Part shown: piece by piece, positions 1 through 64,000 of the stretch
Numbering within the stretch: the stretch's first letter is position 1
Layout: each line of letters opens with the position of its first letter
From: Desulfovibrio sp. An276
GTDB taxonomy: Bacteria; Desulfobacterota; Desulfovibrionia; Desulfovibrionales; Desulfovibrionaceae
Reading direction: 5' to 3'
Assembly (NCBI RefSeq): GCF_002159665.1
Contig: NZ_NFJC01000013.1
Span: 1 to 64,000 of the forward strand
Length of the DNA: 64,000 nucleotides
Made by a program: the position numbers and the translations under genes
The notes under the pieces: model-generated
Told to the model about the DNA's origin: nothing
Database searches by the model: none
What the model saw: the letters and a program-made list of their open reading frames with translations, nothing else

Positions 1-103
1 TGTAGGGCCGAGGAAGACTACCTCGTTGATAGGCTGGAGGTGGAAGTGCCGTGAGGCATGGAGCTGACCAGTACTAATAGCCCGTGAGTCTTATTCTTCC
101 AAA
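1..103 (+). rRNA. 23S ribosomal RNA, 3' end (partial)
   Basis: The first hundred bases match the conserved 3' end of bacterial 23S rRNA: the GATAGGCTGGAGGTGGAAGTG helix side, then GACCAGTACTAATAGCC. The gene runs off the left edge, so an rRNA operon lies to the left. The end is placed where conservation is lost and is approximate by a few bases. Confidence 0.93.
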
Positions 104-146
104 AAATAAACTTCCTTCCTCCCTGTTTGATTATATATTTGCATAT

Positions 147-263
147 TTCTTGGTGACCATGGAGAGGAGGGTACACCCGATCCCATTCCGAACTCGGAAG
201 TTAAGCTCCTTTTCGCCGATGATACTGCATATCTTCATGTGGGAAAGTAGGTAGTTGCCAAGA
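147..263 (+). rRNA. 5S ribosomal RNA
   Basis: The sequence starts with TTTCTTGGTGACCATGG, has the conserved CCCGATCCCATTCCGAACTCG and GAAGTTAAGC blocks, and closes with GGTAGTTGCCAAGA, which pairs with the 5' end. The length of about 117 nt fits 5S rRNA. It lies 44 nt after the 23S end and is followed by a terminator, so it closes the rRNA operon. Confidence 0.95.
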
Positions 264-273
264 TTTTTCATGG

Positions 274-305
274 AAGCCCCGTAGAGCACGTTCTGCTCCG
301 GGGCT
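274..305 (+). terminator. rRNA operon terminator
   Basis: AGCCCCG and AGAGCA pair with TGCTC and CGGGGCT across a short loop, and the stem runs into TTTTTG. This is a standard rho-independent terminator directly after 5S. Confidence 0.85.
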
Positions 306-421
306 TTTTGCATTGTTGTTGCTCAAAAACTGTATTCATCATGCAAGAGGGGCCGTCTTCTCCCCCAGAGTATTTCTGGAGAGAATGCGGCCCCCGATTT
401 CAGTTAGGGTTTCACAGGTAA

Positions 422-938
422 TTAGTAGCTCTCGTCCTCGTCCTCATCATCGTCATAGTCCGGGTATTCAGGTGGAATCTTGCCCACAGCCTTCACAAGC
501 CTGAATTCGTCAGGATCTTCTTTCTTCACTTCCTGATAAGGAAACGGTGATCTTGTGCATCCACTCGTCTCCATAGTCGAAGACATAGAAGAAGTATTGC
601 TTGGGACTGAGATTGAGATTTGCCAGGGTCACCTCGCTGGCAAGCCTGATTTGGTCAGCCTCGTCGCTGTACTCCCTTTCGGCATCAATCGTATCTTCGG
701 AGGCGAAACGAAGAGCATGTGGGGCGTTTGGTCGCCTTCCGCCAAACTGGAAGTCCCACAAGTGATGATCGTATCTCTCGAAAAGTGTGAAAATTTCGTC
801 GTGAAGATCTTCCAGGGTGTTGGTAGAAAGGGCATCAATTGTCCTGTAGATGTCCTTGTATTTCTCCCCACAGCCCTCGAGAAGGCTGATGCACAGGCGC
901 AGATAGTAGGGTTTGCTGCCGTCAGGAACATAGGGCAT
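422..938 (-). pseudogene. pRiA4b ORF-3-like protein, frameshifted near the 3' end
   Basis: The start ATG at 938 has a strong AAGGAGG upstream. The protein carries the YVFDYGDEWMHKITV block typical of the plasmid pRiA4b ORF-3-like family, often found near mobile elements; its function is not established. The intact frame reaches ITV and then hits a stop within about ten codons. Removing one base from the three-base A run at 542-544 restores a frame reading VPYQEVKKEDPDEF and ending in a D/E-rich tail at the stop 422-424. The total then becomes exactly 172 codons. I read this as a single-base insertion (a real mutation or a sequencing error). A programmed shift is unlikely because no slippery heptamer is present. 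Confidence 0.65.
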
Positions 939-1146
939 GGAGGTCTCCTCCTTGTGGTCAGAGTAGTATTGCCTTGAGCTGTGTGAGAGCGTTTTGGAGG
1001 CTGAGCCTTGGCGCACGCCTTGCATGCCAGCGCAGCCGCGGCAGGGCGGAAAGACAAGGAGTGAGTTGCAATGCCATGACAGCCCTTGCGGGCATGGTTT
1101 TGAGGCGGCATACTGGGCTGGATAGAGATTTGATTCGGAGGATGTC

Positions 1147-1518
1147 ATGAAAGAACAGCGACGCGGACTTGCCCGTCTTGTGTATGCGCTGCGCTACTCG
1201 CTGGAGGGCCTGCGCGCTACCTGGAAGGACGAGGAAGCCTTCAGGGAGATTGTCCTGCTATGCATGGTTGGCGTTCCCCTTGGCCTGTACCTTGGTTCAT
1301 CCTGGGCAGAGCGGGTGTTGCTCATAGTGCCGCTTGTCTTGTGTGTTGTCGTGGAGCTCCTCAATACCGCCATAGAGAATGTCGTGGACCTCGTCTCGCC
1401 AGAGTGGCATCCCCTTGCCAAGAAGGCCAAGGACATGGGCAGTGCTGCCCAGTTTGTCTGCCAGATATTTCTGGCCTGTGTGTGGCTTGGCTTTCTGATT
1501 GGCCTTGTCCTTGAGTAG
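1147..1518 (+). CDS. dgkA: Diacylglycerol kinase, DgkA family
   Basis: This 123-residue inner-membrane enzyme phosphorylates diacylglycerol to phosphatidic acid with ATP, recycling lipid headgroup by-products. The family signature is clear: ELLNTAIENVVD at residues 70-81, with the catalytic glutamate at 70, and KDMGSAA at 95-101. Three membrane segments lie near residues 34-50, 56-76 and 101-122. The length is normal for the family. A good Shine-Dalgarno (GGAGGATGTC) precedes the ATG. It sits alone between two broken genes, so no operon partner suggests an extra role. Confidence 0.93.
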   Translation: MKEQRRGLARLVYALRYSLEGLRATWKDEEAFREIVLLCMVGVPLGLYLGSSWAERVLLIVPLVLCVVVELLNTAIENVVDLVSPEWHPLAKKAKDMGSAAQFVCQIFLACVWLGFLIGLVLE

Positions 1519-1536
1519 TCCCGGGGCTTGCGTGCC

Positions 1537-1901
1537 TCACATGTCCCCTGAATCTGACAAAAGCCCAAGCCTTGTGGCCCGCTCCTCCAAAAGTTTTGCG
1601 TAGTCCTTTTGAGCTCCTCAGGCAGAAAGCTTTTTTGCACAAGAGCGAACAGGACAGGCAGGCTTGCTGCAAGCTGGTCGCAGGCTGTCCGAAACTGTTT
1701 TGCATTGAGCCCGATGTTTTTGGCAAAGCTGGCAAAGTCCTCGAACTTCAGCTTGTTCTTCTTGCCGTTGATGGTCAGTGCCATTTCCTCTGGGGCATCC
1801 TTTTCAGGAATCACAAGGCGTGTGGAGAGAAGATCGTAGGCAGGGGCAAGGCGCCTTGTACGTACAACTCCATCCTGGAGCAGCGAAAAGTTCTTCAGAT
1901 G
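1537..1901 (-). pseudogene. HipA-like kinase, C-terminal fragment
   Basis: The minus strand encodes HLKNFSLL, RLAPAYDLLSTRLV, MALTINGKKNKL and FEDFASFAKNIGL, all characteristic of the C-terminal half of HipA-type serine/threonine kinases. The fragment begins inside the catalytic loop, so the N-terminal half with the ATP site is missing and no partner HipB is seen. Near 1610 the frame breaks: adding one A to an AAAA run continues as KDYAKLLEERATRLGL to a stop at 1537-1539. It is thus truncated and frameshifted, and surely not an active toxin. Confidence 0.75.
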
Positions 1902-2022
1902 CGGTCTTTGACCGGCATTTGGCGCTGCGCAAGTATTGTTTCTTCCTTGAGAAAAGGGCATAAATCGTACCTTGCGAACAGCAAATTCCCCTATACCCAC
2001 AATACTGGAGGCTTATTAGGGC

Positions 2023-3771
2023 ATGCAGATTCTGGATTGCGACGTTGTTGTCGCCGGTGGCGGGCCTGCCGGCACCTTTGCGGCTGTGAAGGCCGCGGAG
2101 GCCGGAGCCCATGTCATACTGGTGGACAAGGCCTATGTGGGCAAGAGTGGCTGCGGCACCTTCGGGGCAGGCTCCTTCAAGGCCTACATCAAGGAAGAGG
2201 ACAGCTACGATCTCTGGTACGGCAAGGCCGTTGAGGAAGGCTTCTTCATCAACGATCAGGACTGGCTCAGGCAGCATTTCGAGACCATTGGGGATCGCGT
2301 GCACGATCTCGAGCGCTACGGTGTTGTCTTCGAGAAGAATCCCAACGGTACCTACAACCGCATCGAGGGCCAGGGTTCGTCCGACGAGCGCCCCATCAAG
2401 ACGCTCATGTTCCACGGCCCCCAGTTCATGGAAGTCATGCGCAAGGCCTGTGAAAAGACGGGCGTAAAGATTGTGGATCGCGTCATGTGCGTGAGCCTTG
2501 TGCACGACAAAAAGAAACCCAATGCCATACGCGGCGTTATGGGTTTCCACGGTGTCACTGGCGAGCTCTATCTTTTCAGGGCCAAGGCCGTTGTGCTCAC
2601 CACTGGCGCCCAGGCCTACAAGTCCCACTATGCAGATCTGCATATGGTGACTGGCGATTCCCACATCATGGGCCTCAATGCAGGCGCTGCCCTTTGCAAT
2701 TACGAGTTCAACTGCCACCAGCTGACACACGCTGGCTTTGCCACCCACGGCATGAACATTTCCCAGGGCCTGGGCGCCAAGTTTGTGAACGCCCTTGGCG
2801 AGGATTTCACAGCCAAGTACGATCCAGAGTACGCCTCCCACGGCAACCTGTGGCGTATTTCCGCCTCCATGGCCATGGAAGTGCATTTCGGGCGTGGCCC
2901 CCTTTATTTTGACTACTCCTCCTACACTCCGAAGGATTGGGAGCTTTTCGCGCGCACATTGCCCCTCATGTACAGATCCTATGTGCAGGCAGGCTACGTG
3001 ACCAACGAGGGCGTCTGTCGCAAGGGCAAGCTCGAATGGGTCTCTGCCCTCATTGGCAACGTGGGCTTTGGCGGAGGATTGTGGATCGACATCAACGGTC
3101 GCACCACTCTGGAGGGCCTCTACGCAGCAGGCGATGCGTCCTACGGTCCGACCTCGGGCGTGGAGGGCTTTTGCGCCTACGCCATGCCGGCTGCCTCCAC
3201 CACGGGAACCATTGCCGGTCAGTCCGCAGCTGCCTATGCCGCAAGCGTGGATGCTGTGGAGCTGGATCAGCAGGAGATAGACGCGGCTGCCTGGGCCATG
3301 ACAGAACCCATGCGCCATGCGACTGGCTGCGATCCCGCCCATGTGGTCATAGCCGTTCAGGAAGCCCTCTTCCCCTACGACGTCTACATTCTGCGTACAG
3401 AGGAGAAGATGCAAAGGGCGCTTTGCCGCATACAGGAGATCAAGGAGGACGACGTTCCCCGCCTCAAGGCTGCGGATCCCCATGGGCTGCGCTTTGCGCT
3501 TGAGGCCAGGAACATGGTGCTTTGTGCGGAAGCCATGCTCACTGCAGCACTTTTCCGCAAGGAGAGCCGCGGCTCCCATTTGCGCCTGGACTATCCGGAA
3601 ATCGACAATGAAAACTGGCTCAAGTGGATCATGATTGAAAAGGGTAGCGACAACGGGCTTGCGCTGTCCACGAAGGACATCCCCATTGACCGCTATCCCT
3701 TGCGCCCTGAAAGGAAGCGCGAGCTGCACGCCTCCATTGCCGCTGCCAGAAAACTCGGGGAGAACATCTGA
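2023..3771 (+). CDS. AprA/FrdA-like FAD-dependent oxidoreductase
   Basis: This is a 582-residue cytoplasmic flavoprotein of the fumarate reductase/succinate dehydrogenase/adenylylsulfate reductase alpha superfamily. An N-terminal Rossmann motif AGGGPAG at 11-17, VDKAYVGKSG at about 34-43, and a second FAD-contacting block GLYAAGDASYGPTSG near 366-380 are visible. The stop overlaps the start of a two-cluster ferredoxin, so the pair probably forms an AprAB-like heterodimer passing electrons between FAD and the clusters. It is not convincingly a true APS reductase: no sat or qmo genes are nearby, and the partner ferredoxin is much shorter than AprB. The downstream symporter and porin suggest that it acts on an imported substrate, which I cannot identify. 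Confidence 0.75.
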   Translation: MQILDCDVVVAGGGPAGTFAAVKAAEAGAHVILVDKAYVGKSGCGTFGAGSFKAYIKEEDSYDLWYGKAVEEGFFINDQDWLRQHFETIGDRVHDLERYGVVFEKNPNGTYNRIEGQGSSDERPIKTLMFHGPQFMEVMRKACEKTGVKIVDRVMCVSLVHDKKKPNAIRGVMGFHGVTGELYLFRAKAVVLTTGAQAYKSHYADLHMVTGDSHIMGLNAGAALCNYEFNCHQLTHAGFATHGMNISQGLGAKFVNALGEDFTAKYDPEYASHGNLWRISASMAMEVHFGRGPLYFDYSSYTPKDWELFARTLPLMYRSYVQAGYVTNEGVCRKGKLEWVSALIGNVGFGGGLWIDINGRTTLEGLYAAGDASYGPTSGVEGFCAYAMPAASTTGTIAGQSAAAYAASVDAVELDQQEIDAAAWAMTEPMRHATGCDPAHVVIAVQEALFPYDVYILRTEEKMQRALCRIQEIKEDDVPRLKAADPHGLRFALEARNMVLCAEAMLTAALFRKESRGSHLRLDYPEIDNENWLKWIMIEKGSDNGLALSTKDIPIDRYPLRPERKRELHASIAAARKLGENI

Positions 3772-3986
3772 TGGGAGTCAGACACATAGACAAGAAAAAG
3801 TGCCTGCGCTGCGGATTGTGCGTGACCATCTGCCCGCAGGATGTCCTGCGCAGGGACGATAAGAAGTACCCTGTCATCACCTATCTGCAGGACTGTCAGT
3901 CCTGTTTTCTGTGCGAAAAGTACTGCCCGGCCCAGGCCATCACTGTCTCCGCAGACAGGGAGCGACGCCCTGTACTGCCCTGGTGA
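3771..3986 (+). CDS. 2[4Fe-4S] ferredoxin subunit
   Basis: This 71-residue protein has two complete CxxCxxCxxxC motifs: cysteines 11, 14, 17, 21 and 42, 45, 48, 52. Each set is followed by proline, as in bacterial-type ferredoxins and the N-terminal part of AprB. Its ATG overlaps the TGA of the flavoprotein gene, which implies translational coupling and a stable complex. It lacks the C-terminal tail that wraps AprA in true APS reductase. Its likely role is to feed electrons to, or accept them from, the FAD subunit. Confidence 0.88.
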   Translation: MGVRHIDKKKCLRCGLCVTICPQDVLRRDDKKYPVITYLQDCQSCFLCEKYCPAQAITVSADRERRPVLPW

Positions 3987-4065
3987 GGATGCGCCCCCTG
4001 TCTGTGACAAAGGGACAGGGGCCTTTCGGACACAAAACAGGGAGCATCCAGCAAGGAGCACCTAA

Positions 4066-4212
4066 ATGATCGCCAACATGCCAGCCGATACCTTTCTCTT
4101 CTACGTCGGCGTCTTTTTGCTGCAGTTTGTCCTCGTGACAGGCTATGGCATCTGGTGGGCACTGCAAAAGGACAAGCCCCACACTGACGATGAAGAAGGA
4201 CTCGACACCTAA
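4066..4212 (+). CDS. Small single-helix membrane protein beside symporter
   Basis: This 48-residue ORF has a good ribosome site (AAGGAG, 13 bases upstream). One hydrophobic helix spans about residues 9-31 (FLFYVGVFLLQF...GIWWAL) and is followed by a charged, acidic tail ending EEGLDT. It lies between the ferredoxin and a sodium:solute symporter. Short one-helix partners are known for several SSS-family transporters, so an accessory subunit is the most natural guess. No family is recognised with certainty. Confidence 0.6.
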   Translation: MIANMPADTFLFYVGVFLLQFVLVTGYGIWWALQKDKPHTDDEEGLDT

Positions 4213-4298
4213 AGCCGGAAAGGTCCACCAATCCCCCGTAAGCCGGACATCCAGATGGCTAATACGACCGCAAGCCTGATCACATCGGGATTTTTGTC

Positions 4299-5771
4299 AT
4301 GACCGTAACCATTCTCATACTTGTCGGGTACTTTGTACTCATGCTTGCCATTGGCTGGATTGCCTCGCGCCGCATCCGCGATTCCAGGGACTACTTTCTC
4401 GGCGGCAAGGGCTTCGGGCCCTGGCTTACGGCCTTCAAGTTCGCCTCCACCTGGGAGAGCGGCGTGAAGCTCGTGGGCGCCCCGGGCATGGCCTGGAACG
4501 TGGGCTGGGCTGGGTTTTCCATGGGGATAGCGACACCCATCTGCTACTTCTTTTCCTTTCGCGTCTTTGGCCAGCGCCTGAAGGTAGCCTTTGATCACTT
4601 CAATGTGCTGACCCTGCCGCAGCTTCTGGAAAAGCGCTACCAGAGCCGTACTGTGCGCATCCTTGCGGCTGCAGCCATAGTCATAGGCCTTGGGGGCTCC
4701 CTTGTTGCCCAGTTCAAGGCAACGGGCGAGATCTTCAGCGTGACGCTCGAGACATCCTATCTGAACGGCCTTTTCCTTGGCGCAGGCATAGTGGGCGTCT
4801 ACTGCATTCTGGGAGGGTATCTTGCCTCTGTGTGGACGGACTGCCTGCAGGGCGTTCTCATGATCATTGGCTCCATAGTCATCATGGTGGCGACTGCCAC
4901 CGTGGCCTTCGGCGGCCTGCACTGGAACTTCATCCCTGAGCTGAACTTAAGCCTTGCGGCCATTGACTCGAACCTTCTGGACATCACGGGTGGCGGGAAG
5001 ATTCCGGTCACGCAGATTGTGATCATAGTCGTAATCACCGGCCTTGTGGGTCTTGCCCTACCACAGCAAAGCGTTGCCATCTTCAGCATGCGCGACGTGC
5101 GCACAGCGCGCACGGCCCTTGTGATCTGCACCTTCTTTTCCGCTATCCTTGCCTGGACGCTTGTGCCCACAGGCATGATGGCACGCATTGTGCTCGATCC
5201 GGCAACCATACCCAACCCGGACGCAGTCATACCCCTGCTCATACAAAAGGTTCTCTCGCCTGTGACAGGCGGGCTTTTCATAGCGGCCATACTTTCGGCC
5301 ATCATGTCCACAGTGAGCGGCAGCATCGTGGTTGCAGCAGCAACGCTTTCCGAGGATATCTTCAAACTGATCATTCCCGAGCGCTACGAAAGGCATCCTG
5401 TCCTCTACAATCGCGCAGGAGCCTCGTTCTTTGTGCTTGTGTCCATGCTGCTTGCCATTGAGCCTCCCACGATCATCTTCTGGATAGGCGTCTTTGCCTT
5501 CGGCTTTCTGGTCTTCACCTTCCTCATGCCCATGATAGGCGTCATCCTGCTTCCGCGCACACCAGCAAGGGCAGTCATTGCGCAGATGGTAGTAACCATG
5601 ATTGTCATTCCCATCTGGACCATTGTCGGACAGAAGGCAACCGGCATCCCTGCGCTGTTGGTGGGCCTTGTGATCTCGCCGCTCAGCTTCTTTGCTGTGT
5701 ACTGGCTTACAAGGGAAAAGCTCTTGAGAGAGGATATGGCACGGCTGTGGAAGAAGTTCGCGCGACTCTAG
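4299..5771 (+). CDS. Sodium:solute symporter (SSS family)
   Basis: This 490-residue inner-membrane transporter has about thirteen hydrophobic segments. The N-terminus is characteristic of the SSS/PutP-PanF superfamily: an SRRIRDSRDYFLGGKGFG block after helix 1, then WESGVKLVGAPG. It is predicted to import a small organic solute with sodium. The substrate cannot be read from the sequence. It sits in a same-strand series with a flavoprotein, ferredoxin and small membrane protein upstream and a porin downstream. No strong Shine-Dalgarno is seen before the ATG at 4299. A 15-codon ORF starting at 4256 ends across this start and might couple translation. Confidence 0.88.
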   Translation: MTVTILILVGYFVLMLAIGWIASRRIRDSRDYFLGGKGFGPWLTAFKFASTWESGVKLVGAPGMAWNVGWAGFSMGIATPICYFFSFRVFGQRLKVAFDHFNVLTLPQLLEKRYQSRTVRILAAAAIVIGLGGSLVAQFKATGEIFSVTLETSYLNGLFLGAGIVGVYCILGGYLASVWTDCLQGVLMIIGSIVIMVATATVAFGGLHWNFIPELNLSLAAIDSNLLDITGGGKIPVTQIVIIVVITGLVGLALPQQSVAIFSMRDVRTARTALVICTFFSAILAWTLVPTGMMARIVLDPATIPNPDAVIPLLIQKVLSPVTGGLFIAAILSAIMSTVSGSIVVAAATLSEDIFKLIIPERYERHPVLYNRAGASFFVLVSMLLAIEPPTIIFWIGVFAFGFLVFTFLMPMIGVILLPRTPARAVIAQMVVTMIVIPIWTIVGQKATGIPALLVGLVISPLSFFAVYWLTREKLLREDMARLWKKFARL

Positions 5772-6448
5772 ACGATACGGGAAGGTTGGGGCAGGAGCTT
5801 TCAAGCTCGGGCCTCAACTGGACTGTTCCTGCCCTGTACAAGCGCTACGGTTTCTTGCGCAGGCTGAAGGAAGAGGTCTTTTTCGATCTGCTCTACTACC
5901 CCTACTGGTTCTTGAGCTATCGGGAGGAGCTTTCCTGGCGATTCTTCGGGAAGAGGCAGGTTGAAGAGCTGCGCATTCTGGATGGTGTGAGCGCTCGCTC
6001 GCAAAAGCTCATTCAGGCCCCGGAAAGTGTGCGCGAGCGCATTGTGTTTGCCGAAGGCCCGGAGGATTGCGCACATCCGGACAATGCGCTCAAGACGTGT
6101 GGGGGCAGGCAGTTTGCGGAAGCCTTGGTGTTCAGGGGTGAGGATGTCCTGGTCAGGGCCAGGGCACACGTGGTGTCCTGCACTGTGACAAAAGAAGAGG
6201 CCCTTCAAAAGGGGTACTGCGATCTTTTGCGGGACATGGGCAAATTCTACAATAGACCACTGGGACTTTGGGCCACCATGACAAGTCTTGGGCAGGAGGC
6301 TGCACGTATCTGCAAGCCTTTCTGGATCATGCGCTCCCAAAGCCACGAGGAGAGGGTCTTTGTCTTTGACGCGAGCACTGGCCTTGGCGGTGTGGCAGAG
6401 TACTGGAATGTGGTGGACTATCTGACAAATACTGGGGGAGAAGGATGA
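5747..6448 (+). CDS. Hypothetical protein between symporter and porin
   Basis: I do not recognise this 233-residue protein. The GTG at 5747 overlaps the symporter stop by 25 bases, and its own stop overlaps the porin ATG (ATGA), so it is embedded in the operon. It has no signal peptide and no strong transmembrane segment. The N-terminal third is rich in aromatic residues (FFDLLYYPYWFLSY); the C-terminal part is mixed alpha/beta in appearance with FVFDAST. The start is uncertain: a TTG at 5786 with GGGAAGG directly before it is an alternative. Its position implies a cytoplasmic role linked to the imported substrate. Confidence 0.6.
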   Translation: MEEVRATLDDTGRLGQELSSSGLNWTVPALYKRYGFLRRLKEEVFFDLLYYPYWFLSYREELSWRFFGKRQVEELRILDGVSARSQKLIQAPESVRERIVFAEGPEDCAHPDNALKTCGGRQFAEALVFRGEDVLVRARAHVVSCTVTKEEALQKGYCDLLRDMGKFYNRPLGLWATMTSLGQEAARICKPFWIMRSQSHEERVFVFDASTGLGGVAEYWNVVDYLTNTGGEG

Positions 6449-8079
6449 GGAACAACACAAGAGATGCTGTCCAGGAAGATGGCCGTTTGAAAAAAAGTCC
6501 CAGAAAAGGGACAGGAGTCTTTGCAAGGGGCCTGCAGGTATTGCTTTTGGCAGCAGGACTTGTTTTCGCGCAGGCTCAAGGTGTCCGGGCAGTGGATTTC
6601 AAGGTTGCCGGCGAATGGGTCGTGAACTTTGACTACGGCCAGAACGGCAACTTCACTGGCGGCAACGGCCAGACAGGCTACAACGGCAGCCAGGACGAAT
6701 TCGACGCCAAGCAGCGGCTGCGCATACAGGTGGACGCTGTGGTCTCGGAGTATCTCTCCGGCACGGTCTTTTTCGAAATCGGCGAAACTACATGGGGCGA
6801 CGCCCCGACTGGTGGCGCTCTGGGCACGGATCAGCCCATCATAGAGGTGCGCCGCGCCTACATAGACTGGACCATCCCGGACACGAACTTCAAGGTGCGC
6901 ATGGGCCTGCAGGGCGCCATTGTGCCAAGCTACGCCATGGCAAAGCCGCAAAGCCTTGGCGATGACTTTGCTGCAGTGGCCTTCAGCTGGCAGTTCCACG
7001 AGAACGTGGGCGTGAGCGGCTTTTGGGGCAGGCTCTACAACGACAACTACGCTGGCCGCCCCAATGGCAGCGGGGGACGTTCCTACGCGAACTATCTGGA
7101 CAATCTGGATGCCTTTGTGCTGACTCTGCCCGTGACCTTCGATATGGGCAAGGTGACACCCTGGGTCATGTATGCAGCCATTGGCCCCAATGCCTTCAAG
7201 GGCTATGGTGAAAACGGGGAGTTTGACGGCGAAAGGTACGGCAATTTCAGCAATGCCACGGGCGTGTCCGGCCCCTGGATCACCAGAGGCCTTTTGCCTG
7301 CCTGGGCCAACAAGGTGATATTGCGCGGCGCAGACAAGGCCTTCGACTCCTACGGCAACGGTTTCTGGGCTGGTGTGACCGGCGACATTACGGTCATGGA
7401 CGCCCTGCGCATAGCCTGGGATTTTACCTACGGCACTGTGAGCTTTGATTCCAGCGCCTTCAACCGTCAGGGCTGGATGGGTGCCCTGCTTGTGGAATAC
7501 GCCTTTGACTGGGGCACACCCGGCCTTGTGGGCTGGTACGCGACAGGCGACGACGCAAACCTTGGCAACGGTTCCGAGCGTCTGCCTTCCATCAGCACTG
7601 GCGCCATGGACAATGTCTTTTCCAACTACGCCCTGGACGGCAAGGTCTACATCGGTCGCGACGCTGCCATGTACAACAACCTCGCTGGCTCCTGGGCGAT
7701 TGGCCTGCGCGTGCGTGACGTAAGCTTTATCGAGAACCTGACTCACATCTTCCGGGTGTACTACATAGGCGGCACAAACAGTGCCGGCATCCTGGACGAG
7801 GCGCGCAGCCGCGACTTCAATCCCACGCCCAACAACTTTGGCGGCCAGGCCTATGGCGTGGAGAACATGTATCTGACGGACCACGACTCTGCCATGGAAT
7901 TTGGCGTGACTTCGGTCCTTGATGTGTACGAAAATCTCAAAATAGCCCTGGACGTGGGCTATATTGCTCTGTGGCTGGACAAATCCGAGGATGTCTGGGG
8001 CAGCTCCAAAATCAACGGCAGGGACGACACCACGCGTGACGCCTGGAACGCCAACCTGATGTTCCTCTATTCCTTCTAA
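6445..8079 (+). CDS. Outer membrane porin, Desulfovibrio type
   Basis: This 544-residue beta-barrel protein has a signal peptide: basic residues to about 29, then a hydrophobic core LQVLLLAAGLVF, with likely cleavage after QGVRA near residue 49. The mature part is full of alternating aromatic/polar strands and ends in phenylalanine (LMFLYSF), as outer membrane proteins recognised by BamA do. It resembles the homotrimeric porins abundant in Desulfovibrio. The ATG overlaps the stop of the preceding gene. As the last gene of the series it would give the symporter substrate passage through the outer membrane. A stem-loop follows the stop. Confidence 0.85.
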   Translation: MRNNTRDAVQEDGRLKKSPRKGTGVFARGLQVLLLAAGLVFAQAQGVRAVDFKVAGEWVVNFDYGQNGNFTGGNGQTGYNGSQDEFDAKQRLRIQVDAVVSEYLSGTVFFEIGETTWGDAPTGGALGTDQPIIEVRRAYIDWTIPDTNFKVRMGLQGAIVPSYAMAKPQSLGDDFAAVAFSWQFHENVGVSGFWGRLYNDNYAGRPNGSGGRSYANYLDNLDAFVLTLPVTFDMGKVTPWVMYAAIGPNAFKGYGENGEFDGERYGNFSNATGVSGPWITRGLLPAWANKVILRGADKAFDSYGNGFWAGVTGDITVMDALRIAWDFTYGTVSFDSSAFNRQGWMGALLVEYAFDWGTPGLVGWYATGDDANLGNGSERLPSISTGAMDNVFSNYALDGKVYIGRDAAMYNNLAGSWAIGLRVRDVSFIENLTHIFRVYYIGGTNSAGILDEARSRDFNPTPNNFGGQAYGVENMYLTDHDSAMEFGVTSVLDVYENLKIALDVGYIALWLDKSEDVWGSSKINGRDDTTRDAWNANLMFLYSF

Positions 8080-8114
8080 ACGCCATGGGGGTGTGGCGCC
8101 TCTTCAATATGCAC

Positions 8115-8147
8115 GAGGCTCCCCTGACGCAAGGCAAGGGGAGCCTC
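8115..8147 (+). terminator. Stem-loop after porin
   Basis: GAGGCTCCCCT pairs perfectly with AGGGGAGCCTC across an 11-base loop, 35 bases after the porin stop. The T-run is weak (AAACTTT). A diverged copy of this hairpin with its flanks occurs at 10616-10666. Confidence 0.65.
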
Positions 8148-8171
8148 AAACTTTGGAGGAGTGGGCGGCGC

Positions 8172-9446
8172 TCAGAAGAGCTGGACACGATCGAGGAGCA
8201 GATCAACGAGATTGCAGTGGAAAATCCCCTGATTGTCGTGGAAGTTGTGGGGAATATCCATGCGAACGACCACCTTGCGGAAAAAATCTCCCGTAAGCTT
8301 CAGGGATGCGAGCTCGGAAGACTCCTTTGCTTCTGTATCCATCCTGAAGGCGGACTGGATATAAACTCTTTTGTCCATGTCATTCACGACAAAATCGATT
8401 TCCCTTTGAGTGTTGGCACCATTGGTGCGATCGCTCACAACGCCCACGTCAACGGAATAGCCGCGCCGAACAAGCTCAAGGTAGAGGATATTCTCCATGA
8501 TATGCCCCGGATCGTACTGCCGAAAGTTGAGCCGTGCGTTGCGAAGTCCCATATCCGTATAGTAGTACTTGTTTGGGTATTTAAAATATGTCTTTCCTTT
8601 AACGTCATAGCGTTTTGCCATGGAAACAAGAAAAGAATCGATGATATGCTGTGTATAATTTGAGACAAGAGAGGAACTAATTTTTTCGTTACGCATGCTT
8701 GTCAGAGCGTTTGCTATTTTTGTAGGATTTGTCAAAGAACTTATCTGAGATGCCAAAAAATCAAGAATATTATTTAATATATCTTCTCGTTCTATTTTAT
8801 ATCGTTCAACGATATCTTTAACATATAATTCCTGATAAAGTGAGGCAAGATACTCTTTTTTATCGTTTTCATCTTGAAGAAATGTAAGACGTGGCATGCC
8901 ACCATACAGCATGTAGTTTTCAAGAGCCTTTTGTTCGTCTCCTCCGAAAAACGAGGAGAATTCGGAAAAACTCAAGGGAAAAACATGGATCTGGGTGGCA
9001 CGACCACGAAATTCTGTTGAGATATCCCTGGAAAGGCCTTGAGAGTTGCTGCCTGTCACATAGACATCCAGATTCTTGTACGATTTGAGCTCGTTCAGCA
9101 TGTCATAGATAGAAACCTCGATATCACCGTTTTCTCTGTCAATGACCTTGAACGTGAACTGAACCTCATCAATAAAGAGATAAAATTTTTCTTCCGGATG
9201 TTTTGTGACAACGCTCTCGACAAACTCGCACAGGGTGATCGGATTCCTGAATCTGTAGAAGCGTCTTTGATCCAGTTCTATCTTGAGGATATGATTTTCC
9301 TCTACCCCTTGGGACAAAAGATAGTTGTTGAACAACTCAAAGAGCAGCACAGATTTGCCACAGCGCCGAATCCCCGTGACTACCTTGATTTCTCCGTTCC
9401 ACATATGGCGTATCAGGCGATTGAGATAGAAGTCTCGCTGGATCAT
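8172..9446 (-). CDS. AAA ATPase with DUF4143 domain
   Basis: This 424-residue ATPase belongs to the AAA_14/DUF4143 family. The Walker A motif TGIRRCGKS is at residues 24-32 and Walker B FYLFIDE at about 88-94; the C-terminal DUF4143 part carries REIDFVVND, which resembles a nuclease-fold core. The biological role of the family is unsettled; copies are numerous in gut bacteria. The gene is visibly more AT-rich than its neighbours, above all from 8570 to 9460, and stands alone in opposite orientation to the porin operon. Both features suggest recent acquisition. AGAGGT precedes the ATG. Confidence 0.85.
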   Translation of the reverse strand: MIQRDFYLNRLIRHMWNGEIKVVTGIRRCGKSVLLFELFNNYLLSQGVEENHILKIELDQRRFYRFRNPITLCEFVESVVTKHPEEKFYLFIDEVQFTFKVIDRENGDIEVSIYDMLNELKSYKNLDVYVTGSNSQGLSRDISTEFRGRATQIHVFPLSFSEFSSFFGGDEQKALENYMLYGGMPRLTFLQDENDKKEYLASLYQELYVKDIVERYKIEREDILNNILDFLASQISSLTNPTKIANALTSMRNEKISSSLVSNYTQHIIDSFLVSMAKRYDVKGKTYFKYPNKYYYTDMGLRNARLNFRQYDPGHIMENILYLELVRRGYSVDVGVVSDRTNGANTQREIDFVVNDMDKRVYIQSAFRMDTEAKESSELASLKLTGDFFRKVVVRMDIPHNFHDNQGIFHCNLVDLLLDRVQLF

Positions 9447-9662
9447 AGCACGTACCTCTTACTTATGACGTATTTGTCGTTACTTTTTTGCATGATAGGC
9501 AAGATTTCTGAAAAATCAAGAGATTGGAGGAGTCAATCATGGCTTTGACTCTCTTTGCCTGGCCAGATAGATTCTCCCAAAGCGTTCCCCCTGGACCTTT
9601 CGTCTGTCCGCCAATCCAGACTGTATGCCAGGCGCTCTTTTTGCTAAATTTCAAGGAATAGC

Positions 9663-10394
9663 ATGGATCTTTCCCTGTTCGTCTCGATTCTCGCCTGGTT
9701 TGTGGCCGCCTTTGTCAGCGGCCTGTGCGGCATAGGCGCCGCCGCTATCGCGACAGCCATACAGATCACCGTCATGCCCGTGCAGACTGTGGTGCTTGTC
9801 TCCTGTCTCACAGGTTTGTCTGTCGGCCTTGTCATGAGCCTCAGATACTTTCGCTACTGTCGCTGGAAGACTGCCATGCTCATGTTTGGGGGCACCATCC
9901 CCGGTTCCCTTTTGGGCCTGTTCATCCTGCAGTACGCTCCTGCCCATATCCTGGAAATCTTCGTGGGCATCATGCTCATCTTCTGCACTGCGGGCATGGC
10001 TCTTTTCAAAAACGTCAGTCTCTTGCGGGAAAGCACGGCAGCAAGCATTGTCGTGGGCATGATAGGCGGCATGCTTGGTACCTGCGTGAACATAGATGGA
10101 CCCGTTGTCGCCATTTACGGTCTGCAGGCTGGCTGGCAGCCGCTAATCTTCCTTGGGACCACCAGCATCTACTTCCTTTTGCGCATTCTGGTTACCTGCA
10201 CCATGCAGGCTTCGGCTGGCCTCTATACGACTGAAATACTCCACTATGTGTTTTTTTGCGTGCCCTTTGTGGTACTGGGGATCCTGCTTTCCATGCCGGT
10301 CGTGAAGAGAGTGAATGCGGAAACCTTTCGCAAGGTTGTCCAGGCTGTCATTGTACTGGCAGGCATATTGTGTCTTGGCAGGGCCATCCTGTGA
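9663..10394 (+). CDS. TauE/SafE family membrane exporter
   Basis: This 243-residue membrane protein has about eight hydrophobic helices. The glycine-rich start FVSGLCGIGAAAIA and the repeat-like GMIGGMLGTCVNIDGP fit the TauE/SafE family (formerly DUF81). Members export sulfite, sulfoacetate or related anions and often accompany organosulfonate degradation. Here the gene stands alone, some 43 kb from the taurine-type importer, so a sulfur role is plausible but not shown. AAGGA lies just upstream of the ATG. The terminator-like hairpin at 10622-10653 follows. Confidence 0.82.
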   Translation: MDLSLFVSILAWFVAAFVSGLCGIGAAAIATAIQITVMPVQTVVLVSCLTGLSVGLVMSLRYFRYCRWKTAMLMFGGTIPGSLLGLFILQYAPAHILEIFVGIMLIFCTAGMALFKNVSLLRESTAASIVVGMIGGMLGTCVNIDGPVVAIYGLQAGWQPLIFLGTTSIYFLLRILVTCTMQASAGLYTTEILHYVFFCVPFVVLGILLSMPVVKRVNAETFRKVVQAVIVLAGILCLGRAIL

Positions 10395-10621
10395 TGGTTG
10401 TGAGCAGATTGTCAGGCAACAGAATTTTTGTACCAGGATTCGACAACAAAAGTATACCAGTCGTCAGCCAAAATCCGACAGGAAAATGTACCAGCGCCTG
10501 CTTTGGAAGAAGCCAGGTGGGTGCCATACAGAGGGGGGCAGGGCTTGCCCTGTGTCTGGCTCGCGCCCGTGCCAGTACAAGGCTAAACCGCTTCGCGACA
10601 CTTGCGCCCACCAACATGCAT

Positions 10622-10653
10622 GAGGCTTTCCTGTTGCAAGAGATGGGAGCCTC
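10622..10653 (+). terminator. Hairpin after TauE-like gene
   Basis: GAGGCT pairs with AGCCTC, with imperfect inner pairing, and AATCTTTT follows. The hairpin and its flanks closely resemble the one after the porin at 8109-8158, so it may be a dispersed repeat used as a terminator. Confidence 0.5.
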
Positions 10654-10790
10654 AATCTTTTGGAGAAGGGGAGAGGGGCAGGAGGCCATTGTGCCATATT
10701 GCCAAGGCAGAAACGTATCCATTGCGAAAGGACACAGACAGCAGGCAGCGGGGCAGTGCGGGGGAAAGCCCCCTTGTCCCCATGGGCGCG

Positions 10791-10829
10791 GTTCCGGAAT
10801 TCGAATCTCTGTCTCTCCGCGACACATGG
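10791..10829 (+). pseudogene. tRNA-Ser 3' end fossil
   Basis: TTCGAATCTCTGTCTCTCCGC at 10800-10820 matches the T-loop and acceptor end of the intact tRNA-Ser(GGA) at 14555-14646 with one change, and similarity continues a few bases past the acceptor. The T stem no longer pairs (GGAA against CTCT), and no 5' half can be found upstream. It is a relic, not a functional tRNA. It is in opposite orientation to the intact gene. Confidence 0.5.
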
Positions 10830-10994
10830 CAGCCCTCCTTGTAACACAACATGATATTGATCCCACACGCGACACAAAACTGTTCCTCCCTCGATTCTGG
10901 ATGGTTGGGGCAGAGCCTTGCCAATGCCGCAAAAGGGGATACACTCCCGAAAACCCCGGACCTGTCCGGACTCAATCTCCTGGGAGCACCTCGC

Positions 10995-11609
10995 ATGACC
11001 GCTTTTTTTCAGGGGCTGTCGCTTGGCCTTGCCTACGTCGCACCCATTGGGCTGCAAAACCTCTTTGTCATCAACTCCGCCCTGTCCCGTCCGCGATGGG
11101 TTGCCTTCCGCATTGCGGGGATAGTGATCTTCTTCGATATCCTGCTCTCTATGGCAGGCTTTTTCGGTGTGGGCGCCATCATCACCCGTTCGGATCTTGC
11201 GAAGATGGTGATCCTGGGAGTTGGCAGTCTGCTTGTTTTTGTCATAGGTGCTAGGCTTGTCTTGAGCCGCGATGTTGCGACAGCAGAGCTTTCCATGGAC
11301 ATGCCATTGTGGAAGGTGGCCTGGATGGCCTTTGCAGTAACCTGGCTCAACCCCCAGGCCCTGCTTGATGTCTCTCTTCTTTTGGGGGCATTTCGTGCTG
11401 TTTTGGCGGAGAGCGAGACTACTGCCTTCATCCTGGGCGTAGTCTCGGCCTCAAGCATGTGGTTTTTTTGGCTTACGGCAGCGACAAGCCTTCTGAAAAG
11501 CCGCTTCACGCCCAAGGTTTTGCGCATCATCAACCTTGTCTGCGGCCTTGTGATCTGCGGCTACGCCATCAGTCTTGCGCTCTCCTTTATGGACCTTGTG
11601 CGGGGGTGA
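10995..11609 (+). CDS. LysE/ArgO family amino-acid exporter
   Basis: This 204-residue membrane protein has six hydrophobic segments. The N-terminus MTAFFQGLSLGLAYVAPIGLQNLFV is the classic LysE start, and TWLNPQALLD near residue 117 is the second family hallmark. It is predicted to export basic amino acids such as lysine or arginine from the cytoplasm. An in-frame extension to 10851 exists, but the family alignment supports 10995. No LysG-type regulator is next to it. Confidence 0.85.
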   Translation: MTAFFQGLSLGLAYVAPIGLQNLFVINSALSRPRWVAFRIAGIVIFFDILLSMAGFFGVGAIITRSDLAKMVILGVGSLLVFVIGARLVLSRDVATAELSMDMPLWKVAWMAFAVTWLNPQALLDVSLLLGAFRAVLAESETTAFILGVVSASSMWFFWLTAATSLLKSRFTPKVLRIINLVCGLVICGYAISLALSFMDLVRG

Positions 11610-11694
11610 TGTGGCAAGCGACCTTATGGGCAATATCTTTCCTGATATCACTTTCTTGGCACGCAGAACGACAAACGTTTATCATGATGAACTA

Positions 11695-11736
11695 CCTCGC
11701 ACTTACGTGCGAGGTTTCGCGGGGGCGTACCCCCGC
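11695..11736 (+). repeat. Two adjacent perfect hairpins
   Basis: CCTCGCAC/GTGCGAGG with a TTAC loop (11695-11714) and GCGGGGG/CCCCCGC with a CGTA loop (11719-11736) stand 4 bases apart, and TTTT follows. They lie 85 bases after lysE and upstream of a gene fragment. They could terminate lysE, or be a residual end of a hairpin-bounded mobile element. Confidence 0.6.
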
Positions 11737-11813
11737 TTTTAGCAATATTCCGAGTTCGAAACATTGGTGCAGATCTCGGACTACTGCGGACGTGTCCACA
11801 ACGCCCCCATCGA

Positions 11814-12200
11814 GTTAAATGGGGAGAAGCTCTTTCCGTGGATCGCGCAGGCCTGCTTGTGCGGCTTTTTGTTGCCAAGGAGCAGAAGATCCAGCTCGAC
11901 AGGGACAACGGCAATGGTGGCGGCAATGGCAATAGCGGCGCTGGAACTACGATTACTCCGCCTTCTCCCAAGACCCACAACTTCTTCATGACAGCCGAGC
12001 TTGATTCCGTCCGCATCAACAGGGACGTGAACCGTATCCTGGAGGAAGTGACCTCGCATCTGGCAAATTCCGGCATGAAGCTGAAGTTCAGGCTGGAAGT
12101 CAGTGGCGAGTCTCCCGATGGCGTGGATCAGCAGACTGTCCGCACTGTCGTGGAGAATTGCATGGCGCTCAAGATCAGGGACTTCCATTTCGACGAATAG
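11814..12200 (+). pseudogene. DUF499-type ATPase, C-terminal fragment
   Basis: The reading frame encodes ALSVDRAGLLVR, a low-complexity G/N-rich linker, then FFMTAELDSVRINRD, RILEEVTSHL and VRTVVENCMALK. These match the C-terminus of large DUF499 ATPases, which occur in defence-like and restriction-linked loci. The family is normally around a thousand residues; only about 125 remain and no start with a ribosome site exists. The 5' edge of similarity is near 11814. It is a dead remnant, perhaps of a lost defence island. Confidence 0.55.
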
Positions 12201-12233
12201 TCCCTATTGTCAGTGTCTGACAAAACAAAAAAT

Positions 12234-12262
12234 ACCCGTCGGGGCTTTGTCCTCCGACGGGT
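12234..12262 (-). terminator. Terminator of AraC fragment
   Basis: ACCCGTCGG pairs with CCGACGGGT. On the minus strand the stem is followed by TTTTTTGTTTTG, a strong rho-independent terminator just past the AraC-like stop. Confidence 0.8.
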
Positions 12263-12304
12263 GTATCATCTTGAGATAGCTGGCCTTTCTGCTCTATAGC
12301 GAGT

Positions 12305-12507
12305 TCAGCACAGCTCTATGCGTTTCTTGTGCGTGTCTTTGAGCGGCGATTCTCCGAACATGCGCTTGTACTCGCGGCTGAACTGGGTAGGGCTCTCATA
12401 GCCCACTGCATAGGCTGCACTGGCAACGTCGTATTCACCATTCAGCATCATGCGCTGGGCCTCAGCCGCAGGGTCTTCTGGTACTGCAGGGGGCTCAAGG
12501 ACGTCAT
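12305..12507 (-). pseudogene. AraC-type regulator, C-terminal HTH fragment
   Basis: From 12507 downward the minus strand reads SPLQYQKTLRL, then after a net one-base loss near 12460 continues as QRMMLNGEYDVASA, GYESPTQFSREYKRMFG. These are the second helix-turn-helix and hallmark residues of AraC/XylS regulators. The N-terminal domain and first helix-turn-helix are missing. The fragment begins exactly where the AAA/PD-(D/E)XK gene stops (12504-12506), so a DNA junction is visible here. The terminator at 12234-12262 is intact. Confidence 0.7.
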
Positions 12508-14207
12508 CGAACCCCCATCTTGCAGGACTTCTTGTAAAACGCCATCCCCCAGTGGAGGATCTGTGTGTAGCCTCTGGTCTTGAGCTCTGTGTCGTACTGG
12601 CGCTCTTCGATCTGCAGCAGGGCCTTTTCGACTTCAGCCTCCAGCTCTTCCCTAGAATCGGCGCGCTTGACCTCAATGACTGCGGCACGCTTGTCCCGTT
12701 CATCCTGCACAATGAGATCGAAAAAGCCCTCTCCGGCTTCCCTGTTGGAGGTTACTGGATACAAGAGCATGAAGATGCCAAGCAGGAAGGAGTGATAGAA
12801 GTGCTCCCTGTACTTGTAGTCTTGGACACTAGAACTTGTGAGAAGCATCGTCCCAAGCGACTTTTCCAGATTCTGCGCATCGCCCTTCCAGAACAGATTG
12901 AAAAAGTCTTCTTGCTTGTCCTTGGGCAGCATCTGGCTGAACCAGGATTTGATTTCGTTTCGGAAAACATCCTTCACTTCCCTGTTGGGAATGGCAAGAA
13001 CTGTTCGCCCGGGGCCAGGAGGCACAACGCAATTTGCGCTATCCGAAGAAGGTGTCAGATAGCCTGTGAGATAGAGCAGCGTCCAGAAATTGTCCTCATC
13101 TGTGTATATCTGGTTGTAGTTGAGGTCTTCCTTGATCGCTACTGCTATGTTTTTTCCTTCTGTCAGAGAGGCTATATCATCCTGGACTGTCGAGGGCATA
13201 CGCCCCAAGAAGGCCTTGGTCAGCTCGTTGCCACTAGTTCCTACCCAATAAGCTTTCGGCTTTTCTTGGGGAATACTTTGCGCATCGGCAAGATACTTCA
13301 TTATGCTCCAGGGGCAATAGATATCCGAACGATCTCCAAAATGATACCCGTCGTACCATGACTTAAGCTCGTCCCGTTTTTCTTCAAGGCCAGCGTCGAA
13401 AAGCATCTGGTCTACTTCACATTGCGTGAATCCAAAGACGTCAGCATACTTGGGATTGGCGATATCAAAGCAGTCCAGATTATTCAGACCAGTAAAGATG
13501 CTTTCCTTGGTGATGCGCAAGGCTCCTGTAAGGATGCCAAATTTGAGATAGGGATTTGTTTTCAGCGCGTCCGAGAGAAAACCGCGCATGAACACGATCA
13601 TCTCGTCGTAGTAGCCCCTCTCCGCAGCCTTTGCGACAGGTACATCGTATTCGTCAATGAGAAGGATGACAGGTTTGTTGTAGTGCTGGAAGAGGACTCT
13701 GGTGATCGTGAGAAGAGAGCTGCAGAGTGTAGTCTCGTTTGTTTCGCAATCTATCAGTTTTTGAAAAAGCCTTCGATCTCTGGATTTGATGTTGGCGTTC
13801 TCTAGAACTTCGTCGTGCAGTGTGCATATCTCGCTGATCAGATTTTGTATGCTCTCTACGGCTTCTTTGTATGTTAGCTTGTCAGCTCTCTTCAGAGTCA
13901 GGGAGACGACGGGATACTGGTTCATCCACTCCCTGCATAGAGTCTTGTTTTCGGCAACCTTGAGACCCGCAAAAAGCTCCCCGCTGTTTTTTGTGACATC
14001 GAAAAACTCGGCCAGCATGGACATGAACATCGTCTTGCCGAAACGCCTAGGGCGAGTGAAAAGCGTAGCGCTTGAAGGCAAGCGGAAACGGGTGGCATCA
14101 GTTGGATCTTGAAGAAATTGCACCAGAAATTCGGTTTTGTCGACGTAGTAGCCGTAATTTTGGCGCAGTTTCGCAAACAGTTCGACATTAACAATGTTGA
14201 TCGGCAT
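12504..14207 (-). CDS. AAA ATPase-like / PD-(D/E)XK nuclease protein
   Basis: This 567-residue protein has an N-terminal AAA-ATPase-like domain with RPRRFGKT (Walker A) at 52-59 and VILLIDEYD (Walker B) near 179. A C-terminal PD-(D/E)XK nuclease-like domain follows, with GFFDLIV at 494-500 and IEVK at 511-514. This is the former DUF1703 family, common in Bacteroidetes and gut bacteria in many copies, of unproven function. Family members usually end shortly after the FYKKSCK block; here the last codons run into an AraC fragment, giving an odd MGVR end. GGGAGGAAGGAG precedes the ATG. Confidence 0.85.
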   Translation of the reverse strand: MPINIVNVELFAKLRQNYGYYVDKTEFLVQFLQDPTDATRFRLPSSATLFTRPRRFGKTMFMSMLAEFFDVTKNSGELFAGLKVAENKTLCREWMNQYPVVSLTLKRADKLTYKEAVESIQNLISEICTLHDEVLENANIKSRDRRLFQKLIDCETNETTLCSSLLTITRVLFQHYNKPVILLIDEYDVPVAKAAERGYYDEMIVFMRGFLSDALKTNPYLKFGILTGALRITKESIFTGLNNLDCFDIANPKYADVFGFTQCEVDQMLFDAGLEEKRDELKSWYDGYHFGDRSDIYCPWSIMKYLADAQSIPQEKPKAYWVGTSGNELTKAFLGRMPSTVQDDIASLTEGKNIAVAIKEDLNYNQIYTDEDNFWTLLYLTGYLTPSSDSANCVVPPGPGRTVLAIPNREVKDVFRNEIKSWFSQMLPKDKQEDFFNLFWKGDAQNLEKSLGTMLLTSSSVQDYKYREHFYHSFLLGIFMLLYPVTSNREAGEGFFDLIVQDERDKRAAVIEVKRADSREELEAEVEKALLQIEERQYDTELKTRGYTQILHWGMAFYKKSCKMGVR

Positions 14208-14500
14208 GCTCCTTCCTCCCGAGGCACGCTGTCCTTGTCATTGGGCCTTCTCTAAAGTTGCTGCTCTCCTCCCGCGTTGCAAGGGGTCAACACATTTCGG
14301 GTGAAATTCTATCACAAGGACAAGGTACGGTTTTCGTTTTTTGCGGTCAATCCAATGTCCGAGGCAAAACACTGCGGTGCTCGTCGTCTGCAAGGACGTA
14401 TTCTGCCCTTGCGCAGTACATATGGAAGGCAACACCCTTTTAGCAGACGCGCCGAAATACCCCATCTGTAAGTGGGACATAAGGCGCGCTATAATAAAAA
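14208..14500. other. Gap upstream of AAA/nuclease gene
   Basis: About 290 bases between the AAA/nuclease start and the tRNA-Ser terminator. I see no recognisable gene, only short open frames without ribosome sites or family motifs. It must hold the promoter of the minus-strand gene. Confidence 0.4.
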
Positions 14501-14540
14501 AGCAGTCTTTGTAGACCCTTGGGTCTTAACAAAGACTGCT
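14501..14540 (-). terminator. tRNA-Ser terminator
   Basis: AGCAGTCTTTGT pairs perfectly with ACAAAGACTGCT. On the minus strand it is followed by TTTTTTATTAT. It lies 14 bases past the tRNA-Ser CCA end. Confidence 0.88.
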
Positions 14541-14554
14541 CTTGCTTCCATAAG

Positions 14555-14646
14555 TGGCGGAGAGATAGAGATTCGAACTCTAGAACGGCTTTAGACCGTT
14601 ACACGATTTCCAATCGTGCTCCTTCGGCCAACTCGGACATCTCTCC
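14555..14646 (-). tRNA. tRNA-Ser (anticodon GGA)
   Basis: On the minus strand the gene starts GGAGAGATG, has the anticodon arm CACGATTGGAAATCGTG (anticodon GGA, for UCC/UCU), the long variable arm typical of serine tRNAs, T-loop GTTCGAATC, and ends TCTCTCCGCCA with the CCA encoded. The 7-bp acceptor stem pairs fully. A terminator follows. Confidence 0.95.
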
Positions 14647-14710
14647 GCGAGTGAACTTGTGCCTTATACGCACTAATCGTAACTTTGGCAAGCAAAAAAT
14701 CAGCAAAAAA

Positions 14711-14872
14711 TCACTTTTTTTCCTGCTGGCCAGATTTTTCTTCTTCAGTGCCTGCCTCTGGCTCCCTGTTCCGCGAGCGTTGGGAGTGTTTCTTGCCTAC
14801 CCAGTAGAACAAGCCAAGCCCAAGTATGCCCGCAAGGGTGATGCCCACCTCGTTGACAGCCTGGACATCCAT
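14711..14872 (-). CDS. Small membrane protein downstream of fabI
   Basis: A 53-codon ORF starts 9 bases after the fabI stop on the same strand. The product has one hydrophobic helix at about residues 9-25 (VGITLAGILGLGLFYWV), followed by a strongly basic then acidic/glutamine tail with KKHSQRSRNR and EEEKSGQQEKK. This is a typical one-pass small membrane protein. AGGGG lies close upstream. It would be co-transcribed with hisD-purC-fabI. Function is unknown. Confidence 0.55.
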   Translation of the reverse strand: MDVQAVNEVGITLAGILGLGLFYWVGKKHSQRSRNREPEAGTEEEKSGQQEKK

Positions 14873-14881
14873 GGGAAGCCC

Positions 14882-15646
14882 CTAGAAGGCCATATTGCTG
14901 AAACCGCTGTCCACGAAGAGGACCTGACCGGTCACAGCGCTGGCAAGGTCGGAAGCGAGATAGACTGCAGTGCCACCCACATCGGTTGTCTCGATGTTGC
15001 GATGCAGGGGAGCAGTTTCCTCAACCTTGCTGAACACGCTCTTGAGCCCGCTCACTGCGGAGGCAGCCAGGGTCTTGACTGGGCCAGCACTTATGGCATT
15101 CACACGCACGCCCTTGGCGCCAAGGTCATAGGAGAGGTAGCGCACGGAAGCTTCGAGGGCTGCCTTGGCAACACCCATGACGTTGTAGCCGGGGACGATC
15201 TTGGTAGAACCGTAGTAGGTCATGGCCATGACGGAGCCACCCTCGTTCATCAGGGGTGCAAAGGCGCGACAGATGCCGAGCAGAGAGTAGGCGGAAATGT
15301 CCAGGGCCAGATGGAAGCCCGCGCGGGTGGTGTGCAGGAAATCGTCCTTCAGATCCTCGCGGTTGGCGTAGGCCACGGAATGGACAAGAATGTCGACGCC
15401 GCCCCACTTTTCCTTCACGAGCTCGGCTGCAGCCTCGATCTGATCGTCCTTGCTCACATCGCACTGGAAGGTGAACTCGCCACCAATTTCCTCTGCCAGG
15501 GGATCAAGGCGCTTCTTGATGGCGTCACCGACGTAATTGAAGGCCAGCCTTGCACCGGCAGCCTTGAACGACTGGGAAATGCCCCAGGCAATGCTCTTGT
15601 TGTTTGCGACGCCAAAAACAAGGGCTTTCTTTCCTTCAAGCAACAT
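14882..15646 (-). CDS. fabI: Enoyl-[acyl-carrier-protein] reductase (NADH)
   Basis: This 254-residue short-chain dehydrogenase-like enzyme performs the last reduction of each fatty-acid elongation cycle (trans-2-enoyl-ACP to acyl-ACP, using NAD(P)H). The FabI cofactor motif FGVANNKSIAWG is at residues 11-22. The catalytic Y-x6-K pair is Y154 and K161 (GYNVMGVAK), and SVAYANR near 90-96 is the typical FabI strand. Length is normal. It follows purC by 30 bases on the same strand, so it is probably in the hisD-purC-fabI unit. Confidence 0.95.
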   Translation of the reverse strand: MLLEGKKALVFGVANNKSIAWGISQSFKAAGARLAFNYVGDAIKKRLDPLAEEIGGEFTFQCDVSKDDQIEAAAELVKEKWGGVDILVHSVAYANREDLKDDFLHTTRAGFHLALDISAYSLLGICRAFAPLMNEGGSVMAMTYYGSTKIVPGYNVMGVAKAALEASVRYLSYDLGAKGVRVNAISAGPVKTLAASAVSGLKSVFSKVEETAPLHRNIETTDVGGTAVYLASDLASAVTGQVLFVDSGFSNMAF

Positions 15647-15676
15647 ATTTGTTCTCCCTTGAGCTGGTTATGGAAA

Positions 15677-16576
15677 CTAGTGGATACCCAGCTCGCGTCC
15701 CGTGAGGATGCGATAGGCGTCCTGGTACTTGGCTGCCGTGGCCTCGACCACTTCTTCGGGCAGGGCGGGCGCAGGCGGCTGCATGTCCCAGGGCTGGCTC
15801 TTGAGCCAGTCGCGCAGATACTGCTTGTCAAAGCTGGGCTGGCTATGCCCGGGCTCGTAGCTTTCTGCTGGCCAGAAACGAGAGGAGTCCGGAGTCAGAA
15901 CCTCGTCGATAAGGTGCAGGGTTCCATCAATGATGCCGAATTCCAGCTTTGTGTCGGCCACGATGATGCCGCGGGAGGCAGCGTAGTCGCGTCCCTTCTT
16001 GTAGATGGCCAGGGTCTTTTCCTCGACCTCCTTGGCAATGTCCTCGCCAAGGAGTGTACGGGCGCAGTCTACCGTGATGTTCTCGTCGTGCTGTCCGAAC
16101 TGGGCCTTGGTGGAAGGAGTGAAGATGGGCTCTTCCAGCTTGTCGGATTCCTTCAGACCCTCGGGAAGCTTGTGACCGCAGATAGTGCCGTCATCCTGGT
16201 AGGATTTCCAGCCGGAGCCGGAAATGTAGCCGCGCACAATGCATTCCACGGGCAGGGGACGGGCCCTGCGCACCAGGACTGCGCGGCCTTCGAGCTGGTC
16301 TGCCCAGGGCTGCAGTTCCTGGGGGAATTTGTTCACATCGCTTTCAATGATGTGGTTCGGCACGATGTCCTTGAACATGTCCATCCAGAACAATGTGATC
16401 TGGTTCAGGACAACACCCTTGTAGGGAATGGGTCTGGACATCATGACGTCGAAGGCGCTCATGCGGTCTGTGGTCACAATGAGCAGGGTTTTGTCGTCAA
16501 CGGCGTAGATGTCGCGCACCTTGCCGCGGGACAGGAGAGGAAAAGCGTTTATGCCCGTACGGGTAATTATTTTCAC
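15677..16576 (-). CDS. purC: SAICAR synthase
   Basis: This 299-residue phosphoribosylaminoimidazole-succinocarboxamide synthase joins aspartate to CAIR with ATP, the eighth purine step. SRGKVRDIY (nucleotide site) is at 16-24, TTDRMSAFDV at 35-44, and VRGYISGSGWKSY and IVADTKLEFG are the other PurC signatures. Length corresponds to the longer form of the family. The start codon is GTG with GAGGTG upstream. It lies between hisD and fabI on the same strand with short gaps. Confidence 0.96.
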   Translation of the reverse strand: MKIITRTGINAFPLLSRGKVRDIYAVDDKTLLIVTTDRMSAFDVMMSRPIPYKGVVLNQITLFWMDMFKDIVPNHIIESDVNKFPQELQPWADQLEGRAVLVRRARPLPVECIVRGYISGSGWKSYQDDGTICGHKLPEGLKESDKLEEPIFTPSTKAQFGQHDENITVDCARTLLGEDIAKEVEEKTLAIYKKGRDYAASRGIIVADTKLEFGIIDGTLHLIDEVLTPDSSRFWPAESYEPGHSQPSFDKQYLRDWLKSQPWDMQPPAPALPEEVVEATAAKYQDAYRILTGRELGIH

Positions 16577-16668
16577 AAAACACCTCGTCTAGGTTGCTCC
16601 TGCCTGTGCGCATGGGCGCTGCGGGGCCTTGGCCCAGACAATCGGCAGGGAATGGAGCGAAGGGCGCT

Positions 16669-17973
16669 TTAGTTTCGCACTTCCACGGAAAGGGCGTGCG
16701 CTTCCAGGCCCTCGAGGCGGGCAAGCCTTGCTATGGCTTCCCTGTTGTCGCGCAGGAAATTGCGCGACGTTGCTACGATACTTGTTTTCTTGCAGAAGGT
16801 CTGCACGGACAGTGCAGAGGAAAAGCGTGCCGTGCCAAGTGTGGGAAGCACGTGGTTCGGGCCGGCAAAGTAGTCGCCCACTGGCTCGGGACTGTTGTGA
16901 CCCATGAAGACTGCGCCGGCGTTCTTGATGTAGGGCAGGGTTTCCCAGGGGGAGCGGATGCACAGCTCCAGATGCTCTGGCGCAATCTGGTTTGCGACAC
17001 TCAGGGCATCGTTCAGGGAGGGCACAACCACGATGGCTCCCCAATCCTTGAGGGACGTTGTGGCGATTGCCGTTCTCGGCAGTTTCGCGCACTGCTCTTC
17101 GAGTTCCTCGGCAAGGGCTTTGGCCATGAGGGGATCGAGCACAATACAGACAGCCGAGGCCAGGGGATCGTGTTCTGCCTGGCTCAAGAGATCGGCCGCA
17201 AGCCAGCGGGGATTTGCGGAACTGTCGGCTATGACGCAGACCTCGCTTGGTCCTGCAATCATGTCTATGCCGACCTTGCCCTGGACCAGACGCTTGGCAG
17301 TGGTCACAAAGAGGTTGCCGGGACCTGCTATGATGTCCACCGGGGCTATGGACTCTGTGCCGTAGGCCATGGCCGCTATGGCCCAGGCCCCGCCCACGCG
17401 GTAGACTTCGTGTATGTCGAGAAGATGCGCTGCTGCCAGGATGACAGGGTTCACTGTGCCGTCCGCTCTCGGGGGCGTGCACACGGCAATTTCCGGAACG
17501 CCAGCCACTAGGGCCGGAATGGCGTTCATGAGCAGGGAGGAGACCAGGGGTGTGTTGCCACCCTTGCCGCCCGGAACGTAGAGGCCAGCACGGGGCAGGG
17601 GATTCACTATCTGCCCAAGGATGCTACCGTCTGCGCGCGTCTGCAGCCAGGTCTTTTCCTTCTGTTCCTCGTGGAAGGTGCGGATGTTGCTGCAGGCTTG
17701 GGCTATGACTTCCCTGTCCTCGCTGGCCACGCTTGCAGCGCCCAGGGCGATTTCCTGCTCGCTCAGGCGTATGGGAGCCGCGAAGTCCGGGCAGTCGAAT
17801 TTTTGTGTGTAGCCGACAAGGGCTTCGTCGCCCTTTTCCCTGACGTTTGCCAGAATGTCCCTGACACTCGCTTCCACGTCTGCGGAGCCGGGGTTGCCGC
17901 GTTCCTGCAGCCACTGACCCTGGGCTGCCCATTCGCGTTCACTCTGCAAATTGATGATGCGACATATTGCCAT
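16669..17973 (-). CDS. hisD: Histidinol dehydrogenase
   Basis: This 434-residue zinc enzyme oxidises L-histidinol to L-histidine in two NAD-dependent steps. Family blocks seen: VPGGKGGNTPLVSSLLMN, GGAWAIAAMAYGTESI, DIIAGPGNLFVTTAK, LLSQAEHDPLASA (metal and catalytic region), and IAPEHLEL with the catalytic glutamate-histidine pair. Length is normal. No other his genes are adjacent; it is the first gene of a run hisD-purC-fabI on the minus strand. Confidence 0.96.
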   Translation of the reverse strand: MAICRIINLQSEREWAAQGQWLQERGNPGSADVEASVRDILANVREKGDEALVGYTQKFDCPDFAAPIRLSEQEIALGAASVASEDREVIAQACSNIRTFHEEQKEKTWLQTRADGSILGQIVNPLPRAGLYVPGGKGGNTPLVSSLLMNAIPALVAGVPEIAVCTPPRADGTVNPVILAAAHLLDIHEVYRVGGAWAIAAMAYGTESIAPVDIIAGPGNLFVTTAKRLVQGKVGIDMIAGPSEVCVIADSSANPRWLAADLLSQAEHDPLASAVCIVLDPLMAKALAEELEEQCAKLPRTAIATTSLKDWGAIVVVPSLNDALSVANQIAPEHLELCIRSPWETLPYIKNAGAVFMGHNSPEPVGDYFAGPNHVLPTLGTARFSSALSVQTFCKKTSIVATSRNFLRDNREAIARLARLEGLEAHALSVEVRN

Positions 17974-18055
17974 GACTGAAATACCTCTTGAGCGGGCACA
18001 ATACAGGAATTGTTTCCTATTGTCTAACTATACAAGTCAACTGTCCCCGGAAAAA

Positions 18056-18085
18056 GACAACCGGAGGCCAGGGCCTCCGGTTGTC
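18056..18085 (-). terminator. Malic enzyme terminator
   Basis: GACAACCGGAGGC pairs perfectly with GCCTCCGGTTGTC over a 4-base loop. On the minus strand it is followed by TTTTTCC, directly after the malic enzyme stop. Confidence 0.88.
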
Positions 18086-18111
18086 TCGAGAGCTATGTGG
18101 GGTGCGAAACC

Positions 18112-19440
18112 CTAGCGGGCTTCACGGGCGTGGCTTTCACAGGCCTCGTCGGCCCTTGCCACGGACGCTGCAACGCGAGCTTCAAGGCTCTTTGCGTAGG
18201 CGTCGAGGTCTGCGATGGGGGTTTTTGCCACACCGCTTTCCATGGCTGCCTTCGCCACTGCCGGAGTCATGGTGGTGAGGATGCGCGGATCGAGAGGCAT
18301 GGGCAGGATGTAGTCCCTGCCAAAGGACGGGGCCTTTTCAAGGTTGTAGGCCTTCAAAACCTCTGCCGGGATGGGTTCGTGGGCAAGGCTTGCGAGAGCA
18401 TGGGCTGCGGCGAGCTTCATCTCCTCGTTGATGCAGGTTGCGTGCACGTCCAAAGCACCGCGGAAGATGTACGGGAAGCCGGAAACGTTGTTGATCTGGT
18501 TCGGATAGTCGGACCTGCCTGTGCCAATGATGGCGTCCTCGCGGGCAGCGCGCGCCTCCTCGAAGGAAATTTCCGGATCCGGGTTGGCAAGGGCGAAGAT
18601 GACAGGATTCGGGGCCATGCTCTTCACCATATCCTGGTTCAGGATACCCTTCTTGGAAAGGCCGAGGAAGAGGTCCGCGTCCTTCATGCAGGTGGCGAGA
18701 TCGCCGACATTGGTTTCTTGCGCAAACTCTTCCTTGTAGGCGTTCACGCCTGCGCGGCCCTTGTAGATAAGGCCCTTGCTGTCAAACATGTGGATATTCT
18801 TTGCTGGCACGCCAAGGAGGGTGTAGAACTTCGAACAGGCTATGCCGGCAGCGCCTGCGCCCACCACCACGATCTTCATATCGCTCATCTTCTTGCCAGT
18901 GATCTCGCAGGCGTTGATGAGGGCAGCGCCGGAAATGATGGCTGTGCCGTGCTGATCGTCGTGGAAGACGGGGATGTTCATGAGCTCTATGAGCTTGCGC
19001 TCTATGTAGAAGCACTCCGGAGCCTTGATATCCTCAAGGTTGATGCCGCCAAAAGTGGGCTCAAGGGCCTTGACTATGGCTATGAATTTGTCGGGATCAA
19101 GTTCGTCCACATCGATGTCGTAGGAGTCCACGTCGGCAAAATGCTTGAAAAGGCACCCCTTTCCTTCCATGACGGGCTTGCCTGCCAAAGCACCGATATT
19201 GCCAAGGCCAAGGACAGCCGTGCCGTTGCTCACGACACCCACAAGATTGGCCTTGCCAGTGTAGATGTTGGCAGATGCGGGGTCTGCCACTATTTCCCTG
19301 CAGGCCTCTGCAACGCCGGGGGAATAGGCCAGGGCCAGATCCCTCTGAGTATGAAAGGGCTTGATGGGCAGCACTTCAAGCTTTCCTGGGCGCGGGAAAC
19401 GGTGGTAGGCGAGGGCGTCGGCCTTGAGATCTTGAGCCAT
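18112..19440 (-). CDS. Malic enzyme, MaeB-type
   Basis: This 442-residue enzyme oxidatively decarboxylates malate to pyruvate, making NAD(P)[12 protein letters not shown] and [15 protein letters not shown] mark the malic N-terminal domain, ECFYIERKL and [11 protein letters not shown] carry metal-site residues, and [12 protein letters not shown] is the nucleotide-binding loop. It is the short form without the C-terminal phosphotransacetylase-like domain. I chose the ATG at 19440 because AAGGA precedes it and the family begins there; an in-frame extension to 19515 has no support. Cofactor preference cannot be told by eye. Confidence 0.92.
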
Positions 19441-19504
19441 GGCTAATCCTTGTTTGTATGGCACTGCCAGGGGCCCCTGGCAGAGGCTTGAGGGGAAAAA
19501 GAAA

Positions 19505-19532
19505 GGCCGCCCCAAACGGTGCTGAAGCGGCC
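19505..19532 (-). terminator. Terminator after diaminopimelate dehydrogenase
   Basis: GGCCGC pairs with GCGGCC; on the minus strand the stem is followed by TTTCTTTTTCC. It separates the diaminopimelate dehydrogenase gene from the malic enzyme gene. Confidence 0.7.
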
Positions 19533-19548
19533 GTCTCTTGCAAAAGTA

Positions 19549-20481
19549 CTAGACCAGGCGACCGAGGAGTTCCATCCTGTCGCCGGGCAGGAGCATGATG
19601 GGCGGAATGTCGATGAGGGTGTAGCAACCGAAGCGCTCTTCCTGGCTTAAGCGCACAGCGGCCCTGGCGCTTGCCACCAAGACCTGGGCCGTGAGGGCAG
19701 GGTTGTTGATGCGCATCTCGAAGCGCAGCTGCTGGTTGTGGGCTGCACCCGAGGCGCCTATGCGCTCCATGACAACGCCGTGGGATGCGTCTGCCACAAG
19801 CTCGAGGGCTGCGCTATCCTTCACCACTGTGACCACGAGGGGATCGTGGGCAAAGTAAGGGTCTGCCTTGATGGCTGCCTCGACCTGCTCCCCTGTGTAG
19901 CCCTTTTCGAGGACCACATAGACGTGGCGGGAGTGGCGGCCACCGCCAAGGGGAATGGTGATGGCCGTTGCGTCGGCAACGCCCTCGATGGCGCGCACTG
20001 CTGCGCTGTGGCCCATGGAGCGGCCGCGGCCGAAGTTGGTGAAGGTGGTGCCCACAGGGGTCATGGCCTCGAAAAGGGCGCGCTGGACGGAGTCCGTGCC
20101 GGGATCCCAGCCTGCGGCTGTCACGGCTACTGCGTGACCCTTGATGGCTGCGTTTTCAAGGTGGCCCACGACTTCCACGATGCGATCGTGGATATCAAAG
20201 CTGTCCACTGTGCAAAAGCCTCTGGAGAGAAGCTCGCCGGCAGCGCCGGGGCAGAGGCGGGAAGGCAGGCCCATGATGACAACGTCGGGCTTTTCCACGT
20301 GTTCGCACAGGTCATCGAAGCTCGGAAAATCCGGAACTCCCCGCAGGTCGTAGGGGGTTGTGCCAATTGAGGTCTGACGGCGAACAACACCGACGCACGT
20401 GCAGTCCGGGACCAATTCGATGGCCCTCAAGACACAGCGGCCAATGTTGCCCAATCCGAGAATGGCAGCGGTAAAGGCCAT
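19549..20481 (-). CDS. ddh: meso-Diaminopimelate dehydrogenase
   Basis: This 310-residue NADP-dependent enzyme interconverts meso-diaminopimelate and tetrahydrodipicolinate, a one-step route to diaminopimelate for lysine and peptidoglycan. A Rossmann start LGLGNIGRCVLRAI is at 9-22. TAAGWDPGTDSVQRALFEAM near residue 120, GRGRSMGHSAAVRAI, and GGGRHSRHVYVVLEKG are family hallmarks. Length is close to characterised members. AGGAGAAAAC precedes the ATG. Other lysine genes are absent nearby. Confidence 0.9.
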   Translation of the reverse strand: MAFTAAILGLGNIGRCVLRAIELVPDCTCVGVVRRQTSIGTTPYDLRGVPDFPSFDDLCEHVEKPDVVIMGLPSRLCPGAAGELLSRGFCTVDSFDIHDRIVEVVGHLENAAIKGHAVAVTAAGWDPGTDSVQRALFEAMTPVGTTFTNFGRGRSMGHSAAVRAIEGVADATAITIPLGGGRHSRHVYVVLEKGYTGEQVEAAIKADPYFAHDPLVVTVVKDSAALELVADASHGVVMERIGASGAAHNQQLRFEMRINNPALTAQVLVASARAAVRLSQEERFGCYTLIDIPPIMLLPGDRMELLGRLV

Positions 20482-20683
20482 GTTTTCTCCTGGTATGAAT
20501 CTGAAGCGCTCAGGCTAAGTGGTTGAAAAACAAGGGGAGTCTCTCCTCCCGACTTCCAGGCGGGGCAACAGTATAGGGGGCTCAAAAAAGATACGCAAGA
20601 GCGAAAAAAGGTGAAATTTTGGGCAGGTCCAATGTCCGGGGTGGCTTTTGTGAAATGTATCTTGTGGCGAGAAGGGTGTGCCA

Positions 20684-21796
20684 TCAGGAGCAATCGCTTC
20701 CCAAAAAACTTCCCGGACCCCGGACATCCTCGGCAAGGACAACACGGGCCCTTGCCAGATGCTCTTCGAAGGCAAGGGAGGGCACAACGAGATTGGGTGT
20801 CTTCTTTGGCAGCCCCTTGTGCAGGGGCTCTGGCTCGGATGGGTACCACTCGTTCATGGGCGAGAGCACAAGGGTGCAGGTTATGGGGATGTCTGGAAGG
20901 GCCCTTTTCAGGAGGGAACAGAGGCTTTTGCGCGCGCTCCTTGTGCAAAGATCCGCACAGATGAGGACGCCTTCCTCGCGTGTCCTGGCAGACTGCTCCT
21001 GGATGCGAAAGGCAAGCTCTGCAAAACCTTCCGAAGGCCCGGAATTTTCCAAAGCACCCGTATCCTCCAGCCAGATTGTGGCGCGCCCATTGGCAAGAAG
21101 CATAGTCTGGACTTCCTTTGCCCTGCCTTTTGTGCCGCAGACAAGGTGCAGGCCTGGGCCCTCGGAAACAGGGCCTTGCTCCGCAGGGGCTTGCCCTGCA
21201 AGAAGTTCTTCAGCAACCCGCAGGATCTCGAGGTTGCCAAGAAAGGCCTTGCCTTGCGTATCGGCAATGCTGCCCTGCATGTCGCAGTACATGAGCCGCA
21301 CAAGGGTACGGAGGGCTGCTGCATCGTTGTTGCAAAAGGAGAGGGCTGACTTTGAGTCCGGCAGATTGTAGAAGGCAATGTGGTTTGAGGTAGCAGAAGC
21401 TATGCGGGCTATCTCCTCGTTTGTCAGGGGGAGAATGCCTGCCTTTCTCGCGGCAAGGCAGAAGTCAACGGCAGGCTGGACGCCCAGGGGACCGTGGCCG
21501 GCAAAGGACATGCGATAGCCTTGCCCGACCTTTGCCTCTTTCACTCTGGCTGTCAGGGGTTTGGCAAAGTCGTGCACAAGGGCTGTGGCGATATCCTCAA
21601 GGCCAAAGTCCGTCCGCTCAAGTGCTGCCTGCAACACAAGCATTGTGTGCGTCCAGACACTGTCCTCCATGTGATAGTCCGAAGTTGAGCCCGGATAGAC
21701 CTGAGGTGTTGCCTTGAGGGCCAGGACAAGCTTCGGGCAGGCCGAATAGAGGAAGGTCACAAGATTTCTGCACAAAGTCTGGCGTTCGAGATCCAT
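20684..21796 (-). CDS. HD-domain protein with degenerate kinase domain
   Basis: This 370-residue protein begins with an HD domain: H50 in WTHTMLV, and the HD pair at 75-76 in ALVHDFAKP, as in tRNA nucleotidyltransferase-like phosphohydrolases. After residue about 215 a region resembles the polynucleotide kinase-like P-loop family (LHLVCG..., GVLICADLCTRSARKSL, TCTLVLSPMNE). The P-loop reads GTKGRAKE at 221-228: the lysine is kept, but the glycine and the serine/threonine that bind Mg-ATP are lost. So it may be a phosphohydrolase with a decayed kinase partner domain, possibly RNA-related. Function is inference. Confidence 0.6.
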   Translation of the reverse strand: MDLERQTLCRNLVTFLYSACPKLVLALKATPQVYPGSTSDYHMEDSVWTHTMLVLQAALERTDFGLEDIATALVHDFAKPLTARVKEAKVGQGYRMSFAGHGPLGVQPAVDFCLAARKAGILPLTNEEIARIASATSNHIAFYNLPDSKSALSFCNNDAAALRTLVRLMYCDMQGSIADTQGKAFLGNLEILRVAEELLAGQAPAEQGPVSEGPGLHLVCGTKGRAKEVQTMLLANGRATIWLEDTGALENSGPSEGFAELAFRIQEQSARTREEGVLICADLCTRSARKSLCSLLKRALPDIPITCTLVLSPMNEWYPSEPEPLHKGLPKKTPNLVVPSLAFEEHLARARVVLAEDVRGPGSFLGSDCS

Positions 21797-21857
21797 ATGT
21801 CGTGTCCAGAAAACATGGGTTTTGGAGCAGGGCTTTTGCAGCCCTTACTGTGTGGAC

Positions 21858-21892
21858 AGGGGAGTGGGAGTTCGTATCTCCCCTGCGACACC
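21858..21892 (+). pseudogene. tRNA-Leu 3' end fossil
   Basis: GGGAGTGGGAGTTCG then TCTCCCC and GACACC closely follow the variable arm, T arm and acceptor 3' strand of the intact tRNA-Leu 150 bases downstream. No 5' half is present, and the acceptor end reads CTGCGACACC rather than TTCGGCACC. The T arm still folds as AGGGGAG/CTCCCCT. It is probably a partial duplication that has decayed. Confidence 0.5.
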
Positions 21893-22032
21893 GTAGCCGA
21901 AAAAAAAGGGAGATTTTTGGGCAAAATGGCCCGGATTTTCGGACAGGCTATGGGCCTTCGTAAAAAAAAATTCAACTTTTTGTCAAAAAAAGCTTGCCAA
22001 GGAGGGGCGATTGCTGTAGGTATCTTTCTCGC

Positions 22033-22119
22033 GCCGAAGTGGTGGAATTGGTAGACACGCTAGGTTCAGGGTCTAGTTCTCGCAAGGGAGTGGGAGTTCG
22101 AGTCTCCCCTTCGGCACCA
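22033..22119 (+). tRNA. tRNA-Leu (anticodon CAG)
   Basis: The 87-base gene starts GCCGAAGTGG, has the D-loop AATTGGTAGACACG, an anticodon loop with CAG (codon CUG), a long variable arm, T-loop GTTCGAGTC, and ends CTTCGGCACCA with CCA encoded. The acceptor stem GCCGAAG/CTTCGGC pairs fully. A terminator follows. Confidence 0.96.
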
Positions 22120-22132
22120 TCAGAAAGCAACG

Positions 22133-22165
22133 GGCTGGAATCGAAAAGGGTTCCGGCCTTTTTTT
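22133..22165 (+). terminator. tRNA-Leu terminator
   Basis: GGCTGGAA pairs with TTCCGGCC (one G-T pair) and is followed by seven Ts. It stands 14 bases after the tRNA-Leu end. Confidence 0.85.
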
Positions 22166-22265
22166 GTGCCCGCCCTTCCTGTCTTCGAAAAGACGGAAAA
22201 GGCGGGCTAAATATACAAGGCGCTTCCTGGGGAGCAGAGTATTGTGCAGGACCGTGCGGACTGAC

Positions 22266-23078
22266 CTATTTGCCGTTTCTTTCCAAAAGCCAGGTCTGCC
22301 AGGCGCGCAGGCATGCCTTCTGGGTTCCGTCCAGGCGCTTCATAACCTCTTCTTCCATGGCCTTTGGCAAAGGCCCGTAGAAGGCCTCGGCAATGCTTCC
22401 GGCAATGGCCGCCTGGGTGTCGCTGTCGCCGCCAAGCCAGATGGCAAGGCGTATGGCGTCCTCTGTGTCCGTGCTCTCCAGAAAGGCCGTGATGGCCTCG
22501 GGGACAGAGCCCTGGCAGGTGACGTCGAAACTGTAGCCGGGCTTGATTTGCGCAAGCGTGCGCCCCATGTCGTAGCCGTAGCGGGAGCCCACGTGGGTTT
22601 TGATGTCCTCTTTCGAGGAACCGTTGCGCGCAAGATAGATGGCTGTGGCAACAGCGCAGGCGCCCTTGATGCCCTCGGGATGGCCGTGGGTCACGCGGGC
22701 AGAGATGGTCGCATACTCCTCGGTCTCCTCAAGGCTTTGGCAGACCCATCCAACCGAGGAGACGCGCATGGCGGAACCGTTGCCAAAGCTGTAGCTCGAG
22801 CTTTGGCCGTTGGTCTCAAGCCAGCGCGTAAAGTTTCCCCCGTAGCCGGCATTGGGGTACATGTGCCCAAAGCGCAGCATGCTCTCGCGCACAAGTTTTT
22901 CTGTCGCGGCCTTGTTGCCGTAGCCATTGCGCATGGCATCCCCTATGGCGAGGGTCATGACGCTGTCGTCCGTAGGACGGGAGAATTTGCCAAAGAGGGG
23001 GAAGCTTTTCTTGTCTCCCCGCACAGGTCCCCATTCGTACATTGATCCGGCGATATCGCCGGCTATGGCTCCAAGCAT
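22266..23078 (-). CDS. ADP-ribosylglycohydrolase family protein
   Basis: This 270-residue hydrolase of the DraG/ARH family removes ADP-ribose from proteins or small molecules. The dinuclear magnesium site is visible: TDDSVMTLA at 36-44, and GGDSDTQAAIAGSIAEAFYG near 214-233. VTHGHPEGIKGA is the middle hallmark. The start ATG has AGGAGGTGAC upstream. No nitrogenase or DraT partner is nearby, so the target is unknown; it may be housekeeping or part of a phage or toxin response. Confidence 0.9.
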   Translation of the reverse strand: MLGAIAGDIAGSMYEWGPVRGDKKSFPLFGKFSRPTDDSVMTLAIGDAMRNGYGNKAATEKLVRESMLRFGHMYPNAGYGGNFTRWLETNGQSSSYSFGNGSAMRVSSVGWVCQSLEETEEYATISARVTHGHPEGIKGACAVATAIYLARNGSSKEDIKTHVGSRYGYDMGRTLAQIKPGYSFDVTCQGSVPEAITAFLESTDTEDAIRLAIWLGGDSDTQAAIAGSIAEAFYGPLPKAMEEEVMKRLDGTQKACLRAWQTWLLERNGK

Positions 23079-23282
23079 GGGTCACCTCCTGAAAGTTCGC
23101 GGTTTGGCCCAGGGTTCGGACTTGTCCCATGTCCTTTTCGTCTATCGTATCTCTCTTTTCTCCTACCCTCAGGCAGGGCAAATGTCATGTGCCTCAAAGG
23201 CGGATAGGGCCGAAATGAAGCGGGCAGGAAGCCGTGATACGCGTTTTTTTCGGACAGGCTGGAAAAATGTTCATTTCATCCC

Positions 23283-23311
23283 TTGACATATATTCGATAT
23301 CGAACTACTTT
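23283..23311 (+). promoter_or_regulatory. Cupin gene promoter with operator in the spacer
   Basis: TTGACA (23283-23288) is followed after 17 bases by TACTTT (23306-23311), a plausible sigma-70 promoter. A perfect palindrome TTCGATATCGAA (23293-23304) fills the spacer, the position where a bound repressor blocks RNA polymerase. Confidence 0.6.
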
Positions 23312-23367
23312 CCGTCCATGAGGCCGGCAGGAAATCAGCTCCTGTCGGCAGGATTTTTGTCCATACT

Positions 23368-23381
23368 GTTCGATGTCGAAC
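23368..23381 (+). promoter_or_regulatory. Second palindromic operator copy
   Basis: GTTCGATGTCGAAC repeats the TTCGATATCGAA palindrome of the promoter spacer with one changed base, 75 bases downstream and 18 bases before the cupin start. The two sites probably bind the same repressor dimer, whose gene is not adjacent. Confidence 0.55.
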
Positions 23382-23399
23382 ATATATAAGGAGACCATC

Positions 23400-23786
23400 A
23401 TGAGCACCATTTCTTCCACTACCATTGATCTTCAGGCACAAAGAAGCGAGCTGCACGATGCGCTGAATCTGACAGGTGCCGAAATTTCCGTAAACAACCT
23501 GCCAGCTGGTGCTGCTGTGCCCTTCGTGCATTCCCACAAGAATAACGAGGAAATCTACATGGTCCTGCAGGGCAGGGGCGAGGCTTGGGTGGACGGTACT
23601 GTCCACGAGCTTCATACAGGCAGCTGTCTCAAGATTGGCACGGGTGCTGCCCGCGCCATCCGCGCTGCAGAGGACAGCGCCCTCTCCTTTGTCTGTGTGC
23701 AGGTGAAGGAAGGCTCCCTTGAGGGCTACACCATGAGCGACGCAGAGCTTGTGAAGCCCGAAAACGGTCCTTCCTGGCTCGCCTAA
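23400..23786 (+). CDS. Cupin-domain protein
   Basis: This 128-residue single-cupin protein has motif 1 as PFVHSHKNNEEIYMVLQGRGE (H54, H56, E60 in the usual metal positions, approximate numbering) and motif 2 as LKIGTGAARAIRA, where the usual metal histidine is replaced by alanine/arginine. It may bind a small molecule or be a metal enzyme or sensor. AAGGAG lies 7 bases before the ATG at 23400; an in-frame ATG at 23373 overlaps the operator and is not favoured. The promoter carries two matching palindromes, suggesting inducible expression, for instance by stress or a reactive metabolite. Confidence 0.8.
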   Translation: MSTISSTTIDLQAQRSELHDALNLTGAEISVNNLPAGAAVPFVHSHKNNEEIYMVLQGRGEAWVDGTVHELHTGSCLKIGTGAARAIRAAEDSALSFVCVQVKEGSLEGYTMSDAELVKPENGPSWLA

Positions 23787-23886
23787 GGGGCAAGGTTGTT
23801 GAGCAGTTGCCCGAAATGCCGCACTATCCGGAAAAATCCGGACGGGTACGGAACACCATCCGGGCAGGACGCAGGAAAGAAGTATC

Positions 23887-24282
23887 ATGGACAACACAGA
23901 ACTTCTTTGTGCACTTGAGCTGTACAGGCAATCCATAGACAATGCAGAGGATTTGAGCCTCGCGGAAAAAGTCTGGGAGACGGATTCTTCGGTCTCCATG
24001 ATTTTCCCCCTGGGGCAGGCCCAGGGCTGGGACAATGTCCGCGACACTTTCTACAAAAAGGTCATGGTCGGTCGCTTTGACAAAAGGGAGCTTTGCGTTG
24101 TCGGGACATCCAGGAGTATCGTGCGCGAGAGCTTTGCCATAGTGGAATTCGACTGGGAATTCCACGCCCGCAAAAGGGAGGATGGCTCGTCCGTCAACAC
24201 AAAGGGCCGCGAAAGCCAGGTGTACGAGAAGAAGGACGGCGCATGGCGCCTTGTCCACGTCCACTACTCGCAGCGCGTCTGA
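23887..24282 (+). CDS. SnoaL/DUF4440-like NTF2-fold protein
   Basis: This 131-residue protein fits the NTF2-like fold: an N-terminal helix pair (LELYRQSIDNAEDLSLAEKVW), WDNVRDTFY, a central strand with SIVRESFAIVEFDWEF, and the typical end RESQVYEKKDGAWRLVHVHYS. Such proteins are ketosteroid isomerase-like enzymes or ligand binders; no catalytic assignment is possible. It lies 100 bases after the cupin gene on the same strand, before a strong terminator, so the two likely form one transcript under the palindrome-bearing promoter. Confidence 0.78.
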   Translation: MDNTELLCALELYRQSIDNAEDLSLAEKVWETDSSVSMIFPLGQAQGWDNVRDTFYKKVMVGRFDKRELCVVGTSRSIVRESFAIVEFDWEFHARKREDGSSVNTKGRESQVYEKKDGAWRLVHVHYSQRV

Positions 24283-24318
24283 TCCCGGAGCATTTGGGTA
24301 GCGATGCGCAAAAGACAT

Positions 24319-24361
24319 GGGGCCGGATCCTTGTGATTACAAGGACCCGGCCCCGGTTTTT
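24319..24361 (+). terminator. Terminator of cupin operon
   Basis: GGGGCCGG and CCTTGT pair with ACAAGG and CCGGCCCC around GATT, then GGTTTTTTT follows. It lies between the convergent SnoaL-like and polA genes. Confidence 0.9.
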
Positions 24362-24394
24362 TTCGTACGTCCGAAAGGTGATGGGCTTTTGGGG

Positions 24395-27136
24395 CTAGTG
24401 CGCAGCCCCCCAGTCGCTGCCTATGCCGCAGTCCACCTTGAGTCTGGGCTCGAAGGGCACACCTTCCGGATCAACACCTTCCATGATGGCTACCACGCGC
24501 TCACCTGCCCTGCCGGCATTCTCCCACGGGGCTTCGAGGACAAGCTCGTCGTGAACCTGCAGGACCATTTTTGCCTTGAGCGCGGCAAGCTCTCCGTCCT
24601 GCCAGACTCTCAGCATGGCTATCTTTATGATGTCCGCTGCGGATCCCTGGATCACTGTGTTGATGGCCTGCCTGCGAGCCAGGGCCTGCTCCTGGGTATT
24701 GTTGGAGCTTATGTTTGGCAAAAGGCGCCTTCTGCCGCCGATGGTGGTCACAAAGCCATGCTCCATGGCCTCTTGTTCCACCCTTTCGTAAAAGTCCTTC
24801 AAACCGGTCAAACGCTCGAAGTAGCGGGCGATGAAGGCCTTGGCCTCGTTGGTATTCACCCCAATCTCGCGCGCCAGCTTTTGCGCGCCCATGCCGTAGA
24901 TAAGGCCAAAGTTGATGGTCTTGGCATTGCGGCGCTGATCCCCTGTCACCTCTTCGGGTGCAAGGTCGTAGATGAGGGCAGCCGTGCGGGTGTGTATGTC
25001 CTCGTCGTTGGCAAAGGCCTGCAAAAGTTCCCTGTCCCGGCTCATGTGGGCAAGCACGCGCAGCTCTATTTGCGAGTAGTCGCAGCTTATGAGAAGCGAG
25101 CCCTTCTCGGCCACAAAGCAGGAGCGCATGCGCTTGCCAAGGGCCCCGCGCACGGGAATGTTCTGCAGATTGGGATTGCTGGAAGAAAGGCGCCCCGTTG
25201 CCGTGGCTTCCTGGTTGAAGGTGGTGTGCAGCCTTCCCTGATGGTCTGTGAGCTTTGGCAGGGGCTCAAGATAGGTCGAGCGCACCTTTTCCAGCTTGCG
25301 GAAACGGAGGATAGCGTCCACCACAGGATTGCCGGCAAGGCTTTCCAGGGCCTCCTGGCTTGTGGAGGGCTGGCCTGTGCGCGTCTTGCGCGAGGCGTGC
25401 AGTTTCAACTTTGTGTAGAGAATCTCGCCCAACTGCTGGGAGGAGCGCAGATTGAAGGTCTCCCCTGCAGCCTCGTAGATGTCCTGGGTCAGGGTGGAGA
25501 GCTCCTGGCGCACCTCGCCGAGGAAATTCTGAAAGGCAGCCATGTCTATGGATATGCCCGTATCCTCCATGTCCGCAAGGACTGCGGTGAGCGGAAGCTC
25601 AAGCGTGTGGTAGAGGCTGGCCAGGCCATCGCGCTCAAGCCTCTTTCTTCCCCATTCCTCCATGGCAAGGGCTACAAGCCCTGGCCCCTGCACATCCACG
25701 TCGTTGGGAAGCGAGGCCTGGCCCACAATGCGCTGCCATGTGTAGTTGCCCTCCTCGGGATTGAAGAGGTAGGCCGCAAGGCCAAGATCGTAGAGGCCCT
25801 GGCTTTTGGCCCGCAAAAGAAGGTTGTCGCGCCAGACACTTCCCTTGCGCATGAGCTCCTTTGCGCTTGCCACAACAAGGAGCCAGGCGGACGCGCTCCA
25901 GGAAGCAAGTTCTGCCTCGCCTCCCTGCCAGAGAAAGCTTTTTGGGGAAGCCGGAGTGTCCTTTTCCTGTTTATCCTGGAAGGCCAGGCCCACGCAGCGG
26001 GGGCCTTTTTCTCCCTCGGGCCAGATCACGGCAAGGCGCGCGCCCTGGCAGGAGGGCAGCTCGTCTGCGCTTTTAAGGGTGGGAAGACTTGCCACGGACG
26101 ATCCCCTTGCAAGATCAAGAAGGCTTGCGCCCTCTCTTGCCCGCAAAATGTCCGTCTCGTCACGCGCCTGGGGCTCTGCCCTGGCTGCGCTTCCCTTTTG
26201 GGCTCTGGCCCTTTGGGGTGCGAGATCTGGTTCGGGTGTTTGCGCACTTTCCCTGCCAAGGGCCAGGATGTCCTGGAAGAGCTGGCGCAGTTCGAACTCC
26301 TTTGCGAGGGCAAGAGCCTGGTTCAGGTCCAGGGGGCGCACTGAAAGGTCATCCATGCCCAGATTCTGGCACTGGCTGGTGGAAAGGGTGGTGAGCTTTC
26401 TAAAGACAAACATCTCCTCAAGATGGCCGTCCAACTTTTTCTGATGCTTTGGCGAGAGCAGGGAGAATCGGTCGCGTATGGCCTCAAGGCCAGGGAAGTC
26501 CTTCAATATCTGCTGGGCTGTCTTGGGGCCAATGCCTGGAACGCCGGGAATGTTGTCCACACTATCGCCAGTGAGCGCCTGCAGATCGGCCCAGATGGCA
26601 ATGGGTATGCCGGCCTCCTCCTCGACGCCCTTGGCAGTATAGATCTTTTCGTCCTTTCCTGCCGGATCCCACATGATGACATTGTCGTTCAGGCACTGCT
26701 TCAGATCCTTGTCAGCGGAGACAATGACCACAGGTCTCTCTTTTGAATACCTTGCGGCAAGCGAAGCTATGCAGTCGTCCGCCTCGCACCCTTTTGATTC
26801 CTCATAGTAGAGGCCAAGGGCCTGTACCATGCGCACTATGGGTTCTATCTGGCTTGCCAGAGCCTCCGGCATGGCAAGGCGGTTTGCCTTGTAGTCGGGA
26901 TAGAGTTCGTGGCGGAAGTTCTTGCCGTGCCCATCCTTGAAGAAGGCAAAGTAGGCCGGCCTTTCCTTGCGCAAGATGCGCACAAGGATGCGGCTCACCA
27001 CGGTCAGGGCTCCGGTGGGAAAACCGTCCGAGCGCTGCAGGGAGCTGTTGGCGTAAAAGCCCCTGTACATGTAGGCTGTGCCGTCCATGAGAAAGAGGGG
27101 CTTTTTGTCGGACGAAAAGTTGGCTGGCAGGGGCAT
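24395..27136 (-). CDS. polA: DNA polymerase I
   Basis: This 913-residue repair and lagging-strand polymerase starts with the 5'-3' exonuclease domain (LFLMDGTAYMYRGFY; CEADDCIASLAARY; GDSVDNIPGVPGIGPKTA). The C-terminal polymerase domain has motif A CDYSQIELR, motif B RRNAKTINFGLIYG and motif C QVHDELVLE. The middle 3'-5' exonuclease region lacks the DxE and YxxxD acidic residues, so proofreading is probably lost. The ATG at 27136 has GAAGGAG upstream, preferred over 27175. It converges on the cupin operon. Confidence 0.95.
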   Translation of the reverse strand: MPLPANFSSDKKPLFLMDGTAYMYRGFYANSSLQRSDGFPTGALTVVSRILVRILRKERPAYFAFFKDGHGKNFRHELYPDYKANRLAMPEALASQIEPIVRMVQALGLYYEESKGCEADDCIASLAARYSKERPVVIVSADKDLKQCLNDNVIMWDPAGKDEKIYTAKGVEEEAGIPIAIWADLQALTGDSVDNIPGVPGIGPKTAQQILKDFPGLEAIRDRFSLLSPKHQKKLDGHLEEMFVFRKLTTLSTSQCQNLGMDDLSVRPLDLNQALALAKEFELRQLFQDILALGRESAQTPEPDLAPQRARAQKGSAARAEPQARDETDILRAREGASLLDLARGSSVASLPTLKSADELPSCQGARLAVIWPEGEKGPRCVGLAFQDKQEKDTPASPKSFLWQGGEAELASWSASAWLLVVASAKELMRKGSVWRDNLLLRAKSQGLYDLGLAAYLFNPEEGNYTWQRIVGQASLPNDVDVQGPGLVALAMEEWGRKRLERDGLASLYHTLELPLTAVLADMEDTGISIDMAAFQNFLGEVRQELSTLTQDIYEAAGETFNLRSSQQLGEILYTKLKLHASRKTRTGQPSTSQEALESLAGNPVVDAILRFRKLEKVRSTYLEPLPKLTDHQGRLHTTFNQEATATGRLSSSNPNLQNIPVRGALGKRMRSCFVAEKGSLLISCDYSQIELRVLAHMSRDRELLQAFANDEDIHTRTAALIYDLAPEEVTGDQRRNAKTINFGLIYGMGAQKLAREIGVNTNEAKAFIARYFERLTGLKDFYERVEQEAMEHGFVTTIGGRRRLLPNISSNNTQEQALARRQAINTVIQGSAADIIKIAMLRVWQDGELAALKAKMVLQVHDELVLEAPWENAGRAGERVVAIMEGVDPEGVPFEPRLKVDCGIGSDWGAAH

Positions 27137-27410
27137 GGCTGGGCTCCTTCGACACCTTGTTTTTTTTTGCTCCAAAGTCGGAAAGAAAGGTAAATACGCG
27201 CTCTTTGCTCAGTTTGTTCCCTGCAGGAAAAATGCCTTGGCATTTTGACAAGGGCAGGGCAAAAAACGTAGTTTCCTGAAAATGTGTCTTGGTACAAGAC
27301 GTATCTTCGAATAACGCCGTATCGGAAAATGGCTTGCGGGAACTTTCCTCTGCAGTCCCGCTGTTTGTCAACAGGGGACATTTTTCAGGACAATGCCCAG
27401 GGCAGGACTT

Positions 27411-28619
27411 ATGAGCGCAAACGAGACAGACAGGAAGGATACATCCCGGATCCCATCCCCTGCAGGGGATGGGGCCCATGCCTTGCAGCCGGACAGCATG
27501 GCAAGCCTTGCCCTTGTGCGGGAAGGGGATACTCTGCGTGTCACGCTTTCCGGGTCCTGGTCCCTTGAGGGAGTGCAGCCGGCAAAGAGCATGCAAAAGG
27601 CCTTCTCGCGCCTTGGCGAGGAGGGCCTAGCCTGCGTCGAGATTTGTGCGCAGGACCTTGGAGAGTGGGACAGTTCCCTTCTGGCCTTTGTGGTAGACAT
27701 GCGAAGGGCGGCAGGCGCACATGGCCTGGCCTGCGAGCTTCTTTTGCCTGAGTCCATGCAGGACCTTTTGCGCCTTGCGTTCGCAGTCAAGAGCAGGGAA
27801 GGGTCCGAGAAGGAAAAGAGGAAGCTTGGCTTTCTGGAGGGCCTTGGCGCAAAGGCCCTTGAATTCCCTGCCAGGTTTTCCGATGTTCTGGAATTTGTGG
27901 GCGATATAGCACTCTCCCTGGGACGTCTTTTTCGCGGCAAAAGCGCCATGCGCAGCAAGGATTTTTTTGCCGCCATGTACGAGTGCAGCGTGGGCTCCCT
28001 TGCCATAGTGGCCATCACCAATCTGCTCTTCGGCCTGATCCTCGCCTTTGTGGGTTCCGTGCAGCTTGTCTCCTTTGGGGCCCAGATCTACGTGGCAGGC
28101 CTTGTGGGCATAGGCATGCTGCGCGTTCTTGGCGCAGTCATGGTGGGTGTTGTCATGTCCGGCCGCGTGGGCGCGGCCTACGCAGCCCTCATAGGCACCA
28201 TGCAGGTCAACGAGGAGGTGGACGCTTTGGAAACCATGGGCATATCGCCCGTGGACTTCCTGGTTTTGCCGCGCCTTTTGGCTCTCACCATCATGATTCC
28301 CCTGCTCACTGTGGTGGCGGATCTCATGGGCATGGTGGGCGGCTTTCTTGTGGGTGTTGGCATCCTGGATCTTTCCCCTGCCCAGTACATTCAGTCCACC
28401 ATCAATATGGTCAATTTCAAGCACGGCGTTGTGGGCCTTGCCTACGCCGTAAGCTTTGGCGTGGTCATAGCCTTTTTCGGCTGCTACCACGGCATGCGCT
28501 GCTCACGCAGCGCCCAGGGTGTGGGCCGTGCCACCACTACGGCCGTGGTGCACTCCCTTGTGGGCATCATCGTGAGCACGGCCATCATCACCATCATCTG
28601 CAATGTTCTCAAAATCTAG
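27411..28619 (+). CDS. MlaE-type lipid ABC permease with N-terminal STAS-like domain
   Basis: This protein of about 400 residues has two parts. Residues from about 30 to 110 form a STAS-like domain (SLALVREGDTLRVTLSG, DSSLLAFVVDMRRAAG). The rest is an MlaE/YrbE permease with five hydrophobic segments and the hallmark MQVNEEVDALETMGISP. It is expected to move phospholipids between the inner membrane and an MCE protein, keeping outer-membrane lipid asymmetry. It heads an operon with the ATPase, MCE protein and lipoprotein. The start could also be the ATG at 27393. Confidence 0.9.
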   Translation: MSANETDRKDTSRIPSPAGDGAHALQPDSMASLALVREGDTLRVTLSGSWSLEGVQPAKSMQKAFSRLGEEGLACVEICAQDLGEWDSSLLAFVVDMRRAAGAHGLACELLLPESMQDLLRLAFAVKSREGSEKEKRKLGFLEGLGAKALEFPARFSDVLEFVGDIALSLGRLFRGKSAMRSKDFFAAMYECSVGSLAIVAITNLLFGLILAFVGSVQLVSFGAQIYVAGLVGIGMLRVLGAVMVGVVMSGRVGAAYAALIGTMQVNEEVDALETMGISPVDFLVLPRLLALTIMIPLLTVVADLMGMVGGFLVGVGILDLSPAQYIQSTINMVNFKHGVVGLAYAVSFGVVIAFFGCYHGMRCSRSAQGVGRATTTAVVHSLVGIIVSTAIITIICNVLKI

Positions 28620-28629
28620 CGGAGGCCGT

Positions 28630-29427
28630 ATGGCAAGCGGGTTGCAAACAATAGTCCCAAAGCCAGCGGGGACCGTTATCGAAGCCAAAAGCCTGACCGT
28701 AGGCTACGGAAGCTTCGTGCTCATGCGCGACGTAAGCTTTACTGTAGGGAAGGGAGAAATCTTCTTCATCATGGGGGGATCGGGCTGCGGCAAATCCACT
28801 CTCTTGCGTGTGCTCATGGGCTTGAAGGAACCCCAGGGGGGCGAGGTGACCTTTCTGGAAAAACCGTTTTGGCCAGGAACCCTTGCCGATCGCTACGAGG
28901 CAAGGCGGCGCAGCGGCGTCCTCTTCCAGGGCGGCGCCCTCTGGTCCTCCATGACCCTTGCGGAAAACGTATCCCTGCCCCTTGAGCAGTACACGTCGCT
29001 TTCGCAGGCGGAAATCCGCTCTCAGGCAAGGCTCAAGCTTGCCCTGACCGGTCTTGCCGGCTTCGAGGACTACTACCCCTCGGAAATTTCCGGAGGCATG
29101 CGCAAGCGCGCAGGCCTTGCCCGCGCCCTGGCCCTGGATCCGGCAGTCCTCTTCCTGGATGAGCCCTCGGCTGGCCTTGATCCCGTAAGCTCCCGCCTTT
29201 TGGACGATCTCATCCTCGAACTGCGCGAGAGCCTTGGCACAACCTTTGTCATTGTTTCCCACGAGCTCGCCAGCATCTACGCCATTGCGGACACCTGCAT
29301 CTTTTTGGACGCCACAACGCGCGCCATGACTGCAATGGGCAATCCCCATGCCCTGCTCAAATCCCCGGACACGGACGAGGCAGCCATGCGCTTCCTTACC
29401 CGCGGGGAGGGAAGGCAAAAGGACTAG
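28630..29427 (+). CDS. MlaF-type ABC ATPase
   Basis: This 265-residue ATPase subunit of the lipid transport complex has Walker A GGSGCGKST, the MlaF-specific block SGVLFQGGALWSSMTLAENV around the Q-loop, signature ISGGMRKRAGLARALA, Walker B AVLFLDEPSAGLDP, and H-loop VSHEL. ATG 28630 has GGAGG five bases before it and starts just after the permease stop, better than the overlapping ATG at 28603. It would pair with the MlaE permease. Confidence 0.93.
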   Translation: MASGLQTIVPKPAGTVIEAKSLTVGYGSFVLMRDVSFTVGKGEIFFIMGGSGCGKSTLLRVLMGLKEPQGGEVTFLEKPFWPGTLADRYEARRRSGVLFQGGALWSSMTLAENVSLPLEQYTSLSQAEIRSQARLKLALTGLAGFEDYYPSEISGGMRKRAGLARALALDPAVLFLDEPSAGLDPVSSRLLDDLILELRESLGTTFVIVSHELASIYAIADTCIFLDATTRAMTAMGNPHALLKSPDTDEAAMRFLTRGEGRQKD

Positions 29428-29513
29428 AGTCCCAACTCAAGGCCAGTATCAAGGTCACCATTGTCACCATCAGTGTTCCCGGAAAAAGCCTTGCCCTGCG
29501 AGCCTTTCCGGGC

Positions 29514-30497
29514 GTGAGAACTCCCATGCAACTAGAAAAACACAAGGCCGGAGTCGGTCTGTTCATTCTGGCTACCCTTGCCCTGCTCATTTGCGGAATC
29601 ATCGCCCTTGGTGGCGGCAGGTACTTTTCCCGCGACACGGAATACGTTCTCTACTTCGACTCCTCCGTGAACGGCCTGACCATAGGATCCCCGGTTATGC
29701 TCAGGGGCGTCCCCTTGGGGGCTGTCACGCGCATAACCCTTATGACCGGTGCCAGCGACACAGGAGTGACTACGCCCGTGAACATCCGCATCAATGCGGA
29801 TAATCTGGTGCAGGCCTCTGGCGAGCGTGTGCACGACGAGGTGGCGGAGCAGGAAATCATCCGTACCATGATAAGCAAGGGCATGCGCGCCCAGCTGCAG
29901 ACAGCAAGCCTGCTCACCGGTCAGGCGCGCATACAGCTCGACTTCTACCCGGACGTGCCCGCCAGATTCCGTTCGCCAACACCGCTTCTGGAAATCCCCA
30001 CCGTGGCCTCGCCCATAGAGTCTTTGCAGAAAAGTTTGAGCAAGGTTCCAGTGGAGGAGATGGCAGCCCGCCTGCAAAACTCCCTTGTCCTCATCAACGA
30101 ATTTCTGGCAAGCGGCAGTCTGCAGCGCACAGTGGAAGCCATGGAGGCAACTCTAACGACCACCAACAGCCTTTTGCAGGATCTCGGGGACGCGCCTGCG
30201 CTGGTTGAGAAGATCCTTGCCAATCTCGCTGTCAGCACAGATGCCGTGAAGAAAGAGACGCCGGCAACCCTTGCAGAGTTCCGCAAGGCCCTGCAGGACT
30301 TTGGTGCGGCAACAGCCCAGCTGAAGGTTTTTGCCTCGGCCGCAACCGAGCTTGTGAGCCCGGACGCTGTGCTTTCCAACAATCTTGAGCGCCTCTTGCG
30401 CGACGGAGCAGCCGCAGCGCGCTCTCTGCGCAATTTTGCAGACACCCTCGAACGCAATCCCGAGTCCATCCTGCGCGGCCGCCAGGGGGCCTATTAG
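29514..30497 (+). CDS. MCE (MlaD-like) lipid-binding protein
   Basis: This 327-residue inner-membrane-anchored periplasmic protein has a single helix near residues 14-34 (GVGLFILATLALLICGIIAL), then the MCE domain with FDSSVNGLTIGSPVMLRGVPLGAV and QTASLLTGQARIQLDF, then a long helical tail. It is expected to form the ring that carries phospholipid across the periplasm in the Mla-type system. The start is a GTG at 29514 or an ATG at 29526; neither has a good ribosome site. It follows the MlaF-like gene by 86 bases. Confidence 0.9.
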   Translation: MRTPMQLEKHKAGVGLFILATLALLICGIIALGGGRYFSRDTEYVLYFDSSVNGLTIGSPVMLRGVPLGAVTRITLMTGASDTGVTTPVNIRINADNLVQASGERVHDEVAEQEIIRTMISKGMRAQLQTASLLTGQARIQLDFYPDVPARFRSPTPLLEIPTVASPIESLQKSLSKVPVEEMAARLQNSLVLINEFLASGSLQRTVEAMEATLTTTNSLLQDLGDAPALVEKILANLAVSTDAVKKETPATLAEFRKALQDFGAATAQLKVFASAATELVSPDAVLSNNLERLLRDGAAAARSLRNFADTLERNPESILRGRQGAY

Positions 30498-30507
30498 GAG
30501 ATAATTC

Positions 30508-31173
30508 ATGAGAACATTGCGTCTGTCCATCCTGAGTCTTGTTCTGTGCGCTCTTTTGACAGTCCTTTTGTCCGCCTGTTCGAGCAGACCAACGGATTTC
30601 TACATGCTTGCGGCAGACACGGAACCCTTGAGCGCCGCAACAATGCCCGAGACCACCCTGGCCCTTGGGGGTATCATGATACCGGCCTATCTCGACAGGC
30701 CGAGCGTGGTCGTTCTGGCAGGCGAGGGAACAGGACTTACAGTTCCCCGCTTCAACGTCTGGGCAGAGCCCCTGCAGCAGGGCTTACGCAGGGTCATGGC
30801 AAGCATGCTGGCAAAGCCCCTGTACGAGGAGGGCGTAACCGTCCTTCCCAGGGGTGCCGACAGGGGTGATACGGATTTTGCCCTGCACATGGAAATCGTG
30901 CGCCTGGACGCGGACGCCAATGGCAATGTGGTACTCGAAGCGCGCTGGACCCTGGTCAACAGGGAAGACAAGCGCGTGGCGGGCAGGGGAAGCTTTGCTG
31001 CCAGCGACAAGATTGATATGCCCGCCTTTGGCAGCAGTGCCATGTTCAACAGCGTTGTCGAGGCGGAAAGCAGGCTCGTGCAGACCTACGCCAAGGAACT
31101 TTCCGCTGAACTCAAGCGCATTGTTCGCAAGGAAAGGGCCAGGGGCACAGCAAGAACAGGGAGAGACAGATAG
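30508..31173 (+). CDS. PqiC/ABC-type transport auxiliary lipoprotein
   Basis: This 221-residue lipoprotein has a signal peptide with hydrophobic core LSLVLCALLTVLLSAC, where LSAC is the lipobox and cysteine 24 becomes lipidated. RPTDFYMLA just after the cysteine and the later RFNVWAEPLQQGLRRVMASML match the ABC-type transport auxiliary (PqiC/YmbA) family. It probably sits in the inner leaflet of the outer membrane and completes the MCE lipid bridge. It follows the MCE gene by 10 bases. Confidence 0.87.
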   Translation: MRTLRLSILSLVLCALLTVLLSACSSRPTDFYMLAADTEPLSAATMPETTLALGGIMIPAYLDRPSVVVLAGEGTGLTVPRFNVWAEPLQQGLRRVMASMLAKPLYEEGVTVLPRGADRGDTDFALHMEIVRLDADANGNVVLEARWTLVNREDKRVAGRGSFAASDKIDMPAFGSSAMFNSVVEAESRLVQTYAKELSAELKRIVRKERARGTARTGRDR

Positions 31174-31184
31174 GCAGGGAGTAG

Positions 31185-31448
31185 ATGTATTCGAAGACGG
31201 TCATGCCAGTGGAAATGCCAAAGGGCGGACGCATCTACGTTCTCAAGAACGGCTATGTGTACTGGGCCTCGGAGTGGCATTGGGACAGGGAAAAGAAAAG
31301 GACCTTGGACAATCGCGTCTGCATAGGAAAGAAGGTCGAGGACAGGGAAGGATGGCTCTACCCCAACGCGAGGTATTTCGATCTGTTTGGGGAAGAGAAG
31401 CCGGAAATCCCCTGGTACAGCCGAAAAAGGCCAGATTCTGATTTCTGA
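31185..31448 (+). CDS. Small protein resembling IS1634-type transposase N-terminus
   Basis: This 87-residue ORF starts 11 bases after the Mla lipoprotein gene with AGGGAG upstream. GRIYVLKNGYVYWASEWHWDREKK, then a basic RVCIGKKVEDREGWLYPN, resembles the opening 60-70 residues of IS1634/IS4-type transposases, which read GKxYVY...YWDKEKKQxRxKRKxIGK. No DDE catalytic part follows. It may be a severed transposase start or a stand-alone domestic gene. The good ribosome site and short gap allow expression with the Mla operon. Confidence 0.5.
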   Translation: MYSKTVMPVEMPKGGRIYVLKNGYVYWASEWHWDREKKRTLDNRVCIGKKVEDREGWLYPNARYFDLFGEEKPEIPWYSRKRPDSDF

Positions 31449-31499
31449 TTTGTGTCTGATCCAGAAAAATCGGCTTGCCTTGCAAGAAACGCCACGAAA

Positions 31500-31530
31500 A
31501 AGGGCCCAGGGTGATGCACCCTGGGCCCTT
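31500..31530 (-). terminator. Alcohol dehydrogenase terminator
   Basis: AAGGGCCCAGGGTG pairs perfectly with CACCCTGGGCCCTT over a 3-base loop; on the minus strand TTTTTCG follows. Confidence 0.88.
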
Positions 31531-31552
31531 GAAGTATGCTTACAGAATCAGA

Positions 31553-32752
31553 CTAGAAGGCCTGTCTGTAGATTTCGGCGACAGCAGCGTCGGTCATCCT
31601 GCGGGGGTTGGTGAGACCGCAGGCGTCCTTCTGGGCGTTGGCAGTCATGATCGGGATATCGTCCTCGCTGACCTGCACGCCGTACTTTGCTGCGCAGGCG
31701 CGGATGTTGGCGGGGATTTCCACATCCTGGGACAGGGTGCGAATGGCCTTGATGGCGAGGCGGGAAGCTTCGTCAGAGGTCTTGCCCTTGGTCAGTTCGC
31801 CAAGGAGTTCGGCGATGCGGCCGAAGCGGCGGCGGCTGGAGATACGGTTGTATTCGCAGACGTAGGGCAGGAGGATGGCGTTGCATTCGCCATGGGGCAG
31901 GTTGTAGAAGCCGCCGAGCTGGTGAGCCATGGCGTGCACGTGACCCAGGCTTGCGTTGTTGAAGGCCATGCCGGCGAGGTACTGGGCATAGCACATGCCT
32001 TCACGGGCTTCCTTGTCTGTGCCGTTGGCAACTGCGCGGCGCAGGTAACGGTTGATGTATTCCATGGCCTTTTCGGCGCAGGCGTCGGTCATGGGGGTGG
32101 CTGCGGTGGACACGTAGGCTTCCACAGCGTGGGTCAGGGCGTCCATACCGGTGGCAGCGGTCAGTGCTGGGGGCATGCCCATCATGAGGACGGGGTCGTC
32201 GATGGCAACGGAAGGGGTGCAGCGCCAGTCAACGATGGCCATCTTCACCTTGCGGCTGGTGTCGGTAATGATGCAGAAGCGGGTCATTTCCGAAGCCGTG
32301 CCGGCGGTGGTGTTCACTGCGATGTAGGGCGGGAAGGGTTTGCTGGACTTGTCCACGCCTTCGTAGTCATGGATCTTGCCGCCGTTGCCAACCACAAAGC
32401 CGACGCCCTTGGCACAGTCATGGGAGGAGCCGCCACCGATGGAGATGAGGCTGTCGCACTTGTTGTCATTGTAGGCGGCAGTGGCTGCCTCGACATTCTT
32501 GTCGGTGGGGTTCGGGACGGTTTCGTCGTAGATGGCGTAGTTGACGCCACCAGCGTCGAGAATGTCGGTCACCTGCTTCAGAACGCCACAGGCAACAATG
32601 CCCTTATCTGTAACGATCAGCGGCTTGGCTCCGCCGATGGATTTCAGTCTGTTGGGGATTTCCTTGGAGCAACCTTGTCCAACCAGAGTAACTGTGGGGA
32701 TGAAGAAAGACGTAACCTGGCCCATGTGCATGCTTTTCAGTTCAGAACTCAT
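31553..32752 (-). CDS. Iron-containing alcohol dehydrogenase (group III)
   Basis: This 399-residue NAD-dependent dehydrogenase has SIGGGSSHDCAKG for cofactor binding, VNTTAGTASEMTRF, and metal ligands in TGMDALTHAVEAY (D and H) and in HAMAHQLGGFYNLPHGECNA (two H). The sequence is very like the abundant ethanol dehydrogenase of Desulfovibrio, so ethanol/acetaldehyde interconversion is the first guess. Sulfoacetaldehyde reductase (SarD) of Bilophila belongs to the same group and cannot be excluded by eye. It is transcribed alone, with a 420-base upstream region and a strong terminator. Confidence 0.9.
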   Translation of the reverse strand: MSSELKSMHMGQVTSFFIPTVTLVGQGCSKEIPNRLKSIGGAKPLIVTDKGIVACGVLKQVTDILDAGGVNYAIYDETVPNPTDKNVEAATAAYNDNKCDSLISIGGGSSHDCAKGVGFVVGNGGKIHDYEGVDKSSKPFPPYIAVNTTAGTASEMTRFCIITDTSRKVKMAIVDWRCTPSVAIDDPVLMMGMPPALTAATGMDALTHAVEAYVSTAATPMTDACAEKAMEYINRYLRRAVANGTDKEAREGMCYAQYLAGMAFNNASLGHVHAMAHQLGGFYNLPHGECNAILLPYVCEYNRISSRRRFGRIAELLGELTKGKTSDEASRLAIKAIRTLSQDVEIPANIRACAAKYGVQVSEDDIPIMTANAQKDACGLTNPRRMTDAAVAEIYRQAF

Positions 32753-33076
32753 GTGGTTCCTCCTAAGAACGTAAGAAAAAGAAGTCTGACTACAAGGATT
32801 TTTGGGGGTTGTTTAAAAATTTCCTTTGATAATTTATCTTTTCAGGTTGCAATACAGGCATATGTAAGGCGATGTCTGTATGCAACATGTAGGCTTAGCT
32901 TCCTTGTATCTCAATTTTGCAGGTCTGGCAATATGTCCAGACATTTTTTTCAACAACTTTTTTATTTTTTTTGAGGAAAAACAATTGTGATAAATGGTAC
33001 AAGCTGCAAAACACAAATGGATTTTTGGGAACGGTAGCCTTGTGAAGCGGGTAACTATTTGACAATGCACAAAAAA
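32753..33076. other. AT-rich region upstream of alcohol dehydrogenase
   Basis: No gene is seen. The region is AT-rich and must contain the promoter of the minus-strand dehydrogenase. It holds an imperfect inverted repeat GTTGCAATACAG/CTGTATGCAAC at 32846-32857 and 32876-32886, about 95-135 bases upstream of the start, a candidate activator or repressor site. Confidence 0.45.
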
Positions 33077-33108
33077 ATATCCCCCGAAACTGGAGTTTCA
33101 GGGGATAT
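33077..33108 (-). terminator. grpE terminator
   Basis: ATATCCCC and AAACT pair with AGTTT and GGGGATAT. On the minus strand the stem is followed by TTTTTTTG, giving a terminator 64 bases after grpE. Confidence 0.8.
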
Positions 33109-33171
33109 GCTGCGTGCTTTTTTGCACAATGGCAGGCATCTTGGGCTGCCGCAAGGGACAAAAATATTTTT

Positions 33172-33915
33172 TTAGCGCTTGTTGACCATGACCTTGGCCG
33201 GGCGAACAAGCCTGCCCTGCAGGCTGTAGCCGCCCTGCATGACACAGGCAATGCTGTCGTTCGGCAGATCTTCCCTGCTCTGAGTGCCAATGGCCTCGTG
33301 CAGGGCAGGATCGAAGACATCGCCCTCCTTGCCTACGCGCTCAAGGCCGTGCTTTGCGCAGGCATCGAGCAAGAGCTTCTGGGTCATTTCCACACCCTGC
33401 AGAAGGTTCTTGCAGGCCTCGTCCCTTGAGCCGTAGGTGATGGCGAGTTCAAGGTTGTCCAGGGAGGGGATGAGATCCTTCATGACGTTTTCGGCAGCGT
33501 ACTTCAAATGCTCGCCGTGCTCGCGGTTGAGGCGCTTCTTGAAGTTCTCAAGTTCTGCCAGATTGCGCAGGCGGATGTCGCGGATTTCTTCCTCCGTGGC
33601 CTTGCGCAGGGCTTCCATGGCCGAGCGCAAATTCTCGGCCTCCTTTTCAAGATCCTCGTAGGAAGGCTTTGCCTCTTCCTCGCCGGCATTTTCTTCCTCG
33701 GGGGCCTTCTCCCCGGCTTCGGCTGCAGCCTCGCTCTGGGCCTCGTCACCGATTTTTTCGTTTCCCTGTTCAGCCTCGGACTCTTCCCTGGGGGCTTCCT
33801 CGGTCACGATTTCCACGGGGATTTCCACTGCACCCTCGGGGATGTCCTGATCTTTCACGGACTGTTCGCTGGCTGCCCTTTCCTGGGTGGTTGTATCTTT
33901 TTGTCTCTCATCCAT
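33172..33915 (-). CDS. grpE: Nucleotide exchange factor GrpE
   Basis: This 247-residue DnaK cochaperone releases ADP. After a long acidic, glutamate-rich N-terminal tail (to about residue 80) comes a coiled coil, then the GrpE core LAELENFKKRLNREH, LIPSLDNLELAI and the end block DPALHEAIGTQ, VMQGGYSLQGRLVRPAKVMVNK. ATG 33915 has GAGGGAAAC upstream and is preferred to 33987. It is longer than E. coli GrpE because of the tail. dnaK and dnaJ are not in the window. Confidence 0.94.
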   Translation of the reverse strand: MDERQKDTTTQERAASEQSVKDQDIPEGAVEIPVEIVTEEAPREESEAEQGNEKIGDEAQSEAAAEAGEKAPEEENAGEEEAKPSYEDLEKEAENLRSAMEALRKATEEEIRDIRLRNLAELENFKKRLNREHGEHLKYAAENVMKDLIPSLDNLELAITYGSRDEACKNLLQGVEMTQKLLLDACAKHGLERVGKEGDVFDPALHEAIGTQSREDLPNDSIACVMQGGYSLQGRLVRPAKVMVNKR

Positions 33916-34079
33916 GATGTTTCCCTCGAAATTTTGCTTTGGCCCAGCTTCCTCCATATATTTTATTAAAGGAAGGGCCCTGGACAAAGTCTGACGTATC
34001 TTGCGTCATAGCCTTGCGAAAATGCAAACTAAGTCCGCTTTGGCTTTTGTCTAGACGGTAAGGCCATGCAAGCCTTCTG

Positions 34080-34616
34080 TCAGCACAAGGGGGCAAGCCC
34101 CAAATCAAGGTATTTTTCGGCAAGGTCCGTTTCCTCGCGCGTTATGGAAATGCGGGCCCTGTCCACTTCTGGCAGAGCTGCAAGACAGACGTGTACTTCC
34201 TTTCCCAGGGAAAGGAGAGCGTCCTTTTTCATGAACATGGACGCGGGACAGACCCTGTAGAGGTAGAGTCTGCCGTTTACAAGGACATAGGGGAAGATGT
34301 TGCAGGCTATGGGGCGAAGTGTATTGTCCAGTTTGCAGCCTTTTGGGCCAAGGGCCCTGCAGCCGCGCTTATCAAGGGCAGCCGTGTGGCTGTCAAGAAG
34401 GTAGAAGTCGTCGGCCGTTCTTTGCGAGACCTGACTGTCGAGCAGGGCCATGGGAAAGGGTGTGGTCTCTTCCTGCGGGCCGCAGCAAAAGCGGCACTTG
34501 GGACAATAGGGGTTTTGGACAACCTGGCCGCAAAGGCGCATGTCCATACGGTGGGGAAATATTTTTGCCCACCTTTCCCTGAAGCCTGCTATCCTTTCGC
34601 TCTCCGACACATCCAT
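34080..34616 (-). CDS. YkgJ-like cysteine-cluster protein
   Basis: This 178-residue protein has a dense cysteine set: C29, C38, C41, C44 and C45 (PYCPKCRFCCG), then RGCRALGPKGCKL, LRPIACNIFP and VCPAS. The spacing fits the YkgJ family (CxxxCxxCC...C...RPxxC), predicted to bind iron-sulfur or zinc. Function is not established. It lies just downstream of an HD-domain gene on the same strand (78-base gap). Confidence 0.75.
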   Translation of the reverse strand: MDVSESERIAGFRERWAKIFPHRMDMRLCGQVVQNPYCPKCRFCCGPQEETTPFPMALLDSQVSQRTADDFYLLDSHTAALDKRGCRALGPKGCKLDNTLRPIACNIFPYVLVNGRLYLYRVCPASMFMKKDALLSLGKEVHVCLAALPEVDRARISITREETDLAEKYLDLGLAPLC

Positions 34617-34693
34617 ACTGGTATGACCTCCATGTCCATTGCTGAATATGCTTTCAAGGTAGGCACGACATGCCCCTTGGCAAGGGGATTGCC

Positions 34694-36052
34694 CTAGTCA
34701 AAGTCCGCCAGAAGGCTTGCGAGATGCATGCAGGAAGGGACCTTGTCCGTATTTTTGAGCTGGGATGTAAGGCGGAAGATGGCGTTGGTCAGGGTCGTTG
34801 AGGAAACACCGCTTTTTATGGATTCGTAGGCCTCGAGATAGGCGCCCAAGAGATCGCAGGCCTTGACTATCTGGCCGTCCAGGGGATGCTCCGCATCTGT
34901 ATCGTGCTTTGTGTCCAGTTCGGCAAAGCCTGCCAGAGCTCTGGTTTCGGCCTCTGGCTCCTTCGGGAGAAGTATGCGCTCACAAAATTCCGAGTCCGTG
35001 CCAAGGCCAAGGTAGTAGCCCAAAAGTGTGCCGAGAACACTTTCCTTTGCCGTACGCAGGGAAGCAAAGATGCGTCTGTCGAGCTCCTCTGCCTCGTATT
35101 CGCGTATGAGGCGCGCAAGCTCGTCCGAGGACTGTTTCACTGGCGAGATGATGTCGCGGGTGAGCAGTTCCGGCAGATCGTGGAAGAGGCCGCAGAAGAA
35201 ATTGTTGACCATGCGCGCCGTGCAGGCCCCGTGTGCAAGGGTATAGAGGTAAGCAAGGGAACCTACAAGGAACATGTGGCCCAGAACGTCCGTCTGAGGA
35301 ATGCGGGGGATCTGCGTCCAGCGCACCTGAAAGCGCAGCTGGCCACTGAAGTTGGCAAGGCGGGAGATGGCAGAATGAGCGTCCAGGATTTCGGAAAGGC
35401 CTGTCACCTCTTCGCTCATGGCCGTAAGGTCCCTGTCAAAGTTTTCCGCAATGAGAGGCATTTCCGCATCAAAGGAATTTAAGGGCTCTATGAGCCTGAA
35501 CTCCCAGCGCGAGGCAAAAAGGTGGGCGGCCTTGAGGATGGTCCTTGCCTTGCCAAAGCTTTCCCGCTCGCTATGCCATTCCCGAAAGCGATCCCAAAAG
35601 GATCCCAAGGGCGAGAGCACAGGAGCGAGGGTCGCAAAGACATAGGCCGCAAGCTTTGTGTAGCGCTCGTTGTCCTCGCGTATGCGGTAGAAAAGCGGAG
35701 GCTTTATGTCCGTGACCACTGTGCGGAAGAGGTAGTCGAAAAGTGCGCCCTCAATGATCTGCTGTGCAAGAGCGTAGTCACTGGCATCGGGCAGTCCCTT
35801 CAAAGTTCTTGTCCAGAGAAGGTGGGCCACGATCATCTTGTGGGCCTGCTTGTCCAGTTCTGCTAGGTGGCAGGGCCGCAGCTTGTCGTTCCAGCGCTGC
35901 ATGTAGGCGCCACAAAAAAGCTGGCGCAAAAGGCCCTTGCGGACAAGGGCAGGGGAGGAGACACCCGCCTGGGAAGAAAGGGAGGATGGGTTGTACATGT
36001 GAAAAGTCCGGACAGAAAAATATGCAGGGAAAAACACGCCTTTTTGTGACAT
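34694..36052 (-). CDS. HD-domain protein, putative phosphohydrolase
   Basis: This 452-residue protein has a central HD domain: TDVLGHMFLVGSLAYL supplies the first histidine, and CGLFHDLPELLTRDIISPVK the HD pair, followed by D in VKACDLLGAYLEAYES. This pattern occurs in YfbR-like nucleotidases and related metal hydrolases. The flanking helical regions are large and unassigned. The true start may be the ATG at 35998; neither site has a clear Shine-Dalgarno. Substrate is unknown. Confidence 0.75.
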   Translation of the reverse strand: MSQKGVFFPAYFSVRTFHMYNPSSLSSQAGVSSPALVRKGLLRQLFCGAYMQRWNDKLRPCHLAELDKQAHKMIVAHLLWTRTLKGLPDASDYALAQQIIEGALFDYLFRTVVTDIKPPLFYRIREDNERYTKLAAYVFATLAPVLSPLGSFWDRFREWHSERESFGKARTILKAAHLFASRWEFRLIEPLNSFDAEMPLIAENFDRDLTAMSEEVTGLSEILDAHSAISRLANFSGQLRFQVRWTQIPRIPQTDVLGHMFLVGSLAYLYTLAHGACTARMVNNFFCGLFHDLPELLTRDIISPVKQSSDELARLIREYEAEELDRRIFASLRTAKESVLGTLLGYYLGLGTDSEFCERILLPKEPEAETRALAGFAELDTKHDTDAEHPLDGQIVKACDLLGAYLEAYESIKSGVSSTTLTNAIFRLTSQLKNTDKVPSCMHLASLLADFD

Positions 36053-36207
36053 GACGCGATCTTTGCCTTGACAAGATGGGGAAAACTCTATAGGGGAGAC
36101 CGTTCAAGGCAATTCCACTGTCCCCGTTTGGTGGTAGCCTTGCATCAGGCACAACAAATTTTCTATCGAGCGGCAGCCAAATTCTGGCGCCGACGGAGTT
36201 TTGCTTT

Positions 36208-36642
36208 ATGAAGACCTTCAGCCCCACACCCAAGGACATCGACCGCAAGTGGTACGTTGTCGATGCCCAGGATCAGGTGCTCGGACGTCTGGCCACCCAG
36301 ATTGCCCACCGCCTGCGTGGCAAGCACAAGCCCGAATTTGCTCCCCACATGGACAACGGGGACTTCATTATCGTGGTCAACTGCGATAAAATCAAGGTGA
36401 CCGGGACCAAGATGGACAAGAAGCTGTACTACCGCCATTCCGGCTGGGTAGGCGGCCTGAAGTCCACCACTCTTGCCGACATGCTGGCCGAGAAGCCCGA
36501 GCGCGTGCTCGTGGCTGCCGTGAAGGGCATGCTTCCCAAGAACCGTCTCGCCCGTCATATGCTGAAGAAGCTCAAGGTGTATGCCGGACCCGAACATCCC
36601 CACACCGCTCAGCAGCCTCAGCCCTTGACGCTGCCCTATTAA
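36208..36642 (+). CDS. rplM: 50S ribosomal protein L13
   Basis: This 144-residue ribosomal protein has [20 protein letters not shown] near the start, [14 protein letters not shown] in the middle and [20 protein letters not shown] near the end, all L13 hallmarks. It forms the usual two-gene operon with rpsI, 13 bases downstream. It binds 23S rRNA early in large-subunit assembly. Confidence 0.98.
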
Positions 36643-36655
36643 AAAGGAGTGATCC

Positions 36656-37048
36656 ATGAGCACTGCTTTCCATTACGGCACCGGACGGCGCAAGACTGCT
36701 ACTGCCCGCACCCGCATCTACACGGGCACAGGCAACATCGTGGTGAACGGTCGTCCCTACCAGGAATATTTCAACCGCAAGACCCTGCAGATGGTCGTGA
36801 ACCAGCCCCTGAAGCTGGTCAGCCTTGACGACAAGCTCGACGTGCATGTCAATGTCTGTGGCGGCGGCAACGCCGGCCAGGCCGAAGCTGTGCGTCACGG
36901 CATCAGCCGCGCCCTGCTTCTGCTTGATCCGGGCCTGCGCAGCGTCCTGAAGAAGGCCGGTTTCCTCACCCGCGATTCCCGCAAGAAGGAACGCAAGAAG
37001 TACGGTCTGCGCGCAGCTCGCGCCCGTTACCAGTACAGCAAGCGTTAA
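36656..37048 (+). CDS. rpsI: 30S ribosomal protein S9
   Basis: This 130-residue protein has [13 protein letters not shown] near the start and [11 protein letters not shown]-like and [12 protein letters not shown] blocks. It ends with [10 protein letters not shown], whose terminal arginine reaches the decoding site. AAAGGAG precedes the ATG. It follows rplM as in most bacteria. Confidence 0.98.
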
Positions 37049-37078
37049 TATTTCGCAGAGTCATCTGCACCGTATATG

Positions 37079-37117
37079 GAAACGACAGTCTCTTGTTTTT
37101 TGGGGGACTGTCGTTTC
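37079..37117 (+). terminator. Stem-loop between rpsI and fhs
   Basis: GAAACGACAGTC pairs perfectly with GACTGTCGTTTC across a T- and G-rich loop, 30 bases after rpsI. Only TTG follows, so termination may be partial. Confidence 0.65.
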
Positions 37118-37174
37118 TTGTATCCAAAGCTTGCGCCCCAAGCTTGTATCCAAGGAATATCAAGGAGGTTCTAC

Positions 37175-38950
37175 ATGGCACTGGATCCCCGTCAGGTCCC
37201 CGACTGGCAGATTGCCCTGGACGCCGAAAAGAATATGAAAACGATCGAGACCCTTGCCGGAGAGCTCGGTCTCGAAAAGCAGGAAGTCCTGCCCTATGGA
37301 CACTATATGGCCAAAATCGAGGATCGCGCCATCCTCAACCGCCTGGCCTCCCGTCCCAACGGCAAATACATTGACGTGACTGCCATCACCCCCACTCCCC
37401 TTGGCGAGGGCAAGTCCACCACGACCATCGGCCTTGTGCAGGGTCTTGGCAAGCGCGGCAAGAAGAGCACTGCTGCCATTCGCCAGCCCTCCGCAGGACC
37501 TGTCATGGGCATGAAGGGATCCGCTGCCGGCGGCGGCCTTGCACAGTGCATTCCCCTTGAACCCTACAGCCTCAACTTTACCGGCGACATCCACGCCATC
37601 ACCCAGGCCAACAATATGGCCATGGTGGCCCTGACCGCCAGGATGCAGCACGAGCGCAACTACACGGACGAAAAGCTCCTTGCCCTTTCGGGCATGCCCC
37701 GCCTGAACATAGATCCCACCAGGGTGATCATGAACTGGGCCATGGACTTCTGCGTTCAGTCCCTGCGTAATGTCATCATCGGCATCGAGGGCGAGGGCAG
37801 GCGCAACGACGGCTTTATGATGAACTCCCACTTTGTCATCACTGCCGCATCGGAAGTCATGTCTATCCTCTCCCTGGCAACGGACCTTGCCGATTTGCGC
37901 AGGCGCCTTGGCAAGATCGTGGTCGCCCTGGACAGAAACGGCAAGCCCGTGACCACCGAGGATTTGCAGGTGGCAGGCGCCATGACCGCCTGGCTCACCA
38001 CTGCCATCAAGCCCAACCTTATCCAGACCCTGGAAGGCCAGCCCGTGTTCGTGCACGCAGGCCCCTTTGCCAACATCTCCCTGGGCCAGAGCTCAGTCAT
38101 AGCCGACAAGGTGGCCCTGAAGCTCTCCGACTACCACGTGACGGAATCCGGCTTCGGTTCGGAAATCGGCTACGAGAAGTTCTGGAACATCAAGTGTCGC
38201 AGAAGCGGCCTTGCTCCAGACGCAGTGGTCATTGTGGCCACCATCCGTGCCTTGAAGCGCCACGGTGGTGCACCCGCGCCCGTTCCCGGCCGTCCCATGC
38301 CCGAGGACTACACGAAGGAGAACGTGGGCCTTGTGGAGAAGGGTTGCGAGAACCTTCTGCGCCACATCGAAATTGTACAGAAGTCCGGAGTTTCGGCAGT
38401 GGTCTGCCTGAACGCCTTTGTGACAGACACCAAGGAAGAGATCGCTGCTGTCAGGCGTTTTTGCGACAACGCTCATGCCCGTTTTGCAGTGTCCGAACAC
38501 TGGGCAAAGGGCGGCGACGGTGCTCTTGAACTGGCAGACGCAGTGCTCGACGCCACAAGCGAGAAAGCCAGCTTCAAGCCCCTGGTCACGCCCGACCAGC
38601 CCTTTGCAGAGCGCATCAGCCGCATTGCCAGCGAGGTCTACGGCGCTGACGGCGTTGACTTCACGGATCTTGCACAGGCAAGGCTCAAGGAATTGCAGGC
38701 CCGCGAGGACGCTCATGAACTCGACGTCTGCATGGTCAAGACGCAGTACTCCCTCTCCGACAATCCGAAGCTGAACGGTGCGCCCAAGGGATGGCGTCTT
38801 TCCGTGCGCGACGTTCTCTTCCACGGCGGAGCCGGCCTTGTCATCCCCGTGGCAGGCGACATCAGCCTCATGCCCGGAACAGGCTCGAGGCCTGCCTACC
38901 GCAACATTGACGTGGACACCGAAACGGGTGTTGTGAGCGGCCTCTTCTAA
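37175..38950 (+). CDS. fhs: Formate--tetrahydrofolate ligase
   Basis: This 591-residue enzyme makes 10-formyl-tetrahydrofolate from formate, THF and ATP. TPTPLGEGKSTTTIGLVQGL carries the P-loop, and PSAGPVMGMKGSAAGGG, FTGDIHAI, and DQPFAERISRIASEVYGADGV are family blocks. Length is close to the usual 560-590. ATG 37175 has AAGGAGG upstream. In this lineage it supplies one-carbon units from formate and can feed the methyl branch of the Wood-Ljungdahl pathway. Confidence 0.97.
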   Translation: MALDPRQVPDWQIALDAEKNMKTIETLAGELGLEKQEVLPYGHYMAKIEDRAILNRLASRPNGKYIDVTAITPTPLGEGKSTTTIGLVQGLGKRGKKSTAAIRQPSAGPVMGMKGSAAGGGLAQCIPLEPYSLNFTGDIHAITQANNMAMVALTARMQHERNYTDEKLLALSGMPRLNIDPTRVIMNWAMDFCVQSLRNVIIGIEGEGRRNDGFMMNSHFVITAASEVMSILSLATDLADLRRRLGKIVVALDRNGKPVTTEDLQVAGAMTAWLTTAIKPNLIQTLEGQPVFVHAGPFANISLGQSSVIADKVALKLSDYHVTESGFGSEIGYEKFWNIKCRRSGLAPDAVVIVATIRALKRHGGAPAPVPGRPMPEDYTKENVGLVEKGCENLLRHIEIVQKSGVSAVVCLNAFVTDTKEEIAAVRRFCDNAHARFAVSEHWAKGGDGALELADAVLDATSEKASFKPLVTPDQPFAERISRIASEVYGADGVDFTDLAQARLKELQAREDAHELDVCMVKTQYSLSDNPKLNGAPKGWRLSVRDVLFHGGAGLVIPVAGDISLMPGTGSRPAYRNIDVDTETGVVSGLF

Positions 38951-38971
38951 ACAAAAGAGGACAAATCGTAT

Positions 38972-39006
38972 GTGCCGGACAGGGGACAAAATCCTCTGCC
39001 CGGCAC
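38972..39006 (+). terminator. fhs terminator
   Basis: GTGCCGG pairs with CCGGCAC, the stem extends inward (GGA/TCC), and CTTGTTTTTTG follows. Confidence 0.85.
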
Positions 39007-39120
39007 CTTGTTTTTTGTGGGCCTGGAAGAAAATAGGGCAAAAGCCAGGGCCAACGACCAGCGGGGTTTGGCAAAAGGGCCTGACAAGCGTGCGAAAAAT
39101 TTTTTTTGTTTCGCAATTTC

Positions 39121-39149
39121 TTAACTTTTTGCTTGCTTTTGTGTATACA
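39121..39149 (+). promoter_or_regulatory. Promoter of Liv cluster 1
   Basis: TTAACT (39121-39126) and TATACA (39144-39149) are spaced by exactly 17 bases and lie in the AT-rich part of the gap. The short perfect stem just upstream (39091-39115) is in operator position. Confidence 0.5.
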
Positions 39150-39379
39150 GGGAACTTGGCTGGCGTCTTCTCTGCCCCTTGCAAGGCTTGCGCCTTAGAC
39201 CTTTCCTGCAAAGAGAAAGGGCCTCTTGTGCGAATCTTTAGGCCAATCCCCTTCAAACCTGGACCCGAAACGCATTTTCGGGCGGCAAAAGCCTTCCCCC
39301 GGCTCGGGGATGGATTGCAGTTGTTTTTTGGGGGTATGCGGCGCCGTTTCTCCAACCTTTTACGCAAGTAGGAGATAAG

Positions 39380-40528
39380 ATGAAATTTGCAAAGTCTCTT
39401 GTGGCCGTGCTGGCCATGGCGGGTTTTTGCCTTGGTGCTGCGCCCTTCGCCGGTGCAGCCGACCAGGGCCCTGTCAAAATTGGAGTGTACCTGCCTCTTA
39501 CGGGACAGAACGCCTTTGGCGGCCAGCTTGAGCTCGACGGCGTCAGGCTTGCCCACAAGGAAATGCCCAAGGTCCTCGGTCGCGATGTTGAGCTTGTTGT
39601 CGTGGACAACAAGTCCGACAAGGTTGAAGCCGGCAATGCCGTGAAACGCCTTATCGAGCGCGACAACGTCAGCGCCATCATCGGCACCTATGGCTCCTCC
39701 CTGGCTCTGGCCGGCGGCGAGGTGGCAGAAAAGGGCAAGACCCCTGCCGTTGGTACTTCCTGCACCAATCCCCTGGTGACCATGGGCAAGAAGTACTACT
39801 TCCGTGTGTGCTACATCGACCCCTGGCAGGGCGCTGCTGCGGCCACCTATGTCTACAACAACCTCGGCTTCAAGAAGGCCGGCATCCTCATGGACATGAC
39901 CAACGACTACGCCGTGGGTCTTGCCTCCTTCTTCAAGCGTTCCTTCAAGAAGCTCGGCGGCGAGATTGTCGCTGACCTCAAGTACAGCTCCGGCGACCAG
40001 GACTTCACTGCCCAGCTGACTGAGCTTATCAAGCAGAAGCCCGATGTGGTCTTCATGCCCGCCTACTTTGCCGAAGGCGCCATCATCATGAAGCAGGCCC
40101 GCGAACTCGGCGCCACCTTCCGCCTCATGGGCGCTGACGCCATGGACAACCCCGACACAGTGAAGCTCGGCGGCAAGGCTGTGGAAGGCTTCCTGCACAC
40201 CACCTTCCCCTACGACGCCAAGATGCCCAACATGAGCGCCGAAGCCAAGAAGTTCACCGAAGTGTGGTACGCTGCCAATCCCGGCAAGGACCCCAACGTC
40301 AACGCTGCCCTTGGCTACAATGCCTACTATCTGATTCTTGACGCCATCACCCGCGCCAATTCCGACAAGCCTCAGGCCATCACAGAGGCTCTCGCCAAGA
40401 CCAAGAATCTGTCCACTCCTCTCGGCAGCCTCTCCATCAACGCGACCCACGACGCAGAAATGCCCGTTGGTATCATTGAATACCGCAACGGTCAGCGCGT
40501 GTACCTCACCGAAGTCACACCCAAGTAG
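39380..40528 (+). CDS. livK: Branched-chain amino acid-type ABC binding protein (cluster 1)
   Basis: This 382-residue periplasmic binding protein has a signal peptide to about residue 26 (AGA before ADQG). The mature start VKIGVYLPLTGQNAFGGQ and IIGTYGSSLALAGG follow the LivK/Peripla_BP_6 pattern. It is predicted to bind a branched-chain or other aliphatic amino acid and deliver it to LivHMGF encoded directly downstream. A stem-loop lies between this gene and livH, which probably lets the binding protein be made in excess. Confidence 0.9.
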   Translation: MKFAKSLVAVLAMAGFCLGAAPFAGAADQGPVKIGVYLPLTGQNAFGGQLELDGVRLAHKEMPKVLGRDVELVVVDNKSDKVEAGNAVKRLIERDNVSAIIGTYGSSLALAGGEVAEKGKTPAVGTSCTNPLVTMGKKYYFRVCYIDPWQGAAAATYVYNNLGFKKAGILMDMTNDYAVGLASFFKRSFKKLGGEIVADLKYSSGDQDFTAQLTELIKQKPDVVFMPAYFAEGAIIMKQARELGATFRLMGADAMDNPDTVKLGGKAVEGFLHTTFPYDAKMPNMSAEAKKFTEVWYAANPGKDPNVNAALGYNAYYLILDAITRANSDKPQAITEALAKTKNLSTPLGSLSINATHDAEMPVGIIEYRNGQRVYLTEVTPK

Positions 40529-40543
40529 CCTTTCTCTTCTTTT

Positions 40544-40579
40544 GCCGGGCATGTCCCCCAAAAAGGGGGCATGTCCGGC
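40544..40579 (+). terminator. Intercistronic hairpin livK/livH
   Basis: GCCGGGCATGTCCCCC pairs with GGGGGCATGTCCGGC using a few wobble pairs around an A5 loop. It is followed by TTTCGC, a weak T-run, so it probably acts as a partial terminator or RNA-stability element between the binding protein and the permease genes. Confidence 0.65.
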
Positions 40580-40618
40580 TTTCGCTCATTGTCGTAAAGA
40601 CTTCCTGGGGGGATCTCA

Positions 40619-41512
40619 ATGAGCCTGGAAATGTTTCTTCAGCACTGTTTCAATGCGCTGACACTGGGGTCGCTCTACGCCCTGATAGCCATTGGTTACA
40701 CCATGGTCTACGGCGTTTTGCGTCTCATCAACTTCGCCCACGGCGACATATTGATGGTCGGAGCATACTTTGTCTTCTTCGGGACCTTCGCCTTTGGCTG
40801 GCCCTGGGGTGTTTCCGCCATCGTGGCCGTCTGTGGCGCAAGCCTTTTGGGCGTTTTGGTGGAAAGGGTGGCCTACAGACCCCTGCGCGAGGCTCCGCGC
40901 ATTTCGGCCCTCATTTCCGCAATTGCCGTGTCCTTCTTCATAGAAAGCCTGGCTGTGGTGGTCTTTACCGGCCAGCCCCGTCCCGTGCTGCAGCCCGACT
41001 GGCTCATCAGTGAATGGCAGTGGGGCAATATCCGCATCCTGAAGCTCACGGCCTTTGTGCCCGTCATGACTGCCGTGCTGGTGGCAGGCCTGCTCTACAT
41101 TCTCTACCGCACGAAACCTGGCCTTGCCATGCGCGCCATCTCCAAGGACATCGAGACAACAAGGCTTATGGGCGTGCGTGTGGACAACATCATTGCCTTT
41201 ACCTTCGCGGTCGGTTCCGCGCTTGCTGCTGCCTCTGGCATCATGTGGGCTCTGCGTTACCCCCAGGTGCATCCCTACATGGGCATTATGCCGGGTCTGA
41301 AAGCCTTTGTGGCAGCAGTCGTTGGCGGTATCGGCTCCGTTCAGGGCGCAGTGATAGGCGGTGTCATTCTCGGTTTCGTGGAAATCATGTCCATCGCCTT
41401 CTTCCCGGAAATGTCCGGATACCGCGACGCCTTTGCCTTCATCATTCTGGTTCTTGTGCTCGTCTTCAAGCCTACTGGCCTGCTAGGTGAGAATCTGAAG
41501 GAGAAGATCTGA
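40619..41512 (+). CDS. livH: ABC permease LivH (cluster 1)
   Basis: This 297-residue inner-membrane permease has about eight helices. LGSLYALIAIGYTMVYGVLRLINFAHGD is the LivH hallmark, with GLKAFVAAVVGGIGSVQGAVIGG near the C-terminus. Its TGA overlaps the ATG of livM. It forms the channel with LivM. Confidence 0.95.
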   Translation: MSLEMFLQHCFNALTLGSLYALIAIGYTMVYGVLRLINFAHGDILMVGAYFVFFGTFAFGWPWGVSAIVAVCGASLLGVLVERVAYRPLREAPRISALISAIAVSFFIESLAVVVFTGQPRPVLQPDWLISEWQWGNIRILKLTAFVPVMTAVLVAGLLYILYRTKPGLAMRAISKDIETTRLMGVRVDNIIAFTFAVGSALAAASGIMWALRYPQVHPYMGIMPGLKAFVAAVVGGIGSVQGAVIGGVILGFVEIMSIAFFPEMSGYRDAFAFIILVLVLVFKPTGLLGENLKEKI

Positions 41513-42573
41513 TGCGGTTCAATCGTACTACCTTCATATGCCTGGCACTCATGGCCGCGGGCGGGCTGTTTCTGACCCAGGCGGACATGTTCCTGGGCAA
41601 CTACCAGCTCTATATTCTGAAGCTTTTCTTCATCAACGCCATTCTGGCCCTGTCTTTGAACCTCATCTACGGATTCACAGGCATGTTCTCCCTCGGGCAC
41701 GCCGGATTCATGGCTCTTGGCGCCTACATGGCAGCCCTGTGCATCCTGCCGCCCGAACAAAAGGAGATGATGTGGATTCTGGAACCCATCATCTGGCCTT
41801 TCTCGGATCTTTTCACGCCCTTCTGGCTTGCAGTCATTTTGGGTGGCCTTGTGGCCTTCATATTTGCCCTCTTCATAGCAGTGCCTGCTCTCAGATTGGG
41901 TGACGACTACCTTGGCATTGCCACCCTGGGCTTTGCAGAAATCATCCGCGTTCTTCTGACCAATGCCACACCCATCACCAACGGTTCCTTGGGCATCAAG
42001 GGTATACCGGATTCAGCGACACTCTTGACCTGCTATGTGTGGATGCTGATAACCCTTGTGGTCATTGCGCGCATTGTCTACGGCAACTTTGGCAATGTTC
42101 TGCGCTGCATCCGCGACAACGAGATCGCGGCCCAGGTTATGGGCATCAACGTCTTTGGCTACAAGGTCATGTCCTTTTGCGTGGGCGCCTTCTTTGCAGG
42201 CGTTGGCGGCGCACTGCTTGGCAGCCACCTTTCCACCATCGACCCCAAGATGTTCAACTTCCTTCTGACCTTCCAGGTGCTCATGTATGTGGTTGCAGGC
42301 GGCCTTGGTTCCCTGACGGGTTCCATCCTTGGCGCTGGTATCATCACAGTGCTGCTTGAGTGGCTGCGCGCCATAGAAGAGCCCATGGACTTCTTCGGCC
42401 TTGTGGAAATTCCGGGCATCCCTGGCATGCGCATGGTGGTCTTCTCGGTGCTCTTGCTTGCCATCATTCTCTACCGCAGAGAAGGCATCATGGGCTCCAG
42501 GGAAATCACCATTGATGGAATAGGCAGATTCTTCCGCCGCCTCACAACCAGAACAGCAGGGAGGGAAGGATAA
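41512..42573 (+). CDS. livM: ABC permease LivM (cluster 1)
   Basis: This 353-residue second permease subunit has LSLNLIYGFTGMFSLGHAGFMALGAYM near residue 45, LRLGDDYLGIATLGFAEIIR, and IRDNEIAAQVMGINVFGYKVMSF. These are standard LivM blocks. TGATG and TAATG overlaps tie it to livH and livG, showing strict translational coupling. Confidence 0.95.
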   Translation: MRFNRTTFICLALMAAGGLFLTQADMFLGNYQLYILKLFFINAILALSLNLIYGFTGMFSLGHAGFMALGAYMAALCILPPEQKEMMWILEPIIWPFSDLFTPFWLAVILGGLVAFIFALFIAVPALRLGDDYLGIATLGFAEIIRVLLTNATPITNGSLGIKGIPDSATLLTCYVWMLITLVVIARIVYGNFGNVLRCIRDNEIAAQVMGINVFGYKVMSFCVGAFFAGVGGALLGSHLSTIDPKMFNFLLTFQVLMYVVAGGLGSLTGSILGAGIITVLLEWLRAIEEPMDFFGLVEIPGIPGMRMVVFSVLLLAIILYRREGIMGSREITIDGIGRFFRRLTTRTAGREG

Positions 42574-43376
42574 TGAGCTTTACTGTTCCCAGTCCCACGG
42601 ACGCCCTGCTTTCTGCACAGAATGTCACCATGCGTTTTGGCGGCATCGTGGCAGTGAACGAAATGAACGTTGCCCTGCCCAAGGGCAGCATTTGCGGTAT
42701 CATTGGTCCCAACGGTGCCGGCAAGACGACGCTGTTCAACATTCTGAGCGGCTTTTACACACCCACAGAGGGTGACGTGATCTTCGCTGGCAAGTCCATA
42801 CGCAAGAAGAGCCCGGACCAGGTCTGCAAGCTCGGCATGGCAAGGACCTTCCAGAACATCCGCCTCTCAAGTCAGATGACGGTTCTTGAAAACGTCATGG
42901 TCGGCTGTCATGTGCGCCGCCACTGCTCCTGGTGGATGGCAGCCCTTGGCCTTCCCAACTACTACCGCGAGGAAGGAGAGATCAGGGAAAAGGCCCGCGC
43001 CCTGGTGGACAAGGTGGACCTTGGCTCCATGCAGAACGAAAAGGCAGGCTCGCTTCCCTACGGCGCCCAAAGGCGCCTCGAGATTGCCAGGGCCCTTGCC
43101 ACAGAACCAAGGCTTCTTTTGCTGGACGAGCCGGCAGCAGGCATGAACCCCCAGGAAAGCCTAGATCTCATGCATTTCATTCGCCAGATTCGCGACGAAT
43201 TCGATCTGACGATTTTGCTTATCGAGCACGACATGAAGGTTGTCATGGGTGTGTGCGAATACATCTGGGTCATGGAATACGGGGCCCTGATTGCCGAGGG
43301 CGAGCCCGCGGAAATCCAGGCAAACCCGGAGGTCATTCGCGCCTACCTTGGCGATGACTTCGTCAAGGAAAGCTAG
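42573..43376 (+). CDS. livG: ABC ATPase LivG (cluster 1)
   Basis: This 267-residue ATPase has Walker A GPNGAGKTT, the LivG-specific LGMARTFQNIRLSSQMTVLENVMVG, signature LPYGAQRRLEIARALA, Walker B LLLLDEPAAGMNP, and H-loop LIEHDMK. The signature LPYGxQRRLEIAR is normal for LivG. The start overlaps the livM stop. Confidence 0.96.
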   Translation: MSFTVPSPTDALLSAQNVTMRFGGIVAVNEMNVALPKGSICGIIGPNGAGKTTLFNILSGFYTPTEGDVIFAGKSIRKKSPDQVCKLGMARTFQNIRLSSQMTVLENVMVGCHVRRHCSWWMAALGLPNYYREEGEIREKARALVDKVDLGSMQNEKAGSLPYGAQRRLEIARALATEPRLLLLDEPAAGMNPQESLDLMHFIRQIRDEFDLTILLIEHDMKVVMGVCEYIWVMEYGALIAEGEPAEIQANPEVIRAYLGDDFVKES

Positions 43377-43385
43377 GAGGCAATA

Positions 43386-44126
43386 ATGTCCACGCCCGAC
43401 ATCATGTTGGAAATCAAGGATCTGTACGTCAACTACGGCGGCATCTGCGCTGTGCAGGGCGTCAATCTGAACATCAGGCGCGGCAGCATCGTAACCCTTG
43501 TAGGCGCCAACGGCGCAGGCAAGAGCAGCATCATCCGCAGTATTGCCGGCCTGAACCGCCAGGTGACAGGCGACATTCTCTTTTCGCGCAAGCAGGGCGA
43601 CAAGGCAGAATCCATCATAGGTCTCAAGCCCGAAAACATGGTCCGCAGGGGCATCAGCCTTTCTCCGGAAGGCAGGCGCATCCTTCCCCATCTGACAGTG
43701 CAGGAAAACCTCATGCTCGGGGCCTATTCCCGCAACGACAAGGAAGGCATCCAAAAGGACATCGAGCGCGTCTATGAGCTCTTCCCCCGCCTTGAGGAGC
43801 GTCACTGGCAAAAGGGCGGAACACTGTCCGGTGGCGAGCAACAGATGCTTGCTGTCGGCAGGGCGCTCATGAGCCAGCCGGATCTCATTATGCTGGACGA
43901 GCCCTCTCTTGGCCTCGCACCTCTCCTCGTCAAGGAAATCTTCAGCATTATCGAACGCATTCATGAGACAGGCATGACTGTCCTGCTTGTGGAACAGAAC
44001 GCCTTTGCGGCCCTCAATGTCGCGGACTACGCCTACATCCTGGAAGTGGGACGCATAGCCCTTGAGGGTACAGGCAAGGAACTGCTCGCCAACCCCCAGG
44101 TGCGCGCAGCCTACCTTGGCGGCTAG
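43386..44126 (+). CDS. livF: ABC ATPase LivF (cluster 1)
   Basis: This 246-residue second ATPase has Walker A GANGAGKSS, GISLSPEGRRILPHLTVQENL, signature LSGGEQQMLAVGRALM, Walker B LIMLDEPSLGLAP, and VLLVEQNAFAALN, all LivF hallmarks. AGGAGG precedes the ATG. It ends the operon; a hairpin terminator follows. Confidence 0.96.
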   Translation: MSTPDIMLEIKDLYVNYGGICAVQGVNLNIRRGSIVTLVGANGAGKSSIIRSIAGLNRQVTGDILFSRKQGDKAESIIGLKPENMVRRGISLSPEGRRILPHLTVQENLMLGAYSRNDKEGIQKDIERVYELFPRLEERHWQKGGTLSGGEQQMLAVGRALMSQPDLIMLDEPSLGLAPLLVKEIFSIIERIHETGMTVLLVEQNAFAALNVADYAYILEVGRIALEGTGKELLANPQVRAAYLGG

Positions 44127-44151
44127 GAATTCTGCCCCTCATCAATTTTGT

Positions 44152-44181
44152 GGCCCTTCTCCCGGACATGGAAGAAGGGCC
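44152..44181 (+). terminator. Terminator of Liv cluster 1
   Basis: GGCCCTTCT pairs with AGAAGGGCC and is followed by TTATTCTTGG, 26 bases after livF. Confidence 0.75.
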
Positions 44182-44216
44182 TTATTCTTGGCCTCAGGGA
44201 GAGGACATCCCAGGAC

Positions 44217-44426
44217 CTATACGTCAATATCGATTTCGTACTTGTCGTCGATGAGCAGACAGTTCACGCCATGTTCCCTTGGGGTGAGAGCCATGTGCTT
44301 TGAGCGAATAAGGCCCATCTTCAGGTGATCCATGGAAAAAAGGTAGGGGTATTTGTATTTTTCGAGCAATTGTTGTGCGCAGACAGTCTTGCCTGTATGT
44401 GATGCGCCGGCCAGCAGCACAACCAT
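44217..44426 (-). pseudogene. P-loop kinase-like protein, truncated
   Basis: From the ATG at 44426 (AGGA upstream) the product begins VVLLAGASHTGKTVCAQQLL, a P-loop, then KYPYLFSMDHLKMGLIRS and LTPRE. This is the start of small AAA/zeta-toxin-like kinases, usually about 170-190 residues. After about 45 residues similarity stops and the frame ends at 70. Everything past the P-loop helix is lost, so it cannot be an active kinase. A start at 44492 is possible but lies outside the family similarity. Confidence 0.6.
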
Positions 44427-44518
44427 GACTTGTCCTATTTGTGTTTGCTCAAAAAAGGGGAAACAGACGCCTTTTGCGTGCTGTTCCCCCATTGTTTGAA
44501 TTCTTACTGACGTTCTCT

Positions 44519-45361
44519 CTAGTCCAGCACAAATCGCTGGCCAGCGTGTCCTGTAGGATAGCTGACAGTGATGGCCTGCCCGGCAAATGTCCAGAGCGGC
44601 TGCTTCGTGTTGTGCAGGGCATGCTGCCAGATGTCATGATAGAACACCGGCCACCAGTCGTGTTCGCCAACAGGACCAAGGCTTGTGGTTCCAAGCTCTA
44701 TGTAGGAGTCGAAGCGGAAAGACATGGCATAGTATTCACGACGTATGCCCTGTCCCAGGAACTTGCCAGTCTGGCGGTTTGCCACGATGGTGTAGAGGAA
44801 GTCCTCGACCGGGAACGTGTCTCCCTCGGCTCTTGGAGAGTAGGAAAGCAGAAGAAAGTCCTCGTAGGTCGAGACGTTCACAAGAACGGGATGTATCTGG
44901 TCGCTCAGCCAGTTTCTGGGGGACGTCTGCATGAGCTCGCACTCTGTGCCGTCTGGCCTTGTGTAGAAGAAGGACCAGCTCTGGTTCTCGTCCCCGTTTT
45001 CGGCAAGGCGGGCATTTTCTATCACTCGTTCGGTGTAGGTACCAGTGACAGGAAGCACAACCTTGTCCGCCTCCAGAATTGGGGAATGAACCACCATGGT
45101 CTTTTCGTTCAGGGTCACGCGATAGAAGAGCCATTCACCTGCGTTGGGCTGTTCCGCAAAGCCAAAGTGGGTGTAGATGCGTCCGGCTGACAAAAAGCCA
45201 TGGCCTACAGGAGTGGCCTGGTCTGCGCCAAGAATGGTAAAGCTGTTTCCGCCATTGAGACCATCGAAATGAATGGCTCCGGCATTGGGGGTGGGCAGAT
45301 CTGTGGGCTCCGGGGCCTTGGCAAACCAGGCAGCCGAGGGTGCAACATAGGATATGGGCAT
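44519..45361 (-). CDS. Uncharacterised 280-residue protein
   Basis: I do not recognise this family. The ATG at 45361 has a strong GGGGGGAT upstream. There is no signal peptide or membrane helix. The sequence is rich in beta-type segments and aromatic residues (GEWLFYRVTLNEKTMVVHSP, SWSFFYTRPDGTE, GEHDWWPVFYHDIWQHAL), suggesting a cytoplasmic all-beta, possibly lipocalin- or cupin-like fold. It lies on the same strand as the GNAT gene and Liv cluster 2, with a gap of 240 bases, so it may follow that operon. Confidence 0.7.
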   Translation of the reverse strand: MPISYVAPSAAWFAKAPEPTDLPTPNAGAIHFDGLNGGNSFTILGADQATPVGHGFLSAGRIYTHFGFAEQPNAGEWLFYRVTLNEKTMVVHSPILEADKVVLPVTGTYTERVIENARLAENGDENQSWSFFYTRPDGTECELMQTSPRNWLSDQIHPVLVNVSTYEDFLLLSYSPRAEGDTFPVEDFLYTIVANRQTGKFLGQGIRREYYAMSFRFDSYIELGTTSLGPVGEHDWWPVFYHDIWQHALHNTKQPLWTFAGQAITVSYPTGHAGQRFVLD

Positions 45362-45601
45362 GTTCTTATCCCCCCTGTTGATATGGGAAAAGGACCGATC
45401 ACGCCCACAATGCAGCGCGGGTCGGTATCGATCTGGACAATCAGGCAAGCTTGGTTGCACGCACTCTTGCTTGTATCAGGCAAAAGCAGGATGCATTTGT
45501 TTTTGTTTGTAGCACAGGAAGAACAGCCTTTGCCAGAGTCTGGGGCCCCTTTTTGTGCCTTGGCTTCAAAAAAGTTCGCGATCTGCCGAAACTTGCCTGC
45601 C

Positions 45602-46105
45602 CTATGCCTTGTTCCTTTCTCCAAGATGAAGGCGCATCTGATGCCAGACCTGTCCCCCATGCGTAGAATCCGATACGCCCTCGTCCGCAAAACCAAATTC
45701 CCTGTAGAAGGGAACAAGCGCCTCTTTGCAGGTGAGGACAATGCCAGCCCTCTTGCGTGCGCAAGATTCGGCAATCACTTCTGAAAGGACATGGTGGGCA
45801 AGCCCCTCGCCCCTGTGCATGGGATCCGTGCAGACACTGAAGAGCATCTGCCAAGCGCCGTTTTTCTCGTGCAGGGAGGCATTTGCGTACATCTCGTCAG
45901 CAAGATCCCTGCACTCTGTCGCAAGGCCGCAGGAATAGGCGAGAAGCTTTTTCTCGTCAAAAAGAAGCCAGAAGCATTCCGGATAGATGGCAAGGCGCTC
46001 TTGAAGGCGCGTCCTGTCCGCAGCCTCTTCGGGCGGAAAGGACACAGTTTCGAGCTCTTCTATTGCCTCAAGATCGTCGGGAGTCGCGTGGCGCAGGCAG
46101 AGCAT
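45602..46105 (-). CDS. GNAT acetyltransferase coupled to livF
   Basis: This 167-residue acetyltransferase has the N-terminal LRHATPDDLEAIEELE, the acetyl-CoA loop VCTDPMHRGEGLAHHVLSEVI (motif A with RGEGLA), and ALVPFYREFGFADEG. The pattern is closest to the arylalkylamine N-acetyltransferase-like branch. Its ATG overlaps the stop of livF (TGATG read on the minus strand), so it is translationally coupled and is the last gene of Liv cluster 2. Acetylation of an imported amino acid or amine is a reasonable inference. Confidence 0.85.
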   Translation of the reverse strand: MLCLRHATPDDLEAIEELETVSFPPEEAADRTRLQERLAIYPECFWLLFDEKKLLAYSCGLATECRDLADEMYANASLHEKNGAWQMLFSVCTDPMHRGEGLAHHVLSEVIAESCARKRAGIVLTCKEALVPFYREFGFADEGVSDSTHGGQVWHQMRLHLGERNKA

Positions 46106-46815
46106 CAGGCCTCCATGCCAAGGTAGGCTGTGCGCACCTTTTCGGAAGCAAGGAGGTTTGCAGAACTGTCTTCCATGGTGACACAGCCGTTTTCCATGAC
46201 ATAGCCACGGTGGGCAATGCGCAGAGCCTGGTTGGCGTTCTGTTCCACCAAAAAGACAGTTGTGCCGTCGCTGTTGACCTTCTGTATGATCTGGAAGATC
46301 TGCTGGATGATGATGGGGGCAAGGCCAAGGGATGGTTCGTCAAGAAGCAGAAGCTTCGGGCGGGCCATGATGGCACGGCCCACTGCCAGCATCTGTTGCT
46401 CACCACCGGAAAGTGTTCCGCCTGCCTGGCCTATGCGCTGTTTCAGGATAGGGAAGAGCGAGAAGACATATTCCATGTCGCTTGCTATGCCGTCCTTGTC
46501 CCTGCGCAAAAAGGCGCCAAGATCCAGATTTTCGGCAACAGTCAGCTCAGGGAAGATGAGACGGCCTTCCGGAACCTGGGATATGCCAAGTTTCACGATT
46601 TCGTTCGGAGGAAGTTCGTGAATGGGCTTGCCCTTGAAGAGTATGGTGCCGGATCTCGGGTGCTGTATGCCGCAGATGGTCATGAGGGTCGTGGACTTTC
46701 CTGCGCCGTTTGCGCCGATGAGGGTCACGATTTCCCCTTCGTCCACGTGCAGGCTCACGTCACGCAAAGCCTGAATGACACCGTAGTAGGTATTGACGTT
46801 CTTGAGCTCAAGCAT
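46105..46815 (-). CDS. livF: ABC ATPase LivF (cluster 2)
   Basis: This 236-residue ATPase has Walker A GANGAGKST, GISQVPEGRLIFPELTVAENL, signature LSGGEQQMLAVGRAIM, Walker B LLLLDEPSLGLAP and VFLVEQNANQAL. The start MLELKNVNTYYG at 46815 overlaps the livG stop by 8 bases, which I prefer over the longer frame to 46887. The stop overlaps the GNAT start. Confidence 0.95.
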   Translation of the reverse strand: MLELKNVNTYYGVIQALRDVSLHVDEGEIVTLIGANGAGKSTTLMTICGIQHPRSGTILFKGKPIHELPPNEIVKLGISQVPEGRLIFPELTVAENLDLGAFLRRDKDGIASDMEYVFSLFPILKQRIGQAGGTLSGGEQQMLAVGRAIMARPKLLLLDEPSLGLAPIIIQQIFQIIQKVNSDGTTVFLVEQNANQALRIAHRGYVMENGCVTMEDSSANLLASEKVRTAYLGMEA

Positions 46816-47593
46816 CGCGACTTTCTCCGAGGTAGGCCTTGATGACGTCCGGATTGCTGCGAATTTCGGCAGGCGTTCCGCTGGCAATGGGGGAACCGTA
46901 TTCCATGACGTAGATGCGGTCTGACAGGGACATGACCATACTCATGTCGTGCTCTATGAGCAGCACAGAAAGAGAGTACCTCTCCCTCAGGGAAAGGATG
47001 AGCTCGCGCAGATCCCTTGTCTCGTTGGGGTTCATGCCGGCAGCAGGCTCGTCCAAAAGAAGCATGTGCGGATCCGTTGCCAGGGCCCTGGCTATTTCAA
47101 GGCGCCTTTGGTCACCGTAGGGCAGATTGCAGGCAGTCTCGTCCCACTGGCGCTCAAGCCCCACTGTCTTCAGAAGATCGTAGCTCTTGTCAACGGTCTG
47201 CTGTTCTTCCTCCCTGGTTCTCCTGTCGCGGAGAAGGGCCGAGAGGATGCCAGCCCTTGTTCTGCAGTGGCAGCCCACCATGACGTTTTCAAGAACAGTC
47301 ATCTGGCTGAAGAGGCGGATGTTCTGGAAGGTCCTGGCCATGCCAAGGGCCGTGATCTCGTGCGTCTTCTTGCCTATGAGGCTATGTGTAACCCCGTCCA
47401 CTGTAAGATTGATGGAGCCGGCAGTAGGCCTGTAGATACCTGTCACACAGTTGAAGAAGGTAGTCTTGCCAGCGCCGTTTGGTCCGATGAGGGCCACGAT
47501 TTCCTTTTCGTCCACCTTGAGACAGACCTCGTTCAGGGCGCGCAGGCCACCGAAGTCCTGGGTCAGCTCGTGTACTTCAAGAACGGGTTTCAT
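46808..47593 (-). CDS. livG: ABC ATPase LivG (cluster 2)
   Basis: This 261-residue ATPase has Walker A GPNGAGKTT, LGMARTFQNIRLFSQMTVLENVMVG, signature LPYGDQRRLEIARALA, Walker B LLLDEPAAGMNP, and LLIEHDMS. Its ATG overlaps the livM stop by 4 bases. It parallels the cluster 1 LivG, but the two are clearly separate copies. Confidence 0.95.
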   Translation of the reverse strand: MKPVLEVHELTQDFGGLRALNEVCLKVDEKEIVALIGPNGAGKTTFFNCVTGIYRPTAGSINLTVDGVTHSLIGKKTHEITALGMARTFQNIRLFSQMTVLENVMVGCHCRTRAGILSALLRDRRTREEEQQTVDKSYDLLKTVGLERQWDETACNLPYGDQRRLEIARALATDPHMLLLDEPAAGMNPNETRDLRELILSLRERYSLSVLLIEHDMSMVMSLSDRIYVMEYGSPIASGTPAEIRSNPDVIKAYLGESRDA

Positions 47594-48804
47594 GCAGCGC
47601 CTTCCTTGCCCTCAAGGGCGCTTATGCGATACTTGCGCCGCTCCCCGGTAATAAGGCCCTGGGGCCTGAAGATCATCATGAGCACCATGACAAGACCGAA
47701 GAGAAGCATGCGGTAGTCCGCAAAGGCGCGCAGGTATTCGGGCACGAGAATGAGTATGAGCGCGCCAAGGGTCACGCCCGTGATGGAGCCCATGCCGCCC
47801 AAAACGACCATGGAGAGCATCATGGCACTTTCCATGAAGGTGAAGGACGCAGGGTTCACAAAGCTTGTCTTGGCTGCGAAGAAGACACCGGCAAAGCCTG
47901 CCCAGGCGGAGCTCAAGGCAAAGGCCGAGAGCTTGACCCTGGTCAGATTGATGCCCATGGCCTCGGAGGCTATCTCGTCTTCGCGCAGGGCCTGCAGGGC
48001 AAGGCCCACGCGGGAGTTCTTGAGGCGCGTAATGATGATGATGGCAACAATGACAGCTGCCACGCACAGGTAGTAGAGGTAGACCGTTGCCTGCTGGATA
48101 TCGAGCTCAATGCCGAAGAGTCCGGGTTTGGGAATGTTGCTTATGCCGTGGCTGCCGCCAGTGACGGAGACCCAGTTCAAGAGCATGAGACGCACGATTT
48201 CGCCAAAGCCCAGGGTGACGATGGCAAGATAGTCGCCGCGCAGACGCAGCACCGGAAAGCCCAGGGCCAGGCCAAAGAGGATGGTCATCACACCGCCAAT
48301 GGGCAGGCAGATCCAGAAGCCGAAGCCGAAATAGGTGGTGAGCAGGGCGTAGGTGTAGGCGCCAATGGCATAAAAGGCCGCGTAGCCGAGCACAAGCTGT
48401 CCAGCAAGGCCAACAATGATGTTGAGGCCCAGGGCCAGCATGACGTAGATGAGCGCCGAAATGAGAATGGAAATCTGGTAGATGCTGCCGATCACGGGCA
48501 AGAAGGGGATGAGCAGCAGTAAGGCGACAAGAATGCCAAGGCTTGTGCGCCTGGCCTTGGGCTCCTTGAGGAGAGCAGCCACCGATGTCACGGCAGCGGG
48601 CATTTTCAGGGAGAAGCTTGAGCGCTGGCTCGCAAAGTACCACTGCCACAAAAGCGAGGCAAAGAAGATGCCAACGCCAAGGGCTGCCAAACGTTCCCAG
48701 AGGAAGATGACGGACTTGTCCGGCTGGATCTGCAGACCCATGATGGGCGAGCAGAGCACCATGAACCAGACAGCCGCAAGAAGTGCATGCAGTATCCGTT
48801 TCAT
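47590..48804 (-). CDS. livM: ABC permease LivM (cluster 2), long form
   Basis: This 404-residue permease is about 50 residues longer than the cluster 1 copy because of an N-terminal extension with two extra hydrophobic segments (LHALLAAVWFMVLCSP; SVIFLWERLAALGVGIFFASLLWQWYF), as in E. coli-type LivM. LGLNIIVGLAGQLVLGYAAFYAIGAYTYALL and LRLRGDYLAIVTLGFGEIVR are the core motifs. The ATG at 48804 gives a membrane-type N-terminus and is preferred to 48960. Confidence 0.93.
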   Translation of the reverse strand: MKRILHALLAAVWFMVLCSPIMGLQIQPDKSVIFLWERLAALGVGIFFASLLWQWYFASQRSSFSLKMPAAVTSVAALLKEPKARRTSLGILVALLLLIPFLPVIGSIYQISILISALIYVMLALGLNIIVGLAGQLVLGYAAFYAIGAYTYALLTTYFGFGFWICLPIGGVMTILFGLALGFPVLRLRGDYLAIVTLGFGEIVRLMLLNWVSVTGGSHGISNIPKPGLFGIELDIQQATVYLYYLCVAAVIVAIIIITRLKNSRVGLALQALREDEIASEAMGINLTRVKLSAFALSSAWAGFAGVFFAAKTSFVNPASFTFMESAMMLSMVVLGGMGSITGVTLGALILILVPEYLRAFADYRMLLFGLVMVLMMIFRPQGLITGERRKYRISALEGKEGAA

Positions 48805-48808
48805 GGGT

Positions 48809-49720
48809 CTACACCTTTTGGACCTGATGCTTGCCGAGAATGCCGTCAGGTCTGAAAATGAGGATGAGGATGAGCAGGCAGAAGGCAAGCACGTCCTCGT
48901 AGTTGCCTGCCACGTAGCCTGTGGTAAAGGATTCGGCAAGGCCCAGGGTGAGGCCGCCAAGAACTGCTCCGGGAACTGAGCCTATGCCGCCAAGAACTGC
49001 GGCAGTGAAGGCCTTCATGCCTGCCAGAAATCCTATGCCAAAGTTGATTTGTCCCATGTGGGAAGCGATGAGCACGCCACCAAGGGCTGCCAGAGCGGAG
49101 CCCACGATGAAAGTCACGGAAATGATGTGGTTTGCGTCAATGCCGAGCAGCATTGCCATGGTACGGTTCTGGGCAGTGGCGCGCATGGCCTTGCCCATAC
49201 GCGTATAGCGTATCCACAGCATGAGGCCGATCATGGTGGTAAAGCTCACAACCAGGATGAAAAAGTCGCTTGGACCCAGAACGTAGTTGAATTTTTCCAG
49301 CAGCCAGTCAATGTCCGGCAAAAGCATGGGGAAGGGCACAAAGTCGGGAGTCTGCGCCAGAAGCACGTAGTTTTGCAGGAAGGTGGACATGCCGATGGCG
49401 GAAATGAGCGGGCTCAGTCTCGGAGCATTGCGCAGGGGCTTGTAGGCGATCTTTTCCATGGTGTAGCCGTAGGCCGAGGTCCAGACTATGGCTGCCAGGG
49501 CGGCTACGATGAGAATGCCGCCTGCAGGAAAGCCCAGATAGCCCAAAAGCCCTGCAACCAGCAGGGCCGTGAAGGCGCCAACCATGTATATTTCGCCGTG
49601 CGCGAAGTTGATGAGGCCGATAATGCCGTAGACCAGAGTGTATCCGAGCGCGATGAGCGCATAGATGCTGCCTCTGGTCAGTCCGCCGAAAAAGAGTTCT
49701 ATAAAGTATTGAAAGTCCAT
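48809..49720 (-). CDS. livH: ABC permease LivH (cluster 2)
   Basis: This 303-residue permease has GSIYALIALGYTLVYGIIGLINFAHGEIYMVGAF near the start and GMKAFTAAVLGGIGSVPGAVLGG near the end. It is the first permease gene after the binding protein, separated from it by a terminator-like hairpin. livM begins 4 bases after its stop. Confidence 0.95.
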   Translation of the reverse strand: MDFQYFIELFFGGLTRGSIYALIALGYTLVYGIIGLINFAHGEIYMVGAFTALLVAGLLGYLGFPAGGILIVAALAAIVWTSAYGYTMEKIAYKPLRNAPRLSPLISAIGMSTFLQNYVLLAQTPDFVPFPMLLPDIDWLLEKFNYVLGPSDFFILVVSFTTMIGLMLWIRYTRMGKAMRATAQNRTMAMLLGIDANHIISVTFIVGSALAALGGVLIASHMGQINFGIGFLAGMKAFTAAVLGGIGSVPGAVLGGLTLGLAESFTTGYVAGNYEDVLAFCLLILILIFRPDGILGKHQVQKV

Positions 49721-49746
49721 GCCGGTCTCTTGACCCTGGTCAAAAA

Positions 49747-49773
49747 GACGGAAGGGCAGATCTCCCTTCCGTC
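49747..49773 (-). terminator. Intercistronic hairpin livJ/livH
   Basis: GACGGAAGGG pairs with CCCTTCCGTC; on the minus strand TTTTTG follows. It lies between the binding protein and the permease genes, as in cluster 1, and would favour excess binding protein. Confidence 0.75.
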
Positions 49774-49788
49774 TTCAAGAAAAGGTGT

Positions 49789-50922
49789 TTAGTCGAGCGT
49801 CACGCTGTAGTCGGTTTCCACAAACTTGCCACCCTTGATCTGGTAGACGGAGAGTGCAAGACCAGCGGCGTCGCCGCTCTTGTTGAAGACAAGGTCGCCA
49901 AGGGGAGTGGAGACCTTCTTGGTGTGCAGGGCTTCAACAATCTTGGCAGTCTCGGTGGAACCGGCTTCCTTGATGGCATTGATGAGCGCAAGCATTGCAC
50001 TGTAGGCATTGTAGTAGAAGGAGCCGGGCTCGGCATTGAACATGTCTATATGGCCCTGGCGAGCTTCCTTGTAGATGGGCAGGGAGGCTGTATCCTTGGG
50101 GTAGGAGCAGTACACACCCTCTGCTGCCTCGCCGGCCATCTTGATGAAGGCGTCGTCCTTCAGGCCGTCGGGGCCGATCACAACAGTGTTGACGCGTGCG
50201 CGGCGCATCTGCTGGAGAAGCTTGGAGGCAGTGGGCTGGTAGCCGCCGAAGACAATGATATCTGCCTTTGCGTGGCGCAGCTTGCGCACGATGGGGCTGA
50301 AGTCCACAGCGTCGGGGGTGATGGCTTCAAAAAGCACGGTCTTGGCGCCGCCAGCTTCCATGAGGGTGCGGTTGTTGTCGCAAAACCCCTTGCCGTAGTC
50401 GCCGTTGTCATGGACGTAGGCGACTTTCTTGACCTTCAGCTTCTCGAGCATAAAGCGGCTGGTGAGCTTTGCCTGATCGTCGTCCTTGGCAATGGTGCGG
50501 AAGAACATGGGGTTCACGCCACCAGCGGAAAGGCCGGGGGTGGTGGCGGAGGGAGACATGGCTACGATGTGGGCATCATTGTACAGGGGCAGGGAAGCCT
50601 TTGCAGGGCCGGAACAGATGTGGCCCATGACCACTGCCACCTTGTCGGAAATGAGCTTTGTGGCCACATTGGTGGCAAGTTCGGGCTTGCACTGATCGTC
50701 GCCGATGACAAGCTCGATCTGTTTGCCGAGCACGCCGCCCTGGGCGTTGGCCTTTGCCACCACGACCTTGGCGGCATTGAGGCTGGGCACGCCGTAGGAG
50801 GCAAGGTCACCGGAGTGGGCACCGGCGATGCCGATTTTGATGGTGTCTGCGGCATGGAGCGGAGCCGCAAGGCCGAGGCTCAGAAGGGCCGCTGCCACGG
50901 CACCGAGGAAGACGCGTTTCAT
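49789..50922 (-). CDS. livJ: Branched-chain amino acid-type ABC binding protein (cluster 2, copy A)
   Basis: This 377-residue periplasmic protein has a signal peptide to about residue 24 (LHA before ADT), then IKIGIAGAHSGDLASYGVP and ELVIGDDQCKPELA, ICSGPAKASLPLYND. It fits the LivJ/LivK family. It is the binding protein nearest to LivHMGF cluster 2. A second, closely similar gene lies 709 bases upstream, so the importer may be served by two receptors. Confidence 0.92.
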   Translation of the reverse strand: MKRVFLGAVAAALLSLGLAAPLHAADTIKIGIAGAHSGDLASYGVPSLNAAKVVVAKANAQGGVLGKQIELVIGDDQCKPELATNVATKLISDKVAVVMGHICSGPAKASLPLYNDAHIVAMSPSATTPGLSAGGVNPMFFRTIAKDDDQAKLTSRFMLEKLKVKKVAYVHDNGDYGKGFCDNNRTLMEAGGAKTVLFEAITPDAVDFSPIVRKLRHAKADIIVFGGYQPTASKLLQQMRRARVNTVVIGPDGLKDDAFIKMAGEAAEGVYCSYPKDTASLPIYKEARQGHIDMFNAEPGSFYYNAYSAMLALINAIKEAGSTETAKIVEALHTKKVSTPLGDLVFNKSGDAAGLALSVYQIKGGKFVETDYSVTLD

Positions 50923-51631
50923 GACATCCCTCCTTCAAGGAAGCTTTTGACAACATTTGCAGATTGATATTCGCAAAAGGTCACGGATTTTACGGACAAA
51001 GCCGCAGGATGGCAAGCCTTGGCCCGCCTAAAGTCACGCCTGCCCTGCGCGTCTGTCCACTCCCCTTGAGGGCGACAGATACGAGAGGCTGAACAGGTGT
51101 ATTTGCACATTTTGCCTGAACCCGCATGTTTACGCAAGACTTTTGCGCAGGGAGAACACTGTCTTGGCCCTGTCCGGGACCAGTTTGGAGTTAAGATAAA
51201 TTTTTCACAAGCGACAAAAGGTGTTTATCTTGGCGTTGTACGAAGGAAATCACACCATATGTCATACAATTTTTAGAAAAAAGCATATATTTTTATTTAT
51301 AAAAGCACAATATTGACAAAATAAGATATCTTTTTTTCGGGAAACACATTCTCTCTTGAAGGCTTTTTTCAATGTTGATTTTGTCATTTGTACAGGTGAA
51401 TGATAAAGGAATCTGGCACTATGTGATCTGCTGTGCTTTCCCGAATCTGCGTTATTGAAGGAAAACAAAATTTGTTTTCTGCTTTTGTGCTTTTTGTCAC
51501 AAGCGTGGCGGTGATTTTTGTCTGGCTGGAAACAAGGGTGGACCAAAAGCCGACCTTCGAATGCCTGCAGGAACAAAAAAAGGGAGAAGGGCCAAAAGCC
51601 CCTCTCCCCGCAAGTCGGAAAAAGGATGGCG
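50923..51631. other. Long AT-rich gap between livJ paralogues
   Basis: About 700 bases without a credible gene. The part from 51180 to 51500 is strikingly AT-rich with runs of T and A; open frames there lack ribosome sites and family motifs. It must carry the promoter of copy A. The terminator of copy B is at 51582-51608. Confidence 0.5.
51582..51608 (-). terminator. Terminator of livJ copy B
   Basis: GGGAGAAGGGC pairs with GCCCCTCTCCC (one mismatch); on the minus strand seven Ts follow. It lies 24 bases past the stop of the second binding protein gene, so copy B is probably its own transcript. Confidence 0.8.
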
Positions 51632-52765
51632 CTAGTCGAGCGTCAGGCTGTAGTCGGTTTCCTCGTACTTTCCACCCTTGATGGTATAGATGGAGAGGGC
51701 AAGGCCGGAAGCGTCGCCGCTCTTGCTGAAGACAAGCTCGCCAACGGGAGTGGCGACCTTGCTGGTGTGCAGGGCTTCAATAACCTTGTCGGTGTCTGTG
51801 GTGCCGGCTACCTTTATGGCGTTCACAAGAGCCAGCATGGCACTGTAGGCATTGTAGTACACAGGACCGGGCTCGGCCTTGAAGGTGTCGATGTGTTCTT
51901 GGCGCGCTTCCTTGTAGATGGGCAGGAAGGAGGTGTCCTTGGGGTAGGCTGTGAACACGCCTTCGGCTGCCTGGCCTGCCATCTTCAGGAAGGCATCGTC
52001 CTTCAGACTGTCAGGGCCAATCATGGGAGTCTTCACGCGGGCTCTGCGCATCTGCTGGAGAAGCTTGGATGCCAGGGGCTGGTAGCCGCCAAAGACGATG
52101 ATGTCTGCCTTTGAGTGGCGCAGTTTGCGCACAATTGGGCTCAAATCCACTGCATCGGGAGTGACAGCCTCGAAAAGAACTGTCTTTGTTCCCGCGGCTT
52201 CCATAAGAACCTTGTTGGTGTCGCAAAAGCCCTTGCCGTAGTCGCCGTTGTCATGGACGTAGGCTATGTTCTTGGCCTTCAGACTTTCGAGCATGAAGCG
52301 GCTGCTCAGCTGCGCCAGAGCATCGTTCTTGGCAATGGTGCGGAAGAACATGGGGTTTTCGCCGCTTTCGGAAAGAGCCGGGGTGGTGGCTGTGGGAGAC
52401 ATGGCAATGATGTGGGCATCATTGTACAGGGGCAGGGAAGCCTTGGCAGGGCCGGAACAGATGGGGCCCATGACAGCCGCCACCTGATCGGAAATGAGCT
52501 TTGTAGCCACATTGGTGGCAAGCTCAGGCTTGCACTGATCGTCGCCTATGACAAGTTCGATCTGTTTGCCCAGTATTCCACCCTGGGCATTGACCTTGGC
52601 AGCCACAATCTTGGCTGCATTGAGGCCGGGCACTCCATAGCAGGCGAGATCACCGGTGTGGGCTCCGGCAACGCCTATTTTGATGGTTTCTGCTGCCTGA
52701 AGCGGAGCGCAAACGCCCAGGCTCAGAAGGGCCGCAGTCACGGCACCAATGAAGACGCGTTTCAT
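51632..52765 (-). CDS. Branched-chain amino acid-type ABC binding protein (cluster 2, copy B)
   Basis: This 377-residue protein has the same length as copy A, with most positions identical by eye, including ELVIGDDQCKPELATNVATK. The signal peptide is MKRVFIGAVTAALLSLG... to QAA. Differences sit in likely ligand-near regions (for example HICSG against PICSG). It looks like a tandem duplication with some divergence in specificity. Its own terminator separates it from copy A. Confidence 0.92.
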   Translation of the reverse strand: MKRVFIGAVTAALLSLGVCAPLQAAETIKIGVAGAHTGDLACYGVPGLNAAKIVAAKVNAQGGILGKQIELVIGDDQCKPELATNVATKLISDQVAAVMGPICSGPAKASLPLYNDAHIIAMSPTATTPALSESGENPMFFRTIAKNDALAQLSSRFMLESLKAKNIAYVHDNGDYGKGFCDTNKVLMEAAGTKTVLFEAVTPDAVDLSPIVRKLRHSKADIIVFGGYQPLASKLLQQMRRARVKTPMIGPDSLKDDAFLKMAGQAAEGVFTAYPKDTSFLPIYKEARQEHIDTFKAEPGPVYYNAYSAMLALVNAIKVAGTTDTDKVIEALHTSKVATPVGELVFSKSGDASGLALSIYTIKGGKYEETDYSLTLD

Positions 52766-53215
52766 GACATCCCTCCACAGAGGACGTGTTTTGCAAGGTT
52801 TTGTTGTATTTGGCTTGGCCTGATACGCAAAAGGTTGCGAAACCTATCGACAAAACCCGGTTCTGGCAAGCCCTGTGTCGTCTTGCAAGGAACGTCATTT
52901 GCGCAGAGCCCGAAAGTAGGGTAAGGATCCTCCATGGCGCCAACTTTTTGCCGTATTTTCGGGAAGGTCGGACTTTCTTCAACTTTTGGACGCCTGGTGT
53001 GCCCGCACCCTGTACGGGATGCGCTGTCGCAAGAGGCACATCCGCCTGGGTACTGGCGCAAACACCATTGGGGCAAGCGAAAACCGGCAAGGGGTTGAAG
53101 ACTCACTGCGCATGCGTACACATGCCTCAAAATGCGCAGGACACAGAACAAATCTGGAAAGGAGGAAGGCGCCTTTCCCCAGCATAAAGAGAGGGGAAAG
53201 GCGCCGGTATTGGGT
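52766..53215. other. Divergent intergenic region livJ copy B / tauA-like
   Basis: No gene is seen in these 450 bases between two divergent binding protein genes. It should hold both promoters. Its right end carries a structured leader (53160-53215) described separately. Confidence 0.45.
53160..53215 (+). promoter_or_regulatory. Leader with hairpin between Shine-Dalgarno and start
   Basis: AGGAGG at 53160-53165 lies 51 bases before the ATG, far too distant for direct use. Between them, GGCGCCTTTCCCC (53168-53180) pairs perfectly with GGGGAAAGGCGCC (53193-53205). Folding this 13-bp hairpin out leaves 2 plus 10 bases, a workable spacing. The same layout recurs at 54430-54479. Confidence 0.6.
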
Positions 53216-54286
53216 ATGAAACGTATTGCAAGTTTTGTGGCTGCCCTTGTGTGTCTTGTCCAGCTGGCCCTGCCCGTGCAGGCAGCGGATCTTGTGAAGG
53301 TTCCAACAGCATGGCTGGACGAACACGAAACATTCCTCATCTGGTACGCCAAGGAAAAGGGCTGGGACAAGGAAGCTGGTCTGGACATAGAGATGAAGCT
53401 CTTCAGCTCCGGTCCGGACATTCTGACTGCTCTCCCTGCAGGGGAGTGGGTTTTTGGAGCAGTGGGAGCGCTGCCTGCCATGCTGGGCAATCTGCGCCAC
53501 GGCATCAGCATCATTGCCTATGCCAACAATGAGGCTGAAGACTGCACGTCCGTTGTCGTGCGCGAGGACAGCTCCATTGCCAGGGTGAAGGGATGGAATA
53601 AGGACTATCCCGAAGTCTACGGCGATCCCGAAACCGTCAAGGGCAAGACCTTTCTGGTGACGACCCTTACCTCCTCGCACTACGCTTTGAGCAACTGGCT
53701 GAACGTTCTTGGGCTCAAGGACAGCGATGTCGTGATCAAGAACATGGATCAGGCTCAGGCTTTGGGCGCATTTGAGAACAATATCGGTGACGGTGTGGCC
53801 ATCTGGGCTCCCTATACCTTCATCATCAAGGAAAAGGGTGGCGTTGTCTTTGCCGGCGACATTGTCAAATGCAAGAAGTCCAACCCGATTGTTCTCATTG
53901 CCGACACAAAGTACGCAGAAGAGCATCCCGATGTGGTCGCCAAATTCCTTGGCGTCTACATGCGTGGCGTGGAAATGCTCAAGAAGACAACGCCAGAGGC
54001 GATTCTGGACGAATACCAGCGCTTCTATCTGGAATTTGTCGGCAAGCCCTACAACCGCAACCAGGCGCTCATGGATCTGAAGACACATCCTGTCTATTCG
54101 CTTGACGAGCAGCTAGCCATCTTTGACGACAGCAAGGGCCCGAGCCAGGCTCAGCTGCACCAGCAGGACGTGGCAGCCTTCTTCTCCAAGGTGGGACGCA
54201 TAAGCCCCGAAGAAGCCGCCAAGGTGCAGGATGGAACCTACGCCACAGGAAAGTATCTGAAGCTTCTCAAAGAGCAGCAAAAGTAG
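53216..54286 (+). CDS. Taurine/sulfonate-type ABC binding protein (copy 1)
   Basis: This 356-residue periplasmic protein of the TauA/SsuA/NMT1 superfamily has a signal peptide to about 22 (PVQA before ADLVK). VPTAWLDEHETFLIWYAKEKGW and TLTSSHYALSNWLNVLGL are shared with two paralogues at 57408 and 56219. It is most similar by eye to the 57408 gene. Ligand is not certain: taurine, alkanesulfonate, or another small anion or amide. It is transcribed apart from the transport genes and precedes the amidohydrolase gene. ATG 53216 gives a signal peptide at once; the longer frame from 53132 does not. Confidence 0.85.
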   Translation: MKRIASFVAALVCLVQLALPVQAADLVKVPTAWLDEHETFLIWYAKEKGWDKEAGLDIEMKLFSSGPDILTALPAGEWVFGAVGALPAMLGNLRHGISIIAYANNEAEDCTSVVVREDSSIARVKGWNKDYPEVYGDPETVKGKTFLVTTLTSSHYALSNWLNVLGLKDSDVVIKNMDQAQALGAFENNIGDGVAIWAPYTFIIKEKGGVVFAGDIVKCKKSNPIVLIADTKYAEEHPDVVAKFLGVYMRGVEMLKKTTPEAILDEYQRFYLEFVGKPYNRNQALMDLKTHPVYSLDEQLAIFDDSKGPSQAQLHQQDVAAFFSKVGRISPEEAAKVQDGTYATGKYLKLLKEQQK

Positions 54287-54360
54287 GGATCAGCAAAAGC
54301 AGGTATCGTCTGCGACTTTTGCCGATATGGGCTCTTTTTTGCCTGTGAACCTTTCTGTCT

Positions 54361-54406
54361 GGGTATCCGTCCTTTGGATGCTTGTGCATCCGGGGAATGG
54401 ATACCC
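54361..54406 (+). terminator. Terminator after binding protein copy 1
   Basis: GGGTATCC pairs with GGATACCC and GGATGC with GCATCC around TTGT, with wobble pairs joining the two stems; TGCTTTTTC follows. It lies only 24 bases before the leader of the amidohydrolase gene. Confidence 0.82.
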
Positions 54407-54429
54407 TGCTTTTTCTTGCATCATGGTAG

Positions 54430-54479
54430 AGGAGGAAGGCGCCTTTTCCCCTGCACGCGGGGGCTGCGCCTGATTTTGG
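54430..54479 (+). promoter_or_regulatory. Second Shine-Dalgarno/hairpin leader
   Basis: AGGAGG (54430-54435) is followed after AA by GGCGCCTTTTCCCC, nearly identical to the 53160 leader. GGCGC pairs with GCGCC (54466-54470) and CCCC with GGGG (54459-54462). Folding leaves 2 plus 9 bases between AGGAGG and the ATG at 54480. Confidence 0.6.
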
Positions 54480-56135
54480 ATGAAGACAGAACATGCGCCC
54501 GAAGCAGAACTCATCTTGCATGGAGGCCCCATTCTGACCATGGATGACCCCTCCATGGTTGAGGCCGTAGCAGTGGGTCAGGGCCGGATTCTTGCCGCAG
54601 GTTCCCTTGCCTCCGCGCTTTCATTTCGCACGCCTGCGACCCGTGTTGTGGATCTTTGCGGGAAAACCCTGCTTCCGGGATTTGTCGATGCCCACAGCCA
54701 CTTCATTGACACAAGCATACGTACAGCCTGGGTGGATCTGCGAAGTACCCCCTTGGGATCGGTCAAAAGCATCGAGGATATGGTTGAACTCCTCTCCTTG
54801 CGCGCCGAAGGGACCAGACCGGGAAAGTGGATCGTGGGCTGGGGCTACGACGACACCAATATTGCCGAACTTCGCCATCCCACAAGGCTGGATCTGGACA
54901 GAGCAAGCAGCAGCCACCCCATAGTGCTGCAGCACATCTCTGGGTGGGTGACCGCCTCCAATTCGCTGGCCCTTGCAAGGGCTGGTCTTGACAGCAGTGT
55001 CGAGGATACGGAGACCACGGTCTTCAGACGCATGGAGGACGGCTCTCTTTCGGGCGTCATAGAGGCAAGCATCTGCCCTGTGCTTTCAAAGGTTGCGCCT
55101 CCAGGCGACGAGGAGGTTATACAGAGCCTTGCCTGTGGCTCTGCCATGTATCTGGCAAAGGGCTGCACAACTGCGCAGGAAGGGTGGATAGCGGATCCAG
55201 TGTGGATAACCCAGGCCAGAAAGGCCCTTGAGCAGGGCTATCTCAGGGTGCGCCTTGTGCTCTATCCCCTGGCTCAGGGCACAAGCCTCGACAACTACCG
55301 AAAGCTCTTTCCCGTAGCACCTTCGGGAACAAGCCTCGACAAGGATATGAGACTCATCCTTGGCGCTTCCAAGCTGTCAGCGGATGGCTCCATCCAGGCA
55401 TACACTGGCTATCTTTTGCAACCCTATCACATTTGCCCGCAGGGAAAGGAAGCTTACAGAGGCTATCCCTCCAACGATCCTGCGTATCTTGCGTCCCGCA
55501 TAGAGAACCTGCATCGCATGGGAGTGCAGATTGCAGTGCACTGCAATGGCGACGCTGCCATAGACATGGCTCTGGACGCCCTTGAAAAGGCGCAGGCAGC
55601 GTACCCCCGCAGGGATGCCCGCCACATCATCATCCACAGCCAGATGGCCCGTGATGATCAGATAGAGCGCATGGCAAGACTCGGCATTGTCCCCTCCTTC
55701 TTTGCTGCGCACATCTACTACTGGGGAGACCGCCACTACCACATCTTCATGGGGCCAGAGCGTGCAAGGCGCATGAGTCCGGCAGGCTCGGCACTGCGCT
55801 GCGGTATTCCCTTTACCCTGCACAACGATACCTATGTGACACCCATAGCTCCTCTGGGGCTTGTCTGGGCAGCCGTGAACCGCACAAGCAGCGGGGGACT
55901 GGATCTGGGAAGAATGGAGCAGGGGATTCCTGTTCTGGAGGCCCTGAAGGCCGTGACCATACATGCCGCGCGCCAGGGTTTCGAGGAAGAGCGCAAGGGC
56001 AGCATAGCAAAAGGCAAGATGGCGGATCTCGTGGCCCTGGACAAAAATCCCTGTGACGTGGATCCCATGGAAATCAGGGACATCCGGGTGACAGCAACCC
56101 TGGTTGCCGGCAAGGTCGAATACGGTAGCCTGTAG
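54480..56135 (+). CDS. YtcJ-like amidohydrolase
   Basis: This 551-residue metal hydrolase of the amidohydrolase 3 family has the HxH pair in GFVDAHSHF (H72, H74), the HCNGDAAIDMALDAL motif, HIIIHSQMARDDQIERMARLG, and the closing KGSIAKGKMADLVALDKNP. It is probably cytoplasmic; no signal peptide is seen. Members hydrolyse amides, imides or N-formyl groups. Its place between taurine/sulfonate-type binding protein genes suggests that it cleaves the imported compound or a conjugate of it (for example an N-acyl amine); that is inference. Confidence 0.85.
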   Translation: MKTEHAPEAELILHGGPILTMDDPSMVEAVAVGQGRILAAGSLASALSFRTPATRVVDLCGKTLLPGFVDAHSHFIDTSIRTAWVDLRSTPLGSVKSIEDMVELLSLRAEGTRPGKWIVGWGYDDTNIAELRHPTRLDLDRASSSHPIVLQHISGWVTASNSLALARAGLDSSVEDTETTVFRRMEDGSLSGVIEASICPVLSKVAPPGDEEVIQSLACGSAMYLAKGCTTAQEGWIADPVWITQARKALEQGYLRVRLVLYPLAQGTSLDNYRKLFPVAPSGTSLDKDMRLILGASKLSADGSIQAYTGYLLQPYHICPQGKEAYRGYPSNDPAYLASRIENLHRMGVQIAVHCNGDAAIDMALDALEKAQAAYPRRDARHIIIHSQMARDDQIERMARLGIVPSFFAAHIYYWGDRHYHIFMGPERARRMSPAGSALRCGIPFTLHNDTYVTPIAPLGLVWAAVNRTSSGGLDLGRMEQGIPVLEALKAVTIHAARQGFEEERKGSIAKGKMADLVALDKNPCDVDPMEIRDIRVTATLVAGKVEYGSL

Positions 56136-56156
56136 GGCAGGGATGATGCAAAAGAA

Positions 56157-56186
56157 GGGGAGAAGGGTACATTGACCCTTCTCCCC
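56157..56186 (+). terminator. Bidirectional terminator
   Basis: GGGGAGAAGGGT pairs perfectly with ACCCTTCTCCCC. TGACCTTTTTT follows on the plus strand and TTCTTTTGC on the minus strand. It separates the convergent amidohydrolase and binding protein genes. Confidence 0.88.
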
Positions 56187-56218
56187 TGACCTTTTTTCTG
56201 CTTTGTTTGATGGCGCTC

Positions 56219-57310
56219 TTATTGTGCCTTGCCTGCCCTGGCCTCTTCTGCCGCAAGGCCGATATATTTGTTGGTTATATAGCCGCTTGCGTGAATCTTG
56301 TTCAGCTCCTGCCTTGTGATGCGTCCGGAATGTTCCAGAAATTCCGCAAGGTGGGTGAACCACTGCTGCACCCTGGAAGGCCCGTTGTTTGTGTCAAAGG
56401 CTGCCTCAAGATCAGTCAGTGTGTAGATGTTGTGGGCCGCAAGGTCACGCTTGGCAAGCTCTGCGGTGTATTCTGCTCCAGCCCAGTCCGTGTAGAAGCG
56501 CAAATACTCTTCCACAAGCTTGTCCATGGGCGTGTTCCGCATGTATTCTACGCCGCGCTGGTAGATCTGCAGGAATTTTGTCGTGATGTCGGGATGCTTT
56601 TCGGCATAGGTCTTGTTGGCAGCAAGGACGAGGGGAAGAGGGTGCCCTGTCCTGTGCGGTGTGGAAGCCACAAGCCAGCCACGGTTTTGTCCCACATAGG
56701 TGAGCGGAGCCCAGAGCACAACGGCATCGCCAATGCCGCAGTCGAAGGCAGCCAGTGCTGAAGCCTGCTCCATGTTCTTGATGGTCACATCCTTTTCCGT
56801 GAGTCCCAGTGCCGCAAGCCAGGTGGACAGGGCGTAGTGGGAAGAGGAAATGGTGGTAGTGAGTACGGTTATGCCCTTGACCGTCTCGGGGCTGCCCAGC
56901 ACGTTGGGGCATTCATTGTTGTAGCCCTTTGCCCTGGCAATGGGCGAGTCGGGACGAACAAGGACTGCGTTTGCCCTGGCCTCGTCGTTGCAAATGGCGA
57001 TGACGGACATGTCGTAGCGAAGCGCACCCAAAAGGGCAGGCACAGAGCCTACACCTGCATACACCCAGGATCCGGCCGGAAGCGTGTTTACAGCGTCCAT
57101 GCCGGAATTGAAATAGAGCATGCTAACGTCAAGGCCTGCTTCCCTGTCCCAGCCCTGCTCCTTGGCATACCAGATGGGGAAGGCCTCCTGTTCGCCCATC
57201 CAGGCTGTGGCCACTTTCTGCAGGGGAGCTGCCGAAACGGGTGCCTGGGTCATGAGAAGGGCGCTCAAGAGGAGGACTGACAGGCGACAAATCCATTGTT
57301 TCAGGGGCAT
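56219..57310 (-). CDS. Taurine/sulfonate-type ABC binding protein (copy 2)
   Basis: This 363-residue paralogue has a signal peptide to about residue 27 (VSA before APLQK). It shares ATAWMGEQEAFPIWYAKEQGWDREAGLD and TISSSHYALSTWLAALGL with copies 1 and 3 but is the most divergent of the three (VRPDSPIARAKGYNNECPNVLG). It is the last gene of the minus-strand ABC operon, 97 bases after copy 3, with a hairpin between. GGAGATATGAC precedes the ATG. It probably binds a related but different ligand. Confidence 0.85.
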   Translation of the reverse strand: MPLKQWICRLSVLLLSALLMTQAPVSAAPLQKVATAWMGEQEAFPIWYAKEQGWDREAGLDVSMLYFNSGMDAVNTLPAGSWVYAGVGSVPALLGALRYDMSVIAICNDEARANAVLVRPDSPIARAKGYNNECPNVLGSPETVKGITVLTTTISSSHYALSTWLAALGLTEKDVTIKNMEQASALAAFDCGIGDAVVLWAPLTYVGQNRGWLVASTPHRTGHPLPLVLAANKTYAEKHPDITTKFLQIYQRGVEYMRNTPMDKLVEEYLRFYTDWAGAEYTAELAKRDLAAHNIYTLTDLEAAFDTNNGPSRVQQWFTHLAEFLEHSGRITRQELNKIHASGYITNKYIGLAAEEARAGKAQ

Positions 57311-57334
57311 GTCATATCTCCTTGAAAGGCAGCA

Positions 57335-57376
57335 AAGGCGGGGCTCAAGCCGTACGTGCGGCTTTTGCCCCGCCTT
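57335..57376 (-). terminator. Hairpin between binding protein genes
   Basis: AAGGCGGGGC pairs with GCCCCGCCTT and an inner AAGCCG pairs with CGGCTT. On the minus strand only a weak T-run follows, so partial termination after copy 3 is likely. Confidence 0.65.
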
Positions 57377-57407
57377 GATGTTCAGTTGGCAGGACTTTTG
57401 TCCGGGA

Positions 57408-58490
57408 CTACTTGTAGCCGGGGATAGGGCCAGTGATGAGCTTCAGATACTTGCCTGTGGCATAGGTGCCGCTGCCAACCTTGGCCAGCTCGTCATTGTT
57501 GATGGAGCCGACGCTGTTGAAGAACTTTGCTATGGCTGCCTGCCACTGCTGGGCTGTGCTGGCTCCCTTGCTGTCGTCAAAGAGAGCAAGCTGCTGTTCG
57601 AGATTGAAGACAGGATGGGTCTTCATATCCGTGAGGCAGAGCTGCTTTGTGTAGTTCTTGCCGGCCCATTCCAGGAAGAAGCGCTGGTAGTCGGCGATGA
57701 GGTTTTCCAGGGGTTCCTTCTGCATCATGTTTACTGAGCGCAGATACACTCTGAGGAACTTTGCCACCACTTCGGGATTGGCTTCCGCATACTTCGTGTC
57801 GGCAATGAGAACGATGGGGTTGCCAACCTTGCACTTTTGCAGATCGCCTGCGATCTTCCAGCCCTTGGCTTCGCCTGCGTACATATGGGGAGCCCACAGG
57901 GCAACGCCGTCGCCAATGCTGTTGTCAAAGGCAGCGAGGGCCTGGGCCTGATCCATGTTCTTGATGGTCACGTCCGCGTCGGTCAGACCAAACACCTTGA
58001 GCCAGGAGCTCAGGGCATAGTGGGCGGAGGAAACGGTGGTGGTCAGGAATGTCTTGCCCTTGATGGTCTCGGGGCTGCCGTAGACTTCGGGGTAGTCCTT
58101 GTTCCAGCCCTTTACCTTGGCAATGGGGGAATCCGCGCGCACAAGCACGGCATTGGTCATGGATTCGTCGTTGCCGATGGCAATGACGCTGGTACTGTAG
58201 CGCAGATTGCCCATCATGGCAGGCACGCCACCCATGCCGGCAAAGACCCAGGATCCGGAAGGCAGGGCATTGAGGATGTCCATGCCGGAGCTGAAGTACT
58301 GGACGTCTATGTCGAGGCCTTCAGCCTTGTCCCAGCCCTTTTCCTTGGCGTACCAGATGAGGAAGGTCTCATGTTCGTCCATCCAGGCTGTGGGGAGTTT
58401 CACCAGATCGGCAGCCCTTGCGCCTGTTGCGGTAAAGGAGAAGCTGAACACGGCAATCAGGAGAACCATCAGGAGTCTTTTCATGCGCAT
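57408..58490 (-). CDS. Taurine/sulfonate-type ABC binding protein (copy 3)
   Basis: This 360-residue periplasmic binding protein has a signal peptide to about residue 26 (ARA before ADLVK). LPTAWMDEHETFLIWYAKEKGWDKAEGLD and NMDQAQALAAFDNSIGDGVALWAP are shared with the other copies. The ATG at 58490 has GGAGG five bases before it, better than 58502. It lies in the ABC operon directly after a small membrane protein gene and is probably the main receptor of the system. Confidence 0.88.
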   Translation of the reverse strand: MRMKRLLMVLLIAVFSFSFTATGARAADLVKLPTAWMDEHETFLIWYAKEKGWDKAEGLDIDVQYFSSGMDILNALPSGSWVFAGMGGVPAMMGNLRYSTSVIAIGNDESMTNAVLVRADSPIAKVKGWNKDYPEVYGSPETIKGKTFLTTTVSSAHYALSSWLKVFGLTDADVTIKNMDQAQALAAFDNSIGDGVALWAPHMYAGEAKGWKIAGDLQKCKVGNPIVLIADTKYAEANPEVVAKFLRVYLRSVNMMQKEPLENLIADYQRFFLEWAGKNYTKQLCLTDMKTHPVFNLEQQLALFDDSKGASTAQQWQAAIAKFFNSVGSINNDELAKVGSGTYATGKYLKLITGPIPGYK

Positions 58491-58556
58491 ACTAACCTCC
58501 ATGTTAGTCTGTGTCGTGCTGAGGAAAAAACCTCAATGCTGATTTGTGAGATTGTC

Positions 58557-58946
58557 TCAGGAAGCATTTTTTATATGGGAGACTGTCTTTTTTGCCTCTG
58601 GAACAAGGTGCCTTTTCCTGAGATACCTGTATCTTATTCGGAACGAAGCGTACTGTGTGAGACATCCTGCAAGGGCAAGAACAAAGGCAATACCGCTGTT
58701 CAGTCCCATGTAGAGCACAAGTATGGCAAGAATGCAGAGCACAAGACCAAGAACGCGCATCCAGAAGATTTTGCGGTACACTGCATCAAGCTCTTCGGGC
58801 GAGGCCTCATGGGGTGTATGCCCCTCCTCTGCCCGACAGGAGGCGGGGCCTTTTCCCATGCGGGAGGAAGCTATGTTCCTTGTCACTGTCCAGACAATGC
58901 AGGCTCCGAAAAAGCCGACCAGAAGAGCCATTGTGAGCGGATCCAT
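58557..58946 (-). CDS. Small membrane protein in sulfonate-type ABC operon
   Basis: This 129-residue protein has one helix at about 4-22 (LTMALLVGFFGACIVWTV), a hydrophilic loop with EEGHTPHEASPEELDAVYRKI, and two further helices around 64-98. The C-terminal end is basic (RIRYRYLRKRHL). GAGAGG precedes the ATG. Its place between the ATPase and the binding protein suggests an accessory of the importer. No family is recognised. Confidence 0.65.
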   Translation of the reverse strand: MDPLTMALLVGFFGACIVWTVTRNIASSRMGKGPASCRAEEGHTPHEASPEELDAVYRKIFWMRVLGLVLCILAILVLYMGLNSGIAFVLALAGCLTQYASFRIRYRYLRKRHLVPEAKKTVSHIKNAS

Positions 58947-58996
58947 GGAAGCCTCTCTGCCACGGTTCGTGTATCTTTGCCTCGGCCGAGAACAGG

Positions 58997-59764
58997 CTAG
59001 AGGACAAGTTCCGTGTTGTCCGTGATTTCCTTGCGCAGGCGAAGGAAATCCATGGCCGTGTGCTCGCGCGGACGGGGAAGAGCAATAGTGTATTCGGTCT
59101 TGATGGTGCCAGGGAGCTTTCCTTCCATGAGCACAATGCGGTCTCCGAGGTAGAGGGCTTCGTCGATGTTGTTGGTGACGAAGATGACGGTCCTCTTTTC
59201 CTGTTCCCAGATGCGGGCAGTTTCCTTTTGCATGAAAAGGCGAGTCTGGGCGTCAAGCTGACCAAAGGGCTCGTCCAGAAGCATGATGCTGGGAGTGTTG
59301 GCGTAGGCTCTGGCAATGCCGACACGCTGCTTCATGCCGCCGGAAAGCTGGTGGGGATAGTGCTTTTCGAAACCCGTGAGGCCCACAAGGTCTATGTAGT
59401 GCTGCGCTATTCTGTGGCGTTCCTCTGTCGGGATACCCCTGAGCTTCAGGCCAAGCTCCACGTTGTCACGCACGTTTTTCCAGGCAAAGAGCATGTAGCT
59501 CTGGAAGACAATGCCGCGATCTGGACCTGGGCCCTCTACTGGCTTGCCATCAAGGGTTATCTCGCCCGTGTCCGGCTCCTCCAGTCCCGCAAAGATTTTG
59601 AGCAGGGTGGATTTGCCGCTCTGACCAGGGCCCAGAATGACCAGAAACTCATTTTCGTACACGTCAATGGTGATGTCACGGATGACTGGCACTTCCTGGT
59701 TGCCCTTCTGTATAAAGGTCTTGCTCACATTGGAGCAGTGCAGTTTCAGTTTCATGTCGCTCAT
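58997..59764 (-). CDS. Taurine/nitrate/sulfonate-type ABC ATPase (B)
   Basis: This 255-residue ATPase of the TauB/SsuB group has Walker A GPGQSGKST, GIVFQSYMLFAWKNVRDNV at the Q-loop, signature LSGGMKQRVGIARA, Walker B IMLLDEPFGQLD, and VIFVTNNIDEAL, where the usual H-loop histidine position reads asparagine (TNN in place of THD). That H-to-N change is unusual and may lower activity. The operon contains a second ATPase at 61558, so the transporter may have unlike nucleotide sites. Confidence 0.9.
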   Translation of the reverse strand: MSDMKLKLHCSNVSKTFIQKGNQEVPVIRDITIDVYENEFLVILGPGQSGKSTLLKIFAGLEEPDTGEITLDGKPVEGPGPDRGIVFQSYMLFAWKNVRDNVELGLKLRGIPTEERHRIAQHYIDLVGLTGFEKHYPHQLSGGMKQRVGIARAYANTPSIMLLDEPFGQLDAQTRLFMQKETARIWEQEKRTVIFVTNNIDEALYLGDRIVLMEGKLPGTIKTEYTIALPRPREHTAMDFLRLRKEITDNTELVL

Positions 59765-59856
59765 GTTTTATCGGCGTCCGTTCTCCGGGTCTTGTGCGCC
59801 GCCTCCTGAGTATCCTGCGGGTTGTTGGTTGCAGATTGCCAATCCTGCTGCCAATC

Positions 59857-60702
59857 CTACAGGTTTTCTATGTTGCGCTGCCACGGGCAAAGCTTGCGTT
59901 CGGCCATGGTGATGACAAGCGAGGTGATGCAGGCAGCAGCTGCTATGAGGATCATGCCGCCCAAGACCAGGGTGGGCTGGTGGGTGTCCATGCCTCGCTT
60001 GATGAGAAAGCCCATGCCGTTGCGGGAGTTCATGAGCTCTGCTGCCAGCACGCAGGTCCAGGCGGAGCTCAAGGAAATCTGCAGACCAGCGAAGATGGCC
60101 GGGAAGGAAGCCGGGAAGCAGACGTGGATGATCTCGTCGCGCCTTTTGCCGCCAAGAACGCGGATGACGTCGTAGAGTTCCGGATCAACAAGGCGGACAC
60201 CGTTGTAGGCATTGAGCAGGCAGGGCACGAAGGTGCCGATAATGATGATGAAGACCTTGGACGTTTCGCCTATGCCGAACCAGAGGATGGCTATGGACAC
60301 CCAGGCAATGGGGGGCATGGGCTTGAAGAGATCGAACAGGGGTTTGACTATGGCGTTGACGTATTTGTTGAGGGCCATGAAAAGGCCCAGGGGGATGGCA
60401 ACGACCGAGGCCAGCACGAAGCCTATGAGGACGCGCTGCAGGCTTGCCCAGATGTGGCCCCACAGATGGGTGCCGGCAAACTTTATCTGGGTGAGCAAAA
60501 CGAGCTGATCCCAGACCTCCAGGGGCCTTGCCAGGGAGTCGCGAAAGATTTTTTCCCGTGCGACATAGTCCCAGAGGGAGAGGAAGAGGACAACGGAAAC
60601 GCAGTAGAGGAAATATTTGTTGGTCAAAAAGCGGTAGAGGCTGAAGGGCTGCCGGGTGCGTTTTTGACTGATGGTCTCGTTGGCAATGGAATTACCGGAC
60701 AT
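59857..60702 (-). CDS. Taurine/sulfonate-type ABC permease (B)
   Basis: This 281-residue TauC/SsuC-like permease has about six helices, and the ATPase-docking loop lies around DVIRVLGGKRRDEIIHVCFPASFPAIFAGLQISLSSAW (EAA motif). AGGAGGTAAGGC precedes the ATG, 3 bases after the stop of permease A, so the two are made together. Confidence 0.92.
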   Translation of the reverse strand: MSGNSIANETISQKRTRQPFSLYRFLTNKYFLYCVSVVLFLSLWDYVAREKIFRDSLARPLEVWDQLVLLTQIKFAGTHLWGHIWASLQRVLIGFVLASVVAIPLGLFMALNKYVNAIVKPLFDLFKPMPPIAWVSIAILWFGIGETSKVFIIIIGTFVPCLLNAYNGVRLVDPELYDVIRVLGGKRRDEIIHVCFPASFPAIFAGLQISLSSAWTCVLAAELMNSRNGMGFLIKRGMDTHQPTLVLGGMILIAAAACITSLVITMAERKLCPWQRNIENL

Positions 60703-60705
60703 GCC

Positions 60706-61500
60706 TTACCTCCTGATACCTGCCAAAAGCTTCTTTTCCACGTGGTCAATGATGGCGCCTATGATGGCTCCCGAGATGCCCACGCAGATCATGCCCAGTA
60801 CGATGATGTCCGGACGGCCAAGGCGACCGCCCATGGTGATGAGAAAGCCAAGGCCAGAGTCTGCAGCCAGAAGTTCGGCTGCAACGAGGTTGGTCCAGCA
60901 GTAGGCGAGGGCGAGCTGCAGGGCACCGAAGACCATGGGGAGGGCAGAGGGGATGCACAGCTGGCAGAAGATCTGCCAGTCATTGGCACCGTAGGTACGG
61001 GCCATCTGGATGAGAACAGGGCTTGTCATGCGCACGCCAACATAGGAGTTGATGACGCAGGGTACTATGCCGGCTATCCAGATGATGAAGACCTTGCCGG
61101 TCAGGCCGATGCCAAACCAGAACACCGTGAGCGGAATCCAGGCAATGGGAGGGATTGGGCGTATAAGCTCGAATATGGGGCGGAAGAGGCCCTCGACCAC
61201 ATTGAACCAGCCCATGGCGAGCCCCAGGGGAATGCCGACCAGAAGGGAGAGCAGATAGCCCAGGAAGGCTTCCTGTATACTCGTCCAGGCGTGGGCTCCC
61301 ATGGTCGCGCCGTCGGGGTTGGCATTGGTCAGCTTGTCTATGAAGGTTGTGATTACCTGCGAGGGGGAGGCAAGCAGGGTATTGGGGATTATGCCAAACT
61401 GCACTACACCCTGCCAGACAGCAAAGAAGACAATGAGACTTATGTAGGGCAGGACTATGAGTGACAGCGGTTTTTTGACAACGACTTCTTGATAGGCCAT
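60706..61500 (-). CDS. Taurine/sulfonate-type ABC permease (A)
   Basis: This 264-residue TauC/SsuC-like permease has the docking loop ARTYGANDWQIFCQLCIPSALPMVFGALQLALAYCW. It is related to permease B but clearly different, so the importer is probably a permease heterodimer. The ATG at 61500 has GAGAGG upstream and gives a membrane-type N-terminus; the frame to 61539 is not favoured. Confidence 0.92.
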   Translation of the reverse strand: MAYQEVVVKKPLSLIVLPYISLIVFFAVWQGVVQFGIIPNTLLASPSQVITTFIDKLTNANPDGATMGAHAWTSIQEAFLGYLLSLLVGIPLGLAMGWFNVVEGLFRPIFELIRPIPPIAWIPLTVFWFGIGLTGKVFIIWIAGIVPCVINSYVGVRMTSPVLIQMARTYGANDWQIFCQLCIPSALPMVFGALQLALAYCWTNLVAAELLAADSGLGFLITMGGRLGRPDIIVLGMICVGISGAIIGAIIDHVEKKLLAGIRR

Positions 61501-61557
61501 GGCTTTTCCTCTCGGACAAGGGGCGTGGCAGATGCTCACTTCGGAGCTTTTGCGCGT

Positions 61558-62313
61558 TTACCACCAGCGGATGAGTTCTGTGACCTGTTTGCGCAATTCC
61601 ACGAATTCGGGAGATATGGTGTCGCGCGGGCGAGGCAGGTTGATGGGAATTTCCGCCTTGATGGTGGTGGGCTTGTTGCTCAGAATGAGTACCCTTTCGG
61701 CAATGTAGACAGCCTCTTCCACGTTGTGCGTCACAAAAAGAACCGTCGCATTGAGCTTTTGCCAGAGTTTGACGAGCTCGTCTTCGAGGTAGAAGCGCAG
61801 TTTGACATCGAGCTGGCCGTATGGTTCGTCCATGAGCAAAAGATCGGGGTTCACGGCAAAGGCGCGCGAAACAGCGATACGCTGCATCATGCTGGCCGAT
61901 ACCTGGTTGGGGTAGAGATCCGCACAGGATCTGAGACCCACAAGATCCATGATTTTGTCTGCCCGCTCCATGCGCTCTTCCCTGGGGACACCCTTGATTT
62001 CCATACCATAGGCCACGTTTTCGCGCACTGTACGCCAGGGCAGACATGTGGGTTCCTGAAACACATAGGAAATATTGTGCTTTCTCGGATTTGCTTCCTC
62101 TCCGTCGATAAGGATTTCCCCTTCCGTTGTCGGCATGAGCTTGGAAATACAGTTCAGAAAGGTTGTTTTGCCACAGCCTGTGGGGCCCACAATGGCCAAA
62201 AGCTCTCCTTCCTTGATGTCGAAATTGATGCCGTTCAAAACGGTCAGTTCGCCAAAGCGTTTTGTGAGATTATTCACAACTATCTTGGCACGTCTTTGAG
62301 AGTCTGCAGGCAC
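61558..62313 (-). CDS. Taurine/sulfonate-type ABC ATPase (A), altered signature
   Basis: This ATPase of about 250 residues has Walker A GPTGCGKTT, Q-loop SYVFQEPTCLPWRTV, Walker B LLLMDEPYGQLD and H-loop VLFVTHNVEEAV, all sound. The ABC signature, normally LSGGMxQR, reads VSASMMQRIAVSRA, so both glycines and the first serine context are changed. The start I choose is the GTG at 62313, with AAGGAG 6 bases before it, rather than the TTG at 62343. It is the first gene of the operon and 57 bases before permease A. Confidence 0.88.
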   Translation of the reverse strand: MPADSQRRAKIVVNNLTKRFGELTVLNGINFDIKEGELLAIVGPTGCGKTTFLNCISKLMPTTEGEILIDGEEANPRKHNISYVFQEPTCLPWRTVRENVAYGMEIKGVPREERMERADKIMDLVGLRSCADLYPNQVSASMMQRIAVSRAFAVNPDLLLMDEPYGQLDVKLRFYLEDELVKLWQKLNATVLFVTHNVEEAVYIAERVLILSNKPTTIKAEIPINLPRPRDTISPEFVELRKQVTELIRWW

Positions 62314-62731
62314 GTTTTGCTCCTTATCCTGTTTGCAAGGCAAATGCGTTCTGATGAGGCTCTATGAAAAAAAAGCGTAAGCTTTGTTGCCGGCTAGAGT
62401 TGTGGTGGCGAGAGTCGGAGGGGGTGACTTGTCTCACGGAAACACCGGAAAGTGCGGGGAAAGGTCCGGTGCTAAAAGGTGCAGGCGGATTGCTTTGTGA
62501 GGGGATTTTTGTATGGATTTTGTGAGGGTTCGTGAAAAAAAGAATAACTGATAAGAGCGCTAATGCCAAGAAAATGTTTGCAATGCGGGAAGGATTTTTG
62601 TGTGGCGGATTTTCGTGGCTGGCTGGACGAATGCGCTCTTTGAAGGGGGGCGTTTTCGGGAGGAGAGCCAGGGGCTCTCCTCCAAAAAAGCTTTTTGGGG
62701 CGAGGGAATGACCTTGCACCCCTATTGCACT
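62314..62731. other. Upstream region of sulfonate-type ABC operon
   Basis: No gene is seen in about 420 bases. It holds the promoter of the ABC operon. An inverted repeat GGAGGAGAGCC/GGCTCTCCTCC (62659-62683), with the nearby palindrome-like AAAAAAGCTTTTT just after it, lies close to the end of the alcohol dehydrogenase gene and may end its transcript. Confidence 0.5.
62659..62683. terminator. Inverted repeat after alcohol dehydrogenase 2
   Basis: GGAGGAGAGCC pairs perfectly with GGCTCTCCTCC around AGG, 49 bases past the dehydrogenase stop. No T-run follows on the minus strand, so a terminator role is uncertain. Confidence 0.5.
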
Positions 62732-63883
62732 TTAGTTGTAGGATGCCTCAAGCATTTCCAGAATAAGTTTTGCATTGGCCGGACGGGGATTGTTGCCAAT
62801 CAGGCGGGCATTGCCAGCTGCGCGCTCTGCGATAAGGGGCAGATCCTTGCGCTCGACACCATAGGGCTTGAGGCCTTCGGCAATGCGTATGTCTTTCAAA
62901 AGGGCGCTCATTCTGTGCGAGGCCTTTTCTGCCAGGGCCAGGGTGTCTGTGTCGTACTTTTCGCCCAGGATCATGGCCACCTCTGCGTACTTTTCCGGAC
63001 GGGCCATGTAGTTGAAGGCCATGCACATGGGAGCAAGACAGGCAATGGCAACACCATGGGGCATGTGGTATTCGCGCGGGATGGCAGTGCCAACGGCATG
63101 GATGATGCCATTCTGGGTGTTGGAAAAGCCCATGCCGGCAATGGCCGAGGCGTAGAGCATGTCTGCCCTGGCAGCAAGATCCTGACCGTTGGTGTAGGCG
63201 CGGCGCATGCTGCGGGCTATGAGCTTCATGGCATGAAGATTCAGGGCGTTGGTAATGGGAGTGTCAGCCTTGCCGCAGAAGGATTCCATGGCGTGCACAA
63301 AGGCGTCGATGCCTGTGGCTGCCGTGACGCTCGGGGGAAGGCCGACAGTGAGCTCGGGATCGAGGATGACCGCAGTGGCGTACATGTAGTCCGACACAAC
63401 ACCCCATTTGCCGCCGTTCTTGGTGTCGGCAAGGACGGAGATGGAAGTCATTTCCGAACCGGTGCCGGCTGTGGTGGGCACAAGGATCATGGGCGGCAGG
63501 GGATTTTTGACCTTGCCCATGCCAAAGTACTGGTCGATGGTGCCCTCGTTGGTGAGAAGTACAGCGCAGGCCTTGGTGGTATCCAGGGCAGAGCCGCCAC
63601 CAAAGCCGAAAATGATGTCTGCGCCGAAAGCCTTGGCAGCGTCCGCGCAATGGGCAATGGAGTCAACCGAGGGTTCGAGCTCGGCTTCGCCGTAGACCTT
63701 GACTTCCAGGCCTCCGGCAAGGAGGGTTTCCTCGAGGACCTTGTGCACGCCAAGTTTGGCAAGACCCGGATCCGTCACGATAAGGGCTTTGGTTCCGCCG
63801 AGGGCTTTGGCTTCATTGGCTGCTTCCTTGATGGACCCACAGCCGTGGACAATGCGCTTGACTGTATTGTGAACGAAGGTCAT
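62732..63883 (-). CDS. Iron-containing alcohol dehydrogenase 2
   Basis: This 383-residue NAD-dependent dehydrogenase has FGFGGGSALDTTKA (cofactor), VPTTAGTGSEMTSISV, and metal ligands in TGIDAFVHAMESF (D, H) and IIHAVGTAIPREYHMPHGVAIACL (two H). It is a group III iron enzyme but not close to the dehydrogenase at 31553. AGGAG precedes the ATG. It lies upstream of, and in the same direction as, the sulfonate-type ABC operon, so reduction or oxidation of an aldehyde/alcohol derived from the imported compound is conceivable (sulfoacetaldehyde reductase is in this family). This is inference. Confidence 0.9.
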   Translation of the reverse strand: MTFVHNTVKRIVHGCGSIKEAANEAKALGGTKALIVTDPGLAKLGVHKVLEETLLAGGLEVKVYGEAELEPSVDSIAHCADAAKAFGADIIFGFGGGSALDTTKACAVLLTNEGTIDQYFGMGKVKNPLPPMILVPTTAGTGSEMTSISVLADTKNGGKWGVVSDYMYATAVILDPELTVGLPPSVTAATGIDAFVHAMESFCGKADTPITNALNLHAMKLIARSMRRAYTNGQDLAARADMLYASAIAGMGFSNTQNGIIHAVGTAIPREYHMPHGVAIACLAPMCMAFNYMARPEKYAEVAMILGEKYDTDTLALAEKASHRMSALLKDIRIAEGLKPYGVERKDLPLIAERAAGNARLIGNNPRPANAKLILEMLEASYN

Positions 63884-64000
63884 GGGACTGCTCCTGATAG
63901 TATATCCTGGCTTGCGCGTCCGGGTGCCTTGCAGGCACCAGGGCTTGTCGTGCGGAGGAAGGGAATTTTTGGGAGAGGGGAGCAGCCCGGGGGTATCGGG

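Follow-up and report, generated by a model that had tools for sequence, protein, structure and literature searches.

Why would a flavoprotein resembling APS reductase be encoded in one run with a two-cluster ferredoxin, a solute symporter and a porin, and what substrate would such a run serve? The question arises in Desulfovibrio sp. An276, where six such genes lie near the start of the window, by which we mean the whole 64,000-nucleotide stretch of contig NZ_NFJC01000013.1 that was analysed. All six open reading frames were recovered on the plus strand as the first-pass annotation had placed them (Table 1), and Pfam found the domains of the FrdA/AprA-type flavoprotein, two-cluster ferredoxin and SSS symporter that it had named. 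The reading we favour, to which we give a probability of roughly 0.4 from what the sequences indicate, is that these genes make up an operon devoted to the uptake and redox conversion of a single small organic compound, most probably a tryptophan-like aromatic amino acid.

Table 1. Genes of the run, with positions in the window and the basis of each assignment.
Gene	Product	Length (aa)	Position	Strand	Basis or remark
flav	FAD flavoprotein	582	2023..3771	+	Pfam FAD_binding_2 + Succ_DH_flav_C
fdx	2[4Fe-4S] ferredoxin	71	3771..3986	+	Fer4 domains
pep	One-helix membrane peptide	48	4066..4212	+	conserved ORF
sss	SSS-family Na+/solute symporter	490	4299..5771	+	PF00474
unk	Module-specific protein		5747..6448	+	restricted to module genomes; start GTG 5747 or TTG 5786
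por	Outer-membrane homotrimeric porin, Desulfovibrio type		6445..8079	+	NF033939; start 6445 or TTG 6487

Between the window and the related locus L009, dN/dS is below 1 for all six genes (flav, 0.041/0.447; fdx, 0.037/0.309; pep, 0.096/0.533; sss, 0.031/0.531; unk, 0.218/0.852; por, 0.061/0.525), indicating that these are real genes and not chance ORFs. The overlaps reported earlier hold in part: flav and fdx plainly share 1 nt (TGATG), the overlap of sss with unk requires the GTG start, and that of unk with por is possible at ATG 6445, where an alternative start exists. Because the called unk in L009 and L010 begins past the sss stop and the conserved unk residues begin near residue 20, we regard the TTG as an alternative unk start. 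For the porin, the TTG start is preceded by AGGAAG and may give a more usual signal peptide. The promoter scan was at background (4 versus 3.4 expected) and the terminator scan gave 12 versus 8.2 expected (sd 2.6). We found no repeats in the three intergenic gaps, no sigma-54 site upstream of flav by pattern search in 12 sequences, and no Rfam element within the module at gathering scores.

The five core genes without the porin form a conserved module, found in certain sulfate reducers of the Desulfovibrio family. The order flav-fdx-pep-sss-unk is kept in 12 out of 12 other copies whose sequence spans all five, a count that leaves out loci ending within the module (L012, L018, L020, L021, L024) or containing its end only (L067, L105), and from which repeats of counted copies were dropped (L001, L006-L008, L051-L058, L066, L070). 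A flav orthologue scoring over 1000 bits and unk are common to the same 12 of 288 family genomes. In a thirteenth, G631, unk is present and flav is cut at contig ends, so that unk occurs in 13 of the 288, the module-bearing genomes; G147 has only a distant flavoprotein (360 bits, excluded from the orthologue count) and no unk. Absences in this survey are uncertain, since at most 4 or 10 candidates per genome were scored in the flav and unk searches and 83 of the 288 genomes fall below the standard of 90% completeness and 5% contamination. The neighbourhood search proposed in the first-pass annotation thus found the genes staying together in relatives, and its idea of a dedicated substrate module was borne out by the conserved core order and the co-occurrence of flav and unk. 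Among the titles and abstract openings found in a literature search, none describes this gene order.

It is unlikely that these genes stay adjacent through common descent alone, with no pathway in common and with the symporter and the flavoprotein serving different substrates. The porin, hth, tnaA, AmtB-PII and sigma-54 neighbours do vary between copies, as such a history would allow, but the core order is kept despite these changing flanks and an identity of unk that drops to 34%, and three genomes have two copies of the module as assembled. The porin itself is of the kind first proposed (DESULF_POR1, NF033939; 392 bits vs a cut-off of 250). It follows the module in the window and in L009 and L010, and L063 has fragments of it there; no porin was seen next to the module outside the Desulfovibrio branch. 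Its inclusion as a member of the module was not sustained: no Mailhella locus shows one within the sequence examined, and the host genome has eight porins of this type.

The sequence places the flavoprotein in the fumarate reductase superfamily as the predicted alpha subunit of a redox enzyme resembling AprAB and PAPS reductase. The closest solved chain is the PAPS reductase alpha subunit of Methanothermococcus thermolithotrophicus (8a8o, E 2.7e-43), and both this enzyme and AprAB likewise combine an FAD alpha subunit with a two-cluster ferredoxin-type beta subunit. However, the flavoprotein scores far below the cut-offs of the AprA models (97.6 bits vs 641.75 for TIGR02061; 181.5 vs 557 for PRK06854), and a separate true aprA elsewhere in the host genome reaches 1098.4 bits with TIGR02061. 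In a tree of 25 rows, in which the host's own AprA is a long branch, the 20 rows that include the module are split with 100/100 support from the five holding that AprA and the PAPS reductase. The Arg of ENRF/EMRF and the His of GSHS/GGHG, which we take to be catalytic residues of APS/PAPS reductase, are replaced by Asn230 and Val347 in 8/8 aligned module rows, and f34 relatives have Cys or Thr in place of the Arg. The module also differs from PAPS reductase and AprAB in its beta subunit, a minimal 71-aa ferredoxin with an -LPW tail, and in its partners, which are a symporter and, in relatives, also a lyase of the tryptophanase type. Neither sat nor qmo is found among the six genes. On the basis of the scores, the tree position and the replaced residues a canonical APS or PAPS reductase was rejected, in agreement with the first-pass annotation, which had named clustering with APS reductases as a test.

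A divergent enzyme of this kind might instead release sulfite from a sulfonate or S-sulfo compound via an FAD-N5 adduct and feed sulfite respiration, which we consider improbable. The nearest solved chain, the matching type of beta subunit and the aprA of the host genome would suit such a role, but the placement outside the AprA/PAPS reductase clade and the loss of the presumed catalytic Arg and His argue against it, as does the finding that no sulfonate-specific neighbour was recognised in the module loci, where a minority of the flanking genes were scanned against a family library. An FAD-N5 mechanism is proposed for the Methanothermococcus PAPS reductase (PMC10322725).

The best NCBIfam matches to the flavoprotein are fumarate reductase models, all below cut-off (PRK08275, 219.1 bits vs 587; TfrA-like PRK06263, 218.7 vs 718; TIGR01812, 202.7 vs 567.3), the first two being its best full-length family matches. 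In the HMMER alignment to E. coli SdhA (1nek), in which the HYMMGG stretch is aligned uncertainly, the His of SHT corresponds to Gly43, the His of HPTG to Thr235, the Arg of GRD to Leu276 and the Arg of ANR to Gly382; these SdhA residues are presumably the FAD-linking His and the dicarboxylate-binding or catalytic Arg and His. The missed cut-offs and these non-equivalent residues speak against a fumarate reductase or succinate dehydrogenase. A fumarate reductase or another enzyme of dicarboxylate redox chemistry, served by an uptake system of its own, would fit the superfamily membership and the best family matches, but we regard it as very improbable given the same scores and residues and a module that contains no membrane anchor subunit. 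Glu381, invariant in 10/10 rows, lies next to the position that the dicarboxylate-binding Arg occupies in SdhA, a feature that we count in favour of the amino-acid reading. AlphaFold2 modelled the flavoprotein poorly (mean pLDDT 61.6), and this model was set aside. A plasmid search returned only relatives of 24-28% identity (15 records); superfamily members such as these are labelled 'fumarate reductase/succinate dehydrogenase' or 'adenylyl-sulfate reductase', and to our knowledge the substrates of flavoproteins so labelled are mostly not known.

The ferredoxin, with eight Cys in two CxxCxxCxxxC motifs and a C-terminal RERRxxLPW tail, is probably the beta subunit or electron partner of the flavoprotein. 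It adjoins the flavoprotein in the module, f34, L068, L022, L087, L088, L019, L030 and L075 loci, and was not found beside it in the L076 or L077 loci. The one-helix peptide noted earlier corresponds to the pep ORF, which is conserved in 8/8 aligned copies with 21 invariant residues and a MIANMP...YG(I/V)WW region; mean hydropathy is 1.94 across 19 residues from residue 11. It has no NCBIfam match, and its Pfam matches are weak and below cut-off. Certain SSS carriers work with small accessory membrane subunits, and the peptide is probably one for the symporter. The symporter itself (PF00474, 165.4 bits vs a gathering score of 22.8) resembles the PanF/PutP group, with which it shares the SSF family, and the peptide lies just upstream of it. 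It falls below the cut-offs of both PanF (TIGR02119, 222.2 vs 328.05) and PutP, and the peptide reaches no family cut-off. SSS specificity is unreadable from sequence, and the symporter offers no hint of the substrate, since no homologue at E<=1e-70 was found in 197 other genomes of the phylum sampled. For unk, AlphaFold2 gave a confident model (pTM 0.80), for which no strong fold match emerged, Foldseek giving none at E<=0.001 and VIA a best Z of 3.5.

It is the tryptophanase-type lyase, AmtB-PII and UbiD neighbours, visible only through relatives, that narrow the substrate. Upstream of the module, L012 and L015 carry AmtB and PII genes, which fits the amino-acid reading. A tnaA-family gene is present in 7 of the 13 module genomes compared with 6 of 145 others (149-genome sample; Fisher p 5.6e-6, ignoring kinship of genomes), and all seven lyases adjoin the module, six downstream in Mailhella and one upstream in L010; in L105 the adjacency was recognised by eye from a 16-17-residue symporter end. 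The six Mailhella lyases probably trace back to a single event and were then inherited, and the L010 lyase, lying upstream and about 50% identical, provides an independent link. The lyase is optional, since no tnaA was found at E<=1e-60 in 6 of the 13 module genomes, including the window's own, and nine of at least 16 module copies have none alongside, among them L012, whose contig stops before that place. The L010 and L011 lyases belong to the tryptophanase/TPL subfamily NF009709 (710.2 and 619.9 bits vs 285), the remaining five being matched by BLAST only. Neither reaches the TnaA equivalog TIGR02617 (584.8 and 449.8 vs 825.8), NF053783 (595.6 and 574.5 vs 750) or tyrosine phenol-lyase TIGR02618 (514.8 and 532.6 vs 720.7); these shortfalls against the tryptophanase and TPL equivalogs count against the amino-acid reading. 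The L014 lyase retains the C-terminal His of tryptophanases and has Leu in place of Arg381 of tyrosine phenol-lyase, which presumably binds the phenol OH. In tnaA-tnaB operons, tryptophanase is encoded with a tryptophan permease, an arrangement resembling the lyase beside an importer in seven module genomes, except that the module has an SSS symporter instead of a Trp_Tyr_perm permease and adds a flavoenzyme. In L090 (genome G066, with no flav match), tnaA is followed by a Trp_Tyr_perm permease in the place that sss holds in the module. Together these hints suggest a flavoenzyme that resembles APS reductase without being one, in a module handling an amino acid such as tryptophan.

Of the six relatives outside Desulfovibrionaceae with a profile A1 score of 430 bits or more, five adjoin UbiD (L022, L028, L068, L087 and L088) and L029 does not; L023, with flav cut at residue 253, was excluded from this count. 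That L028 and more distant flavoproteins adjoin UbiD, not amino-acid genes, also counts against the amino-acid reading. The flavoprotein could instead provide an electron sink, drawing on ferredoxin to reduce an arene or unsaturated acid. UbiD in distant relatives and the lyase in the module would each remove the side chain from the ring, leaving the bare ring, or an unsaturated acid related to it, as the target of the flavoenzyme. We hold this to be possible but doubtful. A ferredoxin partner suits low-potential reduction, and two f34 relatives pair flav-fdx with TAXI-TRAP transporters. However, no UbiD match was found in the module loci examined, nor in the examined sequence of the lower-scoring L030, L075, L076 and L077 or of L019, which has no A1 score, and the cover-loop signature R.EGQGSS..RPIKT is, among the 25 rows, common to the module and f34 only and absent from the UbiD-linked L022, L068, L087 and L088.

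In the favoured amino-acid operon, the porin would let the substrate across the outer membrane and the symporter, with the peptide as accessory subunit, would import it with Na+. The cytoplasmic alpha/beta enzyme would pass two electrons between FAD, its two [4Fe-4S] clusters and the substrate, oxidising or reducing the substrate and linking it to the electron pool of the sulfidogen, and in some relatives the lyase would draw on the imported amino acid as well, cleaving it into pyruvate, ammonium and an arene. The substrate and the direction of electron flow, like the roles of the peptide and unk, are what we infer. More tentatively, the enzyme may represent a new activity in its superfamily: its two subunits, carrying FAD and 2[4Fe-4S], would oxidise or reduce an aromatic amino acid, tryptophan or another, or else the released arene. 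The substrate would arrive through the module's Na+ symporter, and in some species the enzyme would work alongside a tryptophanase-type lyase. If so, it would provide a route by which sulfidogens of the Desulfovibrio family use aromatic amino acids. Tryptophan and indole matter to gut physiology, and an aromatic amino acid substrate would connect sulfidogenic bacteria to both. The amino-acid reading also draws support from the f34 relative L029, where genes of the 2-oxoacid:ferredoxin oxidoreductase type lie in the same run. The module links a flavoprotein clade that has neither known active-site pattern with a ferredoxin, a transporter and, in the case of seven genomes, a tryptophanase-type lyase, which makes the substrate of the clade directly testable.

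To follow up the proposed substrate module, we compared its six genes with related loci. All six open reading frames were found where the first-pass annotation had placed them. Of the overlaps it had claimed, that between the flavoprotein and ferredoxin genes (flav and fdx) is plain; the starts of the unknown protein (unk) and the porin are uncertain. Each gene, the 48-aa peptide included, has a dN/dS <1 when the window is compared with L009 and with L010, two other Desulfovibrio-branch copies, and the peptide has 21 invariant residues across 8 aligned copies. The structure of unk was modelled with confidence but gave no recognised fold.

Open reading frames of the module and the adjoining porin in the window
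Feature	Coordinates	Strand	Basis
flavoprotein (flav)	2023-3771	+	ORF scan, family profile matches
ferredoxin (fdx)	3771-3986	+	ORF scan, family profile matches
48-aa peptide (pep)	4066-4212	+	ORF scan
SSS symporter (sss)	4299-5771	+	ORF scan, family profile matches
unknown protein (unk)	5747-6448	+	ORF scan
porin	6445-8079	+	ORF scan, family profile matches

The window takes in the initial 64 kb of a contig 71,846 bases long. A truncated 23S rRNA gene, 3' end only (1-98), and a 5S rRNA gene (149-263) open the contig, so a ribosomal operon is the probable point of breakage. Two minus-strand ORFs (8172-9446 and 12504-14207) look ATPase-like by eye, neither reaching an NCBIfam cut-off; the first adjoins the module in L009 as well.

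A single scan of genome contigs gave 16 loci. Together with whole-genome searches, it places the five-gene module in 13 of the 288 family genomes drawn, spread over 2 of 44 genera: that of the window and the one holding the Mailhella loci. A flav orthologue (>1000 bits) occurs in 12 of the 288; in the thirteenth module genome, G631, flav is cut at contig ends (L020, L021, L064, L065), and G147 passes the flav search threshold only via a distant 360-bit relative. At E<=0.001, unk is found in the same 13 genomes, with no match in the remaining 275. Consistent with the genes forming one module, as had been claimed, the order flav-fdx-pep-sss-unk is kept in 12/12 other copies covering all five genes (L009, L010, L011, L013, L014, L015, L016, L017, L031, L063, L064 and L065), counting the last three, in which only the 3' part of flav is in sequence. 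The flanks vary from copy to copy: dgkA lies farther upstream in the window and L009, AmtB-PII genes flank L012 and L015, a sigma-54 type regulator flanks L016, L031 and L020, and a divergent protein labelled 'hth' (a guessed name; the single copy tested matched no Pfam family) flanks L011, L017, L021 and L024. As assembled, G631, G632 and G633 have two module copies each, those of G631 being 87% identical over the 2.2 kb compared. Contigs break inside or beside the module in all three (L020, L021, L064, L065; L012, L024, L067; and L013, L105, respectively), and in each genome one copy is with a tryptophanase-family lyase gene (tnaA) and the other without it in the sequence covered.

The porin, initially counted as a member, looks like a lineage-specific addition outside the module core: it is found 3' of the module in the window and in both L009 and L010, is fragmented in L063, and was not found in the Mailhella loci within the sequence covered. 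In L063 (genome G607, 10519-11378) it lies in four pieces not in one frame, with residues 233-511 missing. The window genome has 8 porins of this type; Desulfovibrionaceae is the family of these porins and of the nearest named relatives.

The best solved relative of the flavoprotein is the Methanothermococcus PAPS reductase (PAPSR). In a 25-row tree the module proteins and their nearer relatives split from the group of PAPSR and APS reductase alpha (AprA, a long branch) with 100/100 support, and Asn230 and Val347 replace the Arg and His common to AprA and PAPSR, which we take to be catalytic places. These results uphold the view that flav is not a canonical APS reductase. It also differs from E. 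coli SdhA (1nek), whose FAD-linking His and catalytic or carboxylate-binding Arg/His are not kept, the places corresponding to Gly43, Thr235, Leu276 and Gly382 with one stretch uncertainly aligned. The motifs R.EGQGSS..RPIKT, NYEF.CH and SGVEGF are common to the module clade and two flavoproteins from outside the family (the f34 relatives L028 and L029; 50-52% identical). At or close to the C-terminus, the ferredoxin has RERRxxLPW or RERRxxMPW in the copies from the module, f34 and L068 loci, and -PW, -PY or -AW in most others; this tail marks it as a probable dedicated partner. No description of this gene set was found in the literature searched, which took in few subscription papers. The flavoprotein belongs to a known superfamily, with an active site of no assigned type and in a new gene context.

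The window genome also has a true aprA (1098.4 bits) and, on contig C12, two more FrdA-like paralogues (L032, G000:C12:22001-42000, at 6922-10540 and 10802-17955). One adjoins a ferredoxin gene and a porin gene (48% identity); with the other are LysR-like genes, a CitMHS transporter and a large protein resembling the NAD(P)-binding Fe-S protein tested in L031.

The module is linked to an amino-acid lyase in seven genomes. L011, L014, L017, L064 and L067 each have a gene of the tryptophanase/tyrosine phenol-lyase family directly downstream; in L105 such a gene is located about 100 bases past the apparent end of a symporter gene (read by eye), with no space for unk. In L010 another member, ~50% identical, is placed directly upstream. 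The six Mailhella adjacencies probably reflect one inherited event; that of L010 is independent. A search of the 13 module genomes at E<=1e-60 matched these seven genes and no others, and all pass 1e-90. At E<=1e-90, 7 genomes of a 149-genome family sample have the gene, one being module-bearing, which leaves 6 of the 145 other genomes, against 7 of the 13 with the module (Fisher p 5.6e-6, uncorrected for relatedness). The L014 lyase has Leu where tyrosine phenol-lyase has an Arg that presumably binds phenol, and keeps the C-terminal His that we assume to be typical of tryptophanases; the L010 and L011 lyases fall below the equivalog cut-offs for both enzymes. In L090 a tryptophan/tyrosine permease gene comes next after the lyase gene, in a genome (G066) with no match in the flavoprotein search; no permease was seen adjoining the L089 lyase gene.

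Overall, the module combines a conserved importer with a flavin/Fe-S enzyme that has neither APS- nor fumarate-type residues. As the most likely mechanism, we infer that the substrate would cross the outer membrane via the porin, where present, and be imported by the SSS protein in a Na+-driven manner, with the 48-aa peptide as a probable subunit. In the cytoplasm, flav-fdx would then convert an aromatic, tryptophan-like amino acid, or a product derived from it, in a two-electron step, and the lyase would be an optional branch giving pyruvate and ammonium. Either direction of electron flow is compatible with the sequence. The AmtB-PII neighbours fit nitrogen release.

Relatives outside the family bear on the nature of the reaction. 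In the f34 relatives flav-fdx is paired with a TAXI-TRAP transporter, with UbiD also present in L028 and 2-oxoacid:ferredoxin oxidoreductase-type genes in L029. UbiD adjoins five of the six non-family relatives with at least 430 bits to the flavoprotein profile A1 (L022, L028, L068, L087 and L088), L029 being the exception, and is in none of five other relatives (L019, L030, L075, L076 and L077) within the sequence covered. Because of these UbiD genes, an arene or unsaturated-acid reductase stays a serious rival to conversion of an amino acid. This neighbour survey also indicates that a transporter and ferredoxin are often near flavoproteins of the wider family, with further partners varying. 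A flavoprotein-ferredoxin pair adjoining a CitMHS-type transporter in L069 (G138:C1:1415001-1435000, 7313-10788) is a parallel transporter-plus-flavoenzyme unit. Past the module in L013 (4747-9753), a LysR regulator, a TRAP DctM permease and an NMT1-like binding protein are encoded, and another FrdA-like flavoprotein gene begins.
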